Translations under genes and position numbers: made by a program
Notes under the pieces: model-generated
Seen by the model: the letters and a program-made list of their open reading frames with translations, nothing else
The model's database searches: none
What the model was told of the DNA's origin: nothing
Part shown: positions 1-48,937 of the stretch, piece after piece
How positions within the stretch are numbered: position 1 is the stretch's first letter
How the letters are laid out: the number at the start of each line of letters is the position of its first letter
From: a virus
Length of the DNA: 48,937 bases
Strand: one strand, 5' to 3'
Virus record (IMG/VR): IMGVR_UViG_3300032092_004479
Span: 1-48,937 of that record

Positions 1-1
1 A

Positions 2-370
2 AATCGTATTGCTTTATCTTGGAACTCATCGTCAGTTTGTTTTAGTACAACAGCTTGCGCAATACAACCTGGTGGTTCTAATACAATGAGAGTAACAATT
101 CTTACGGTAAACGGAGGAACAGGTGATGAAAACCTCGCAAATAACCAAGTTGAATGTACTGTAACAAGACTTGCGACTGCGGTTAACAATGAAGAGGTTA
201 TTGACGCACCTGAAGTTAAATTTGTTGAAGTTAGACAGTTTAGTAATTTATATGAAAAACCAATTAGGTACGGTAGTATTGATGAAGCAATACTTGAAAA
301 GGGTTTGAACATCATTCACATACATTACTCTGACGGCACTATTGAGATTAGAAAGATTTCAATGAACTAA
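2..370 (+). CDS. C-terminal part of an unidentified phage protein, cut by the window edge
   Basis: The frame ending at the TAA at 368-370 is open to the left edge, so this is probably the last 122 residues of a longer protein. An internal ATG at 86 exists but has no clear ribosome binding site, and the residues before it read like normal protein with paired cysteines. The visible part is rich in Asn, Thr and Val, and its end looks like a small beta-rich domain. A strong hairpin terminator follows at once. No family was recognised; a virion protein is a guess from the neighbours. If translation starts at 86 it is a 94-residue protein. Confidence 0.6.
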   Translation, partial: NRIALSWNSSSVCFSTTACAIQPGGSNTMRVTILTVNGGTGDENLANNQVECTVTRLATAVNNEEVIDAPEVKFVEVRQFSNLYEKPIRYGSIDEAILEKGLNIIHIHYSDGTIEIRKISMN

Positions 371-390
371 AATATTAATTTGAATATGTT

Positions 391-417
391 AAAAGGAGGT
401 ATATACCTCCTTTTTTT
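391..417 (+). terminator. Rho-independent terminator after the first gene
   Basis: A perfect 10-bp inverted repeat (AAAAGGAGGT / ACCTCCTTTT) with an ATAT loop runs into a T tract, 20 bases after the stop codon at 370. It separates the left-edge gene from the gene starting at 441. Confidence 0.88.
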
Positions 418-427
418 ATTTAACGGA

Positions 428-434
428 TATTTAT
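428..434 (+). promoter_or_regulatory. TATTTAT motif, putative late promoter element
   Basis: TATTTAT lies 6 nt before the ATG at 441, or 15 nt before the in-frame ATG at 450. It belongs to a set of twelve such motifs before mainly structural genes in this window. It resembles the reverse complement of the T4 late promoter octamer TATAAATA. Confidence 0.5.
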
Positions 435-440
435 TATAAA

Positions 441-1127
441 ATGTTTAATATGAAAAATCTAAATTTATTATCCGAATCAGATAAAAACAATATTTTAAAT
501 TTGTATAGAGAAAAAAAAATAATTACTGAGCAAGAAGCTCCAGTACAACAAAATTATACAATACAAGATTTACAAACTATATTAAATAGAGCTCCTTACA
601 ATGCTAAATTAAATCCTGATAATAGATTTGGACCTTTAACTGCGGGGGCTATCTCTAGTGCCTTGGATATGGTAAAAAGCGGACAAGCGTCCAATTATTT
701 TCAACCCATGCAAACCAAACAAGTAACATCGATACCAACATCAACAAATCAACAAACTGATACAACTCAACCGGCCACGGGCACTGCCGCAACTGTCACT
801 ACAGCCACAACTACCACATCCGCTCAAGCCACTCAACCTCTAAAAACATCCCAGACAAGTCTAATTGGTCCAAAAACTGTAAAATCGGAATGGTGTATAC
901 AAAATACCAAGAGAGAGGATGAAGATTGTTTTAGTGGTAAATCTATGGATTATCAAGTTGCAAGAGCCGAGGCGAATAGAGCGGCTAGAACTGCTAATCA
1001 TCCATATAAGAGAACTGAAACAGGAAAAGACCAAACTCCTTATTACGCCATTTATGCCACCCAAACACTTGACCGTTACGAAGAAAAAAGCGCACAACAA
1101 TCAAATCAGGCAGTTAAAACTACTTAA
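441..1127 (+). CDS. Unidentified Thr/Gln-rich protein with an N-terminal helix ending in ITE
   Basis: This 228-residue protein matches no family I recognise. Residues 4-30 form a likely amphipathic helix ending in I28-T29-E30 before Gln, which fits the [L/I]xE cleavage signature of T4-type prohead proteases. Residues about 95-135 are a low-complexity Thr/Gln/Ala linker. The C-terminal third is charged with two cysteines. The start could be the ATG at 441 or the one at 450. It follows a terminator and a TATTTAT motif, so it is probably its own late transcript. Its end overlaps the convergent gene at 1120 by 8 bases. A packaged or virion-associated role is inferred. Confidence 0.7.
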   Translation: MFNMKNLNLLSESDKNNILNLYREKKIITEQEAPVQQNYTIQDLQTILNRAPYNAKLNPDNRFGPLTAGAISSALDMVKSGQASNYFQPMQTKQVTSIPTSTNQQTDTTQPATGTAATVTTATTTTSAQATQPLKTSQTSLIGPKTVKSEWCIQNTKREDEDCFSGKSMDYQVARAEANRAARTANHPYKRTETGKDQTPYYAIYATQTLDRYEEKSAQQSNQAVKTT

Positions 1128-1368
1128 CTATAGGTTCTTCAGGTATTGAATCTTCAGTTTTAGAAATAATTCTAATTGCTTTAGATATAACTTCACTTTC
1201 CCCTAGAGAAAATGCCCCTCTATGATATGCGGATTTACACGCTAATGTTATAAAATATAACGCTTCTTGATTAGACATAGAAGAAAGTATTATTTCTAAA
1301 TGGTCTTCACTAATAATCGGTACTTCGTCAAAAATTTTACCGTATAATTCGTCTGTTTGATTTTCCAT
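1120..1368 (-). CDS. Small acidic helical protein, unknown function
   Basis: An 82-residue, mostly helical, acidic protein with no family recognised. The sequence looks like a genuine compact protein, with an amphipathic pattern around residues 25-65 and one cysteine. It is the only minus-strand gene between two plus-strand genes: it converges on the gene ending at 1127 (8-base overlap) and diverges from the gene at 1408. The 39 bases before its start contain AATTTAT on its strand (1395-1401), one mismatch from the TATTTAT motif used elsewhere. That is weak support for a promoter. Confidence 0.55.
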   Translation of the reverse strand: MENQTDELYGKIFDEVPIISEDHLEIILSSMSNQEALYFITLACKSAYHRGAFSLGESEVISKAIRIISKTEDSIPEEPIVK

Positions 1369-1377
1369 AATATTTGA

Positions 1378-1384
1378 TATTTAT
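1378..1384 (+). promoter_or_regulatory. TATTTAT motif, putative late promoter element
   Basis: The motif appears as GATATTTATAA, 23 nt upstream of the ATG at 1408, in the divergent region between the genes at 1368 and 1408. The extended form GATATTTATAA also precedes the genes starting at 4248 and 5744. Confidence 0.5.
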
Positions 1385-1407
1385 AATAATAGACAATAAA
1401 TTTGATA

Positions 1408-2139
1408 ATGTTAAGTGAGATAATAAAAAAAGTTTTAAGGGAGGCGTCTTCAGATTCAGGAGGTGCGGGGGCATATGTTGCAGCACTTCAACCCGGATTA
1501 CGAAAATTTGATAAGTCACAATTACAACCATTTAATTTACCCGTATCTGAATATGATAGTCCTTTATTACAATATGATAGTTATGATGGTAAAATGGATA
1601 TGAGATTAGACCAAATAAAAAAACTTGAGAAAACCGCTAAAAAAATAACTGATAAAATTAAAAAAAAACCATATCTTACAGTTAGTGATGACGATGGTAA
1701 TAATATTAATCCAACACCTGGTAAAGGAGTAAATGTTGTACCTATTAAAGAATGGGTAGAAATAAATGAGGAAACAATATCTGAAGATTTGGCGGTTTGG
1801 TTTGGTACAAAGAAAAAACCAAAGGGTAGTAAACAACCAAAAGGTCCTTGGGTTAATATATGTAGAAAAAAAGAAGGGGGTGGTCATCCCCCATGTGGAA
1901 GACCTGAAGCCGATTCAAAAGGTTACCCAAAATGTAGAGCGGCGGGTGTTGCCTCTAAAATGTCTGATTCACAAAAAAGAGCGGCGTGCGCTCAAAAAAG
2001 AAGAGCGGAAAAAAGTGACCCAAAAGTAGGTACCGGTAATTCTCCTACTATGACTTCGTACAAACCAAAAAAAAAGACTCAAAATGAGTCTTTGGAAAGA
2101 TTGGTTAAGATGATAATTAAAGAGATTGTTCAGGACTAA
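1408..2139 (+). CDS. Basic Cys-containing phage protein with cleavable-looking N-terminus
   Basis: I chose the ATG at 1408 over an in-frame TTG at 1402; the protein is 243 residues. The first 12 residues form a helix ending in L10-R11-E12 before Ala, matching the T4-type prohead protease signature. Residues about 128-205 form a conserved-looking basic module with spaced Cys residues: a WFG start, a glycine-rich GGGHPPCGR stretch, then YPKCR and a run of Lys/Arg. Modules like this occur in other large phages, and I recall a named domain of unknown function but not its number. A nucleic-acid-binding or internal head protein is inferred. Its end overlaps the convergent gene by 23 bases. Confidence 0.72.
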   Translation: MLSEIIKKVLREASSDSGGAGAYVAALQPGLRKFDKSQLQPFNLPVSEYDSPLLQYDSYDGKMDMRLDQIKKLEKTAKKITDKIKKKPYLTVSDDDGNNINPTPGKGVNVVPIKEWVEINEETISEDLAVWFGTKKKPKGSKQPKGPWVNICRKKEGGGHPPCGRPEADSKGYPKCRAAGVASKMSDSQKRAACAQKRRAEKSDPKVGTGNSPTMTSYKPKKKTQNESLERLVKMIIKEIVQD

Positions 2140-2560
2140 CCACTTCATTATTATCAATTTTATTCAGGATAGAGGATAATGAATACTCAATTTGTGATGT
2201 AATTTCAGTCTCATAAGTCTGTCTTTCACGTTCTGTTCTATTATCATACATACGTGATAGTCTTTCCCACGATTTAAAATTTAGTACCACATCATAGTGA
2301 TATACGTGATTTGTCACACTAATTTTTCCTCCATCCAATATAACAAACAATCCAAGTTCAGAATTCTTAATATACCTTTTACCTGAAATAGGAGCGATAA
2401 GAAATTTAGAATTAGGGTGATTAATCAACTTTCTACAGATTGTACTACAAATCCGTACATTATCATCCACAGGTTCGGATTTATAATTAGATTTTTTTGC
2501 CAGCCAAATTGCTGATTTTACATAGAGTTTTTTGAGCCAACGATTAACAATTTTTTTCAT
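2117..2560 (-). CDS. Unidentified 147-residue protein behind a host-type promoter
   Basis: The reading frame extends to 2728, but that start would overlap the next gene by over 100 bases. The ATG at 2560, which gives an MKKIVNRW start, is preferred. The N-terminus is basic and helical, and the middle is beta-rich with two close cysteines. A polar C-terminal tail follows. There is no signal peptide and no family was recognised. A clear Bacteroidota-type promoter (2581-2611) lies 20 nt upstream, so this gene may be read early by unmodified host polymerase. Its end overlaps the convergent gene by 23 bases. Confidence 0.62.
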   Translation of the reverse strand: MKKIVNRWLKKLYVKSAIWLAKKSNYKSEPVDDNVRICSTICRKLINHPNSKFLIAPISGKRYIKNSELGLFVILDGGKISVTNHVYHYDVVLNFKSWERLSRMYDNRTERERQTYETEITSQIEYSLSSILNKIDNNEVVSPEQSL

Positions 2561-2580
2561 GAGTTTTCGATTTATTACTA

Positions 2581-2611
2581 CAAAAGTACAAATAAAACCG
2601 ATATCTACAAA
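2581..2611 (-). promoter_or_regulatory. Bacteroidota housekeeping-type promoter (TTTG-N19-TACTTTTG)
   Basis: On the minus strand TTTG (2608-2611) is followed by 19 bases and then TACTTTTG (2581-2588). This fits the Bacteroides sigma-ABfr consensus of a -33 TTTG and a -7 TAnnTTTG with 19-21 nt spacing. The -7 box lies 20 nt before the ATG at 2560. It is the best host clue in the window. Confidence 0.6.
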
Positions 2612-2615
2612 AAAA

Positions 2616-3104
2616 TTATTTCTTTTTTTTAGTAAAAATAATAGCCACTTCAGTAACTGATAAAACTGCCAATGCGGGTAACCAAGCACCTGTAATTCCA
2701 CCAAGCGCAAGACCAACAACAGCAACACTGGTACATAATGTGGTTTTTTTCCACTTCCTTATTGATTCTGTTTGAGTTATAGAAGTAACTTCATTTCTTA
2801 ATTGTGATACTTCTAATGTATCTATAAGTTGAAAATAACGTTGGGACAATAAATTGTAATCGTAATCTGCTTGTGACAATTGGTGTGTAAGTTTATCGTT
2901 AGATTTAATTAAAGAATCATTCTCTATGGAAAATTTTTCTAATCTTGATAACTTTTCTAATAATTTGATTTCTTGTTTTTTCGTGAAGAAGATGCCCGAA
3001 TCACCTTTAAGGATTATCCTTTTTGGTAGTTCCTTTTGTCCATAGGCTATCACGCTTTGAATCAGTATAAAATTCAGTACAATCAATTTCTTTAATAACT
3101 TCAT
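2616..3104 (-). CDS. Exported coiled-coil protein with C-terminal membrane segment; possible spanin-like lysis protein
   Basis: This 162-residue protein starts with a signal peptide (basic MKLLKK, hydrophobic core to about residue 20, then AYGQ) that has no lipobox cysteine. Residues about 45-115 are a Leu-rich charged helix typical of a coiled coil. Residues about 125-157 form one or two hydrophobic segments before a KKKK tail. Its first 98 bases overlap the end of the upstream gene (3007-3369) in another frame. Both genes encode membrane-tethered coiled-coil proteins, so the pair recalls overlapping i-spanin/o-spanin genes. The missing lipobox and the C-terminal anchor do not fit a classical o-spanin, so the role is uncertain. 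Confidence 0.62.
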   Translation of the reverse strand: MKLLKKLIVLNFILIQSVIAYGQKELPKRIILKGDSGIFFTKKQEIKLLEKLSRLEKFSIENDSLIKSNDKLTHQLSQADYDYNLLSQRYFQLIDTLEVSQLRNEVTSITQTESIRKWKKTTLCTSVAVVGLALGGITGAWLPALAVLSVTEVAIIFTKKKK

Positions 3105-3369
3105 CTCTTTTAATTACTATTGTTTCTTTTGGTTTCGAAGGTACTTTTACAAAAACCGTATCTGTTACAATTTCTTTAGTATCATCTAATGATAGTAATT
3201 TTTTTTCGTAATTCAATAGCTCTATACTATCGTTAAGACTAACAATAGTTTTCTTAAACTTTTCAGTTTCTTTTGGATAGACATTATAAACTTTTTTAGG
3301 TACGGTTATTACATATAATAACAGACCTAGTATCACAGAATAATACCAGTATTTTTTTAAAAACTGCAT
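3007..3369 (-). CDS. Membrane-anchored periplasmic helical protein; possible i-spanin-like partner
   Basis: A 120-residue protein with one N-terminal transmembrane segment (about residues 7-23, after a short basic end). A charged, helix-prone soluble part follows, with a predicted coiled region at about residues 35-60. That is the topology of Rz-type inner-membrane spanins. Its last 98 bases overlap the start of 2616-3104 in a different frame. The start lies 12 nt from the stop of the upstream gene; an AATTTAT near-match to the late motif lies 7 nt upstream. No enzyme motif is visible and the lysis role is inferred from topology and overlap. Confidence 0.62.
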   Translation of the reverse strand: MQFLKKYWYYSVILGLLLYVITVPKKVYNVYPKETEKFKKTIVSLNDSIELLNYEKKLLSLDDTKEIVTDTVFVKVPSKPKETIVIKRDEVIKEIDCTEFYTDSKRDSLWTKGTTKKDNP

Positions 3370-3381
3370 GATTGTTATAAA

Positions 3382-3858
3382 TTAACAATAAGGTGGAGAA
3401 CATTTTTTCTTCCCGTCTAACCCTTTCATTCTACCCTGACATACTTGAACCGCAAAGCCATTTCCATAAGCCGAGGGGTAGACTTTAAATTTTGCTTTTG
3501 CGGCTGCTTTACCTCTAGCACAAAGTTTTGTACCTGCTTTTTTACGACCTTCCATCATAACCATTTCTTCTTCATCTGATTGGTCATCTAAGTCACCTTC
3601 ATCGGTAGTTTCATTCATTAAAAAATCAAACACTTGGTCCATATTATTTTTTGCCTCGGCAATATGGTCTTGAGCCCAATCGTGACCGTTATCTAAAATT
3701 GTGTCAATCTCATCACGGTTTTTACTTAATAATATATCACACTGTCTTCTCATCTGTTCTAAATTTGAGAAAAACATATATCTATCTGATGATTGTTCTT
3801 CTAAAACTCTTCTAACAATGTTACTTAATTCCGTTTCAGTTAATTTAATCTTTTTCAT
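3382..3858 (-). CDS. Basic Cys-containing phage protein with N-terminal LxE helix and YPSAYGNG module
   Basis: The first 21 residues are an amphipathic helix ending in L19-E20-E21 before Gln, of the type (LTExxLxxIVRRVLEE) that recurs in large phages. It fits a T4-like prohead protease site. An acidic linker spans about residues 85-100. The C-terminal 55 residues form a basic module with KLCARGK, KVYPSAYGNG and three further cysteines. Related YPSAYAN-type modules occur in other large DNA phages and in giant viruses. The design matches T4 internal head proteins: a removable capsid-targeting helix followed by a basic cargo. Function is inferred. It is separated by only 3 bases from the upstream gene. 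Confidence 0.7.
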   Translation of the reverse strand: MKKIKLTETELSNIVRRVLEEQSSDRYMFFSNLEQMRRQCDILLSKNRDEIDTILDNGHDWAQDHIAEAKNNMDQVFDFLMNETTDEGDLDDQSDEEEMVMMEGRKKAGTKLCARGKAAAKAKFKVYPSAYGNGFAVQVCQGRMKGLDGKKKCSPPYC

Positions 3859-3861
3859 ATT

Positions 3862-4248
3862 CTAAGAATTTAATCCATTACCACCAATAGTTATTGCATT
3901 CATTTGTACTACACCATGACTTTGATTATCAGTCCAAACTGGGTGAGGAGGCACAAAAGTTTTAATAGTTGGTGTACCACTACTAATATCACTATTTAAA
4001 ATATAGGTTATAACTTGTTCGGTATTAGAACTATAAGGGGCTAAACACGCCGCGCAACTTGCAAATTTTATTGACAAATTAACAGTTGGTTTTTCAGTAG
4101 TTGTTGCACCTGATGAGATTAAAGTAACACATCTTCCATCACTAAGTTGGAAAACGTCATTTACTGAGGCGCCTGTATCATCCGCCACAAAAGTAATTGT
4201 TACCCCAGAAGGACTACAGGTTGTACCTGTCATATTTCTAAATGCCAT
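3862..4248 (-). CDS. Small Cys-containing beta-rich virion-type protein
   Basis: This 128-residue protein has no recognised family. It is rich in Thr, Ser and Val with four cysteines, including a CAAC pair near residues 70-73. It has no signal peptide or membrane segment, and the composition resembles small phage decoration or adhesion proteins. It stands directly downstream of the 487-residue structural gene and has its own TATTTAT motif 14 nt upstream. It may be co-transcribed with 3382-3858. The virion assignment is inferred from composition and context. Confidence 0.6.
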   Translation of the reverse strand: MAFRNMTGTTCSPSGVTITFVADDTGASVNDVFQLSDGRCVTLISSGATTTEKPTVNLSIKFASCAACLAPYSSNTEQVITYILNSDISSGTPTIKTFVPPHPVWTDNQSHGVVQMNAITIGGNGLNS

Positions 4249-4262
4249 AGTAGTTTTTTCTT

Positions 4263-4269
4263 ATAAATA
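4263..4269 (-). promoter_or_regulatory. TATTTAT motif, putative late promoter element
   Basis: The minus strand reads TGATATTTATAAG, 14 nt upstream of the ATG at 4248. Spacing and flanking bases match the motif before the gene at 5744. Confidence 0.55.
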
Positions 4270-4280
4270 TCAAAAAATTT

Positions 4281-5744
4281 TTATTTGTAACTTACTATTT
4301 GGAATTTAATTTGTCTCTTGTAAGTATTAATTTCTCCAGAACTTTTAACTTGAATATCTATATAATATTCATTCGGTATTTTATCACGGGTATCAAACAT
4401 AAAATAATACTCATTTGGAGTTCTATTAACTTTCGTCCAATCTTGTACCTGTACTTCAATTTGACCCTCTCTTACGTAAACTCGATAAAATGCATCAACA
4501 TTAGGTAAAAGTTTTGCTGTACTATAAGCTTGTTTAATTATTACACCAACTTTTCTAATGTCAGTATTTAATATTTTTTCATCTTGTTTGATTCCATAAT
4601 AATCAAAACCATATACTTTTGGTTCGATAGAATCAGTACCAATTTGTAGTGATTTTTTTAATGGGTATACCGCAAATTCATTGGTTAGATTTGATAACGA
4701 CAGACCATTAAATATTAGACCTTTCCAAGTATCACTAAACGAACAAGGTGTTTTATATCCAATAAATGGAGGTATTGTAACTTCATATACACCCCTTGTT
4801 CTTAAACATGAGGTTAATCCTGACGCACCAGGTACCAAATCACCATTAGTGTCCGTAATATCAACTGTGGGAGGAACGTCCAATTTTACAGGGTTTCCGT
4901 TATCAAAAAGATATAGATATAATTTATTGACTTTACCTAAAGTAAAATTGTTTCTATCATCATCAATAACGTCATTATAATTTGTCTCTAAAAACGGCTC
5001 ATAAAATGTCTGTGTTTGACGAGTGAAGAATTGTACCTCATATGGTTGAGTTAATCCGGTCAGGTTCTCAACCTGAGGTTTAAATGCAATACCCCAACCA
5101 GTGGTATTAACCAATGACCCGTTTAGTATATTGTTAATTTCATCAGTCATATCAAATGATATATTCTCATCACCAAATTCAAAGTGTTGAGTATCAACAA
5201 TAACCAAATCATTATAGTTTACAGTACCCGTATTTTTGTTGTTATATATCCCTTCTTGTGTCCAAGATGTAACAGTTGTGGTTTTAAACCAATTTGATGG
5301 TCTATCAGAGAAGTTCTTATCGTACTCTGAATATTCATATATTAAGTCAGCGAAATCATAACCAACCCCTTCATCCCATTCTTGAGGATTTTGCTCTGAA
5401 TCGGCATACGGTATTCTAAAAAGGATTAAATCAAATGATGTCGCCCTCATTCTACCATTTGATGTTTGAGTATTTTTCAAATCCTCCTCAAATGATGATG
5501 TGTTTGTCATACGTAAAGTATGAGTCATTGCGCTACTACAAGTAGTTGAGATTGTACCGTCGGCAATTTTAGCCCTCAGTAAAGTTAAATCTAAATCAAA
5601 AATAAATCGACTGTAACCATTTGGAAACGCGGAGTATACGAAGTTACCATAAAAAATATCAGTAACAGGGTTTCTACCCGTGTTTGTATAACTGTTTGAT
5701 AATATCGTGTTATTCTTCTTGAAATAAGAATTGTGAATGGACAT
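4281..5744 (-). CDS. Large beta-rich structural protein of the tail/baseplate block
   Basis: A 487-residue protein rich in Asn, Thr, Tyr and Asp, as is common in phage tail and fibre proteins. The N-terminal about 250 residues alternate short beta-like strands (FIFDLDL, LILFRIP, ISFDMTDEI), suggesting a jelly-roll or fibre-attachment fold. The C-terminal about 120 residues contain FYRVYVREG and YIDIQV strands, suggesting an Ig-like domain. It lies 21 bases downstream of the gp5-like hub gene, and a TATTTAT motif sits in that gap. A baseplate or tail role is inferred from position; no family was recognised. Confidence 0.65.
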   Translation of the reverse strand: MSIHNSYFKKNNTILSNSYTNTGRNPVTDIFYGNFVYSAFPNGYSRFIFDLDLTLLRAKIADGTISTTCSSAMTHTLRMTNTSSFEEDLKNTQTSNGRMRATSFDLILFRIPYADSEQNPQEWDEGVGYDFADLIYEYSEYDKNFSDRPSNWFKTTTVTSWTQEGIYNNKNTGTVNYNDLVIVDTQHFEFGDENISFDMTDEINNILNGSLVNTTGWGIAFKPQVENLTGLTQPYEVQFFTRQTQTFYEPFLETNYNDVIDDDRNNFTLGKVNKLYLYLFDNGNPVKLDVPPTVDITDTNGDLVPGASGLTSCLRTRGVYEVTIPPFIGYKTPCSFSDTWKGLIFNGLSLSNLTNEFAVYPLKKSLQIGTDSIEPKVYGFDYYGIKQDEKILNTDIRKVGVIIKQAYSTAKLLPNVDAFYRVYVREGQIEVQVQDWTKVNRTPNEYYFMFDTRDKIPNEYYIDIQVKSSGEINTYKRQIKFQIVSYK

Positions 5745-5758
5745 TTATAGTTTTATTT

Positions 5759-5765
5759 ATAAATA
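5759..5765 (-). promoter_or_regulatory. TATTTAT motif, putative late promoter element
   Basis: The minus strand reads TTGATATTTATAAATA, 14 nt upstream of the ATG at 5744. The core partly overlaps the T4-like octamer TATAAATA on the same strand, so the site contains both orientations. Confidence 0.58.
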
Positions 5766-7373
5766 TCAATTAATACGGATATTTTGATTGAGTATGTTGT
5801 TTTCGGCGCTGGCCAATATTTGGTCAATTTCTGCAGTCGATTGACCATTACCACTGGCAATTGGTATAGGAGGTAATCCGTGGAAAGAATGGACGTGACC
5901 TTTAATAAATGAAAATATTTTTCTGAGTAACTCTAGCATTTTTTCTCCCCTAACGGATGAAAAACTCAAAGACTCAATACTATTCGTACCACCAACAAAT
6001 TTATCTTGGGGTATACCATATAAAGTGTTTTGTAAATTAATTTGTCTACCACTTGGATGGTATGTATCGTGAGAAATTAAATAAATTTTTTGAGCACCCA
6101 TAACACTATATGTTATTGATGTTGGTTTAAAATCAATTGGGTTAATTTTAGAAATATTTAACTTAGATAATGGGTTAAGTACCGGAGAACCGTTTTTGTT
6201 TTCCGAAACTAAGAAAAATCCGCTTTTTTCTTTAGTAACATCTATTTTTACTAATTTATAAAAATTTCTAAAATTTTTATTTTCAGTTAATTGAGGTTGA
6301 TTATTTATACCTGTTAACTTATCACCAATGAATAATGTTACAGTTGAAGGACTAACAACAAACGGAAAAACATTTTCCGCCGAAACATTCTGTTGATTAT
6401 TTGTGGTGTATCCTTGTACATTTAAATTACCCTCAAAAACTCCTGTCACAAAAGAATTAATTAAATCTACTGATTCTAATAATGTTTTATTATTAAATTT
6501 TATTTCTTCTAACGGACCCTGATAATTTGTACCAATCGTTAAATTTCTCATGGTACTTTGGGTAAAGTTTTTTGTAGAAACTGGATTTTTTTCTCCTAAC
6601 GGTTGGGGGATTACCGTGTATAATCCGACAGAACCATTGAAAGTATCGGAATCATTTTCTAAGTTTGATATATCCCAAATTACTATTTTTTTTACATTTT
6701 TAACATCTTCTATTAAATTAACCTTTTTTTCCTCCGGTTTCCTTATTTTTGTCTGACTAAAATTGGATAGCTGTACAAATGCTCTTTTTACATTTTCAAC
6801 TGGTACCTTTAAAATATTAAGTTCACTGACTTTACCGGCCCTTAATAATAATTCTTCTTTTTTTACAATTAAATCACAAGAACCTCTACCTAAAAAACCA
6901 TTATCTCCAGGTTCAGGAAAAACTCCCTTGCTTTTTGACTCACGAAATTTCCCTTGTTTATCTTTAATTGTTAATGCTTCCTTTATTCTGTCACCACTGG
7001 CTAAGAATTTTTTTGCACCTTGGAAATTCTCAAATTTAGAATTTACTGGAGATGAAAAAGGCCCTTGAATATAAAATTGGTTTTGGTACTCAAATTGTTT
7101 ATTTTGATAAATAATATGGACATACTCTCCTTTTTCGGGTACTTGGTTTATATAAAATGGTAATAATGGTATAAACACAATTGGGTCTCTACTAGTCCAT
7201 CTATCCTTTTCTTCATTCCAATTTTCGACTGATGCTATAATTGCCGAGTATACTTTAGTTTCAGGTATAATCCTTATTCTACCTAACATCATAGGGTCCA
7301 AATTATCATAAACGATACCTGGAAAAATTATCTGATGCATATTAGTATTATCTAAACCTGACGGATTACTCAT
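5766..7373 (-). CDS. gp5-like baseplate hub / tail spike protein (no lysozyme domain seen)
   Basis: A 535-residue protein. Residues about 10-115 read as the OB-fold domain of T4-type hub proteins: PGIVYDNLDPMMLGRIRI, then DPIVFIPLLPF, GEYVHIIY and YIQGP strands. T4 gp5 carries such a fold at its N-terminus and a lysozyme in the middle; I see no lysozyme motif here. The C-terminal region has a helix and a HVHSFHGLPP stretch with three histidines, which could bind a metal or form part of the spike. It starts inside the preceding small gene by a 4-base ATGA-type overlap. Assignment to the tail hub is moderately strong; exact equivalence to gp5 is not proven. Confidence 0.68.
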   Translation of the reverse strand: MSNPSGLDNTNMHQIIFPGIVYDNLDPMMLGRIRIIPETKVYSAIIASVENWNEEKDRWTSRDPIVFIPLLPFYINQVPEKGEYVHIIYQNKQFEYQNQFYIQGPFSSPVNSKFENFQGAKKFLASGDRIKEALTIKDKQGKFRESKSKGVFPEPGDNGFLGRGSCDLIVKKEELLLRAGKVSELNILKVPVENVKRAFVQLSNFSQTKIRKPEEKKVNLIEDVKNVKKIVIWDISNLENDSDTFNGSVGLYTVIPQPLGEKNPVSTKNFTQSTMRNLTIGTNYQGPLEEIKFNNKTLLESVDLINSFVTGVFEGNLNVQGYTTNNQQNVSAENVFPFVVSPSTVTLFIGDKLTGINNQPQLTENKNFRNFYKLVKIDVTKEKSGFFLVSENKNGSPVLNPLSKLNISKINPIDFKPTSITYSVMGAQKIYLISHDTYHPSGRQINLQNTLYGIPQDKFVGGTNSIESLSFSSVRGEKMLELLRKIFSFIKGHVHSFHGLPPIPIASGNGQSTAEIDQILASAENNILNQNIRIN

Positions 7374-7585
7374 TTTGTTGTTGTTCTATTTTGATGTTCT
7401 TTTAAAATTAAATTATATGAATTTTCTACCTTATCTAAATGTTTAGTAAGATTTATGATATTTTCTTTAGTTCTATCAAAATCTTCTTTAAGAAAATCTA
7501 AAGCAAAGATTAAATCTTTATTTGGACAAGATTTATATTCTTTAATTATTTGTACCACTTTTTCGGCCCTTTGTTTGTTTTCCAT
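7370..7585 (-). CDS. Small coiled-coil protein in the baseplate operon
   Basis: A 71-residue, almost entirely helical, charged protein with one cysteine. The heptad-like spacing around residues 30-60 suggests a short coiled coil. It is tightly coupled: its start is 2 bases from the stop of the 634-residue gene and its stop overlaps the hub gene start by 4 bases. Such coupling suggests an assembly factor or small baseplate component. No family was recognised. Confidence 0.65.
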   Translation of the reverse strand: MENKQRAEKVVQIIKEYKSCPNKDLIFALDFLKEDFDRTKENIINLTKHLDKVENSYNLILKEHQNRTTTK

Positions 7586-7587
7586 AA

Positions 7588-9492
7588 TTACATTTTTTTA
7601 CCAAACGCACTTTGAGGTATCGTTAATCCCGCTGGTGTTATAGTTAAAGGAGGTAATGCTATTTGTACTTTACCATTTTCAGCTTCTTCTTTGGCTTGAG
7701 CAGTAATCTGACTCATTATACTTAAAACACCAAAATTAGGGCTTCCATCAGGCATTGCTCCTGTTGGTAATCCCATTTTTTGTAAGTCCTCTATAGTACC
7801 GATAAACGACCTTGTTGCCGAAAATCCGTCAAGTAATTGAGAGGCAAATACTAATGGTAATGGTAATTTTAAACCACCTGGTATCGATATTTTTAATAAC
7901 ATTAAAATTTCATCAATAACACTTTTACATTCTCTCCAGTCCTTAATAAATTGGGCAACAATTATTAATAACTGAACCAATTTTAATATCATTATAATTT
8001 TAATATTGGCCTTTTCTTTCTGTAAATCCTTTATAACGCTTTGTATAAGATTTAAAATATCTCGTTTAATCAATCTAAACAACTCCTTAACGAAAATAGC
8101 CCCAATTCTTGAAACTAAGTTTTTTATGAATGATTTAAAATTAAGAAATAAGTCCACAAATCCATTTATCTTATCACTAACTAAGTTACCTAAGGCTTTT
8201 AACATTACGAAAATAGGTAACAATACTTTTGGACCTAAAAGGGAAATTGTTAACCCTTGAGTGATTAATTTTATAAAATTCAAATCAAGCGCTGCTTTTA
8301 TATTACCACCAATGGCAATACCTGTCCACTCTGGATTATTCGCTAAAATATCAGTTAACTCACTTGCCGCTCTATCTAAAGCCGCTCCCTCAAATCTATT
8401 TAATTCAGATAAAGAATCTACGATTTGCACAGAATTTACAGGTAGTTTTTCTGTGGTACATTCCAAAAACTCAACAACGCCTAATTTAAAATTACTTATT
8501 TTTTGTTCTACATTTCTTAACTCAACTTGAGTTAATTCGTAAAAAGATTCATCAATTCCATCTAGTTCGGCTACTTTAGCAACACCACTTACATCTATTT
8601 GTTTCCTATTATCGAAACATAAACCTAAAATTCTAGCCATATACCTTTCAAATTTAGACGCATCCTCAACTTGGTTAACACTAACATTAGCCTGAATTGA
8701 AATTGCTCCACTCAAGGAATCCATAATGTTTGCCATTATAGATGAAAAATTAACCACACTTATTGTGCTAAAATAATCGACCAAAAATTCACCAACGGTA
8801 TTAATATTACCTACCCTATTTTTTAAATCAACTTGAAACCACGGGCCGTACTGACCAAAATTATCGGTTTCAACAAATGTTATATCAAATAATTCTTGAC
8901 CAGATTGACCATAATATAGTTGTGTGTTTGCGGTATCATAACTTTGACCCGGGTTCTGAACCCTATTAAATAATTCACGATTCATAGAAAAAGGATTGTC
9001 CTGTATTGAGACAGGGTCTTTTTCATATAATGCTTTACCAACCTTATCGTTTGGATTTTTTTTTAGTAATCCTCCTGGGTCAACACTTTTAACCTTAACA
9101 TATATTGTTTGGGCAACAAATGTTTGTTGTTGGTCACATCCGGTTGTTTTAATTATTTCCTCTAATAAAATTTGTTTTATTTGTGGTTGTATATTTCTAA
9201 TTGTTTTAATAAGTACAGTTTTCATGTACCTAGAAGTGTTGGCTCCTTTTCCTCCGGTTAAATTACCAATGTCTAATAATTGACTAAGTTGGTCTTTGAT
9301 TTCTTTTTGGTATTTTTTAACCTGTCCTTTGGCCGCGTCTAACTGCTCACTTATATCTCCCTTAGACTGTTCTAACGAATCACCGGCCTTTTTTTTCGCG
9401 GCCTCATATTGTCCCTTTAAATCTTTATAGGCACCTATTGAGCTTATTTGTTCTTTGGCTTTGTTATAATCTGATTCTAAATCTAAAGACAT
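7588..9492 (-). CDS. Large hydrophobic tail/baseplate structural protein
   Basis: A 634-residue protein. Residues 1-75 form a charged coiled coil with KxxxK spacing. The middle (about 115-260) is mixed alpha/beta. Residues about 395-560 form a long series of hydrophobic helices (for example GLTISLLGPKVLLPIFVMLK), unusual for a soluble virion protein. The tail ends with a Pro-rich stretch. It lies between the late sigma/9501 gene and the hub gene, so a baseplate hub or tape-measure-like role is plausible, but no motif proves it. The hydrophobic helices could also be a membrane-interacting part released at infection. Confidence 0.62.
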   Translation of the reverse strand: MSLDLESDYNKAKEQISSIGAYKDLKGQYEAAKKKAGDSLEQSKGDISEQLDAAKGQVKKYQKEIKDQLSQLLDIGNLTGGKGANTSRYMKTVLIKTIRNIQPQIKQILLEEIIKTTGCDQQQTFVAQTIYVKVKSVDPGGLLKKNPNDKVGKALYEKDPVSIQDNPFSMNRELFNRVQNPGQSYDTANTQLYYGQSGQELFDITFVETDNFGQYGPWFQVDLKNRVGNINTVGEFLVDYFSTISVVNFSSIMANIMDSLSGAISIQANVSVNQVEDASKFERYMARILGLCFDNRKQIDVSGVAKVAELDGIDESFYELTQVELRNVEQKISNFKLGVVEFLECTTEKLPVNSVQIVDSLSELNRFEGAALDRAASELTDILANNPEWTGIAIGGNIKAALDLNFIKLITQGLTISLLGPKVLLPIFVMLKALGNLVSDKINGFVDLFLNFKSFIKNLVSRIGAIFVKELFRLIKRDILNLIQSVIKDLQKEKANIKIIMILKLVQLLIIVAQFIKDWRECKSVIDEILMLLKISIPGGLKLPLPLVFASQLLDGFSATRSFIGTIEDLQKMGLPTGAMPDGSPNFGVLSIMSQITAQAKEEAENGKVQIALPPLTITPAGLTIPQSAFGKKM

Positions 9493-9500
9493 TTTATAAA

Positions 9501-9872
9501 TTATTTCATTTTATATGACCCGTCACTTTTTGAAATGTCCTTTTCTATTAAATTTTGTAAAATATCATCATCAACATCTAAATCAGAAATTGAAAACGAT
9601 TCTTGTTTTGAATTTGATTTTTCCCAAATACTCGACTGAAGTTTAGATAGTGTTAGTTTTTTCTCAACACAATCATTAATTATCTTTTGTTGTTCTTTGA
9701 TGATTGGACCAAGCACGGTCATATCCTCAGTCTCCTTCATCAATGATAACATTTTATTCTGTATCCTAATTGCGGTATTTCTCTGTTCTACAAGTTCGTT
9801 GTAAATTTCCTGCATCAATGATAACATTGATTCTTTGGTAAGATTGATTTCTTTTTTTTGAGGTCTTGGCAT
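9501..9872 (-). CDS. Helical charged protein next to the late sigma gene
   Basis: This 123-residue protein starts with a basic stretch (MPRPQKKEINL) followed by a long helix (about residues 12-85) and an acidic end (DLDVDDDIL). It has no recognised family. It is the first gene after the gp55-like sigma gene and carries a TATTTAT motif 4 nt before its ATG. T4 has a small sigma co-activator (gp33), but no convincing similarity is visible, so that role is only a possibility. It could equally be an assembly chaperone for the tail proteins downstream. Confidence 0.6.
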   Translation of the reverse strand: MPRPQKKEINLTKESMLSLMQEIYNELVEQRNTAIRIQNKMLSLMKETEDMTVLGPIIKEQQKIINDCVEKKLTLSKLQSSIWEKSNSKQESFSISDLDVDDDILQNLIEKDISKSDGSYKMK

Positions 9873-9876
9873 AACA

Positions 9877-9883
9877 ATAAATA
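9877..9883 (-). promoter_or_regulatory. TATTTAT motif, putative late promoter of the baseplate operon
   Basis: The minus strand reads AGTATTTATTGTT, ending 4 nt before the ATG at 9872 and lying in the 11-base gap after the sigma gene. It would start late transcription of the genes from 9872 down to 5766. So close to the ATG, it implies a leaderless or very short-leader mRNA. Confidence 0.5.
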
Positions 9884-10633
9884 CTATTTAATCATTTTTT
9901 GAATGAGATTATAATATATTACTTTATACTTCTTCATCGAACTCCTAATTTCTTTTGTATTTAAATTAGTCATTTCCCTCAAAGACAATAAAATTATATT
10001 CTTATTGAATTTATTGTTATCAGTACCAATAAAGATATTGTCGTAGTTTTCAAATAAATCATACAATGCTTGGCCTAATTTAATTTCATTTTCAGACAAA
10101 CCTTCCTGACTAATGAATTCGTCAATCTCATTTAAAAAATTTTTAATAACTAACTCACTATCAAAAACTTCCCTATCTATACTGTAAGAAAAGTCAGTAT
10201 TGTTTTCTAAATTAGAAGATATATCCTCATAAGAAATCTTACGATTCATATCTTTTTGGTCTTTGATGATTTGACCCATCAAATAGTTTTTACATATGGT
10301 ACCAAAGTAAGAATAAGCCTTCTTTTCTTTAGCAGGCTTAAACTTATCTATTTTGGTCATCAAAAATGAGTGAGTATCTATATGGATTTCATAGAAGTCC
10401 ATATCTTTTCTATATAATTTGTATCTTCGAATAATCGAAGAAATCATTTTGTCTAAAGGTTTTCTTAGAAACTCATTGTAGATTTTATTTTTCTCATCAA
10501 AAGTTTCGGCTTGTAAAAATCTAACGACCGCCTGCTCTTCCCTGACATCAAAATAATTTGCTTGTTTTGGTTTCCTACCCTTCTTCTTTAACTCAACATT
10601 TGTATCTCCTGACAAATTGCTGATTTCGGTCAT
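9884..10633 (-). CDS. gp55-like late transcription sigma factor
   Basis: A 249-residue protein with the features of T4-type late sigma factors. Residues about 48-125 match a sigma-70 region 2 pattern: a helix with FLRKPLDKMISSIIRRY, then FKPAKEKKAYSYFGTICKNYL, where the YFGTICKNYL helix is the typical promoter-melting/DNA-contact segment. The N-terminus is basic (KKKGRKPK). The C-terminal part is helical and less conserved. In T4 such a factor directs host RNA polymerase to late promoters with help from gp33 and the clamp. Its start overlaps the preceding glycosyltransferase stop. The TATTTAT motifs in this window are candidate targets. Confidence 0.8.
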   Translation of the reverse strand: MTEISNLSGDTNVELKKKGRKPKQANYFDVREEQAVVRFLQAETFDEKNKIYNEFLRKPLDKMISSIIRRYKLYRKDMDFYEIHIDTHSFLMTKIDKFKPAKEKKAYSYFGTICKNYLMGQIIKDQKDMNRKISYEDISSNLENNTDFSYSIDREVFDSELVIKNFLNEIDEFISQEGLSENEIKLGQALYDLFENYDNIFIGTDNNKFNKNIILLSLREMTNLNTKEIRSSMKKYKVIYYNLIQKMIK

Positions 10634-11460
10634 TAAATGGATTCTGGTTCAAATTTTATGTCTCTTTCTTTTGTAAAGAAATACTCTTTTTTTGCAGACT
10701 CAATCCAAAATTTAACTTCTTGTTCTGTCAACATATTATCACCATTTTTGTAATTCCAAAAAATAGAACCAGTACGTAAATTAACGTGTTTGTATCCTAT
10801 CTTTGGGATAGACATGATTTTAACTGAGTTATATGTCATTCTTAAAAAGAACTCATATCCAAATGTTAATTTAAAGTTTGGTTTCATCATTCCATAATCT
10901 TCAAAAACAGATTTTTTCATCACCATTCCTGAAATTTGGAAGTTTTGATAAGTGTGTAATGTGTCATTAGTTAGAATACCCATCTCAGTTGAGATATTCA
11001 AAGCAAATGTTGCCTCATTTGTGAATCCGGCAAATACACCTTTTTCATCGACATCAACCACTAATGGTAAAAAAGCTTGGACATCAGAATAAACCTCACT
11101 GTATTTTTTAACATTTTTAAACCAAATATTTGAATACTCGTCGTCAATTTCAAAAAGAGATACCCATTCAGATTCGGCAACACTTACGCCGTAGTTAACC
11201 TGTAAACCATAATTAGGTTCGTCAGACCATGTATATTTTTTAACATTTAAGTCACCAAAATCGTATGAGTTCAAAAACTCAACTAAGGAAGTTTCCTCAG
11301 TATGTACAATTACTAATTCATTAATACCGACTTTCTGATTCACCAATGAATCGATACATTTTTTAAAATAATCATCAAAACCAATTACTGATGATGTTTT
11401 AATCGGTAGTATGACCGACACATTAAAAGTTTCTTTATTTACGTTTTCCATATTATTCAA
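10633..11460 (-). CDS. Family 2-type (GT-A) glycosyltransferase
   Basis: A 275-residue soluble protein with the GT2 pattern: VSVILPI near residues 14-20, the LVIVHTEE strand, and the metal-binding region FEIDDE with D106 and D107. A later HVN motif lies near the C-terminus. It would transfer a sugar from an NDP-sugar to an unknown acceptor in the cytoplasm. It overlaps the next gene at both ends by a few bases (10633 and 11453-11460), so it belongs to the same operon as the sigma factor. Donor and acceptor cannot be read from sequence. Confidence 0.78.
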   Translation of the reverse strand: MNNMENVNKETFNVSVILPIKTSSVIGFDDYFKKCIDSLVNQKVGINELVIVHTEETSLVEFLNSYDFGDLNVKKYTWSDEPNYGLQVNYGVSVAESEWVSLFEIDDEYSNIWFKNVKKYSEVYSDVQAFLPLVVDVDEKGVFAGFTNEATFALNISTEMGILTNDTLHTYQNFQISGMVMKKSVFEDYGMMKPNFKLTFGYEFFLRMTYNSVKIMSIPKIGYKHVNLRTGSIFWNYKNGDNMLTEQEVKFWIESAKKEYFFTKERDIKFEPESI

Positions 11461-12520
11461 TTGTTTCTACTTCCGCAAGTTTATTAAGTTGTTCTTCAAA
11501 TGAGATACGTCTAGTCTCCAAATAACCTTCAAAAAGATATACCGAATTTCTGTAGAATTCTTCCTTTGTTGACATTGATTCTACTGTTGATTTCATTTCG
11601 GAATACATTTCATCTTTAATGTTATCCTCAAGCCAATTTTGTAAAAAATCGGCGGCAAAATCAGAAATTTGATTTTTGTTATTAACCCAAAAACCATTGT
11701 TTTCATTCATCCAATGAGGTAATAGATTAGGTACTAAACCCAATACAGGTACACCTGTTTTCATTGATTCAAGTGGGAATGTACCAAAACCACTGGTCTC
11801 ATCAACCCAAATTGACAAGAAACAGTCTTGTAAATTTTTAGCAAAATCTTTTTCAGTTTGATTTCTCATATCTCTGAAAGATACCCATCTATACTGTGGG
11901 AATTTAAGGTAAAATGTTTTAATAATGTTTGCAGTATCTCTCGGTTCTCGAGTATGAATTGCGATAATTGGTTTTGGGGGTAAAGTTTGCTCCGTAAATT
12001 TTTCAGAAATAAATGGAGACAAAATATCAAAAGAAACACTTCTCATAACATTTGAGATATATTCTTTTTGGAATTCAGATGTCGTAATACATTTAAAGAA
12101 TCCAAATTGTTGCCATGTTTGACCTGGCTGTAATGTCTCCAAAATATGGTCATACGCTTGACACAATACAATCTTACCACATGGTAGATTAGCAATCTGA
12201 GGCATTATAAACCCATACAATTCTGGTAACACAATAAGGTCTTCAGGCGAAACCTCCAATTGTTGACCCTCAATTGATTTATGAGGTAACTCCATAAATT
12301 CTTCACCCATCCATGATGCCACCCCCACATAATCAGGTTTTTCATGTAGCATAATTGGATTATATCCTGATTTAGATAATGACATACCCAAATGGTAGAT
12401 ATATGAGATAGACGCCTTGGCGTTACCTTTTGTGTCTTGGACTAGAAGATAAATTCTGGACTTCTTGTCCTTCATGTTTTTAATAGACAACTCTAACTTT
12501 TTAATTTGTTCTTGATTCAT
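11453..12520 (-). CDS. GT-B glycosyltransferase (family 4-like)
   Basis: A 355-residue protein with a Rossmann-like N-terminal half and the typical GT-B C-terminal donor site: ETSGFGTFPLESM at residues 241-253, giving the E-x(9)-E type motif that contacts the nucleotide sugar, followed by GVPVLG. It has no transmembrane segment. It overlaps the gene at 10633-11460 by 8 bases. Its acceptor is unknown. With the neighbouring GT2 gene it forms a two-enzyme unit lying between the phage core genes rather than inside the main glycan island. Confidence 0.75.
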   Translation of the reverse strand: MNQEQIKKLELSIKNMKDKKSRIYLLVQDTKGNAKASISYIYHLGMSLSKSGYNPIMLHEKPDYVGVASWMGEEFMELPHKSIEGQQLEVSPEDLIVLPELYGFIMPQIANLPCGKIVLCQAYDHILETLQPGQTWQQFGFFKCITTSEFQKEYISNVMRSVSFDILSPFISEKFTEQTLPPKPIIAIHTREPRDTANIIKTFYLKFPQYRWVSFRDMRNQTEKDFAKNLQDCFLSIWVDETSGFGTFPLESMKTGVPVLGLVPNLLPHWMNENNGFWVNNKNQISDFAADFLQNWLEDNIKDEMYSEMKSTVESMSTKEEFYRNSVYLFEGYLETRRISFEEQLNKLAEVETIE

Positions 12521-12523
12521 ATA

Positions 12524-12793
12524 TTAATACTTGTTTAATAATTTTTTATTTAATAATGTGTTGAATGAGATTTTAAATGGGATTGATAATTCAGAACTTT
12601 TTGGACCTAAAGCTTCGTCAACACCTTCATTTTCAGTCATTAAAATTTCGATTAATGTTTTAACCATTTCATATTTAACAACACTGATGTGGTTTTCTGA
12701 AGAACCCGTTGTATCAACTGGAGATTCAATATTGATATATTCATCAATTTGGTCCAAATCCAAATAATAATATTCGTTTAAAATTTTTAACAT
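12524..12793 (-). CDS. Small acidic protein of unknown function
   Basis: An 89-residue, acidic, mostly helical protein starting MLKILNEYYYLDLDQI. No motif was recognised. It overlaps the preceding HAD-like gene by 7 bases and is 3 bases from the next gene, so it is translated in the same operon. It has the look of a small conserved phage protein and could be a partner of PhoH or the HAD-like protein, but nothing in the sequence shows this. Confidence 0.6.
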   Translation of the reverse strand: MLKILNEYYYLDLDQIDEYINIESPVDTTGSSENHISVVKYEMVKTLIEILMTENEGVDEALGPKSSELSIPFKISFNTLLNKKLLNKY

Positions 12794-13440
12794 TGGATGA
12801 CTTCCTTTAATTTTTCTTCAAATTCCTTCATAGATGAAATGCTATGAATTGAATTTATATTTTTATTGTATTCCGTATTAAATTTAATAATTAATTTATC
12901 TGACGGATGTTCTAATAATAAGGATGGATTCGATGTAAGTAAAATATCTATTTCATCCCACATAGAATTAATTGTATGATTACTATAGAATTTCACTTTT
13001 TCCAGCTGACATATGAATTTAGACAAGAAAAACAATGAGGCGGGTTTTGATTTACCAATTTCGTCAGACACAATAACAAAATCATGTTCATCTCTTAAAT
13101 TAATATACACATCATTTAAATCGTTAAATGTGGTGTATTCTGAAGATGGTGCGTGACCAAATATTTCCATAACGTAATCCTCAAATAAAAATGAGTATTC
13201 TTCTTCTTTATTTTGGAATATAAAATGTTTCGATAACTCTACACTATCTACAGGTAAATTCATTTTATACTCGAACGGTATTGTATCTTCTTCAGGTTCA
13301 GTATTTCCTGACATGTCTAACCTGTAAGTTTTTTCAACAAATTCGTCTTGACGGTCATCAATTAAATTTTTTTGGTAAACCTGCGTAATTTTCCCGATAG
13401 TGTCCCGTAAGACACCATTTATTTCGATTCCAATCCTCAT
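12787..13440 (-). CDS. HAD-fold protein with both catalytic aspartates replaced
   Basis: A 217-residue protein. The start reads RIGIEINGVLRDT, which lines up with HAD motif I (DxDGTL-type) but has E6 and N8 where the nucleophile and acid/base aspartates belong. Later parts fit motif II and III positions (VIVSDEIGKSKPASLFFLSK with a lysine; IDILLTSNPSLL). Phage HAD enzymes of this size are usually nucleotidases or sugar phosphatases. Here catalysis by the normal phosphoaspartate route looks impossible, so it may be a binding or regulatory protein. It overlaps PhoH by 1 base. The fold call is moderate. Confidence 0.6.
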   Translation of the reverse strand: MRIGIEINGVLRDTIGKITQVYQKNLIDDRQDEFVEKTYRLDMSGNTEPEEDTIPFEYKMNLPVDSVELSKHFIFQNKEEEYSFLFEDYVMEIFGHAPSSEYTTFNDLNDVYINLRDEHDFVIVSDEIGKSKPASLFFLSKFICQLEKVKFYSNHTINSMWDEIDILLTSNPSLLLEHPSDKLIIKFNTEYNKNINSIHSISSMKEFEEKLKEVIQC

Positions 13441-14159
13441 TATTCGTATCTTTTAAGTATTTTACTAATCAGAGGATTTCTAACAATATCTGAATTGTCA
13501 AATTCAAATACACCAACATCACCCAAATCTTTAAACTTTTCAATCGCATCCCAAAGTCCCGACTGTCTTTTATCTTTGTATCTGTCAGTTTGTTCTAAAT
13601 CCCCCGAGATGAAAAATTTACTATTAAAACCTATTCTTGTCAATAATAACTTCATTTGATTTGGAGTTGAATTTTGTGCTTCCTCAAAAATCAAAATTGA
13701 ATTGTCGATGTTCATCCCTCTCATATAGGCGAGAGCAAATACCTCAATTACATCAATCTGTTTAAGTTTTTCACGAGCCTCTTTACCGATAATCTTATTC
13801 ATCAAATAATAGGATGGAAAAATGTAAGGGTCTAATTTTTCTTCAACATTACCTGGTAGTGAGCCGAGTTTTTCTTCCGCTTCAACTGCCGGTCTAACAA
13901 TGATAATTTTTTCATAAGGAGTTTCAGGGTCAGATAATAAGTCTAACGCTGCTTTCATGGCAATATAACTTTTACCAACCCCCGCCGGACCTGAACATAT
14001 TGTAATTTGATTACCAACTAATAAATCATAATATTTTTTTTGATTCTCAGATAAAAATTTTTCTTTAGATTTCTTTTTTATTATTTCAGTGATTTGGTCT
14101 TTCCTACTCACATTTCTTTTTTGTTCTTCCTGAACTGAAACTGTTTTTTTTCTAGTCAT
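13440..14159 (-). CDS. phoH: PhoH-like ATPase
   Basis: A 239-residue protein with a basic N-terminal extension of about 35 residues followed by a full PhoH-type P-loop domain. Walker A is GPAGVGKS at residues 57-64. IIIVRPAVEAEEKLGSLPG follows as in PhoH proteins. Walker B is ILIFEEAQN at about 154-162, and the sensor region ISGDLEQTD is at 183-191. PhoH is common in T4-like phages and in bacterial phosphate-starvation regulons; it is an ATPase/RNA helicase-like protein with an unclear role in infection. It is the last core gene before the glycan island; a truncated gmd stub lies immediately upstream. Confidence 0.9.
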   Translation of the reverse strand: MTRKKTVSVQEEQKRNVSRKDQITEIIKKKSKEKFLSENQKKYYDLLVGNQITICSGPAGVGKSYIAMKAALDLLSDPETPYEKIIIVRPAVEAEEKLGSLPGNVEEKLDPYIFPSYYLMNKIIGKEAREKLKQIDVIEVFALAYMRGMNIDNSILIFEEAQNSTPNQMKLLLTRIGFNSKFFISGDLEQTDRYKDKRQSGLWDAIEKFKDLGDVGVFEFDNSDIVRNPLISKILKRYE

Positions 14160-14218
14160 AATATTAATTTAGTTATTATTGTTACTAAAATAAAGTAACT
14201 AATAATCAATCATTTCAT

Positions 14219-14290
14219 CTAACATTGATTAAAAGGTATAATCGTGAGACCATCCTGACCGTTTATACCTGTAATTAATGCAACCCCCAT
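14219..14290 (-). pseudogene. gmd: N-terminal stub of GDP-mannose 4,6-dehydratase (gmd)
   Basis: An ATG at 14290, directly after the TAA of the GT17 gene, opens a 23-codon frame starting MGVALITGINGQDG before diverging and stopping at 14219. The VALITGxxGQDG sequence is the NADP-binding start of Gmd; the QDG part separates Gmd from most other SDR enzymes. After QDG the expected SYLAE helix is absent, so the rest of the gene (normally about 350 codons) has been lost. The remaining bases to PhoH (14160-14218) show no gene. The stub marks a deletion or recombination join at the island edge. Confidence 0.62.
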
Positions 14291-15148
14291 TTATTCTTTT
14301 ATAAATTTACTGTACTTATCGATATTATCTAATATGTGCTTTGGGTAGGTGTAATCTATCTCAACTTTGGTTAAATTACCTCTAAAAAATGGGTCTATAT
14401 TGTTCTCCATGTTTTCAGATATTGAAGATAAGACATGGTCATTTGCCATGTCTTTAGCTGAATATGATAACATTTTAGTTTTAACCATTTCCTTACCTCC
14501 CATAAAACTAAAATGCCAACCTCCATTAGGAATTTTAACACTCAATGATTCATCTCCCCTAATTTCATTGAAAGATAAATTTTTTATATTTTTATATTTT
14601 GACATTTTTGTACCGTACCACGTTGATTCTTTAAAAACATTTAAATAGTAAAAATACATCATCTGATTTAATGAATATATATTATTATCTAAATCTAATT
14701 CTTTTAAATTTAATAATATTTCAGGATTAGGAATTTCGTCCGCGTCAGATACTAAAATAATATCATCATCTTCACAATTAATGAGAGGTCTTCTAACACA
14801 CTCTTTTTGAAAAAAATCTCTCCCATAATCATGCTGAGTCCACCTATTAAATCTGTTTGTTTGTGATACAATGTAATCGTTAATTTTATTAAGAGTTTCA
14901 TCTTCACTATAAATTAAATTTACAAAATCACTAGGCGTGTCCGAAACTTTATATAAAATAATTTTATCTAAAAATTTGCCAAATCTTTCTTTGTTCTTAT
15001 CAAAAATAAATTCTTTTTCAATACCAGTATGAGTAACTGATGACTCAACAATTACAAAATAATCAACGTAATCGTATAAAATATTTAACCTTATTTCAAG
15101 TATATCTAATTCATTAAAAAAATTAAAACAATCGTATATTTTTGACAT
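14291..15148 (-). CDS. GT17-like N-acetylglucosaminyltransferase family protein
   Basis: The frame is open to 15283, but the upstream gene ends at 15150, and the ATG at 15148 gives the canonical GT17 start SKIYDCFNFFNELDILEIR. Residues 28-41 (DYFVIVESSVTHTG) and the metal site D135-A-D137-E138 agree with the family. GT17 contains beta-1,4-mannosyl-glycoprotein GlcNAc-transferases in animals and many bacterial and phage relatives of unknown specificity. It is a 285-residue soluble protein. The next gene's ATG stub (gmd) begins right at its stop. Confidence 0.82.
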   Translation of the reverse strand: MSKIYDCFNFFNELDILEIRLNILYDYVDYFVIVESSVTHTGIEKEFIFDKNKERFGKFLDKIILYKVSDTPSDFVNLIYSEDETLNKINDYIVSQTNRFNRWTQHDYGRDFFQKECVRRPLINCEDDDIILVSDADEIPNPEILLNLKELDLDNNIYSLNQMMYFYYLNVFKESTWYGTKMSKYKNIKNLSFNEIRGDESLSVKIPNGGWHFSFMGGKEMVKTKMLSYSAKDMANDHVLSSISENMENNIDPFFRGNLTKVEIDYTYPKHILDNIDKYSKFIKE

Positions 15149-15149
15149 A

Positions 15150-16064
15150 TTAGTACAAATTTTTATTTTTATAATATTCTTTAGCCTCAATTTTACAGGA
15201 TTCATAATCTGATAAATTACCTTCCCTATCAATATAGGTAAAACCTCTAGTATATGATTCTCCCACACACCAATATCCATCACTAATGTTATGTTTAGCC
15301 CAATATTTTGGTGCTAGTATTTTGTTAGCATTAGTATTTAACCAAGCTGCCCACCACCCAAAGGTTGAGTTAGATAAAATAACCCATTTAGATTGGTTAA
15401 CAACATAAAAATCAAATCCTATATCTAAATGGTATGTTGGAATGTCAAATGGCATATATAACTTTGCAAATTCAGGGTCATCAGTTATTATTATAAATTT
15501 CATATTTTGATTAATTGATAACATATGATTTATAGAATCTCTCCAATATTCTTTTCTTAATAAAGTACTATGTATTCCCCTATATTCTCCCCCTCTAAAA
15601 TTTATTACACATAAATTTTCATCTAATGTTATATTAAATTCATTTAATTTATTATTATACTCTAAAGATTTCTCATGTTTAATTTTAAACCATTCAATTA
15701 CTTTATCTCTAATATCAATAAAATAATCTTCACATTGATATATACCACCATGGGCCCCACCGTCCCCAATCAGTCTAGTATTATCAGAAATAGAATAAAT
15801 TCTATTATCTAACATAGTAATATTAATCATTTCACCGTTATGAGGATAATGTATCCATTTCTCATAAAAATTAGTAAATTCACCTTGAACTGGTTTACCA
15901 AAATCAACGTCCATAAAATACATTTGATTCATACCCCCATGATAATCATAAGTAGGGGATGGGTTAATACCCCATTCATACCCAAGTTTTTTTGCAACAG
16001 CTCTACAAACAGAGTATTGCCACATATGGTTACCTAAATTACCTGTTAAATTTGTTGTTATCAT
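15150..16064 (-). CDS. GT11-like (alpha-1,2-fucosyltransferase-type) protein with altered motif I
   Basis: A 304-residue protein with the GT11 layout: TGNLGNHMWQYSVCRAVAKK at the start and SNSTFGWWAAWLN in the C-terminal half. The donor-binding HxRRGD motif appears as N155-F-R157-G-G-E160-Y, so the second arginine and the aspartate are replaced. It may use a different donor than GDP-fucose, or be weak. The neighbour at 24237 keeps the canonical motif. It is 1 base from the GT17 gene and 39 bases from the RmlD-like gene. Confidence 0.72.
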   Translation of the reverse strand: MITTNLTGNLGNHMWQYSVCRAVAKKLGYEWGINPSPTYDYHGGMNQMYFMDVDFGKPVQGEFTNFYEKWIHYPHNGEMINITMLDNRIYSISDNTRLIGDGGAHGGIYQCEDYFIDIRDKVIEWFKIKHEKSLEYNNKLNEFNITLDENLCVINFRGGEYRGIHSTLLRKEYWRDSINHMLSINQNMKFIIITDDPEFAKLYMPFDIPTYHLDIGFDFYVVNQSKWVILSNSTFGWWAAWLNTNANKILAPKYWAKHNISDGYWCVGESYTRGFTYIDREGNLSDYESCKIEAKEYYKNKNLY

Positions 16065-16103
16065 ATTAATTATTTTATAGAATAATTATAAAATTTATTA
16101 AAA

Positions 16104-16904
16104 TTATATCAAGTTAAATTTTTTTAACTCAGTTATTTGACTATGTATACTTTTTTTAATTGGTGATTCGTAAATTGTTGATAAATTTCTAAAACAAATT
16201 TGATTAGTTTCTTTTTTTATAATTGAAATTTTTAATTCATATATTTCATTAATCATACTAATCAACTCAAATTTACTGACAATATCAGGTGAGAATATGT
16301 GTTTAACACCGAGCCAAAAATTATTAGTCGAAATTATTGTATCTATATATTTAGATAACTCAAGACAAGTTAAACCATTCCATAGATGATTTTCATACCC
16401 AAAAATTTCTTTTCCATATTGAGATTTAACCCACTCCACCAATGATTTTTTATTTCTAATTTCTTCACCGATAATAGATGTTCTTATAACAGTTATTAAG
16501 TTATTTTCACCTAAAGATTTACTTTTACCATACTCATCTAAACAATCGTGAGGGTCATTTTCATTATACCCACCTTTTAGTCCATTAAATACGGAATCAG
16601 TCGTAATATGAATTACATTACATTTTATTTTCTGTTTTAATTTTGATAAATAATTTGGAAATAAACTGTTGACAGTTATCATATCAGAAATTTCGTATTC
16701 ACTACGACTTGTAATAACGGATGCATTTATTATTATATCACCCTCAAATATGTTAGATTCAAAAAAATCAAAAATTTCTTTTTTAGACGCTCTTGAGATA
16801 TCAATATTCTTTCTTGTAAATGGTATAATCGTGTATTTTTTTTTTAAAAATTTACATAGATATGTACCTAGCATGCCATTTGACCCAAAAACTATAACCC
16901 TCAT
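16104..16904 (-). CDS. RmlD-like NDP-4-keto-6-deoxysugar reductase (SDR)
   Basis: A 266-residue extended SDR protein. The cofactor site is GSNGMLG (residues 7-13). TTDSVFNG at 101-108 matches the STDYVFDG signature of dTDP-4-dehydrorhamnose reductases. The catalytic Y125-GKS-K129 follows, within DEYGKSKSLGE. RmlD reduces the 4-keto group in the last step of dTDP-rhamnose synthesis; relatives make other 6-deoxysugars. The epimerase RmlC is not in the window, so the product need not be rhamnose. It overlaps the PseB-like gene by 4 bases and is the probable partner reductase of the 4,6-dehydratases here. Confidence 0.75.
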   Translation of the reverse strand: MRVIVFGSNGMLGTYLCKFLKKKYTIIPFTRKNIDISRASKKEIFDFFESNIFEGDIIINASVITSRSEYEISDMITVNSLFPNYLSKLKQKIKCNVIHITTDSVFNGLKGGYNENDPHDCLDEYGKSKSLGENNLITVIRTSIIGEEIRNKKSLVEWVKSQYGKEIFGYENHLWNGLTCLELSKYIDTIISTNNFWLGVKHIFSPDIVSKFELISMINEIYELKISIIKKETNQICFRNLSTIYESPIKKSIHSQITELKKFNLI

Positions 16905-17830
16905 TTAAAAAAATTTTTATTTTTTAAATACTCAAATAATTGTTCTTTGGAAATTAAATTATCTTTAGAAGAATATTCTTTATTATCAAAATTAATGTCG
17001 CTTATAATTTTATTAGGATGAATTAAAAATAAATTGTCATTTTTAATAAATTCGATTCTTTTTGACTCTTCAGTAGACCACATTATTTCATGTATTTTTT
17101 CACCGGTTCTTTCATTTGTTACCCGATATTTTAATCCAAAAGTTTCTTTAAAGATATCAAATAAATCCTTGATTAGAAAAGATTTAGATACCGGAATTAA
17201 ACCACATTTAGAATAATTAACTGATTTAAAAATTAAATCCATTGCATCTTCAATATCTAAAATAAATCTAGTCATTTTTGGGTTAAATAATTCAATTTCT
17301 TTTTTATTATTTATATGATACCAAATTAATGGGATTATCGAACCGGTAGAATTGGTTACATTACCATAAATTGCTGTTGTTAGATTACACTTAGATTCAT
17401 TGACAATAAATGATTCTCCCGCAACATATTTCATTGCACCATATATAGTGGTAGGAGACCTGCTTTTATCTGAAGAAATAAGACAAGATGATTTAAAGTT
17501 ATTAGTTTCAGAGGCTATTCTTGAATTTATTGCACCATCAATTATTATTGATTTAGCCTCTTCAAAATTTTCGGTACAAGCATCTATTTGTTTTAAAGAT
17601 GCCGCAAATATACCTATGGTATGACCAACACTTTTTCTAACTAATAAGTCTCTATTACGTACATCTCCTATAATAAAATTAACTTTTGGGTATTTTTTTT
17701 TCAAAAAATAATGTTTTGATTCATCTCTGGAGTATACCGTAATATCGTTTTCATAATATAATTTATCTATTAAGTTTTTACCTAAAAATCCCGCACCCCC
17801 TGTTATAAATATTCTTTCATTTTTAATCAT
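16901..17830 (-). CDS. PseB/CapD-like UDP-sugar 4,6-dehydratase
   Basis: A 309-residue extended SDR. The cofactor motif is GGAGFLG (11-17). AASLKQIDACTENFEEAK (76-93) and SSDKSRSPTTIYGAMK (119-134) are signatures of the PseB/CapD/FnlA group of UDP-GlcNAc 4,6-dehydratases, where this SDK...Y130-xxx-K134 block is catalytic. A TGEKIHE segment fits the RPGEKLHE motif of the group. The likely product is a UDP-4-keto-6-deoxy-HexNAc. It overlaps the RmlD-like gene by 4 bases, so the two probably work in sequence. The 97-base gap before the methyltransferase gene shows no gene or clear promoter. Confidence 0.78.
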   Translation of the reverse strand: MIKNERIFITGGAGFLGKNLIDKLYYENDITVYSRDESKHYFLKKKYPKVNFIIGDVRNRDLLVRKSVGHTIGIFAASLKQIDACTENFEEAKSIIIDGAINSRIASETNNFKSSCLISSDKSRSPTTIYGAMKYVAGESFIVNESKCNLTTAIYGNVTNSTGSIIPLIWYHINNKKEIELFNPKMTRFILDIEDAMDLIFKSVNYSKCGLIPVSKSFLIKDLFDIFKETFGLKYRVTNERTGEKIHEIMWSTEESKRIEFIKNDNLFLIHPNKIISDINFDNKEYSSKDNLISKEQLFEYLKNKNFFK

Positions 17831-17927
17831 TTATTATATATAGATTAATTATTTTTTTATTTATTTTTTTACAATTGTTACACCAAGATTAATAGGTATT
17901 GTTGAATTTTATATTCAATATTCTTTA

Positions 17928-19181
17928 TCAGATTGAAATAAAATTATTTAATTCTGAATATTCTTTAATGATTTTAAATTCAGGAAATCCAATAATATAT
18001 TTAAAATCATTACCTTCTAATTTTTCAATTATCATTTTACTGAAATTCCATGCAAATATCATAATAAAATCAGGTTTATTATTTAATAAATGCTCCTTAC
18101 TAACTATTGGAATTTGTTTTACGGCAATATGTCGACCACATCTTTCAGGTGATTCATCAACAATAAAATCAATAATATTTGAATCTAAATTGGCCAAATT
18201 ACATAACATATTGGCTCTCCCGCTAGCCCCGTACCCCGCAATTCTATATCCCTTAGATTTTAAATCAATTAAATTATCATAAATCATTTTAATGTGATTT
18301 TTAACGTCCACTCCAAAATTTTTAAAATAACTCAATTCTGTAAGACCATCCTGTTTTTCTAATTCTAATTTTTTGTTAACATGTTTGGGAATTTTAACTA
18401 AATCATTACATATTACTACTCTAATACTCCCACTATGCACAGGAATTTCTTCAAAATCTACAATCGTCATGTTAAATTTATCAAACAAATTCTTTAAAGA
18501 ATTTAAAGAATAATAATAGATGTGTTCATGGTATATATTATCATATTGAAGTTGTTCGATTAAATTTTTAACGTAATGGACTTCAATTACAAAATAACCT
18601 GTTGATTTTAATATTTTATTTACTCCTTTTACGATACTATGAATATCGTCAATATGTGCAAAACAATTATTAGAAATAATTAGGTCAAAACTATTTTTAT
18701 TAAAATATTTTGAGCAATTTTCATCATTAAAATAATCATTAATTACATTACACCCATTTTCTAATGCGATTTTATTTATGTTTACTGCCGGCTCAATACC
18801 TATAGGGTTAAGTCCTAAATATTGTAACGGCTTTAATAAAACACCGTCATTGCTACCTATTTCGAGTATTTTAGAAGATTCAGATAAGTTAAATTTTTTT
18901 TTTAAAAAAGACGCAACATCTGTAAAGTGTTTTGATAAACCTACTGATGACATATATCTATAGTCTTCAAATAGTACTTTTGAATCAATAACACTATCAG
19001 TTTGTAAAAGAGAACATTTTTCGCAAAATTGTAAGTCCATATTATATTTTCTTTCATTTTTAAAATCTTCTTTTAATGGAAAATCACCGGCCAATGGGAC
19101 ATCACCATAATTAATTATGGTTTTTAAATTAACATTATCACAAATTGCGCATTTAGTTCTTTTTTTATATTCATTTTTCAT
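17928..19181 (-). CDS. Sugar C-methyltransferase, TylC3-type
   Basis: A 417-residue, three-part protein. The N-terminal zinc knuckle has C11, C14, C53 and C56. The SAM domain contains ILEIGSNDGVLL (about 105-116) and an HEHIYYYS stretch. The C-terminal domain carries GYGASGRANML. This order matches the NDP-hexose 3-C-methyltransferase group (such as TylC3) that makes branched deoxysugars. The substrate would be an NDP-4-keto-6-deoxysugar, consistent with the dehydratases nearby. It lies 4 bases from the next glycosyltransferase gene, so is probably co-transcribed. Confidence 0.82.
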   Translation of the reverse strand: MKNEYKKRTKCAICDNVNLKTIINYGDVPLAGDFPLKEDFKNERKYNMDLQFCEKCSLLQTDSVIDSKVLFEDYRYMSSVGLSKHFTDVASFLKKKFNLSESSKILEIGSNDGVLLKPLQYLGLNPIGIEPAVNINKIALENGCNVINDYFNDENCSKYFNKNSFDLIISNNCFAHIDDIHSIVKGVNKILKSTGYFVIEVHYVKNLIEQLQYDNIYHEHIYYYSLNSLKNLFDKFNMTIVDFEEIPVHSGSIRVVICNDLVKIPKHVNKKLELEKQDGLTELSYFKNFGVDVKNHIKMIYDNLIDLKSKGYRIAGYGASGRANMLCNLANLDSNIIDFIVDESPERCGRHIAVKQIPIVSKEHLLNNKPDFIMIFAWNFSKMIIEKLEGNDFKYIIGFPEFKIIKEYSELNNFISI

Positions 19182-19185
19182 ATTT

Positions 19186-19968
19186 TTAATTTTTAAAAAA
19201 ATTTAAAGCGTATAAATCTTCTATATCATTAAAATTATGTTCACCGAACCCTGAACTATGATTCCTCATCCAATCACCTTCAGCTCTGGTTTTTAATAGT
19301 TTTAAATTCCACTCAGGTAACGTTTTAGTATAATAATGATTAAGTTGTGCTTTATCAAATGTTACATTCCTAAAGTCAGGTCGACCAATACCAACAGTTC
19401 CATCAACATCAATCCATTCTCCCGGAACAAAATGAATAGAGTGACAGCAAAAATTTTCATGTAATTTACATATTGGTAAAAATTGATAATAAGAGCTAGT
19501 GTACGCCTGTCCCCATCTTTTAGTGAATCTTTCTAAAACACTTGTATAATTTTCATCAAAAGTTGTATGTCCATTATCACCAAAAAACGCAAAGTTTATT
19601 ACAACTTGTTGTTGAGGAGTGTTGTCAAAATTGGAGATAAATTCTTTAACATTTTTTGATTGTTTTAAAACTAAAAAGCAATCAACGTCAAAAAAAGCCG
19701 CCCATTCGTAATTTTTATAATGTTCTTTACCAAAATTACTATAACATTTCGAATGACGGTTCCAGTCCCAAACTTCTCCAGAAGGAGGGTCTGATTCAAC
19801 ATCCCATTCCATAAAATGAACCCGACTATCAGGTTTTTGATTCTTAAATCTCCAATTATTTTGAAAAATAAATATATCATCAAAACCTATCTTTAGATGG
19901 TAATCAATCCATTCTTGTAAATAGAAATCTTCATCTTTTGCCATGGTAACCAAAGCTATCTTTTTCAT
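19186..19968 (-). CDS. GT92-like glycosyltransferase
   Basis: A 260-residue soluble protein. The start IALVTMAKDEDFYLQEWIDYH matches the GT92/GT2_4-type opening (KNExxxLxEWxxYH). The metal site is D94-V-D96 in AFFDVDCFLVL. LNHYYTK near residue 218 is the typical C-terminal acceptor-side motif. Members attach galactose or other sugars; the specificity here is unknown. It lies 1 base from the DUF3431-like gene, in a run of four adjacent glycosyltransferase-like genes (19186-22011). Confidence 0.78.
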   Translation of the reverse strand: MKKIALVTMAKDEDFYLQEWIDYHLKIGFDDIFIFQNNWRFKNQKPDSRVHFMEWDVESDPPSGEVWDWNRHSKCYSNFGKEHYKNYEWAAFFDVDCFLVLKQSKNVKEFISNFDNTPQQQVVINFAFFGDNGHTTFDENYTSVLERFTKRWGQAYTSSYYQFLPICKLHENFCCHSIHFVPGEWIDVDGTVGIGRPDFRNVTFDKAQLNHYYTKTLPEWNLKLLKTRAEGDWMRNHSSGFGEHNFNDIEDLYALNFFKN

Positions 19969-19969
19969 A

Positions 19970-20641
19970 TCACAATATTGTTTTAAATTTATCGTTAAAA
20001 ATATAACACTCTAATCTTTCAATCATCCACGGAGCGTTTACATCATCCTCTAATAATTCCACAATTTTTTTGTAAAATTGCCTACTTCTTAATTTTATTT
20101 GTTCTTTTGTTATGACAAAATGACCTCCTGGCATAAATTCATAAGTTTGAGGAATGTTATTATCTTCTAAAAATAAAATATTCCAATATTTATCAACATC
20201 TATATTTGGATTTAAATCTTGTGGGTGGCCATTAGATTGACAAGATATAATTCCACCAACACCTACCTGTGATGATTTGTCTAAATACCAAGAAGTACCA
20301 AAATTATTATTATGGTAACCATAATATCCTCCTATAGTTAATGATGCGTTTTTTGGTATTTCTTCCTCACTTGAATTTATTATATCAATAACATTACCCC
20401 AGTGGTCAAACGGAAAATCCTGCACAAAAAATGTATAATCCGATAAATTATCATAATTCAAGTAGATGTGATTAAAAAATGTATGGACACATCTTCCTTT
20501 ATTTATGGATATTTTTATTTCATTTTCTTTTAATGGTATTATGTCTCCTTTTCTATAGATTGTTACTTTAACATCACTATTTAAACGACTTACCCAATCA
20601 AGTTCTTTTTCATATGCCGCAATTACAATTTCTTTAGTCAT
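19970..20641 (-). CDS. DUF3431-like putative glycosyltransferase
   Basis: A 223-residue protein opening IVIAAYEKELDWVSRL, followed by FFVQDFPFDHWG (71-82) and a late PGGHFVITKEQI. That arrangement is typical of the DUF3431 family, which accompanies bacterial and fungal glycan clusters and is considered GT-like. No DxD is certain; QDFPFD may supply it. It lies 1 base from the GT92-like gene and 3 bases from the DUF5672-like gene. Confidence 0.7.
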   Translation of the reverse strand: MTKEIVIAAYEKELDWVSRLNSDVKVTIYRKGDIIPLKENEIKISINKGRCVHTFFNHIYLNYDNLSDYTFFVQDFPFDHWGNVIDIINSSEEEIPKNASLTIGGYYGYHNNNFGTSWYLDKSSQVGVGGIISCQSNGHPQDLNPNIDVDKYWNILFLEDNNIPQTYEFMPGGHFVITKEQIKLRSRQFYKKIVELLEDDVNAPWMIERLECYIFNDKFKTIL

Positions 20642-20644
20642 ATT

Positions 20645-21304
20645 TTAAAATTTAGGGTAATTTATATTATTATAAATATAGTTGTGAAATGCAAAGGGAG
20701 TAATTCCCTCTATTTCAGGTATCCAAGTCTCATGAGAAAAATACTTGGCAATCTCCAAGTCGGCAAATTTACACCCATCCTCAATGTATTTATGACGATA
20801 ATTTACACAAATAAAACCGTCCTCATTAGTGAAACCATGAAAAGGTTTCCATTCTAAATTATACTTTATTGGAACGTCTAATAATTTTTTACTTCTTATA
20901 GAGACACTATTCCCAACTCTAACTAAGTTATTGTCAATATCTCTGTATGAAAAATTATCTTTTGGTAACGGCCAAGGTGCTCCTATATAATCATAATTTA
21001 AAAATTCATCTTTCCATGATTCCGGATTTACAACAAAACCATTGTCGTGTATTAATAATGCAAACTCCGTATCTACATGTTTAGGTAAATTATAAATTAT
21101 ATTATAATTCCATTCATCGATATTTCCACTTTTTGGTGTAAATTCATGTTGTATAAAACTTGGTAAATCATCAGGAATAATATCTGACGCCAGTTTAACC
21201 TTACCGAATTTTATACCTCTACAACTATATTCTAAAGCTTTAATTGTCTGTGGTATTCTAACACTTGTTAATGCGATTAATGTAACGTTGGGTAAATCAA
21301 TCAT
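20645..21304 (-). CDS. DUF5672-like putative glycosyltransferase
   Basis: A 219-residue protein with IHDNGFVV near residue 85, YIGAPWPLP at 106-114, VGNSVSIRSKKLL at 130-142 and NEDGFIC at 160-166. These are the hallmarks of the DUF5672 family, found in bacterial and phage surface-glycan clusters and probably of GT-A fold. The donor is unknown. It sits 8 bases from the GT2 gene. Confidence 0.72.
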   Translation of the reverse strand: MIDLPNVTLIALTSVRIPQTIKALEYSCRGIKFGKVKLASDIIPDDLPSFIQHEFTPKSGNIDEWNYNIIYNLPKHVDTEFALLIHDNGFVVNPESWKDEFLNYDYIGAPWPLPKDNFSYRDIDNNLVRVGNSVSIRSKKLLDVPIKYNLEWKPFHGFTNEDGFICVNYRHKYIEDGCKFADLEIAKYFSHETWIPEIEGITPFAFHNYIYNNINYPKF

Positions 21305-21312
21305 ATTTTTTC

Positions 21313-22011
21313 TTATGCAAATTTACTAATCACCATTAAATATTCTCTATCTTTAACTTCTTGAGTTACAGTATCACATAACCTAGCTCCCCATGTTCTG
21401 TTAACCACGGTTATTTCATTAAGAATTTTGGGCTCCCCATGTTTTAAAAACATTCTTTGATAATAATCACAATCCATATACCAATTCATTTCTTCATCAA
21501 AAAATATTAAATCCTCATTTTTAATAGTTATGCCACTCGGGCAACCCATAGTGTTGTTACCGGTATAAATATGAGGGTGAAAAAATGGATGGTAAAGTCT
21601 ATAAAAATTAATTCCATCATTACTATGATAAAACATAGTAACAAACCAAACTAAATTTTCAGTATTATTAATAAAATCAAATTGTTTTTGAAGAGAATTT
21701 TCATCATATAAAAAATCATCCTGAAAAAGTATCTTAATCCATTTTCCCGAACATTTTTTCATAGCTTCGTTTATATTTGGAGATATAACTCCTCTTCCTC
21801 TATCATTAAATGAGTGTTTTATGGTAAGTCTATCTTTCCATTGGTCACATAAATCTTTTATTGTGTTATCAGTACTGTGGTCAGATATGACAATCTCAAA
21901 ATCCTTAAAAGTTTGAGAGAATAATTTTTCAAAACTAAAATTTAAAAATTCAGACCCTTTACCATTATATCCATATGTTGGAATTGCAATCGAAAAAAAG
22001 ACTTGTTCCAT
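21313..22011 (-). CDS. GT2 glycosyltransferase
   Basis: A 232-residue GT-A protein: FSIAIPTYG (6-14), VISDHSTDNT (41-50) and the metal site FQDDF (96-100), followed by a late WGAR. This is the classic GT2 pattern. It has no membrane segment, unlike many polysaccharide synthases. The start is 1 base after the stop of the RmlB-like gene. The acceptor is unknown; it probably adds the sugar made by the neighbouring dehydratase genes. Confidence 0.82.
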   Translation of the reverse strand: MEQVFFSIAIPTYGYNGKGSEFLNFSFEKLFSQTFKDFEIVISDHSTDNTIKDLCDQWKDRLTIKHSFNDRGRGVISPNINEAMKKCSGKWIKILFQDDFLYDENSLQKQFDFINNTENLVWFVTMFYHSNDGINFYRLYHPFFHPHIYTGNNTMGCPSGITIKNEDLIFFDEEMNWYMDCDYYQRMFLKHGEPKILNEITVVNRTWGARLCDTVTQEVKDREYLMVISKFA

Positions 22012-22012
22012 A

Positions 22013-22921
22013 TTAATTTAAAATTCTAATCATCCAATCTTTTAATTTTATTTTTTGTATTTCACCAAATTCCGATATAAATTTATTAGAATTTAGAGAA
22101 TATCTTCTATCATGACCTAATCGGTCATCGACATACTTAAAATTTATTTTTTTACCCAGAATTTCACCAACCATATTAATCAAGTCGTTATTAGTGTAAA
22201 TTTCGTTAGTACCAATATTAAAAATATGATTTATTTTTTCTGAAAATAAAATTTTTATGATTGATTCCGCGTTATCATCAGCATGTATCCATTCTCTTAT
22301 TTGATTCCCATCTCCATAAACAGGTATATCTTTACCTTCTTTTATGGAATTAATAATAGTAGGTATAAATTTTTCTTTATGTTGATTTTCACCGTAGTTA
22401 TTACAAGTTCTTGTTATTATATAAGGTAACCCATAAGTTCTATTTGCGGAAATTATTAGCAAATCTGAAGAAGTTTTTGTTGCGGAATAATAAGAGCTTG
22501 GGTTTAAATTAAAAGATTCATCCGAGGTAGTATTACTTGAATATTCATCTAAATCACCATATACCTCATCAGTTGAGATTTGTACGAATTTTATGAGATT
22601 TTTATTTTTTCTTGCAATTTCAATAAGGTTGTAAGTACCCTCGACATTTGTTCTTACAAATGGTAATCCATTCTTTATTGAATTATCCACATGTGATTCG
22701 GCTGCAAAATTAATGAGATATTCAAATTGACCTAAATCACCTTCAGTTAACTCACAAATATCTTTTTTTATAAGAACATGAGGTACTTTTACATTGTTAA
22801 TATTTGACGCATACGTCATTTTATCGACAATAACAATTTCACTTTTAGTTTTTGTATAAAGTAAATTCACAAAGTGAGAACCTATAAATCCTAAACCTCC
22901 GGTTACTATTATTCTACCCAT
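22013..22921 (-). CDS. rmlB: RmlB-like dTDP-glucose 4,6-dehydratase
   Basis: A 302-residue extended SDR with all RmlB marks: TGGLGFIGSHF (7-17), FAAESHVDNSI (72-82), the catalytic T117-D118-E119 in QISTDEVYGDL, Y145-xxx-K149 in SYYSATK, and VYGDGNQIREWIHADD. The reaction is dTDP-glucose to dTDP-4-keto-6-deoxyglucose. It overlaps the E1-type dehydratase by 13 bases, strong evidence that the two act in the same pathway. RmlA and RmlC are not in the window; the glucose-1-phosphate thymidylyltransferase step could come from the host. Confidence 0.85.
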   Translation of the reverse strand: MGRIIVTGGLGFIGSHFVNLLYTKTKSEIVIVDKMTYASNINNVKVPHVLIKKDICELTEGDLGQFEYLINFAAESHVDNSIKNGLPFVRTNVEGTYNLIEIARKNKNLIKFVQISTDEVYGDLDEYSSNTTSDESFNLNPSSYYSATKTSSDLLIISANRTYGLPYIITRTCNNYGENQHKEKFIPTIINSIKEGKDIPVYGDGNQIREWIHADDNAESIIKILFSEKINHIFNIGTNEIYTNNDLINMVGEILGKKINFKYVDDRLGHDRRYSLNSNKFISEFGEIQKIKLKDWMIRILN

Positions 22922-24213
22922 TTTTCTTTAAAAATATTTTCTATGTATTCAAAAACAGATTCATCATAATGAGGTGCTGCCCCTAAAAAGAAAACTTTAT
23001 CCAAAACTTTATTAGAATTTGGGTATTTTTCTAAATTATCTAAATGAGAGTACCCAGGGTGAAACAAAATGTTACCGGCAAAATAGTTTCTGGTTTGTAT
23101 TTTATTTTCCTCTAAAAAAGAAACTAATTTATCTTTTAATTTTTTGTCTTCACAAATGAATGGAGTACCAAACCAACAAGTGTCAGATTTTTCTAAAGAA
23201 CTAACACCTCTCAACCCATTTACGTATTTTAATAAAATAGATTCAATTTTTGATTTTGAATTTTTTCTGTTTGTGTCAATTTCACCAAATTTTGCCAATT
23301 GTTCTAATCCTATAGAACCTTGTAAATCCATTGGTTTAAGATTGTATCCCATATTAGTAAAAACATATTTATGGTCAATTATTCCATCATATGATTTTAA
23401 CCATTTACCAAATCTAAGTTGACAAGTGCCACAAGATAAAAGATTTGCAGAACCAACACAATAACAGTCTCTACCCCACCAAGAAATACTTACAAAAAGT
23501 TTTTTCAAATCCTCAATGTTTGTACATATCATACCCCCTTCACCTGTTGATATGTGGTGAGCAGGATAGAAAGAACATGACCATGCAACGTAGTAATCAC
23601 TAATAGGTTTGCCATCCCATTTAGTACCCAAAGTATCACAGCTATCTCCGATTAATTGTAAATTATGTTTTTCACATAAATTTTTTAAAAAATCCATATC
23701 AGGTGGATTACCTAATACAGGAGATACAAAAATCGCTTTAGTTTTTTCTGTAATTTTTTCTTCTATTTTAGTAACATCAAAATTTAAAGTTTCCCATTCT
23801 ATATCAATAAAAACAGGTGTTAAATTGTTTTGGACTAATGGTGCGATTGTGGTTGGAAACCCTACTGGAGAAACAATAATTTCATCCCCATCTTCCCACC
23901 CAAAAAATTTCTTTAATGCCGTTATCAAAACTAAATTGGCCGAACTACCGGAGTTAACCATATGAGAAAATTTAACTCCAAACATCTTGGAAAATTTATT
24001 CTCAAATTTAAAAACATTTTCTCCTGTAACTAACCATTTACCGGATATCAGAGTTTTAATTGCTGATATAACTTCTTTTTCATCCCAATAGGGTCCTGAG
24101 TAAAGTACTTGACTTTTACCTGGCTCAAAATTTTTATTGTATAGATATTTTGGTGTATTACTCTTTAAGTAATCGCTTATTTCACCTAATAGTGTTTCTA
24201 AGTTTTTTTCCAT
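22909..24213 (-). CDS. E1/RfbH-type NDP-4-keto-6-deoxyhexose 3-dehydratase ([2Fe-2S], PMP)
   Basis: A 434-residue member of the DegT/DnrJ/EryC1/StrS fold. The PLP lysine is replaced by His: SFYPAHHISTGEGG has H219-H220, as in E1 (CDP-4-keto-6-deoxyglucose 3-dehydratase), which removes the 3-OH with PMP and an iron-sulfur cluster. Cysteines C192, C250, C252 and C261 give C-x57-C-x1-C-x8-C, close to the E1 motif C-x57-C-x1-C-x7-C. It should make a 3,6-dideoxysugar precursor, but the reductase E3 is absent from the window. Its end overlaps RmlB by 13 bases, suggesting a dTDP-linked substrate as in SpnQ-type enzymes. Confidence 0.85.
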   Translation of the reverse strand: MEKNLETLLGEISDYLKSNTPKYLYNKNFEPGKSQVLYSGPYWDEKEVISAIKTLISGKWLVTGENVFKFENKFSKMFGVKFSHMVNSGSSANLVLITALKKFFGWEDGDEIIVSPVGFPTTIAPLVQNNLTPVFIDIEWETLNFDVTKIEEKITEKTKAIFVSPVLGNPPDMDFLKNLCEKHNLQLIGDSCDTLGTKWDGKPISDYYVAWSCSFYPAHHISTGEGGMICTNIEDLKKLFVSISWWGRDCYCVGSANLLSCGTCQLRFGKWLKSYDGIIDHKYVFTNMGYNLKPMDLQGSIGLEQLAKFGEIDTNRKNSKSKIESILLKYVNGLRGVSSLEKSDTCWFGTPFICEDKKLKDKLVSFLEENKIQTRNYFAGNILFHPGYSHLDNLEKYPNSNKVLDKVFFLGAAPHYDESVFEYIENIFKEKWVE

Positions 24214-24236
24214 ACTGAATAATAGAATATTATTTT

Positions 24237-25010
24237 TTAATTATCAATAGTAATCCATTCTGAAGGTACCACATCTTGATAATCTTGAGGTCCTGTAAAA
24301 TTAAACCATCGTTTAGGTGCGATTACTTTTTTATTCACATTAGAATTAAGATATGCTCCCCACCACCCAAAAGTACTATTAGAGATAATATTATTATGAC
24401 AATTGGACATTACGGACATTTCTTTGACATCGTCATTAATGTTTGGGTATATAAAATTGTCACCATTAAAATTATCTTTAGCCCATTCTAAATCATCTGA
24501 AAAAATTATAAATTTAGTGTCTTCTAATAAGGAGATTGCATTTTTAAAATAATCAATATCACAAGTAAAATGAAAATTGTAATTACCGTGAACATAATCT
24601 CCTCTACGAATGTGTATTGACGTATATGTACTATCTTTAGGTAAGGAGTTAAAAAAAATTTTAGAATATTCTTCGTCTAAAACAAATAAATTTTTAACCT
24701 CATCTTTATAATTAATAAAATATTTTTCACTTTGGAAATATCCGTCTAAATATAAATTTTCACTGTGCGGTATTTTTTTAAATGAGAATCCGGGTTCTCT
24801 GTAAAAGTTGTTAAAATTGTAATTTGTAAATGTTGGTATTTTTTTAAAAATAGTATTTTTATAGAAATTAGAAGGTTTACCTTGATTCGGGGTATTACAA
24901 GTATCAAAGTTAAATCCAAATTCATCGTTATTTTCTTTAGCCAATGAATAGGCGGAGGCGATTTGAAACATTTGATTACCTAAACCACCCTGTAATCCTG
25001 TTGAAATCAT
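24237..25010 (-). CDS. GT11 alpha-1,2-fucosyltransferase-type enzyme
   Basis: A 257-residue protein with canonical GT11 motifs: GGLGNQMFQ (8-16), HIRRGDY (133-139) for GDP-sugar binding, FSDDLEWAK, and SNSTFGWWGAYLN in the C-terminal part. Known members add L-fucose (or related GDP-sugars) in alpha-1,2 linkage. GDP-fucose needs Gmd and a Fcl-type reductase; only a gmd stub is visible (14219-14290), so the donor may come from the host or be different. It overlaps the next GT2 gene by 4 bases. Confidence 0.88.
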   Translation of the reverse strand: MISTGLQGGLGNQMFQIASAYSLAKENNDEFGFNFDTCNTPNQGKPSNFYKNTIFKKIPTFTNYNFNNFYREPGFSFKKIPHSENLYLDGYFQSEKYFINYKDEVKNLFVLDEEYSKIFFNSLPKDSTYTSIHIRRGDYVHGNYNFHFTCDIDYFKNAISLLEDTKFIIFSDDLEWAKDNFNGDNFIYPNINDDVKEMSVMSNCHNNIISNSTFGWWGAYLNSNVNKKVIAPKRWFNFTGPQDYQDVVPSEWITIDN

Positions 25011-25729
25011 CTTAATAATCTACTATATGGTTTTTTATTTCTAATTTTAATAGCGTGGTCGTTGACCATTCTCATATCAATCTTATGTTCGTTTATCGGA
25101 TTATCACCATTGTAAACATAGTTAATTTCATCCATGAATTTATAATGCTCAGGACCTGACATTTCTAGCATTGGATACATAAAACATAAATCCCCGCTCC
25201 ATTGCCAATAATTCCCATTCTCATCTCTCAAATCTTCTTCCTTAATATTTCTCCAAAGGAAGGCCCTCCAAGTTCTTATATGAGATGCGGTAAATCTAGA
25301 ACCCCTTAAATTTTCAAAATTTGTTTGAGGACTTGAGAATCCTGGATGTCCGTTTGAATATTTAAAACTACCGTTAGCGACCCATACGTCAGGATTTTTA
25401 TAAACCTCATTAATCCTTTCAAATACCTTTGAGTCAGGTAACCAATCATCTCCATCAACTTCGATAAGTAATTCATCATCTTCTATTTCAGAATTAAATC
25501 TTATTGTTCTATCAAAATTACCGGCTTGGTATAGTTTTTTTTCGTAATCATTAACTAAAATAAATCTTTCATCATTTTTAATTAAATCACTAACAATCTG
25601 TACAGAATTATCTGTTGACATATCATGAGTGATATAACATTTAAAATCACTATGAGTTTGACCCATCATGGATAAAATACTTCTCTCAACGTATTTTTCG
25701 GCATTATAAAAACCTGTTAATATGACCAT
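25007..25729 (-). CDS. GT2 glycosyltransferase
   Basis: A 240-residue GT-A protein: VILTGFYNAEKYVERSILS at the start, ITHDMSTDNS (33-42) and the metal site EVDGDDWLP with D92, D94 and D95. Typical GT2 core with a cytoplasmic, soluble profile. It overlaps the epimerase-like gene by 13 bases and the GT11 gene by 4. The acceptor is unknown. Confidence 0.83.
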   Translation of the reverse strand: MVILTGFYNAEKYVERSILSMMGQTHSDFKCYITHDMSTDNSVQIVSDLIKNDERFILVNDYEKKLYQAGNFDRTIRFNSEIEDDELLIEVDGDDWLPDSKVFERINEVYKNPDVWVANGSFKYSNGHPGFSSPQTNFENLRGSRFTASHIRTWRAFLWRNIKEEDLRDENGNYWQWSGDLCFMYPMLEMSGPEHYKFMDEINYVYNGDNPINEHKIDMRMVNDHAIKIRNKKPYSRLLR

Positions 25730-26406
25730 TTTTTTAAATATTTTGTTAAAATTTTATCAGTATAATTTTTAGAAGTAACGTTTAAATTTTTTATAATATC
25801 GACAACTTCTTTACTGTTATTAATGTTCGGAATATTTTCCGTAAAATCAATTAATTCAAAATTTTCTTTTTTATTTATTATCTTAGAAATTTTTTTATAA
25901 AGCTCAATTACTTTTACTGTTTCTATGTTTGAAAATTTTATGATTTTATTTTCACAATTAAAGATTAATTCTTTGGATATATTAAAAACATCGTTAACAT
26001 CAATTATCGCTCTCCAGCTATCAGAAAAAATAATTGTTTTTTCTCCCTCGATTAAACTTTTGGTAAAGAAATTTACAATATTTTTTTGATTACCTTTTTC
26101 TCCAACAACTTGGGGTAAACGAATTATTAGAAAATTTTTGCAAGTATTAGAAATTAAATCCTCCATTTCTAATTTATGGGTATAATACTTGGTTTCTTTA
26201 AACCCAACAAAAATACTACTGAAATAAACAATTTTTTTTTCACCATTATTTTCTATTGTCTCACGTAGAAGTTTTTTTTCTCTATTAAAATTTTCTTCTT
26301 TATCCTCTGTTGAGTTGGAGACACCCGACGCAAAAATTACCACTTCATCATTATTGTGAAATTCTTCAAAAAAAATACTACCTAAAGAACCTTTACCTAC
26401 AACCAT
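25717..26406 (-). CDS. Short SDR / NDP-sugar epimerase-like protein
   Basis: A 229-residue Rossmann protein starting MVVGKGSLGS (glycine motif 4-9), with IVYFSSIFVG and a Y-THK-type pair (YYTHKLEMEDLI) as the catalytic Tyr/Lys. It is shorter than full NDP-sugar epimerases (about 300 residues), mainly in the C-terminal substrate domain. It may act on a 4-keto intermediate or bind without catalysis. It is followed within 13 bases (overlap) by a GT2 gene. No upstream in-frame start was found before a stop. Confidence 0.68.
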   Translation of the reverse strand: MVVGKGSLGSIFFEEFHNNDEVVIFASGVSNSTEDKEENFNREKKLLRETIENNGEKKIVYFSSIFVGFKETKYYTHKLEMEDLISNTCKNFLIIRLPQVVGEKGNQKNIVNFFTKSLIEGEKTIIFSDSWRAIIDVNDVFNISKELIFNCENKIIKFSNIETVKVIELYKKISKIINKKENFELIDFTENIPNINNSKEVVDIIKNLNVTSKNYTDKILTKYLKKWSY

Positions 26407-26430
26407 TATAAAATAATAAGATTACCGTAA

Positions 26431-27183
26431 TTATTTTAGTATTTGTTTTCTATTCTTTAGGTAGTTACCCAAATAATCATTGGTACATTCTTCTTCAGTA
26501 AACAAATAGTATGTGCCAAAACCGTATTTTTTATTAAAATCGCTTAATCTCTCACCTCGGATTTTATTTTTATACAAATAATCTTTTAACCCCATGAATT
26601 TAAAATGTAACATCTTTAAAGAATTATCTGTAGATAATTTTACTTCCCCAAAAGGGTTGGCGTTATGACAACCAAAATTGTAGTTAATTTCTTTTATTTT
26701 ATTACAATTAAACATCATCATTTTATCTAAAACTTCTGTTCTAACACCGTATTTAACTTTTTCTAATATATTATCATCAGGTAATAAATTCAAATTTTCA
26801 TCACCAACCATATGGTGTCCCTCAGGTTTAAAAATTGTAATACCATTATTAAACGATGTTATTAAAAAATCTATCATATTTTCATGGTATAAAAATTCGT
26901 CAGTATCCCCAAGTATAACATAATCGGCAACACCAATACTTGATTTCCAAACATTATTTTTCACATCAATATGGACTCCATCATGAAATGAATTATTTGA
27001 TTCAAAAGTTAAAACTTCAGTGTTAGGAAAAGATTTTACAATTTCTACACTATTATCTGTAGATTTGTTATCTATGATTGTGATTTTTTCACAGAAATTG
27101 GAGTAGTGCTTTATTAGGTGAGGTAAAATATTTTCCTCGTTATAGCACAAAAAATATGCGTGTACCACTGGTTTTTTACTCAT
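26431..27183 (-). CDS. GT2-like glycosyltransferase (Glyco_tranf_2_4 type)
   Basis: A 250-residue protein: VVHAYFLCYNEENILPHLIKHY, then IIDNKSTDNSVEI (36-48) and the metal site GDTDEFL (92-98). This is the Glyco_tranf_2_4 pattern, close to the GT92-like gene at 19186. It overlaps the next gene by 1 base. The specificity is unknown. Confidence 0.8.
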   Translation of the reverse strand: MSKKPVVHAYFLCYNEENILPHLIKHYSNFCEKITIIDNKSTDNSVEIVKSFPNTEVLTFESNNSFHDGVHIDVKNNVWKSSIGVADYVILGDTDEFLYHENMIDFLITSFNNGITIFKPEGHHMVGDENLNLLPDDNILEKVKYGVRTEVLDKMMMFNCNKIKEINYNFGCHNANPFGEVKLSTDNSLKMLHFKFMGLKDYLYKNKIRGERLSDFNKKYGFGTYYLFTEEECTNDYLGNYLKNRKQILK

Positions 27184-27968
27184 TAGTTTAAAATTTCAAT
27201 CCATTTATTTATAATTTCCTCGTTAGTTAACATAACGGGAGGGTTGTTTGTTGCAAAATTACCATTGAAAATGGTGCCCGTTGTTTCGCATTCATCCTTA
27301 ACTAATGTAGCCACCTCACTTTTTGATGAATGATATACACACCCAATCATATCATACATTTCTTGTTTGTTTTCAAAAAAACCTTTAACGATGACTTGCT
27401 CACTTAATAGCGGTTTTACATAATGTTCAAAATAAGGACCTGATGGTTCTCCAAAAATATAAACTTTCTCGCATCCATCATTAAGTGCTCTCTGAATAGA
27501 GATGTGGACTTGTTTATTATCATCCATAGAACCAATAATTCCTGCAATTTTTTCTAAACCTGTCTTATCTTTTTTTAGTAGCTCTTCTTTTAAATTTGGA
27601 ATGATTGTATAAGGACCATTATACTCGTTATGATATTCTCTGTGACCTTCATTTAAAAAAACAACTTCATCCCAAAATTGTTTTATTTTACCAACCTCAA
27701 ATAAATTCTTTTCATGACAAGAAAGAATTACCTTATTTGCAGGAGGTCTTGATTCTAACGCTAAAAAATGAGTGATTAAAGTATCATTTTTTTCTATTTG
27801 TAAATTTTGTATTTTATCTGAATTACACTTATCTAAATGCCATTCATGTGGCCCATAAAATGTTGCATCGTATCCGGCTTGGTTTAAAAAATTGGTTAAT
27901 CTAATAAATGCGACAGTTGAGCCCCCTCTATTTGACCACCCACTAACTATTTTTATTTTTTTACTCAT
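27183..27968 (-). CDS. GT-B-like glycosyltransferase (family 4-like)
   Basis: A 261-residue protein that starts VSGWSNRGGSTVAFIRLTNFLNQ, the glycine-rich acceptor-side loop of GT4 enzymes, followed by alternating beta/alpha segments (VILSCHEKN, IAGIIGSMDDNK, YIFGEPSG). The donor-side E-x7-E motif is weak (KSEVATLVKDE). It is shorter than typical GT4 (about 350). Some residues are missing, so activity is less certain than fold. Confidence 0.65.
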   Translation of the reverse strand: MSKKIKIVSGWSNRGGSTVAFIRLTNFLNQAGYDATFYGPHEWHLDKCNSDKIQNLQIEKNDTLITHFLALESRPPANKVILSCHEKNLFEVGKIKQFWDEVVFLNEGHREYHNEYNGPYTIIPNLKEELLKKDKTGLEKIAGIIGSMDDNKQVHISIQRALNDGCEKVYIFGEPSGPYFEHYVKPLLSEQVIVKGFFENKQEMYDMIGCVYHSSKSEVATLVKDECETTGTIFNGNFATNNPPVMLTNEEIINKWIEILN

Positions 27969-29476
27969 TTTAAAATATAAATTTCATTTAATAATTTATC
28001 AAAATTCCTTTTGAGAAAAGGAAGAAATAATTTGTTATAATCCTCAGTCATTTCTATTTCTCCTTTTTTTATTTCTCGTGTTGCGGATTCTAAATGGTGT
28101 GCAACACAATTAGAATTTGTTAGATTTTTAAAGCCGCCAATCTTTATTTTTAAATTAAGCTCAACATCTTCAAAACAATGTCGGTAACTCTCATTAAACA
28201 TACCGTATTTAACAAAAACTTTTTTATAAATCATCATTAAAGCCGCGGTATTACCAATTACAGAATTTATTCCTAATGAAAAATTATAATAATTATTTTT
28301 GTTTTTATGAGTTGTTAAAATATCTTTCTGATTTTGATTGACAATTACAATCATACCATCATGTTGTACAATATTATCTTCATATAATAATCTGGCTCCT
28401 ACAGTACCGCAAGAAGGGTTAGTTTTAAAAGTACGTAACATCTCAAAAATAACATTATTTAATATGAAAACATCATTACTACAAAATAATAAAAATTCAT
28501 ATTCGTCTCCCACATAATTCTTTACTACATCATTATTTATTTTGGCAAAATTATAGTAATCATACTCAATTAATTTAATATTTCCAAAAGTCAAAATGTT
28601 TTCTTTTATGAATTTTTTTTCATCATCAGTAGACCCCGTATCGGCAATAAAAATATCAAACAAAGAAGAATTACAATATTGGTAAAACGAGCTGATACAT
28701 TTTTGTAACATTTCTACTTTACCTTTAGTTGGTATAACTATTGCAACCTTACCGTTAAGTTTAATTGGTTTTTCTTTTATTTCGGGTATGTATGGTTTTT
28801 CAGGCTTCAAATCTAAAGGTAAGTTGGCTCCAAATTTTTCTAAAAATTTAATTTTACTCTCAAAAAATTCTTCGTTTGGTTGACCAACAGATTGATGTGT
28901 TATTTCAAATGAGGATGTGACCCCAAGTTTAACTCCATCCAAATAATTACTTAGACAAAATGGATGGTCATAAAAGTGAAACTTACCAATAGTTTCGTCA
29001 AATTTATGTTTTATTTTAGTTTTATCTAAAGATATAAATAATCCATCAACTGTTACAACAGGTATTAGAAACGGTAATTTTGGGCTGTAGGTATTCAACC
29101 ATTTTTTTTGACCATCGGGGTGGTGATATACTTGACCAACCATAGTTTGAAGCATTCTTTCCCAATATATTCCTGATTCTGGAAAATAACAAGACCCGGC
29201 TTTTCCAATTATACCAAACTCCGGATTATTAGAAAAATCTTCGAGTAGTTTTTTACCCCAACCTGTTTCTAATTTAATATCATTATGACAACAAACTATA
29301 ATATCATAAACCGATTCAGTTATTCCGCTATTATAAACTTGAGGTAAAGAATATTGATTGTTATTCTGATATTCTAAAATCTGAACATTTTTTAATCCAA
29401 CACTATGTAACAAATGTTGTTTAAATTTATTATTGTAATCAGAATCTTTATGGGTTGAATATATAATTGTAATCAT
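27965..29476 (-). CDS. Two-domain glycosyltransferase (two GT2-like units)
   Basis: A 503-residue fusion. Residues 1-230 form a GT-A-like domain (ITIIYSTHKDSDY start, VCCHNDIKLETGW). Residues from about 244 form a canonical GT2 domain: VAIVIPTKGKVEMLQKC, IADTGSTDDEK, then FCSNDVF as the metal site, and HCFEDVELNLKIK in the acceptor region. Such bifunctional enzymes often add alternating residues of a repeat unit. The stop overlaps the next gene by 4 bases, and the start overlaps dUTPase by 4. Confidence 0.78.
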   Translation of the reverse strand: MITIIYSTHKDSDYNNKFKQHLLHSVGLKNVQILEYQNNNQYSLPQVYNSGITESVYDIIVCCHNDIKLETGWGKKLLEDFSNNPEFGIIGKAGSCYFPESGIYWERMLQTMVGQVYHHPDGQKKWLNTYSPKLPFLIPVVTVDGLFISLDKTKIKHKFDETIGKFHFYDHPFCLSNYLDGVKLGVTSSFEITHQSVGQPNEEFFESKIKFLEKFGANLPLDLKPEKPYIPEIKEKPIKLNGKVAIVIPTKGKVEMLQKCISSFYQYCNSSLFDIFIADTGSTDDEKKFIKENILTFGNIKLIEYDYYNFAKINNDVVKNYVGDEYEFLLFCSNDVFILNNVIFEMLRTFKTNPSCGTVGARLLYEDNIVQHDGMIVIVNQNQKDILTTHKNKNNYYNFSLGINSVIGNTAALMMIYKKVFVKYGMFNESYRHCFEDVELNLKIKIGGFKNLTNSNCVAHHLESATREIKKGEIEMTEDYNKLFLPFLKRNFDKLLNEIYILK

Positions 29477-30066
29477 ATTCCAGTCGAACCAAAACCGTTC
29501 TCGTTTCTATCTTTGTTTATTTCTTCTGTTGTTTCTTTTAAATCAACCCACTTTCCATTTACCACAGGACATAAAACCGCTTGAGCAATTTTAGTGCCCT
29601 TTTCTATGGTGTAAGCAAAATCATTAGTGTTAAATATGATTACTTGGACTTCTCCCGTGTAACCATTGTCAACAGTTCCTGGTGAATTTAAAACCATAAG
29701 TCCTTGATTAATTGCAAGACCACTTTTTGACCTTACTTGAATTTCATATCCATCTTTAATATCAAACGATAATCCTGTTGGGACTAACGCTCTTCCGAAT
29801 TTTGTAATATAAACCGTTTGTGTTGCATATAAATCAAATCCAGAATCCGATGGATAATTGTAGAATGGGTCTTTCGCCTCAGGACGTAGTTTTTTGTATT
29901 TTAATTCCATCTTTGGAGAATACGATAACATCTCGTTTTCAAGTTTATTAATATCCAAACCAGTCTCATCTAAAATCATTTTAAATGTATCATCGTCGAA
30001 ATTTTCGTCTAGATATTTGTTGAGCATTTCTGCTTGTTCTTTTAAAGAATTTAAGTCGGTATTCAT
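29473..30066 (-). CDS. dut: dUTPase (dUTP diphosphatase) with N-terminal extension
   Basis: A 197-residue trimeric-type dUTPase with all five motifs: DSGFDLYA (74-81), RSKSGLA (112-118), GTVDNGYTGEV (130-140, D133), GTKIAQAVLCPV (157-168) and RNENGFGSTG (187-196). It converts dUTP to dUMP, limiting uracil in phage DNA. Residues 1-55 form an extra acidic helical region not needed for the fold. It lies at the right edge of the glycan island and overlaps the exonuclease gene by 4 bases. Confidence 0.93.
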   Translation of the reverse strand: MNTDLNSLKEQAEMLNKYLDENFDDDTFKMILDETGLDINKLENEMLSYSPKMELKYKKLRPEAKDPFYNYPSDSGFDLYATQTVYITKFGRALVPTGLSFDIKDGYEIQVRSKSGLAINQGLMVLNSPGTVDNGYTGEVQVIIFNTNDFAYTIEKGTKIAQAVLCPVVNGKWVDLKETTEEINKDRNENGFGSTGI

Positions 30067-30764
30067 TTTAATTCTTTTAATTTTTTTATTATGTCAATTA
30101 AGACCTGAACATCTCGTTCACAATATTCACTTATTTCTTTTAATTTTCTGTCAATCCAATAAGCGTTATGTACCATATCCCCACTTATTTCTCCCTCTTT
30201 TGATGTGGGTATATCCATACAAGAACAAAGTAAATCTAATGACCCTATTGAGCTATATGCCCCGTATTGCCAAATCTCTTTGGTGTCAATAGCTTTAATT
30301 TCCCATGGCTTTGTATCATACGATGGTAAAATTGACGGTGGCATTAAACCATTAATAATCATTCTTTTTGCAAGCATTGGTATATCAAAATTCTTTAAGT
30401 TGTGACCACACAAATAAAAATCTAATTTACCACATCTATCTAAAAGTTTTTGTACATCCTGTAATAAAACCAATTCATCATCACCGAAGAATGTTTGTAC
30501 TTTTGTTTCACCTTTATCTGTAACAAATGCAACACTAACACAAACTATTTTGGCAAATTCAGGGACCAAAGACGTTCTTTTTTCAAAAACTTCATCGTGA
30601 GACAAACCCTCATCCTCAGGAAACCTTTTTAAAAACCAATCAAAGTAATTAAGAAATTGATTGGCAAGTTTTGGATTTAACGCCTGACAAGTTTCGAAAT
30701 TAGGACAACCCCCAACTGTTTCAATATCGATAAATAATATTTTTGTAATAGGTATTCTTATCAT
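30063..30764 (-). CDS. DEDDy-type 3'-5' exonuclease
   Basis: A 233-residue protein with Exo I FIDIET (D13, E15), Exo II GHNLKNFDIPML (D127) and Exo III YCERD (Y214, D218). This is the DEDDy set of DNA-polymerase-like proofreading nucleases (PolB-like exonuclease family). As a stand-alone domain it is probably a DNA repair or degradation factor of the phage. Its start overlaps the nucleotidyltransferase by 4 bases. An acidic insert lies at about residues 40-60. Confidence 0.85.
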   Translation of the reverse strand: MIRIPITKILFIDIETVGGCPNFETCQALNPKLANQFLNYFDWFLKRFPEDEGLSHDEVFEKRTSLVPEFAKIVCVSVAFVTDKGETKVQTFFGDDELVLLQDVQKLLDRCGKLDFYLCGHNLKNFDIPMLAKRMIINGLMPPSILPSYDTKPWEIKAIDTKEIWQYGAYSSIGSLDLLCSCMDIPTSKEGEISGDMVHNAYWIDRKLKEISEYCERDVQVLIDIIKKLKELK

Positions 30765-31210
30765 TTTGACTTATCAATTATTTCAGGGTTTTGTTTGATT
30801 GTTTGAATAGTGATTAAATCTTTTATTTTAGTTGTTGACCAATCATGAGACCTTGTAGTATAAATTACTTTAATAGGTAAATGGTCTCCAGTGAATCTTT
30901 TTCCAATATAATCATCACCTAAGATTCTAACATCGGGTTTATAAAATTCAATCAGTTTAATCAAATCCTCTTCAGTTTGATATGTGACAACCTCATCAAT
31001 ATATTTAATTGACATAAGTGTCTTATATCTTTCATACAATGGGATAACAGGTTTATATTTAGTATTTCTTGTCTCTGACGGGTCTCTTTGTAAAAAGACC
31101 ATAAAATAATCACAATGTCTTTTAGCTTCCTCAAAGGTATAAATGTACCCCGGATGTAATAGGTCAAAGTTACCTGCAGTAAATCCTATTATTTTTTTTC
31201 TATCTATCAT
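30761..31210 (-). CDS. TagD/HldE-like cytidylyltransferase-fold protein with altered HxGH motif
   Basis: A 149-residue nucleotidyltransferase-fold protein: GFTAGNFDLLHPGYIYTFEE near the start, YFMVFLQRD, and the C-terminal RSHDWSTTKIKD in place of the usual RTxGISTTxL. The catalytic HxGH is H19-PG-Y22, so the second histidine is replaced by tyrosine. Relatives activate glycerol-3-phosphate or heptose-1-phosphate with CTP/ATP. Loss of a catalytic histidine may change or reduce activity. It is next to a glycosyltransferase and may serve glycan donor synthesis. Confidence 0.75.
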   Translation of the reverse strand: MIDRKKIIGFTAGNFDLLHPGYIYTFEEAKRHCDYFMVFLQRDPSETRNTKYKPVIPLYERYKTLMSIKYIDEVVTYQTEEDLIKLIEFYKPDVRILGDDYIGKRFTGDHLPIKVIYTTRSHDWSTTKIKDLITIQTIKQNPEIIDKSK

Positions 31211-31214
31211 TTCA

Positions 31215-32435
31215 TTACTTTACTAAAGTTTTATACCATTCGGCTCTGTTTTTTGTAACATTTTTCAAATCATAATCATCTTTAACGGTCTCGTAAAGAC
31301 GCTCACCCATATCCTTAATCATATTTGGGTTGTTTACCAATTTCTTAATATACTTTGACCAATCGCTATGGTTTCTGTTTTCATCTACAAGTAATGCATT
31401 TCCATCAACAAATTCTCCATTTTTAAGACTATGCTTCAAATCTATGGTATATGGACCAATGTCGGAAGCAATCAACGCCTTCTTATAAAAACCCGCCTCG
31501 ATAACCTTAAGTTGAGATTTCATTCTGTTAAAGATATGGTTTTTAATTGGTGCCAAAGATATATCCAACTTTGAATAATTCATTGCATAGGTTGTAACTG
31601 GTTTAGTCCATACTCGTTGGTATGCTAAGTCAGTCTCTAATCTATAATCAACCTCAGTAAATTCCATTAAATACTTTTTATAATCCTCACTAACGATTGT
31701 ATATTTATCTGTGAAGATTTCTTCATATCTGGCCCATACGGTTTCATGAGGTAAAATAGGCCTTTGTTTTTGCTCACCTGTTTCTTTATTAATTTCAGTC
31801 ATTGTACCTCTAATATCAAAACCACAAAGAACATATTGAATTTTGTCATTTACGTCTTTTCCGTTTTTTTGTACAAATCCGTCTAACAAGGCTAAATCAT
31901 GCAAGTGAGATGACCCCCCTAACCAACCAACTCTAATTCTATCAGATTCAGGTGTTACTTGTCTAAATTGAGGTTCTTGAGGGTCAATCGCATTCGGGAA
32001 TATTACCACATTTTTATTTAACTTTTTAATCTCGTCGGCAAATACCTTTGTAGTTGTCGTTACATAACTTGCCTCACGCAAATTAGCCATAATCTTTTCA
32101 TGAATCTTATGCTGAACTATCAAATGATGTATCGGGTGCTCTACTGTGGGTAACCAATAATCATCCAAATCAACAATAACAACAATACCTAATGATTTTA
32201 AAAACTTAATAATGTTAGGGGTGTTATCGTAGCTGTTACCTATATTTCTATGTACATGTACTATTTGATATTGTTTCCAATAATTTACGTCATCCACCTT
32301 TGGTTCGTAATCAATGTCAACATGAAACTCGTCAGGGTACATGTTTTGAAGATATACGTGAGGGTCCGTTGACCTAAACTTCCCAACACCTGTTCGGTCA
32401 CTCGGGAGAACTAAAACTTTGATTTTTTCACTCAT
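31215..32435 (-). CDS. GT-B glycosyltransferase (family 4-like)
   Basis: A 406-residue protein starting IKVLVLPSDRTGVGKFRS (glycine/Arg acceptor loop) with DLDDYWLP, VIFPNAIDP and, in the C-terminal half, SKLDISLAPIKNHIFNRMKS and LKVIEAGFYKKALIASDIGPY. The last block is the typical nucleotide-sugar site of this GT group. It is the first gene after the terminator at 32491-32520 and starts a new transcript; the 55 bases before it contain no convincing promoter. The acceptor is unknown. Confidence 0.8.
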   Translation of the reverse strand: MSEKIKVLVLPSDRTGVGKFRSTDPHVYLQNMYPDEFHVDIDYEPKVDDVNYWKQYQIVHVHRNIGNSYDNTPNIIKFLKSLGIVVIVDLDDYWLPTVEHPIHHLIVQHKIHEKIMANLREASYVTTTTKVFADEIKKLNKNVVIFPNAIDPQEPQFRQVTPESDRIRVGWLGGSSHLHDLALLDGFVQKNGKDVNDKIQYVLCGFDIRGTMTEINKETGEQKQRPILPHETVWARYEEIFTDKYTIVSEDYKKYLMEFTEVDYRLETDLAYQRVWTKPVTTYAMNYSKLDISLAPIKNHIFNRMKSQLKVIEAGFYKKALIASDIGPYTIDLKHSLKNGEFVDGNALLVDENRNHSDWSKYIKKLVNNPNMIKDMGERLYETVKDDYDLKNVTKNRAEWYKTLVK

Positions 32436-32490
32436 AATTAAATAATATGAGAAAAATATAAGTTAAGAAATATATAATATCAACGTTGGT

Positions 32491-32520
32491 AAATAAAAAA
32501 CCCCTCACTTGGAGGGGTTA
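32491..32520 (-). terminator. Rho-independent terminator, minus strand
   Basis: On the minus strand a GC stem (pairing 32501-32506 with 32512-32517) is followed by a run of T with one A. It ends the block of genes 35121 to 32524. The plus-strand reading has a weaker T tract. Confidence 0.82.
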
Positions 32521-32523
32521 TTT

Positions 32524-33111
32524 TTACTGTATCTTCTTCACTTTCGTGACTTTACCTTCGAATATGTGTTTTCCCACTTTAAACGAAAATACATCATTGG
32601 TTTTTGAAACTGACTCGGTAATCATTCCATTCTCGGCCAGTACTTCTCGAACTACTTCTTTAAGTAAATCTTTTAAATCTCTATTATCTAACGTATTTTG
32701 TGTCTGAGGATGCGTTTGAGTTTGTCTTTTTGGTTGACTTTCTTGTACATAACCTCCTTTAGTATTCATCAATCTCGCGGCTTTCTCAACTAATTCGTTA
32801 GATAGTGTTGGACCCGCAATTGAATTTGGTTGAGCAATTGGGTGCTCAATCATTAATTGTTTGATAGCGTCGGGTAATTTAGAAGACATAATTCTGTCTT
32901 GTGAATTATTATATTGTGGTATTTTTGCAGCAACATTTTCCTGTACAATTTCTTGGGGAATGTTATAGCTTGCTTGGATGGGCGAAAATGATTCCACCAT
33001 AGGAGCTGAAAGTGTTTGACCTTCACTATGGCTTCTTGGGATTTCATTATGTCTATCCATGATTTTTTTAGAAATCATCAATTTTTGTAACAGTTCGTTT
33101 TCGTTAGTCAT
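32524..33111 (-). CDS. Structural-type protein with internal helical VREVLAE motif
   Basis: A 195-residue protein rich in Gln, Pro and Asn. Residues about 145-165 read DLKDLLKEVVREVLAE before NG, another helix ending in LxE like those of the 1408 and 3382 genes, but placed internally. The rest is probably disordered. The C-terminus has a beta-rich VFSFKVGKHIFEGKVTKV. Last gene of the 35121-32524 block, directly before the terminator. No family was recognised. Confidence 0.62.
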   Translation of the reverse strand: MTNENELLQKLMISKKIMDRHNEIPRSHSEGQTLSAPMVESFSPIQASYNIPQEIVQENVAAKIPQYNNSQDRIMSSKLPDAIKQLMIEHPIAQPNSIAGPTLSNELVEKAARLMNTKGGYVQESQPKRQTQTHPQTQNTLDNRDLKDLLKEVVREVLAENGMITESVSKTNDVFSFKVGKHIFEGKVTKVKKIQ

Positions 33112-33122
33112 ATCAATAACAA

Positions 33123-33518
33123 TTAAATTGGTTCTTGGTCGTATCTTGCGTTTATAATTACCTTAACCATACCTTTATCTCCTGTAGTGTTATATCCTGG
33201 TCTCACAGTTGAGAACTTATCCCCCATTTGTTTGAAAGAAAGTATTTTATCAACTCTGAAAAGTCTCCACCCTGGTAAGGGTTGTTCCCCCTTGTATCCA
33301 GTATGTGATGCTCCTTCCTCATCCCAAGCTCGTAAAACAGGGTTATCCGCTTTACTATAACCAAAACAAACAGGTTCTATTTGTCTTAATCCTCTACCAC
33401 CTGGCTCATCACCATCATAATAAATCACCACTTTTTGCCTTTTCTTAATAGCGTCAACAATAGCATCAATCGAGGCTACTTCCAAAATAAGTGATTTGGT
33501 TATGTTGTAAAGTTTCAT
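33123..33518 (-). CDS. WYL-like small domain protein
   Basis: A 131-residue protein with residues 1-13 forming a helix ending I11-L12-E13, then a compact beta-rich domain: KVVIYYDGD, RQIEPVCFGYSK, VLRAWD and WRLFRVDKIL. These match WYL domains (Sm-like SH3-type fold), which in bacteria bind ligands such as nucleotides in transcription regulators. Here the domain stands alone with no helix-turn-helix. It overlaps the next gene by 1 base. A virion or regulatory role cannot be read from sequence. Confidence 0.72.
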   Translation of the reverse strand: MKLYNITKSLILEVASIDAIVDAIKKRQKVVIYYDGDEPGGRGLRQIEPVCFGYSKADNPVLRAWDEEGASHTGYKGEQPLPGWRLFRVDKILSFKQMGDKFSTVRPGYNTTGDKGMVKVIINARYDQEPI

Positions 33519-33814
33519 TACGCGGCTGGTGTCGTGTACGGATTATTTGCCTTATACTCATTAAAAGTGATTTCGGCCCTTCTTTCGATTATATCTTGAA
33601 TCGCTCCGGCTTGTTGATTATAAACATCTAAAAAGTCACCGGTGCCCTTACCTAAAAGGTCACCATCGGCGATTGCGTCTTTATTAACCGCAGAATATTC
33701 ATTTGCAGTTCTAGTATAATCATTTTTTGGTAATAATTTTTTTCTTTCCAAGTCAGCAATTTGAGATAACTCATTGCTTGGTTGGTCAAAATTTAAAGGT
33801 TCTCTTGCTGGCAT
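33518..33814 (-). CDS. Small unidentified protein of the WYL block
   Basis: A 98-residue acidic, helical protein starting MPAREPLNFDQPSN. It has no signal peptide or family match. It overlaps the WYL-like gene by 1 base and is 1 base from the 33816 gene, so it is tightly translated with them. Probably a small virion or assembly protein. Confidence 0.6.
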   Translation of the reverse strand: MPAREPLNFDQPSNELSQIADLERKKLLPKNDYTRTANEYSAVNKDAIADGDLLGKGTGDFLDVYNQQAGAIQDIIERRAEITFNEYKANNPYTTPAA

Positions 33815-33815
33815 A

Positions 33816-34286
33816 TTAAATTATTTTTTTAATTAAATCGTTTATCCTTTTAAGGTTTTCAGTTATTGCTACATTATAATTATCAACTGCTCGTCTATGT
33901 GATTGACTCGGTCTATTCATTGCCGATAAATCATCTTGTTCGTGTTCTTGGTTGTATTGATTAGGTAATACTTCAGATTTAACTTCTTTACCTAATTCAA
34001 TTCCATCTCTCATCGAACCTAAAGTATTATCAACCCACCCTTTAACGTAATGACCACCATTCAAAATAAACGGTAACTCATTTTCGTGTCCGTTAAAGTT
34101 ATCGAAAAAGTTTTTTATTCTTTTTAGTTGTTGATAAGTTACCTCTCCACTATCTCGTAGTTCCTTGTTTCTTTTATATCCTTCGGTTGAATCATCAGCC
34201 CCAACCGCAGCGTCGTGACACTGCCCTAAATACATTAGAACATCCTCTGGTAATGGTACTTTTTTTCCGTATAGGTCTTTATTCAC
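33816..34286 (-). CDS. Unidentified helical protein of the WYL block
   Basis: A 156-residue protein with YLGQCHDAAVGADDSTEGY, a basic middle and an ILNGGHYVKGWVDNTLGSMRDGI stretch. The C-terminus is a helix ending NLKRINDLIKKII. It overlaps the next upstream gene by 8 bases. No catalytic motif was recognised. Virion association is inferred from the block and its late promoter. Confidence 0.6.
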   Translation of the reverse strand: MNKDLYGKKVPLPEDVLMYLGQCHDAAVGADDSTEGYKRNKELRDSGEVTYQQLKRIKNFFDNFNGHENELPFILNGGHYVKGWVDNTLGSMRDGIELGKEVKSEVLPNQYNQEHEQDDLSAMNRPSQSHRRAVDNYNVAITENLKRINDLIKKII

Positions 34287-35121
34287 TTGATTTAAGAGCT
34301 TTAATAAGTTGGTTTATGCTAATTCCTTCACGCTCGGCTAATTTTTTAATTGATTGTAAATTTTTCATCAATATTTTGCTAACACCACTATCCTTACCCA
34401 TAACATCAGAATCATCTTTTGACTTTTTGGCTAAAATATCTTCGACCATTTTCATCATTGCTTGTTTCTGTTGTTCTTCGATTGTATCTTTTTCTGATAG
34501 TCTTTGTCTAACAAAGGCGCCTTTCTTTTTCTTTTTATCTAATTTAGGGTCTTTCCCTTGTTCTAATGCTCGTTCTTCAGCGTTGTCAGAACCCATTTGT
34601 TTTAATGTCTTAACAGTGTCTTTAAAATCTTTATCCTTTGTTTCTTCATAACCAAAAGCGTCCGAATAGTCAATCTCATTTACTACTTTACCATCCTTTT
34701 CTTCACTTTCACCCCAATATACACGATATCCTCTCGTAACAGGGTCATTAGTCACCCTTGACATGGCAACAGTTTGGTCAGTAGTTTTACGTGGATGTAG
34801 AGTCATATTTAAGAATGGTATTTTTGAATTTAAAAATGTGCCATCAGTATCAATCAATTCATCAACTTCACCACTTTTCTCAACATCTTTTAACCCCTTG
34901 TCAATTTCTTTTTTTGTTACTTTTTTACCTGAGTTTAAAAATCTATGAATTATTTTTTTTAACTTGTCTTCATGTTTTTTACTGAATTCTTTTTTCTCAT
35001 CTTTTTTTCTCGATTCGGATAAAGTATCTGCAACAGAATAATACAATGAAATTTTATCCCCTCTGTCCTTCAAGAAGAAATATAAATTGTTTTTAAAGTA
35101 TTCTTTGTTGTAACTAATCAT
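34279..35121 (-). CDS. Charged helical protein, head of the WYL block
   Basis: A 280-residue protein with a very high Lys/Asp/Glu content, long helical runs (about 35-80 and 165-235) and a central beta-like segment with RGYRVYWGES. No motif was recognised. A TATTTAT motif lies 12 nt upstream, and a matching one in opposite orientation serves the fibre gene at 35171. The composition resembles scaffold or internal proteins of phage heads. Function unknown. Confidence 0.62.
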   Translation of the reverse strand: MISYNKEYFKNNLYFFLKDRGDKISLYYSVADTLSESRKKDEKKEFSKKHEDKLKKIIHRFLNSGKKVTKKEIDKGLKDVEKSGEVDELIDTDGTFLNSKIPFLNMTLHPRKTTDQTVAMSRVTNDPVTRGYRVYWGESEEKDGKVVNEIDYSDAFGYEETKDKDFKDTVKTLKQMGSDNAEERALEQGKDPKLDKKKKKGAFVRQRLSEKDTIEEQQKQAMMKMVEDILAKKSKDDSDVMGKDSGVSKILMKNLQSIKKLAEREGISINQLIKALKSSE

Positions 35122-35133
35122 AGCTTTTTATCA

Positions 35134-35140
35134 ATAAATA
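35134..35140 (-). promoter_or_regulatory. TATTTAT motif, putative late promoter, minus strand
   Basis: The minus strand reads GTATTTATTG, 12 nt before the ATG at 35121. Together with 35154-35160 it forms a perfect 9-bp inverted repeat (35133-35141 and 35153-35161). Confidence 0.58.
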
Positions 35141-35153
35141 CTTCGACACAAGG

Positions 35154-35160
35154 TATTTAT
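35154..35160 (+). promoter_or_regulatory. TATTTAT motif, putative late promoter, plus strand
   Basis: The plus strand reads GTATTTATTTG, 10 nt before the ATG at 35171. It is the mirror image of the motif for the gene at 35121. Confidence 0.58.
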
Positions 35161-35170
35161 TTGAAAAAGT

Positions 35171-38100
35171 ATGGCGAGCCAAAATATTAATCAGTACGTG
35201 CCACCCAATTCATACCCAAAATTTGTGGTAGGCTCTACTGATATATCTTTAACTTCCGATAATACGGGTTTCAATCAGGAGGTTGTATTCTCCCCATACT
35301 TAATTGCCCAAACTTATGGTAACAAATTACCGATTTATATTGATATTAATGACCCGAACACCGTACAAAATGTAACTTTAGAATATGGTACGTACAGTCC
35401 ATATAACATTTTTATTTCACAAAATTATTATAATCCTTTTAGTGTTGATTTAGATTGTGAGCCTGAAGGTTCGTCATGCGATATTGGTCTAACAGGTATT
35501 GATAATGGTTTAGTTAGTGGAATGACAGGTCAGACCATTTATTTTACAAATGGTTTATTTGGGCCGGGATTAAAATTCAATAGGGAATATTTTGATAGAA
35601 GATTCAAAATGTTTCAGGTTACCGCTTATACTGATTCACCTAATGTAAGATTTTCAGGTTTTTCGGGTTCTGTGGCGTATGAAGTGGTAAGTAAATACGA
35701 TACGTTTGTTGGTAATTATCACGAATTATATGGTGGGTTTTATCAAGGATTTTATAAACTACACGGTTACGATTATGATGTTTTTCCTGAACGAGTAAAT
35801 AAAGGTTGGACGGTTGAAATGATATTGAAACCTCGACTTGTTAATGAGTATACTCCTGCTTCAGGTAAGACCACATTAAACCAAATATACCCCAATAACA
35901 AAAATATATTTTTCTATCTCGGGGCGAGAGCGGAAAATAAGTTTTATCACTATGCGGACGGCACTCCAAATTGTTACCCATTTTATAGTCGGGTAACGAC
36001 CGATTTAACTTGTATTGAGACTTGTGCTTGTTGTAACAAAACTGTAACTAATAGTAGGTGTATATATGTTTATCCGCCTCGCTCTGTTGGTGGTATTCAT
36101 GACCCTCATGCCAATTATGGATGTAATATTTGTAATGGGGATGCTTCGGTGTCTTCAAAATGTGGTTGTGGGTGCAACTTAACACCTTGTCAGACTTGCG
36201 GATGGGAATGTAGAACACACACTTGCAATAGTCTTATTTTACCCACACCTACTCCGACCCCATCGGCAACACCAGCCCCATCAAATTGTTTAATACCAAC
36301 ACCGTGTGAAGTTTGTACAACTTGTCAAACTTGCGATACTTGTAATGATTGTACTTATTCAGGTTTTTCATCTATAGAAGACACCTGTGAAAAAGACCCA
36401 AAATGGGATGCTATTTCTAACAACTTGGCATTTAGATTATGTGGTGACCCCAAGAATCCTCAAATAGGAATTCGTGTTCTAAGATTTACAGGTGATTGTG
36501 AAACTAGTGGTTCTTGCTCAACTAGTGGATTAACATTTGCAACAGGATATACAACAATAGATTATTGTTCTCCACCAATATATCCTTACTGTGAAGCGAT
36601 TAATCCGGCGTATTTAGATGTTGAGCACTGGTTTCAAGTCGACATTGTTTGGGAAAGAAATACATGGTTAGATTATTGTGATTTAAGATATAGAGGTGGA
36701 TTAGATGATATTACAGATACATTTTTATTACAATCACTTGCAAATAATTCAGTTGCGTTAATTGCGCCACCATATACTCGAGGTACCGAAGATTTAGAAG
36801 TAGATATAATAAACCTAAATGATAAATGGTTATTAGATTCTTATTTTAGAAAAGGTAAACTTAAAGTTTATGTAAACGGTAGAATAATCTACACCATTGA
36901 TGACTTTGAAGAAGTAATTCCTCGTGCGTTGAATACGGATAAGGAAAAACAAGTTGGTGTACCATTTAATATATCTTGGGGTGGTGGTACCCAAGGATTA
37001 CGGGAGAATTTGACCTTTACCGATTGTGCCGGAACTGCGGTTTATCAGCAGGACCCAGAATGTTTACCAACAATAGATTTTTCGGGTACATCGTTAAGTG
37101 GACTAACTACTAACATACTTTTAGAACAAAATTTTGCAGGTACTTTCGAAGGAGCGGTATCACAATTTAGAATGTATGTAGAACCTTTATCGGCACCTGA
37201 GGTTAAACACAACTTTGAATTGAGAATGGCCCAATTCCAAATGTTTAATCCTGATTGTCCTGACTGTAAAGTTTCGGCTTGTACAACCAATGACTTTACG
37301 TTTGTTATTGCTCCTGCAACTCCTACACCAACTCCTACTAATACTAAGACCCCTACTCCTACCCCAACATCGACAGTTACAAATACACCAACTCCAACAA
37401 ACACACCAACTAATTCGGTTACCCCAAGTATAACTCCAAGTGCAACTCGAACTCCGTCCGTAACACCAACATCAACAATAACACCAACAGTAACTAAGAC
37501 TAGTACACCAACTCCAACAGTCACTAAAACTGTTACCAGTACTCCTGAGCCTACAAATACTCAAACTAAAACTCCTACTAGAACAACTACAAATACTGCA
37601 ACCCCAACTAACACAGTAACAATAACAAAAACTCCTAAACCTACAACTACTCAAACTAAGACCCCAAGCGCAACCCCGTCTAATACTCCTACAACAACAC
37701 CAACTATAACTAATACTAGTACTCCTGAACCTACAAATACTGTAACTCCTACGGTAACTAATACGGTATCACAAACCGCAACTCAAACAAATACCTCAAC
37801 CCCTCCTAAAACACCGCAACCTACAACTACTAGTACCCCAACTCCGACTAAGACTCCGACCCCAACACCGACTAAGACTAAAACTCCGACCCCAACACCG
37901 ACAAGAACATCAACAAATACCGCAACCCCAACTACGACTACCACAAATACCGCAACCCCAACAAACACCAAAACTCCAACTCCAACAAGAACATCTACTG
38001 ATACTCCAGCACCAACTAAAACTCCAACTAAAACTCCAACAAAAACACCAACATTAACCCCAACACCTGAACCTACAGCGTCAGTTACTCCAACACCTAT

Positions 38101-39055
38101 ACCACAAAGAAGACCATCTACCCCAACACCAACAAAAACAACTACCCCAACCAAAACCCCAACTAAAACTCCACAATCAACCCCTCCACCAACAAAAACC
38201 GTTACTAAATCAGTTACCCCAACTAAATCCCCAACCGAAACAATTGAGCCAACTAGAACACAAACAAGTACACCAGAACCTACAAACACTCCAACTAAAA
38301 CACTAACACCAACAAAAACATCAACACCTTCTGCATATCCAACCGGTACACCATCGAGTACACCTGACCCAACAAGAACACCAACTAAATCTATCACACC
38401 TAGCGCTAGTATAACACCAAGTATTACACCATCACCAAGTGTTACTAAATCGGTAACTCCAACCAGAACCTCATCTCCGACTCCAACAGTTACTAAAACA
38501 GTTACCCCAACATTATCAGTGACACCATCAGTAAGTTCTTCAGTGACACCATCACCAAGTGTAACTAAAACAGTAACCCCAACAGTTAGTCCGACAATAA
38601 CAGTAACCCCAAGCCCAACAGTACCTTGTTGTACTGAATGGTTCTTATATGGTGGAGGAAGTGGTACAGGTACAACGTTTAGCGTACAATACTGTAATTC
38701 ACCGTCAGGTATTGTTACCGCGGCAACTCAGCAAACTGTATACATTTCTTGTGCGGTTAGAGTTATAATTATTAGTGGAAATGGTGAAGCTACGGCAAGT
38801 CCGGCTTGTGTATGTGCATCACCAACCCCAACTCCTACAGTAACTAGTACAGTAACACCTACAAGAACAGTAACACCTACAAGAACAGTAACACCTACAA
38901 GAACAGTAACGCCAACTAAGACCGTAACACCAACTAAGACACCAACTAAGACACCTACTCCGACACCAACAAGTGGATGTGATTACAAGCAATTCCAAAA
39001 TAATGATTGCTTTGATTTCATGAATAACGACGATTATAACTTTATGGATGATTAA
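35171..39055 (+). CDS. Giant fibre protein: lectin-like part, Cys-rich insert and Thr/Pro mucin-like stalk
   Basis: A 1294-residue protein. Residues about 1-260 and 480-700 look like a split concanavalin A/LamG-type lectin domain ([41 protein letters not shown]). A Cys-rich insert lies at about 275-410, with many CxxC pairs. Residues 714-1150 are an almost pure Thr/Pro stalk with Ser, Lys and Asn, followed by a small domain with five cysteines (1151-1215) and a shorter Thr/Pro tail. Such stalks resemble mucins and are plausible O-glycosylation targets. A TATTTAT motif precedes the gene. It is probably a long tail or head fibre. Confidence 0.78.
37310..38620 (+). repeat. Long Thr/Pro-coding low-complexity repeat
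   Basis: About 1.3 kb encoding irregular TPT, TKT, TNT and TPS units. Synonymous codons for Thr and Pro vary along the stretch, so the pattern is kept at the protein level rather than by recent DNA duplication. Open frames on the opposite strand here are shadows. Confidence 0.85.
38851..38904 (+). repeat. Three perfect 18-bp tandem repeats
   Basis: The 18-mer AGTAACACCTACAAGAAC occurs three times in a row, coding for a repeated VTPTRT unit, within the second Thr/Pro stretch. Perfect copies suggest recent slippage and likely length variation. Confidence 0.85.
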
Positions 39056-39078
39056 TAATATTTAAAAAATAAAAAACT

Positions 39079-40596
39079 ATGGCTTATTTAACTAGTAGAA
39101 TTCCAGCACCGAGTGTTGCTTGTAATGATATATTACACATTGTAAAAACTACTGACACTTCTCAAAATCCTGCCGGTTCGTCGTTTAAGGCAACCGTAAG
39201 TCAATTATTTCAATGTTGTGTAAATGACTTTTATGTAAAAAATATTCATGGATGTAATACCGGAGATTTATTTGTACAACCTCTAGATGAAGGTGATGTA
39301 TTTTTTGGTGAAAATACCGCTGAAGATGGTTTTACAATCAAATTAGATGTTGGCGCCGCTGGAAGAACAAGATTAGGATTACATCAAAATAACCCAGGAT
39401 GGACAATCGATGCATATAGTTATGATGATAGACAAAGGTTGTTTTGGTATGATAATTTGGCATCAATTGCCGGTAATGCCTATGCCGACGTTGAATATTT
39501 TGCAATTTCAGGTGCCGGTGAATTAACAAGCGCAATTGTTGTATACGGACCAGGTGGTGCTAATGAAACAGTACAGGGGGCGGGTGGTATTGGTATGGGT
39601 TTTATAGGATTTGATTTTGTTACTAATGATACTATAGACGGATTTGGGGCACCTGGAGATGCTTTTATCGCTGCGGCAGGGTGTACTGAAAATCTAAATA
39701 TAATCAATGATAGAAGAAATGCGGCTTGTGATAGTTCTTCGGATAATATAAGATTTTATGCACACTATGGTGCCGAAGGTACTGATGCCATCCCAAATAT
39801 GCCTCATTTACATATTCATGGTAGAGCAAATGCAGTCTCAGAGCAAGGTGAAATTTGTGTTTATTGTATAGACCCAACAGAAAGACTTGATGTTAATGGT
39901 ACGATTAAAAGTAGAGTAAATTTAATTGTTGCGGGTGTTGCCGGAATTACTGGAAATACTACAATCAGTGGTAATTTATTTGTTGGGACAAACGCCGAAA
40001 TATCTGGAACTTTGGAAGTTGACGGTAACGAAACGTTAAATGGTGATTTATTTATGTTACCAAATAAAAAAATTGGCATCGGCACGATTTCCCCAACCGA
40101 GCAACTTGATTGTACTGCAAGTGCCAGATTTAGGTCTATCGGAGTAGGGGTGCCAAAAGATATTTTAAGAGTTACAGACAATGGTACTTTGACTATCAAC
40201 ACATCAGACGTTAGACTCAAAAAAAATATATCCACAATTGAAAACGCATTAGATAAAGTAATACAACTAAGAGGTGTAAATTTTACATGGATAGAAAATG
40301 AATCAATGGGTAACCGTTTAGGATTTATTGCTCAAGAAGTAAAGGAAGTTGTTCCTGATATGGCGTTTACCGTAGAAAGTACTGAGGATAAGATTATGGG
40401 AGTACATATTGATATGGTAGGTCCTTTACTTGTTGAAGCGGTTAAAGAACTAAATGAAAAAACAAAGTTAAAGGAATATACTCCAACATCAATTAGTGAC
40501 CCTTATGGTGAAAAAGGTGACCAAGTATTTGATGATAATTTTATGTATATAAAGACGGGAGAGGGATGGAAAAAATTTCCTCTAATGGATATCTAA
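39079..40596 (+). CDS. Tail fibre with S74 intramolecular chaperone
   Basis: A 505-residue fibre. The N-terminal part is Gly/Asn-rich, beta-structured, with scattered cysteines. Repeats such as NTTISGNLFVG and NLNGDLFM-type units lie at about 290-335, typical of beta-helical fibre shafts. From residue 375 a Peptidase_S74 domain begins: S376-DVRLK-K382, the self-cleaving Ser/Lys pair, through GFIAQEVKEVVP and LLVEAVKEL. The domain assists trimer folding and is then released. About 42 residues follow it, more than usual. A GNRA-looped bidirectional terminator follows directly. Confidence 0.88.
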   Translation: MAYLTSRIPAPSVACNDILHIVKTTDTSQNPAGSSFKATVSQLFQCCVNDFYVKNIHGCNTGDLFVQPLDEGDVFFGENTAEDGFTIKLDVGAAGRTRLGLHQNNPGWTIDAYSYDDRQRLFWYDNLASIAGNAYADVEYFAISGAGELTSAIVVYGPGGANETVQGAGGIGMGFIGFDFVTNDTIDGFGAPGDAFIAAAGCTENLNIINDRRNAACDSSSDNIRFYAHYGAEGTDAIPNMPHLHIHGRANAVSEQGEICVYCIDPTERLDVNGTIKSRVNLIVAGVAGITGNTTISGNLFVGTNAEISGTLEVDGNETLNGDLFMLPNKKIGIGTISPTEQLDCTASARFRSIGVGVPKDILRVTDNGTLTINTSDVRLKKNISTIENALDKVIQLRGVNFTWIENESMGNRLGFIAQEVKEVVPDMAFTVESTEDKIMGVHIDMVGPLLVEAVKELNEKTKLKEYTPTSISDPYGEKGDQVFDDNFMYIKTGEGWKKFPLMDI

Positions 40597-40599
40597 AAA

Positions 40600-40623
40600 A
40601 AACCCTCACGAAAGTGAGGGTTT
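40600..40623. terminator. Bidirectional terminator between convergent genes
   Basis: A 10-bp perfect stem (AAACCCTCAC / GTGAGGGTTT) with a GAAA tetraloop, A-rich on the left and T-rich on the right, between the plus gene ending at 40596 and the minus gene ending at 40627. It can stop both transcripts. Confidence 0.88.
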
Positions 40624-40626
40624 ATA

Positions 40627-41088
40627 TTATTTTCTGAATTTCTTCAGTAATTCTTCTTTGGTAATCTCAACCTTTTTTGGGGGAATCGGTTGAGATTTTT
40701 TGGATTCAACCACGTTTGGTTTTTCATCCACTTGTTGTTCCATTACCTGAACTCTCAATTTTGGTTTTTCATCCACTTGTTCGGCAACGACAACATTAAC
40801 TTTCTTATTTGTTTTAACATTAAACTCTGATGACCAAGGTTCAAAATAAACGTCATCAGCAATTACCTCAAGTCTCATTAAACCTTGAGAACCTTCGGGT
40901 AAGAAATGTTTAGTTTTTGGTATATTAACTTCACACACTCCGGTGTTTTCAATTTTGCCGTTAAACATATAAGTCATTTCATCAGTTTCAACAACCAATC
41001 TAACTTTTGACTTTGATAACGAAGTGCCTTCAATCTCAATATTACAATTGAATTTGTTTGGCTTATCAGTGTATAAATTGTAAATCAT
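40627..41088 (-). CDS. Unidentified beta-domain protein with repeated QVDEKP units
   Basis: A 153-residue protein. Residues 1-95 alternate beta strands (FNCNIEIEG, VRLVVETDE, LMRLEVIADD), suggesting an Ig- or C2-like fold. A linker with a repeated VDEKP element (two copies) follows, then a basic KKVEITKEELLKKFRK helix. No family was recognised. It has its own TATTTAT motif 4 nt upstream, although it is only 1 base from the upstream gene. A virion or assembly role is plausible. Confidence 0.65.
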   Translation of the reverse strand: MIYNLYTDKPNKFNCNIEIEGTSLSKSKVRLVVETDEMTYMFNGKIENTGVCEVNIPKTKHFLPEGSQGLMRLEVIADDVYFEPWSSEFNVKTNKKVNVVVAEQVDEKPKLRVQVMEQQVDEKPNVVESKKSQPIPPKKVEITKEELLKKFRK

Positions 41089-41089
41089 A

Positions 41090-41437
41090 CTAATAAATAT
41101 CTTTATCTTTTAAATTTACATTCACTTTGATAATTTTTTGTTCTTTCATTAGAACCTCAACATCTTTGAGTTTTACTTTAACCTTTTTGTTTTTTTGTTT
41201 ATTCATTCTTTGCTCAAATACAATCTCATTGACCTCCAATCTAACAAATAAACCAATTAAGGTCATCTTTTCATCTTGGGTCAGTGTTTTGAGTCGTTCT
41301 CTAACACGTTTTAAAGATTGCATACCACCGGCACCACCGACTATAATTTTTTCAATTATACATCCTTCGGCCCAAGTAAATGGAGTTTCTAACCATTTAA
41401 ACGGTGCATCATCCCAAGTGTAACAAATTGTTGCCAT
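41090..41437 (-). CDS. Unidentified 115-residue protein
   Basis: A small protein starting MATICYTWDDAPFKWLETPFTW (aromatic-rich), with a short Gly-rich turn and a basic helix with KKVKVKLKD repeats at the C-terminus. No motif was recognised. A TATTTAT motif lies 5 nt upstream, in a divergent region shared with the fibre gene at 41516. Confidence 0.62.
   Translation of the reverse strand: MATICYTWDDAPFKWLETPFTWAEGCIIEKIIVGGAGGMQSLKRVRERLKTLTQDEKMTLIGLFVRLEVNEIVFEQRMNKQKNKKVKVKLKDVEVLMKEQKIIKVNVNLKDKDIY
41093..41099 (-). promoter_or_regulatory. TATTTAT motif, putative late promoter element
   Basis: The minus strand reads GATATTTATTAG, 4 nt before the ATG at 41088 and inside the end of the gene 41090-41437. 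Confidence 0.48.
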
Positions 41438-41442
41438 TTAAT

Positions 41443-41449
41443 ATAAATA
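41443..41449 (-). promoter_or_regulatory. TATTTAT motif, putative late promoter, minus strand
   Basis: The minus strand reads GTTATTTATATT, 5 nt before the ATG at 41437. Confidence 0.48.
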
Positions 41450-41478
41450 ACCGTAAAGTTATAAAGTTAAAGTCATTC

Positions 41479-41485
41479 TATTTAT
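41479..41485 (+). promoter_or_regulatory. TATTTAT motif, putative late promoter, plus strand
   Basis: The plus strand reads CTATTTATAG, 30 nt before the ATG at 41516. With 41443-41449 it makes a second divergent pair. Confidence 0.5.
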
Positions 41486-41515
41486 AGTGTAGAAAGTTAT
41501 GTTAATTTTTTATCG

Positions 41516-42640
41516 ATGCAAGTTATAAATATAACCAGTTTATCCGGCACTGCACCATATGACATTTATGTTTGTGACGAGACAATAACCTATTGTTTCT
41601 TGGTTGCAAGTGCTACCGATGTGGTACCACAACAAATTGATTTACCTAGTTTTTTATCGGGAGCCAATTCTATAATAATTAAAGTTATAGATTCTATTGG
41701 ATGCGAAGAATTTAGATATATCCCTTGTCTACCTCCGACACCAACAATTACTCCGACCATAACAATTACTCCGTCTATAACAGTTACACAAACAAAACGA
41801 ATATTTCCTTGTTTTTGTATTGAATATGATAATTCAGGAAGTGGTGAAGATATAGGTTATCAATACTACGATTGCAATGGTATTTTAATAGTTGATAAGG
41901 CTTTAGATGGTGATGTTTTTAGAGTTTGTGGATTTGACCCGTCATCTGATAGTATAAAATTATCTTATTTTATAGTAGGGGATTGCTCAACAGGTTCTTG
42001 TGGTAGAGGGCCGGCAGGTATTACACCGACACCAACACCTACTAATAAACTAACAAGAGCCAGCTTATTATTAAGTAGTGAATATTACGGAGGGTCTGTC
42101 TTATCATCATATACCATTTCTTCTGATAAACCGATAGATGATGGTTTAACCATGTTTTTTACAAATGAATTACCGATGGAGGATGGTACATCTATTATCG
42201 TTGATACTGATGTTACAATATTTCCTGGAAAAACAACAGGATTTACTGAAGTAACTCTTGAGGACAATTTTAATTTGTTAACTAGAGATAGTATTATACG
42301 AGATGTTACATATAAAAATTCAAATAGGGTATTATCACTAAGTTATTCCGCGACATCTTTTTTCGCAACTCCTACCAACACAGTTACCTCAAGTATTACA
42401 CCATCAATTACACCAACAAATACAGTAACACCTAGTATTACTCCGTCAAATACAGTTACAAATACCCCAACTAATACTCCGACATTAAGTCCTACCAAAA
42501 CTATGAGTCCGACACCCACAATAACTCCAACAAATAGTGTAACACCGTCAATTACACCAACAATATCAATAACACCATCAATAACTAAAACACCTACGGT
42601 TACAAGAACCCAAACTCCAACCCGTACTATTACCCCGTAA
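41516..42640 (+). CDS. Second fibre-type protein with Thr/Pro mucin-like tail
   Basis: A 374-residue protein. Residues 1-75 form a small beta domain with cysteines, then a short Thr/Pro/Ile linker (about 72-95), a Cys-containing domain (about 98-170), a beta domain (about 180-280, with SSEYYGGSVLSSYTISSDKP), and a Thr/Pro/Ser tail to the stop (about 285-374). The modular plan repeats that of the 1294-residue fibre. An ATG at 41499 is in another frame and ends quickly. It is the second Thr/Pro-rich protein in the cluster. Confidence 0.72.
   Translation: MQVINITSLSGTAPYDIYVCDETITYCFLVASATDVVPQQIDLPSFLSGANSIIIKVIDSIGCEEFRYIPCLPPTPTITPTITITPSITVTQTKRIFPCFCIEYDNSGSGEDIGYQYYDCNGILIVDKALDGDVFRVCGFDPSSDSIKLSYFIVGDCSTGSCGRGPAGITPTPTPTNKLTRASLLLSSEYYGGSVLSSYTISSDKPIDDGLTMFFTNELPMEDGTSIIVDTDVTIFPGKTTGFTEVTLEDNFNLLTRDSIIRDVTYKNSNRVLSLSYSATSFFATPTNTVTSSITPSITPTNTVTPSITPSNTVTNTPTNTPTLSPTKTMSPTPTITPTNSVTPSITPTISITPSITKTPTVTRTQTPTRTITP
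42365..42640 (+). repeat. Thr/Pro/Ser-coding low-complexity tail
   Basis: The last 90 or so codons repeat TPT, TPS and ITP units with mixed synonymous codons, as in the stalk of the large fibre. Confidence 0.8.
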
Positions 42641-42686
42641 GTTACCTAGGTACCAAGTCATATATAGTCGTAATTGACTTTCTTAC

Positions 42687-42693
42687 TATTTAT
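42687..42693 (+). promoter_or_regulatory. TATTTAT motif, putative late promoter element
   Basis: The plus strand reads CTATTTATTAG, 29 nt before the ATG at 42723. Confidence 0.48.
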
Positions 42694-42722
42694 TAGTACT
42701 ACAAAATTTGTAAAATTAAATA

Positions 42723-43760
42723 ATGGCGGATATTAAAGACCAATTAATTAAAGATTCGTATAATTATGTCCTACAATGTAATTTTGGTGATGGTATAGTT
42801 TATAGAATTGGAGGAGCAATTCCAGTTAATCCGGTTTTTCAATCAGGTTTAACGGTCAATGATAGTTTTACATATTCAAATGGAACTGAACAACTTGGTT
42901 ATGTTTTAACTTGTGATGCCTTTGGTAATGCCATTTGGTCACCTGTATCCGCCGCAACACCATCATCAGGTGTTACGAGTATTACAGTTGGTGAAGGATT
43001 GTCGGCAAATACCTCAACAGGTAATGTTACAATAGTATTTACCGGCTCAACAGGAATAAGTGGAGAATACTTACCATTAAGTGGAGGTACTGTAAGCGGA
43101 CTTACATCATTCAATGCGGGTGTTGATATCAATTCTCTAACCGCATCATCAATTTATCTTGGTTATTTATTTTCAAATGGTCAGACCGATTTGAATACAT
43201 TACAAGTGGTGTCGACCTCAATATTTGACGATGATGTAACAATTTATGCGGATTTAAATGTTTCACAAACAATATCCACCGATACAATATCTGCGACAAC
43301 TTATTTAAATTATCCTGATTCATATGTAACAGGTTTTAGTTTAAATAATAATACGATAAGATTATCTCAAAATAGGATAGACCAATACTCGGCGTTTACA
43401 ATTAGTTTATCGGCGAACACGGGAGGTGGGTTAAATTATTACGTTTTACCAAGTGCTCCTACGGGAGTAACTTTAAATAATGGTGATAGGTGGTTTGACA
43501 CAACTACAGGTGCCGAGGTAGTGTATATAAACGATGGGGATTCGAGGCAGTGGATACAACCAAATAACGCGGCTCAATCATCGTCACCTGTTTCATATTA
43601 TACCGCATCAACATATTCCTCGATGATTGCCTTTGGGACTCCGGCAAACATGACAATAATAAAAGTATTAAATGACGAAAATAAAAGCGTTTCAAATGCC
43701 ATTTATCAAGTATGGCCCGATGGGGTTAGAATATGGATGGCTGCGATACAAGATAATTAA
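42723..43760 (+). CDS. Tail fibre protein with YLPLSGGT and ISATTY modules
   Basis: A 345-residue fibre protein. It has GEYLPLSGGTVSGLTSFNAG (about 118-137), a unit common in phage fibres, then a TDTISATTYLNYPDSYVTGF segment and RLSQNRIDQYSAFTISLS. The last two resemble segments of the 1073-residue fibre (44859-48080), so the two genes share modules. The C-terminal part (about 235-345) begins with a GDRWFDTTTG element found in many fibre adhesins and may be a receptor-binding or attachment domain. No enzyme motif. Confidence 0.75.
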   Translation: MADIKDQLIKDSYNYVLQCNFGDGIVYRIGGAIPVNPVFQSGLTVNDSFTYSNGTEQLGYVLTCDAFGNAIWSPVSAATPSSGVTSITVGEGLSANTSTGNVTIVFTGSTGISGEYLPLSGGTVSGLTSFNAGVDINSLTASSIYLGYLFSNGQTDLNTLQVVSTSIFDDDVTIYADLNVSQTISTDTISATTYLNYPDSYVTGFSLNNNTIRLSQNRIDQYSAFTISLSANTGGGLNYYVLPSAPTGVTLNNGDRWFDTTTGAEVVYINDGDSRQWIQPNNAAQSSSPVSYYTASTYSSMIAFGTPANMTIIKVLNDENKSVSNAIYQVWPDGVRIWMAAIQDN

Positions 43761-43765
43761 ATAAC

Positions 43766-44836
43766 ATGGCAAATTTTCCAGTATTTTCAAAAAATTTCAT
43801 GGACATAATTAACAGAGAGGGAAGACCTTTAATCCTATCTCTTAATTACAGTGGAGTACCTGTTAGTTCTACAACTCTTACTTCTATTGGAACAGACTCC
43901 GATATTGGTTATGGTAATGGATTTTATTGTTCATCATTACAGGTCTCTTTGAGTGGGTGGTATCCAACAGGAAGTACGTTTGGAGGACTGACAATACAAG
44001 TTAGAGTTGATGAATATGATGACGGTGATAGTTTTAACGGCATATTTCAAATTTTCAGAAACAAGTTAGTTAATGGCCAAACGGTTTCTGTTGATGTTAA
44101 TACATATATGAGAGATTTTTCCACAGTAAAAATTTTCGCCGCGGATAATCAAAGTGGTATTCCTGCTAAAATTGACGTAAATTTAGTTGGTGTTAAGATA
44201 ACCGATAGTGCCAATATCGATGGTAATAATGTTGTTATGTGGGTTGGAGATTCCATTACAAAAATATCGGGTATTCCACAAAGTAGTGACATACCAAAAT
44301 ACCTTTTACATACACACGCGACTAATGACTTTTTAATACAAAATGGTAAGGACACCCGATTAACTGTTGTTGCCGAAGGAGGTACAACATCAACGGATGG
44401 AGAAAGTGCCAGAAAGAGAGGATGGTTTGATTATGCCGGTAAAGCAAGTTACTACTTCTACGCCTTCGGAATGAATGATGCTTCCACAGGGGCAATACAA
44501 TTTTCCGCATATTCGGGTAATGTATCCTCATTTGTTGATTGGGCCCAAGTTAAAAACCCAAGTTCGAAAGTTATTATTTTAGGTATAAATCCATGTAGTA
44601 ATGATAGTAGAAATACGAATGCTAACATACTTAGAACCTCGGCGAGTAATTACGTGACAAGTTTAGGCAATCCAAATGTATTTTATTGTGATATGTCAAA
44701 TGCTTTTGATAGAACAAATGTAGGATATTATTCAAGTAGCGACAGTGCGGGAGATAGAGTACATCCTAATTTAAGTGGAATGACCGCAATGACCGAAGTA
44801 ATAAAAACTTTCTTACAAACAAATAATATTGTTTAA
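43766..44836 (+). CDS. SGNH/GDSL-type esterase-like virion protein
   Basis: A 356-residue protein. The N-terminal about 150 residues form a beta-rich attachment-like part. The SGNH hydrolase blocks follow: block I WVGDSIT (S163), block II G205-G206 in AEGGTTS, block III GMND (235-238, N237) and block V D330-RVH333. This predicts a Ser-His-Asp hydrolase acting on an acyl ester, probably removing acetyl groups from a host surface glycan or teichoic-type polymer. Located among fibres, 5 bases after the previous gene, so a virion depolymerase-type enzyme is likely. Confidence 0.85.
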   Translation: MANFPVFSKNFMDIINREGRPLILSLNYSGVPVSSTTLTSIGTDSDIGYGNGFYCSSLQVSLSGWYPTGSTFGGLTIQVRVDEYDDGDSFNGIFQIFRNKLVNGQTVSVDVNTYMRDFSTVKIFAADNQSGIPAKIDVNLVGVKITDSANIDGNNVVMWVGDSITKISGIPQSSDIPKYLLHTHATNDFLIQNGKDTRLTVVAEGGTTSTDGESARKRGWFDYAGKASYYFYAFGMNDASTGAIQFSAYSGNVSSFVDWAQVKNPSSKVIILGINPCSNDSRNTNANILRTSASNYVTSLGNPNVFYCDMSNAFDRTNVGYYSSSDSAGDRVHPNLSGMTAMTEVIKTFLQTNNIV

Positions 44837-44843
44837 CAACTCC

Positions 44844-44850
44844 TATTTAT
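44844..44850 (+). promoter_or_regulatory. TATTTAT motif, putative late promoter element
   Basis: The plus strand reads CTATTTATAAAA, 8 nt before the ATG at 44859. Confidence 0.55.
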
Positions 44851-44858
44851 AAAATATT

Positions 44859-47800
44859 ATGGCAATAAATTTCCCAACAGGACAAACACTTAACCAAATA
44901 TATACCTACGGAGGATATAGTTGGCAATGGAATGGAAATTATTGGCAAGTTTATCCTCAAGGATTGGAGGATGACACATTTGTTACTGGTTTTACATTAA
45001 GTAATAATCTCGTAAATCTAACCCAAAACAGAACCGACAATTATTCCTCATTTACAATTAGTTTATCGGCATATACAGGTAGTACAGGTGTTAGTGGAAA
45101 TTATCTCCCTTTAAGTGGAGGAACATTAACGGGTGGAGTAATATTTCAAAACGGATTAACCGCAAACACAATATCTGCAACAACTTATAATAATTTACCA
45201 ATAACGGGAGTTACTTCAGGTACCGGAATCAGTATTACTAGTATTGGTGGTGGGGGGTATCAAATAACTAACACCTCACCTAACCAAACTGTATCAATTA
45301 CAGGTGGAACAAATATACAGATAACGGGAACATATCCTAATTTCGGAGTAAATTTCACAGGGTCAACAACAGGTGGGACAGTTAGTGGAGATTATTTACC
45401 ATTAAGTGGTGGAACCGTAACAGGTGCAACCAATTTCACAAATGGACTAACGGCTAATACAATATCCGCCACAACTTATTTTAATCTACCTGTAAGCGGA
45501 CTGACGAGCGGAACGGGAATTCAAGTATCAGGTTCAAATGGTAATTATACGATTTCATTTACAGGTTCAACAGGAATATCAGGAGTATATCTTCCATTAA
45601 GTGGTGGAACCGTTACGGGTAATACAACATTTACAAGTGGATTAACCGTTAATTATATTGATTTTGACACAACTCCAAATGTACCGTCACCAACAGGAGG
45701 AACCTTATATTTTGACTCGGCTGAAAACGCTTTATCTTATAAACCAATTACACCAAGTAATGATGTCACGGTAAATTTAGGACAAGAAACTTTAGTTAGA
45801 ATTTATAATGATTTAGGTTTTCAAATTAATAACGGACAAGCTCTTCACATTACAGGTGCAACATCAGGCGCACCAACAGTTTCCTTGGCAGTTGGTACTG
45901 GTGGTGATGAGGTACAATTTCAAATATCAGGTATCGCAACTCACGATATTCCAGATTCTTCGTTTGGATTTATGACGAATTTTGGTGTTGTTAGAGATTT
46001 AAATTTAACATCATTTACGGTTGGGGAACAAATTTATTTATCTCAGACAGTTCCGGGTGGTTTTTCATCTTATTCGGGTCTTTCTTTTACAGGTAGAACA
46101 TGTGAAGTTGGACACATTATAGATAATTCGGCTTCAGGAAAAATACAAGTTACCATATTAAATGAGATTGAGGGCACCATTATTACAACTCAAGAAAACA
46201 ATATACTTGCCGCGAACAACAGCTCAACAGGTGTTTTCGAATTTAGTGGATTATCAATTACCACTCCATCGGGAACAACATTTAATGTTGGACCGGTACA
46301 GGGTTGGATTATTGATAACGTAACCGAACCCGCAAATCCAACAATCCAACTTATTATATATCCTGGTTCAACAGGAAACACCGCTTTATATGTTTCATCG
46401 GCAACAGAAACATACATTTTACTTACAAGTGGATTAACAATTACTCAACAAACAACATTCCCAACACCGCAACAAAGAAGACAAAATTTATATCTTGGAA
46501 AATTCGGTCACGCAAACAGACAATATTTGATAAATGCGTTTAATGAACCTGACTCGTCTTTATCTCCGGTTTCTCAATTAAGAGATATGTTTACACCCAT
46601 AAGCTTAATTAATGGGGGAATATATCCGTCAGCAAATGGTAATAGTTTAACTTTTAATACATCAGGTGGTGTTTTATACGGACTTGGAATTGGATATATT
46701 ACAAATAAATTAGACCCAAATAGTTTATCAGTATCAGGAACTAGCCCTTGTACATTCCAATACAGAACACAAACAGGTGGAACCGCATCAAATACAACTT
46801 TAATTACACCAGGAGTTTATGATAACAATGGTGTTGTAACGGCTGTCGGAGGAGGCTCAAATACATCCACCAATCAAAGAATATATTTAGTTCAGAATGG
46901 TCAATTTAGAATACAATATGGACAACAAGAATATGGTAATTTAGCGGCGGCAATTGAGGCATCTCAAAATGAGGCATTCACAACATTTAGTAATTTTAGA
47001 GATAACGCCACATTAATTGGTATTTTATCTGTCAATAAAAATGCAACCAATTTATCTGATACAACACAAGCAAGATTCTTACTTACATCAAAGTTTGGAG
47101 AGACTGTAGGTGCTGCGGGAGGTATATCAACAACAAATCTCCAACAGGCTTATAATAATTCAGCAACACCTGAAATAGTAACAAATTCAGCAGAAGGAGC
47201 ATTGTCAATTAAAAATGGAACAGGAGCCGCTGATAATGTTACTAACTTATTAGAAGGACAGAATTCTGGTGGTACAACAACTTCATTTATAAGAGCTGAC
47301 GGAGCAATTTCGGGAACATCAATATTTACAAATGGATTAACTGCAAATACAATATCGGCAACCACATATCAAAACTTACCTGTTAGTGGTCTTACTGGAG
47401 GTAATAATATATCTGTAACAGGTAGTAATGGTAATTTTACAATATCATTTACAGGTACAACAGGTTCTAATTTTACAGGTGGTACCGTATCAGGAGCAAC
47501 CATTTTTACAGATGGTTTAACGGCAAATACAATATCAGCTACCACATATCAAAACTTACCTGTTAGTGCGGTCACAAATGGAGACGGAATATCAGCATCA
47601 ACTAGTGGTGGGGTTGTAACAATTACAAATACAAGACCACAGGGTATTACAGGAATTACTGCAACAGACGGATTGTCCTCAAACACAACGAACTTTATAA
47701 CCACAATAATCAACATTGATAAGGGCTCCTCACAGAATATATTTAAAAATATTCAAATTGGAGGAATTACTCAATTCAGTGCCAACTCAAATAACTCTGA

Positions 47801-48080
47801 CCTTAATTTTAGTGGTATTGGTATAACCATAACATCCGCAGCAACAAACACATTAGTATTTACAAATCAAATAACACAAGGTATTACTGGTATTACAAGT
47901 GGTGATGGTATTACCGCAACAACTAGTGACAATAATGTAACAATTACTAATTTAGGAGTAACAGGAATTACTGCGGGATACGGAATATCTGCAAGTACAT
48001 CAACAGGTAATGTAGTAATAATACAACAATTTGATTACGGAAAGGCCTACACCACAGGAAATAACTTAAATTATATATAA
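44859..48080 (+). CDS. Large repeat-containing tail fibre
   Basis: A 1073-residue fibre starting MAINFPTGQTLNQIYTYGG, with the W-rich YSWQWNGNYWQVY (a common fibre N-terminal attachment motif). The shaft contains at least three YLPLSGGT units and four near-identical GLTANTISATTY-NLP modules (starting at 45150, 45441, 47331 and 47511), plus repeated GSNGNxTISFTGS and NGDGI-type units. The middle (about 270-620) is non-repetitive and likely forms a beta-structured domain. The end is short and lacks a chaperone domain. It is followed with no gap by the homing endonuclease. Confidence 0.8.
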   Translation: MAINFPTGQTLNQIYTYGGYSWQWNGNYWQVYPQGLEDDTFVTGFTLSNNLVNLTQNRTDNYSSFTISLSAYTGSTGVSGNYLPLSGGTLTGGVIFQNGLTANTISATTYNNLPITGVTSGTGISITSIGGGGYQITNTSPNQTVSITGGTNIQITGTYPNFGVNFTGSTTGGTVSGDYLPLSGGTVTGATNFTNGLTANTISATTYFNLPVSGLTSGTGIQVSGSNGNYTISFTGSTGISGVYLPLSGGTVTGNTTFTSGLTVNYIDFDTTPNVPSPTGGTLYFDSAENALSYKPITPSNDVTVNLGQETLVRIYNDLGFQINNGQALHITGATSGAPTVSLAVGTGGDEVQFQISGIATHDIPDSSFGFMTNFGVVRDLNLTSFTVGEQIYLSQTVPGGFSSYSGLSFTGRTCEVGHIIDNSASGKIQVTILNEIEGTIITTQENNILAANNSSTGVFEFSGLSITTPSGTTFNVGPVQGWIIDNVTEPANPTIQLIIYPGSTGNTALYVSSATETYILLTSGLTITQQTTFPTPQQRRQNLYLGKFGHANRQYLINAFNEPDSSLSPVSQLRDMFTPISLINGGIYPSANGNSLTFNTSGGVLYGLGIGYITNKLDPNSLSVSGTSPCTFQYRTQTGGTASNTTLITPGVYDNNGVVTAVGGGSNTSTNQRIYLVQNGQFRIQYGQQEYGNLAAAIEASQNEAFTTFSNFRDNATLIGILSVNKNATNLSDTTQARFLLTSKFGETVGAAGGISTTNLQQAYNNSATPEIVTNSAEGALSIKNGTGAADNVTNLLEGQNSGGTTTSFIRADGAISGTSIFTNGLTANTISATTYQNLPVSGLTGGNNISVTGSNGNFTISFTGTTGSNFTGGTVSGATIFTDGLTANTISATTYQNLPVSAVTNGDGISASTSGGVVTITNTRPQGITGITATDGLSSNTTNFITTIINIDKGSSQNIFKNIQIGGITQFSANSNNSDLNFSGIGITITSAATNTLVFTNQITQGITGITSGDGITATTSDNNVTITNLGVTGITAGYGISASTSTGNVVIIQQFDYGKAYTTGNNLNYI
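45150..47564 (+). repeat. Four fibre modules of the GLTANTISATTY type
   Basis: Near-identical units of about 54 bases start at 45150, 45441, 47331 and 47511 and encode [ND]GLTANTISATTY followed by x-NLP. They lie in two pairs separated by the non-repetitive middle of the fibre. They offer sites for unequal recombination within the gene and with 42723-43760. Confidence 0.75.
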
Positions 48081-48749
48081 ATGGACGAAACTAAAAAATA
48101 TAAAATTTATTTTTTAAAAGACCCAAATACGAATGAAATAAGATACGTTGGGTTAAGTTCTGATGTTGAAAAAAGATATAATGAACATATTAAAGATAAC
48201 AAAGATTGTTATAAAAAAAGATGGATAAATAAATTATTATTAATGGACAAACTACCGATTCTTGAAGTAGTTAAAGAAAACTTATCTTTGGTAGAAGCTT
48301 TTAATTTTGAAAAAGAATACATCAAACATTTTAAAAATTTGGGAGTTAGATTAACTAACGAAACTATGGGTGGAGAAGCTCCTATGGCTGAAAAAAAACA
48401 TAAAGAAGAAACTAAAATAATAATGTCAGAGAAAAAGAAGGGACAACAAAATTCTTTCTATGGAAAGAAACACTCTGAAGAAACAAAAAATAAGTTAAGC
48501 GAATCTTTAAAGGGTAGAGAAAGTTGGAACAAAGGAAAAAAACTAACAAAAGAACACATAGAAAAATTAAAAAACGCCAAAATTGGACATGTTCCTCATA
48601 ATAAAAATAAAACACGGTTTGATTTGAGATTAATAGAAGAACTATTGAATAAAGGAGAATCTCAAATTAAGGTTGCAAAAATTTTTAATACCGACCAAGG
48701 AACAATAAGTAGATATATAAAAAAACATAAATTAAATATTAATAAATAA
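48081..48749 (+). CDS. GIY-YIG homing endonuclease with NUMOD-type and HTH DNA-binding parts
   Basis: A 222-residue protein. The GIY-YIG domain has KIYFLKD (8-14) with IRYVGLSSDVEKR (20-32), where R32 fits the catalytic arginine and an Asn/Glu-rich NFEKEYI follows. Residues about 125-170 repeat NUMOD-type Ser/Lys/Gly units (YGKKHSEETK; WNKGKKLTKEHIEK). The C-terminal helix-turn-helix reads SQIKVAKIFNTDQGTISRYI. It starts exactly at the stop of the large fibre and precedes another structural gene. It is likely a free-standing mobile endonuclease that spreads by cutting related genomes. Confidence 0.9.
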   Translation: MDETKKYKIYFLKDPNTNEIRYVGLSSDVEKRYNEHIKDNKDCYKKRWINKLLLMDKLPILEVVKENLSLVEAFNFEKEYIKHFKNLGVRLTNETMGGEAPMAEKKHKEETKIIMSEKKKGQQNSFYGKKHSEETKNKLSESLKGRESWNKGKKLTKEHIEKLKNAKIGHVPHNKNKTRFDLRLIEELLNKGESQIKVAKIFNTDQGTISRYIKKHKLNINK

Positions 48750-48752
48750 AAT

Positions 48753-48937
48753 ATGCCGACACCCAACACACAACCAATTTTTTCAATTCAAGGAGAGGCT
48801 CAATGGTCAACTCTGATGAATGCGGCAAATACAGGTAATGTAACAGGTAGTACATCTTATCTTGTATTTACCGCAGGAACAAACGGAAGTTTTGTACAAA
48901 AAATAAGATTTAGACACGTACCACCATCGGGTAATAC
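48753..48937 (+). CDS. N-terminal part of a further fibre or tail protein, cut by the window edge
   Basis: An ATG at 48753 opens a frame (MPTPNTQPIFSIQGEAQW, then STLMNAANTGNVTG) that stays open to the window end, 61 residues. The Thr/Asn/Gly-rich, beta-prone sequence resembles phage structural proteins. It lies 3 bases after the endonuclease stop, consistent with insertion of that gene between two late genes. The full gene lies outside the window. Confidence 0.65.
   Translation, partial: MPTPNTQPIFSIQGEAQWSTLMNAANTGNVTGSTSYLVFTAGTNGSFVQKIRFRHVPPSGN

Follow-up and report, generated by a model that had tools for sequence, protein, structure and literature searches.

What does a large aquatic phage make with a nucleotide-sugar 4,6-dehydratase gene that is overlapped by a gene for a sugar 3-dehydratase of the E1 type? 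The stretch analyzed here as a whole, termed the window, is a viral record of 48.9 kb from such a phage and likely a fragment of its genome. On its minus strand lie an RmlB-family dTDP-glucose 4,6-dehydratase gene (22013-22921, 302 residues) and, overlapping it by 13 bases, the gene of a predicted E1-type [2Fe-2S] NDP-4-keto-6-deoxyhexose 3-dehydratase of a long-loop subfamily (22909-24213, 434 residues). As tips of O-antigens, 3,6-dideoxyhexoses are known to be strongly antigenic. Should phages themselves encode the deoxygenation step, with hundreds of viral copies, rare sugars could be written onto virions or host surfaces, with effects on receptor choice and superinfection.

The best solved-structure match of the 434-residue protein was the Yersinia E1 enzyme (3bcx, E=1.3e-79, residues 12-430), with ColD next. 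The NCBIfam RfbH equivalog model (NF011936) gave 361 bits, which is below its cut-off of 423. An AlphaFold2 model of the protein had a mean pLDDT of 83.8, and a Foldseek search of this model against the PDB returned E1 structures (3bcx/3bb8) as the top three matches with TMq values of 0.82-0.83. The structure prediction proposed in a preliminary description of the sequence thus recovered the E1 fold, while the cluster loop was poorly resolved, with pLDDT below 50 at residues 246-251. Purifying selection on the gene is strong, with dN/dS of ~0.06-0.2 by Nei-Gojobori counts, an approximate range as dS is near saturation. By homology, the open reading frame 22909-24213 is an E1-type [2Fe-2S] 3-dehydratase. 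The RmlB-family protein scored 304 bits against TIGR01181 (cut-off 365) in comparison to 45 bits for CDP-glucose dehydratase, matched PDB entry 6bi4 with E=8.5e-68 and contains the motifs STDEVYG and YSATK. All ten of its best PDB matches were dTDP/TDP-glucose dehydratases, and its cyanophage and Bacteriovoracaceae relatives exceed the TIGR01181 cut-off. The identification of the pair and its overlap, first made in the preliminary description, is therefore borne out by the coordinates and by both sets of matches, whose scores far exceed chance.

For E1 (3bcx) we take the cluster ligands to be C193, C251, C253 and C261. In an alignment of 75 distinct viral rows, the first three correspond to C192 (codon 23638-23640, minus strand, as for all codons here), C250 and C252 (codons of C250-Y251-C252, 23458-23466), each of which is conserved in 75/75 rows and was already named as a cluster cysteine in the preliminary description. 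The fourth ligand had been placed at C261 (codon 23431-23433), giving a spacing of C-x57-C-x1-C-x8-C. C261 is indeed present, but E1 C261 aligns with C264 of the window enzyme (codon 23422-23424), which is a cysteine in every row, so that the predicted spacing is corrected to C-x57-C-x1-C-x11-C. C261 was rejected as a ligand. Beyond the main phage clade it varies, being Asn in three cyanophage or marine-virus rows of the viral alignment and Asn, Lys, Glu, Arg or another residue in many bacterial members. His219-His220 stands where aminotransferases carry lysine, as had been stated; H219 (codon 23557-23559) aligns to E1 H220 in all 75 rows. With C264 in place of C261, the four cysteines and the histidine all fall on the E1 cofactor sites, and neither do they vary in a 37-row alignment extended to canonical enzymes. 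Since ~15% of the columns in that alignment are invariant, the chance of all five named columns being so is ~8e-5, a rough value as columns are not independent.

The window enzyme thus resembles E1/RfbH (AscC, DdhC; CDP-4-keto-6-deoxyglucose 3-dehydratase) in fold, in the histidine replacing lysine, in the four cluster cysteines and in its full-length alignment, whereas it differs in its ~34% identity, in the x11 rather than x7 loop before the fourth cysteine, in belonging to a separate clade and in having no CDP-glucose genes nearby. Sequence scans matched at least 597 viral stretches and 374 cellular ones. Nearly all canonical enzymes have the x7 loop, the x11 loop being a feature of the phage proteins and of a group of proteins from aquatic bacteria; a maximum-likelihood tree splits the two groups with 99% SH-aLRT support. 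Thirty of the 32 phage rows, sampled by similarity to the window enzyme, form one clade (97%) beside three cyanobacterial proteins and one encoded in an actinobacterial bin, and two marine phages fall with Prochlorococcus and other bacterial sequences. Some of the "bacterial" long-loop contigs could be phage DNA in bins. As far as sequence comparison tells, there is a long-loop clade common to phages and aquatic bacteria and distinct from canonical E1/RfbH.

The phage-borne gene is therefore widespread rather than rare, and isolated cyanophages have annotated copies: that of Synechococcus phage S-H68 is already labeled CDP-4-dehydro-6-deoxy-D-glucose 3-dehydratase. The earlier remark that no well-studied phage was known to use such sugars holds for function, and we found no functional study of any phage 3-dehydratase in the open-access literature; as to the gene, with its at least 597 viral matches, it was overstated. 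Cyanophage sugar and LPS genes are well described (PMC9602691), and in a study of huge phages the five largest were predicted to infect Bacteroidetes (PMC7162821). Cyanophages S-H68, S-B05 and RN05-S carry the same long-loop enzyme at 54% identity, with Asn at the position of C261. The S-H68 and RN05-S genes are each part of a glycosylation island that also contains RmlB, RmlC and a short-chain dehydrogenase/reductase (SDR; SDR4 in one of them), and both phages carry a Fer2 ferredoxin as well. The uncultured huge phage LR756502.1 (642 kb) encodes a 79% identical enzyme that is followed by a fused SDR (474-residue frame), where the window instead has RmlB. A "Salmonella phage" match (H8) was excluded, being a 2.6 kb fragment and probably bacterial.

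A [2Fe-2S] enzyme of this type needs electrons. A cysteine-motif search gave no E3 candidates, even beside canonical E1 genes, which is why PF00970 was used instead. With positive controls, PF00970 matched no E3-type reductase in any of 25 phage records, among them LR756502.1 over its full 642 kb; the window itself is only a fragment. Flavodoxin (PF00258) was absent from 24 records, a Fer2 ferredoxin matched only in the S-H68 and RN05-S records, and the window fragment holds no known electron donor. Among 30 bacterial genomes that carry E1-type genes, 13 likewise lack PF00970 proteins, so the absence of E3 is not special to phages. SpnQ, the dTDP-4-keto-2,6-dideoxyglucose 3-dehydratase, likened to the window enzyme by its published description, is the precedent for use of a general reductase. 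Its substrate needs prior 2-deoxygenation, and for a forosamine-type route a 2,3-dehydratase would be required; NDP-hexose 2,3-dehydratase (PF03559) had no match in 26 records, nor in the control genomes. SpnQ is a [2Fe-2S] enzyme reported to be driven by general ferredoxin or flavodoxin systems, and it transaminates if the reductase is lacking, whereas E1 and ColD did not under those conditions (PMC8987622).

The SpnQ result also bears on a different reading, in which the enzyme, lacking a reductase, would behave in vivo chiefly as a sugar aminotransferase, or as a ColD-like dehydratase that recycles PMP with glutamate. The missing E3 in the phage records would fit, as would related phages in which a lysine-type aminotransferase gene occupies the position of E1 ahead of the same SDR. 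We nevertheless hold it to be quite improbable: the four cluster cysteines, dispensable in ColD, are strictly kept, E1 and ColD stayed free of transamination in the SpnQ study, and the bacterial genomes without PF00970 show the same gap. With no E3 encoded while the cluster cysteines are strictly kept, the simplest reading, by analogy to SpnQ, is that electrons presumably come from a host donor.

The nucleotide carried by the substrate was approached through gene context, taken up to 10 kb on each side of E1 in 85 phage and 30 bacterial long-loop loci and in 48 canonical loci, with counts inflated by closely related contigs. A CDP-glucose dehydratase was near E1 in 0/115 long-loop loci versus 28/48 canonical ones (Fisher p=7e-19), and glucose-1-phosphate cytidylyltransferase in 1/115 (none of the 85 phage loci) versus 28/48; no cytidylyltransferase scored above cut-off in 26 records. 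The comparison with ascarylose, which is CDP-linked and E3-dependent, is consequently a misfit, as neither CDP-glucose genes nor an E3 occur in the context. The closest characterized relative is nonetheless the CDP enzyme E1, and the phage protein might act on CDP-4-keto-6-deoxyglucose of the host as E1/RfbH do, leaving RmlB to serve another sugar. Given the missing CDP genes, the separate clade and the longer cluster loop, there is little to recommend this canonical route, and we rate its probability as low. The nucleotide argument draws its strength from the missing CDP genes, with dTDP the likeliest replacement.

RmlB is not the standard neighbor of the E1 family, a notion ruled out by its presence in just 4/85 phage loci; compared with canonical loci it is not significantly enriched (p=0.5). 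It lies within three genes of E1 in six bacterial loci, and in marine virus L004 RmlB, SDR4 and E1 follow in series with overlaps. RmlA was confirmed by sequence in one phage relative (G004), and a second RmlA-like gene was also found. Based on the RmlB partner, L004, the cyanophage island, the six bacterial loci, the RmlA-bearing relatives and a TylC3-type methyltransferase in the window (see below), the substrate nucleotide is probably dTDP.

GMD and Fcl were present in 23/85 and 18/85 phage loci, and since they lie near about a quarter of the phage E1 genes a GDP substrate is possible. The same 3-dehydratase chemistry on GDP-4-keto-6-deoxymannose would then yield a colitose-like GDP sugar for GT11 enzymes, whose genes adjoin E1, and separate ColD-type phage genes do adjoin GMD and Fcl, as in S-CAM7. 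ColD itself, the GDP-4-keto-6-deoxymannose 3-dehydratase, shares the fold and the active-site histidine with the window enzyme. However, ColD-type enzymes, the S-CAM7 protein included, lack the [2Fe-2S] cysteines, GMD occurs in 0/30 bacterial long-loop loci, and GMD and Fcl already supply GDP-fucose for GT11, which makes the GDP route unlikely. The window enzyme has the cysteines and an RmlB neighbor, and thus fits neither of the features that mark ColD, absence of cluster cysteines and a GDP-mannose context; GMD had no match among the window open reading frames scanned.

The S-CAM7 and ACG-2014f matches were rejected as the same enzyme, being only 28% identical, and belong to a separate group of cyanophage proteins with greater similarity to ColD; the S-CAM7 protein keeps the histidine and is without the cysteines. 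A second, ColD-like type of phage 3-dehydratase, with the histidine kept and no cluster cysteines, is seen at 9980-11113 of the S-CAM7 locus (L005), directly after GMD and GDP-fucose synthase, and in L204 from position 1152.

A 3-deoxygenated 4-ketosugar would still call for a 4-ketoreductase. A translationally coupled SDR was found within two genes of E1 in 95/115 long-loop loci, and among directly adjacent E1/SDR pairs the frames overlap in 80/88. SDR1, which is RmlD-like, occurred in 50/85 phage loci, and SDR4 in 26/85 phage and 19/30 bacterial ones; in 12 loci SDR1 bears an additional C-terminal region, which is a GT2 in the one representative scanned. In a search seeded with SDR1, E1 was directly upstream in 11/26 loci, and seven of the 26 had a DegT aminotransferase of the lysine type upstream or nearby; several of the remaining loci are from genomes with E1 elsewhere. 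SDR1 hence follows DegT-family sugar enzymes generally, which weakens the idea that it is a dedicated dideoxysugar reductase. The loci in which SDR1 comes after lysine-type DegT aminotransferases, with E1 replaced (L194, L195, L196, L205, L210, L211 and L213), are read by us as an alternative, aminosugar version of the module.

Neither SDR1 nor SDR4 is encoded in the 48.9 kb window fragment. The two phages most closely related to the window, G001 (165 kb) and G002 (322 kb), each have E1, SDR1 and an RmlB homologue far apart in one genome, so the genome of the window may likewise keep SDR1 elsewhere. A local alternative is the candidate RmlD-like 4-ketoreductase gene at 16104-16904 (minus strand; TIGR01214, 64 bits, below the cut-off of 224). 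It is paired, through a 4-base overlap, with a gene for a PseB/FnlA-like relative of UDP-GlcNAc 4,6-dehydratase (16901-17830, minus strand; TIGR03589, 155 bits, below the cut-off of 408) that has close homologues in five other phage loci. A short SDR that is weakly RmlD-like (25717-26406, minus strand; Pfam RmlD E=8e-4, below cut-off) has homologues in 11 related phage loci.

The E1/RmlB pair is surrounded by GT1, GT2, GT11, GT17, DUF3431 and DUF5672 genes identified by profile matches, which form a glycosylation island of ~19 kb (10633-29476, minus strand). A GT11-family glycosyltransferase gene adjoins E1 (24237-25010, minus strand; Pfam GT11 E=2.5e-35), and a GT2 gene lies directly downstream of RmlB (21313-22011, minus strand; Pfam GT2 E=2.4e-13). 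Tail-fibre-like genes are located at 39079-40596 and 44859-48080. The island also encodes a putative sugar 3-C-methyltransferase of the TylC3/TcaB9 type (17928-19181, minus strand), which matches PDB entries 4rv9 (E=3.5e-63) and 3ndi (E=3e-46) as well as Pfam Methyltransf_13/23/14 and contains a YHEH motif. Enzymes of this family act on 4-keto deoxysugars and are known from dTDP sugars. The methyltransferase suggests a branched deoxysugar product from the same island.

From gene identity, residue conservation, context and selection we infer a reaction, a nucleotide, an electron donor, a final sugar and a target as follows. With reasonable though limited confidence, we propose that the phage carries a 3,6-dideoxyhexose pathway, most likely dTDP-linked, whose opening two reactions are catalyzed by the products of the pair, with electrons supplied by the host and with the island glycosyltransferases serving the pathway. 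dTDP-glucose would come from the host, or from RmlA in some relatives, and RmlB would convert it to dTDP-4-keto-6-deoxyglucose. In the second step, the C3 hydroxyl would be stripped and the intermediate reduced by the E1-type enzyme, which would have PMP at H219 and ligate a [2Fe-2S] cluster through C192/C250/C252/C264; the electrons would come from a ferredoxin- or flavodoxin-type donor of the host. A short-chain reductase would then reduce the 4-ketone; in relatives this may be the SDR coupled with the E1 gene, and in the phage of the window the role would fall to the RmlD-like gene at 16104 or to one beyond the window. Finally, the island glycosyltransferases would attach the sugar to a glycan of the virion or of the host surface.

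More tentatively, the long-loop clade as a whole might be a dTDP-specific, E3-independent 3-deoxygenase leading to dTDP-3,6-dideoxyhexoses, although we would not yet bet on it. It would then be part of a module common among large aquatic phages, with completion and transfer of the sugar left to a coupled or fused SDR-glycosyltransferase. To our knowledge, such a route is not known from characterized systems. Through the clade, nucleotide choice and cluster-loop architecture can be compared among natural enzymes for this kind of deoxygenation.

A few further features were recorded. In one phage sugar cluster (L224, 1357-2453), apparent split halves of a transketolase lie beside an RmlB-family gene. 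In the window, positions 29473-30066 look like a dUTPase by their sequence motifs. The GT17 frame at 14291-15283 and the GT11 frame at 15150-16064 have a listed overlap of 134 bases, and the GTG start of the GT17 frame has probably been set too far upstream.
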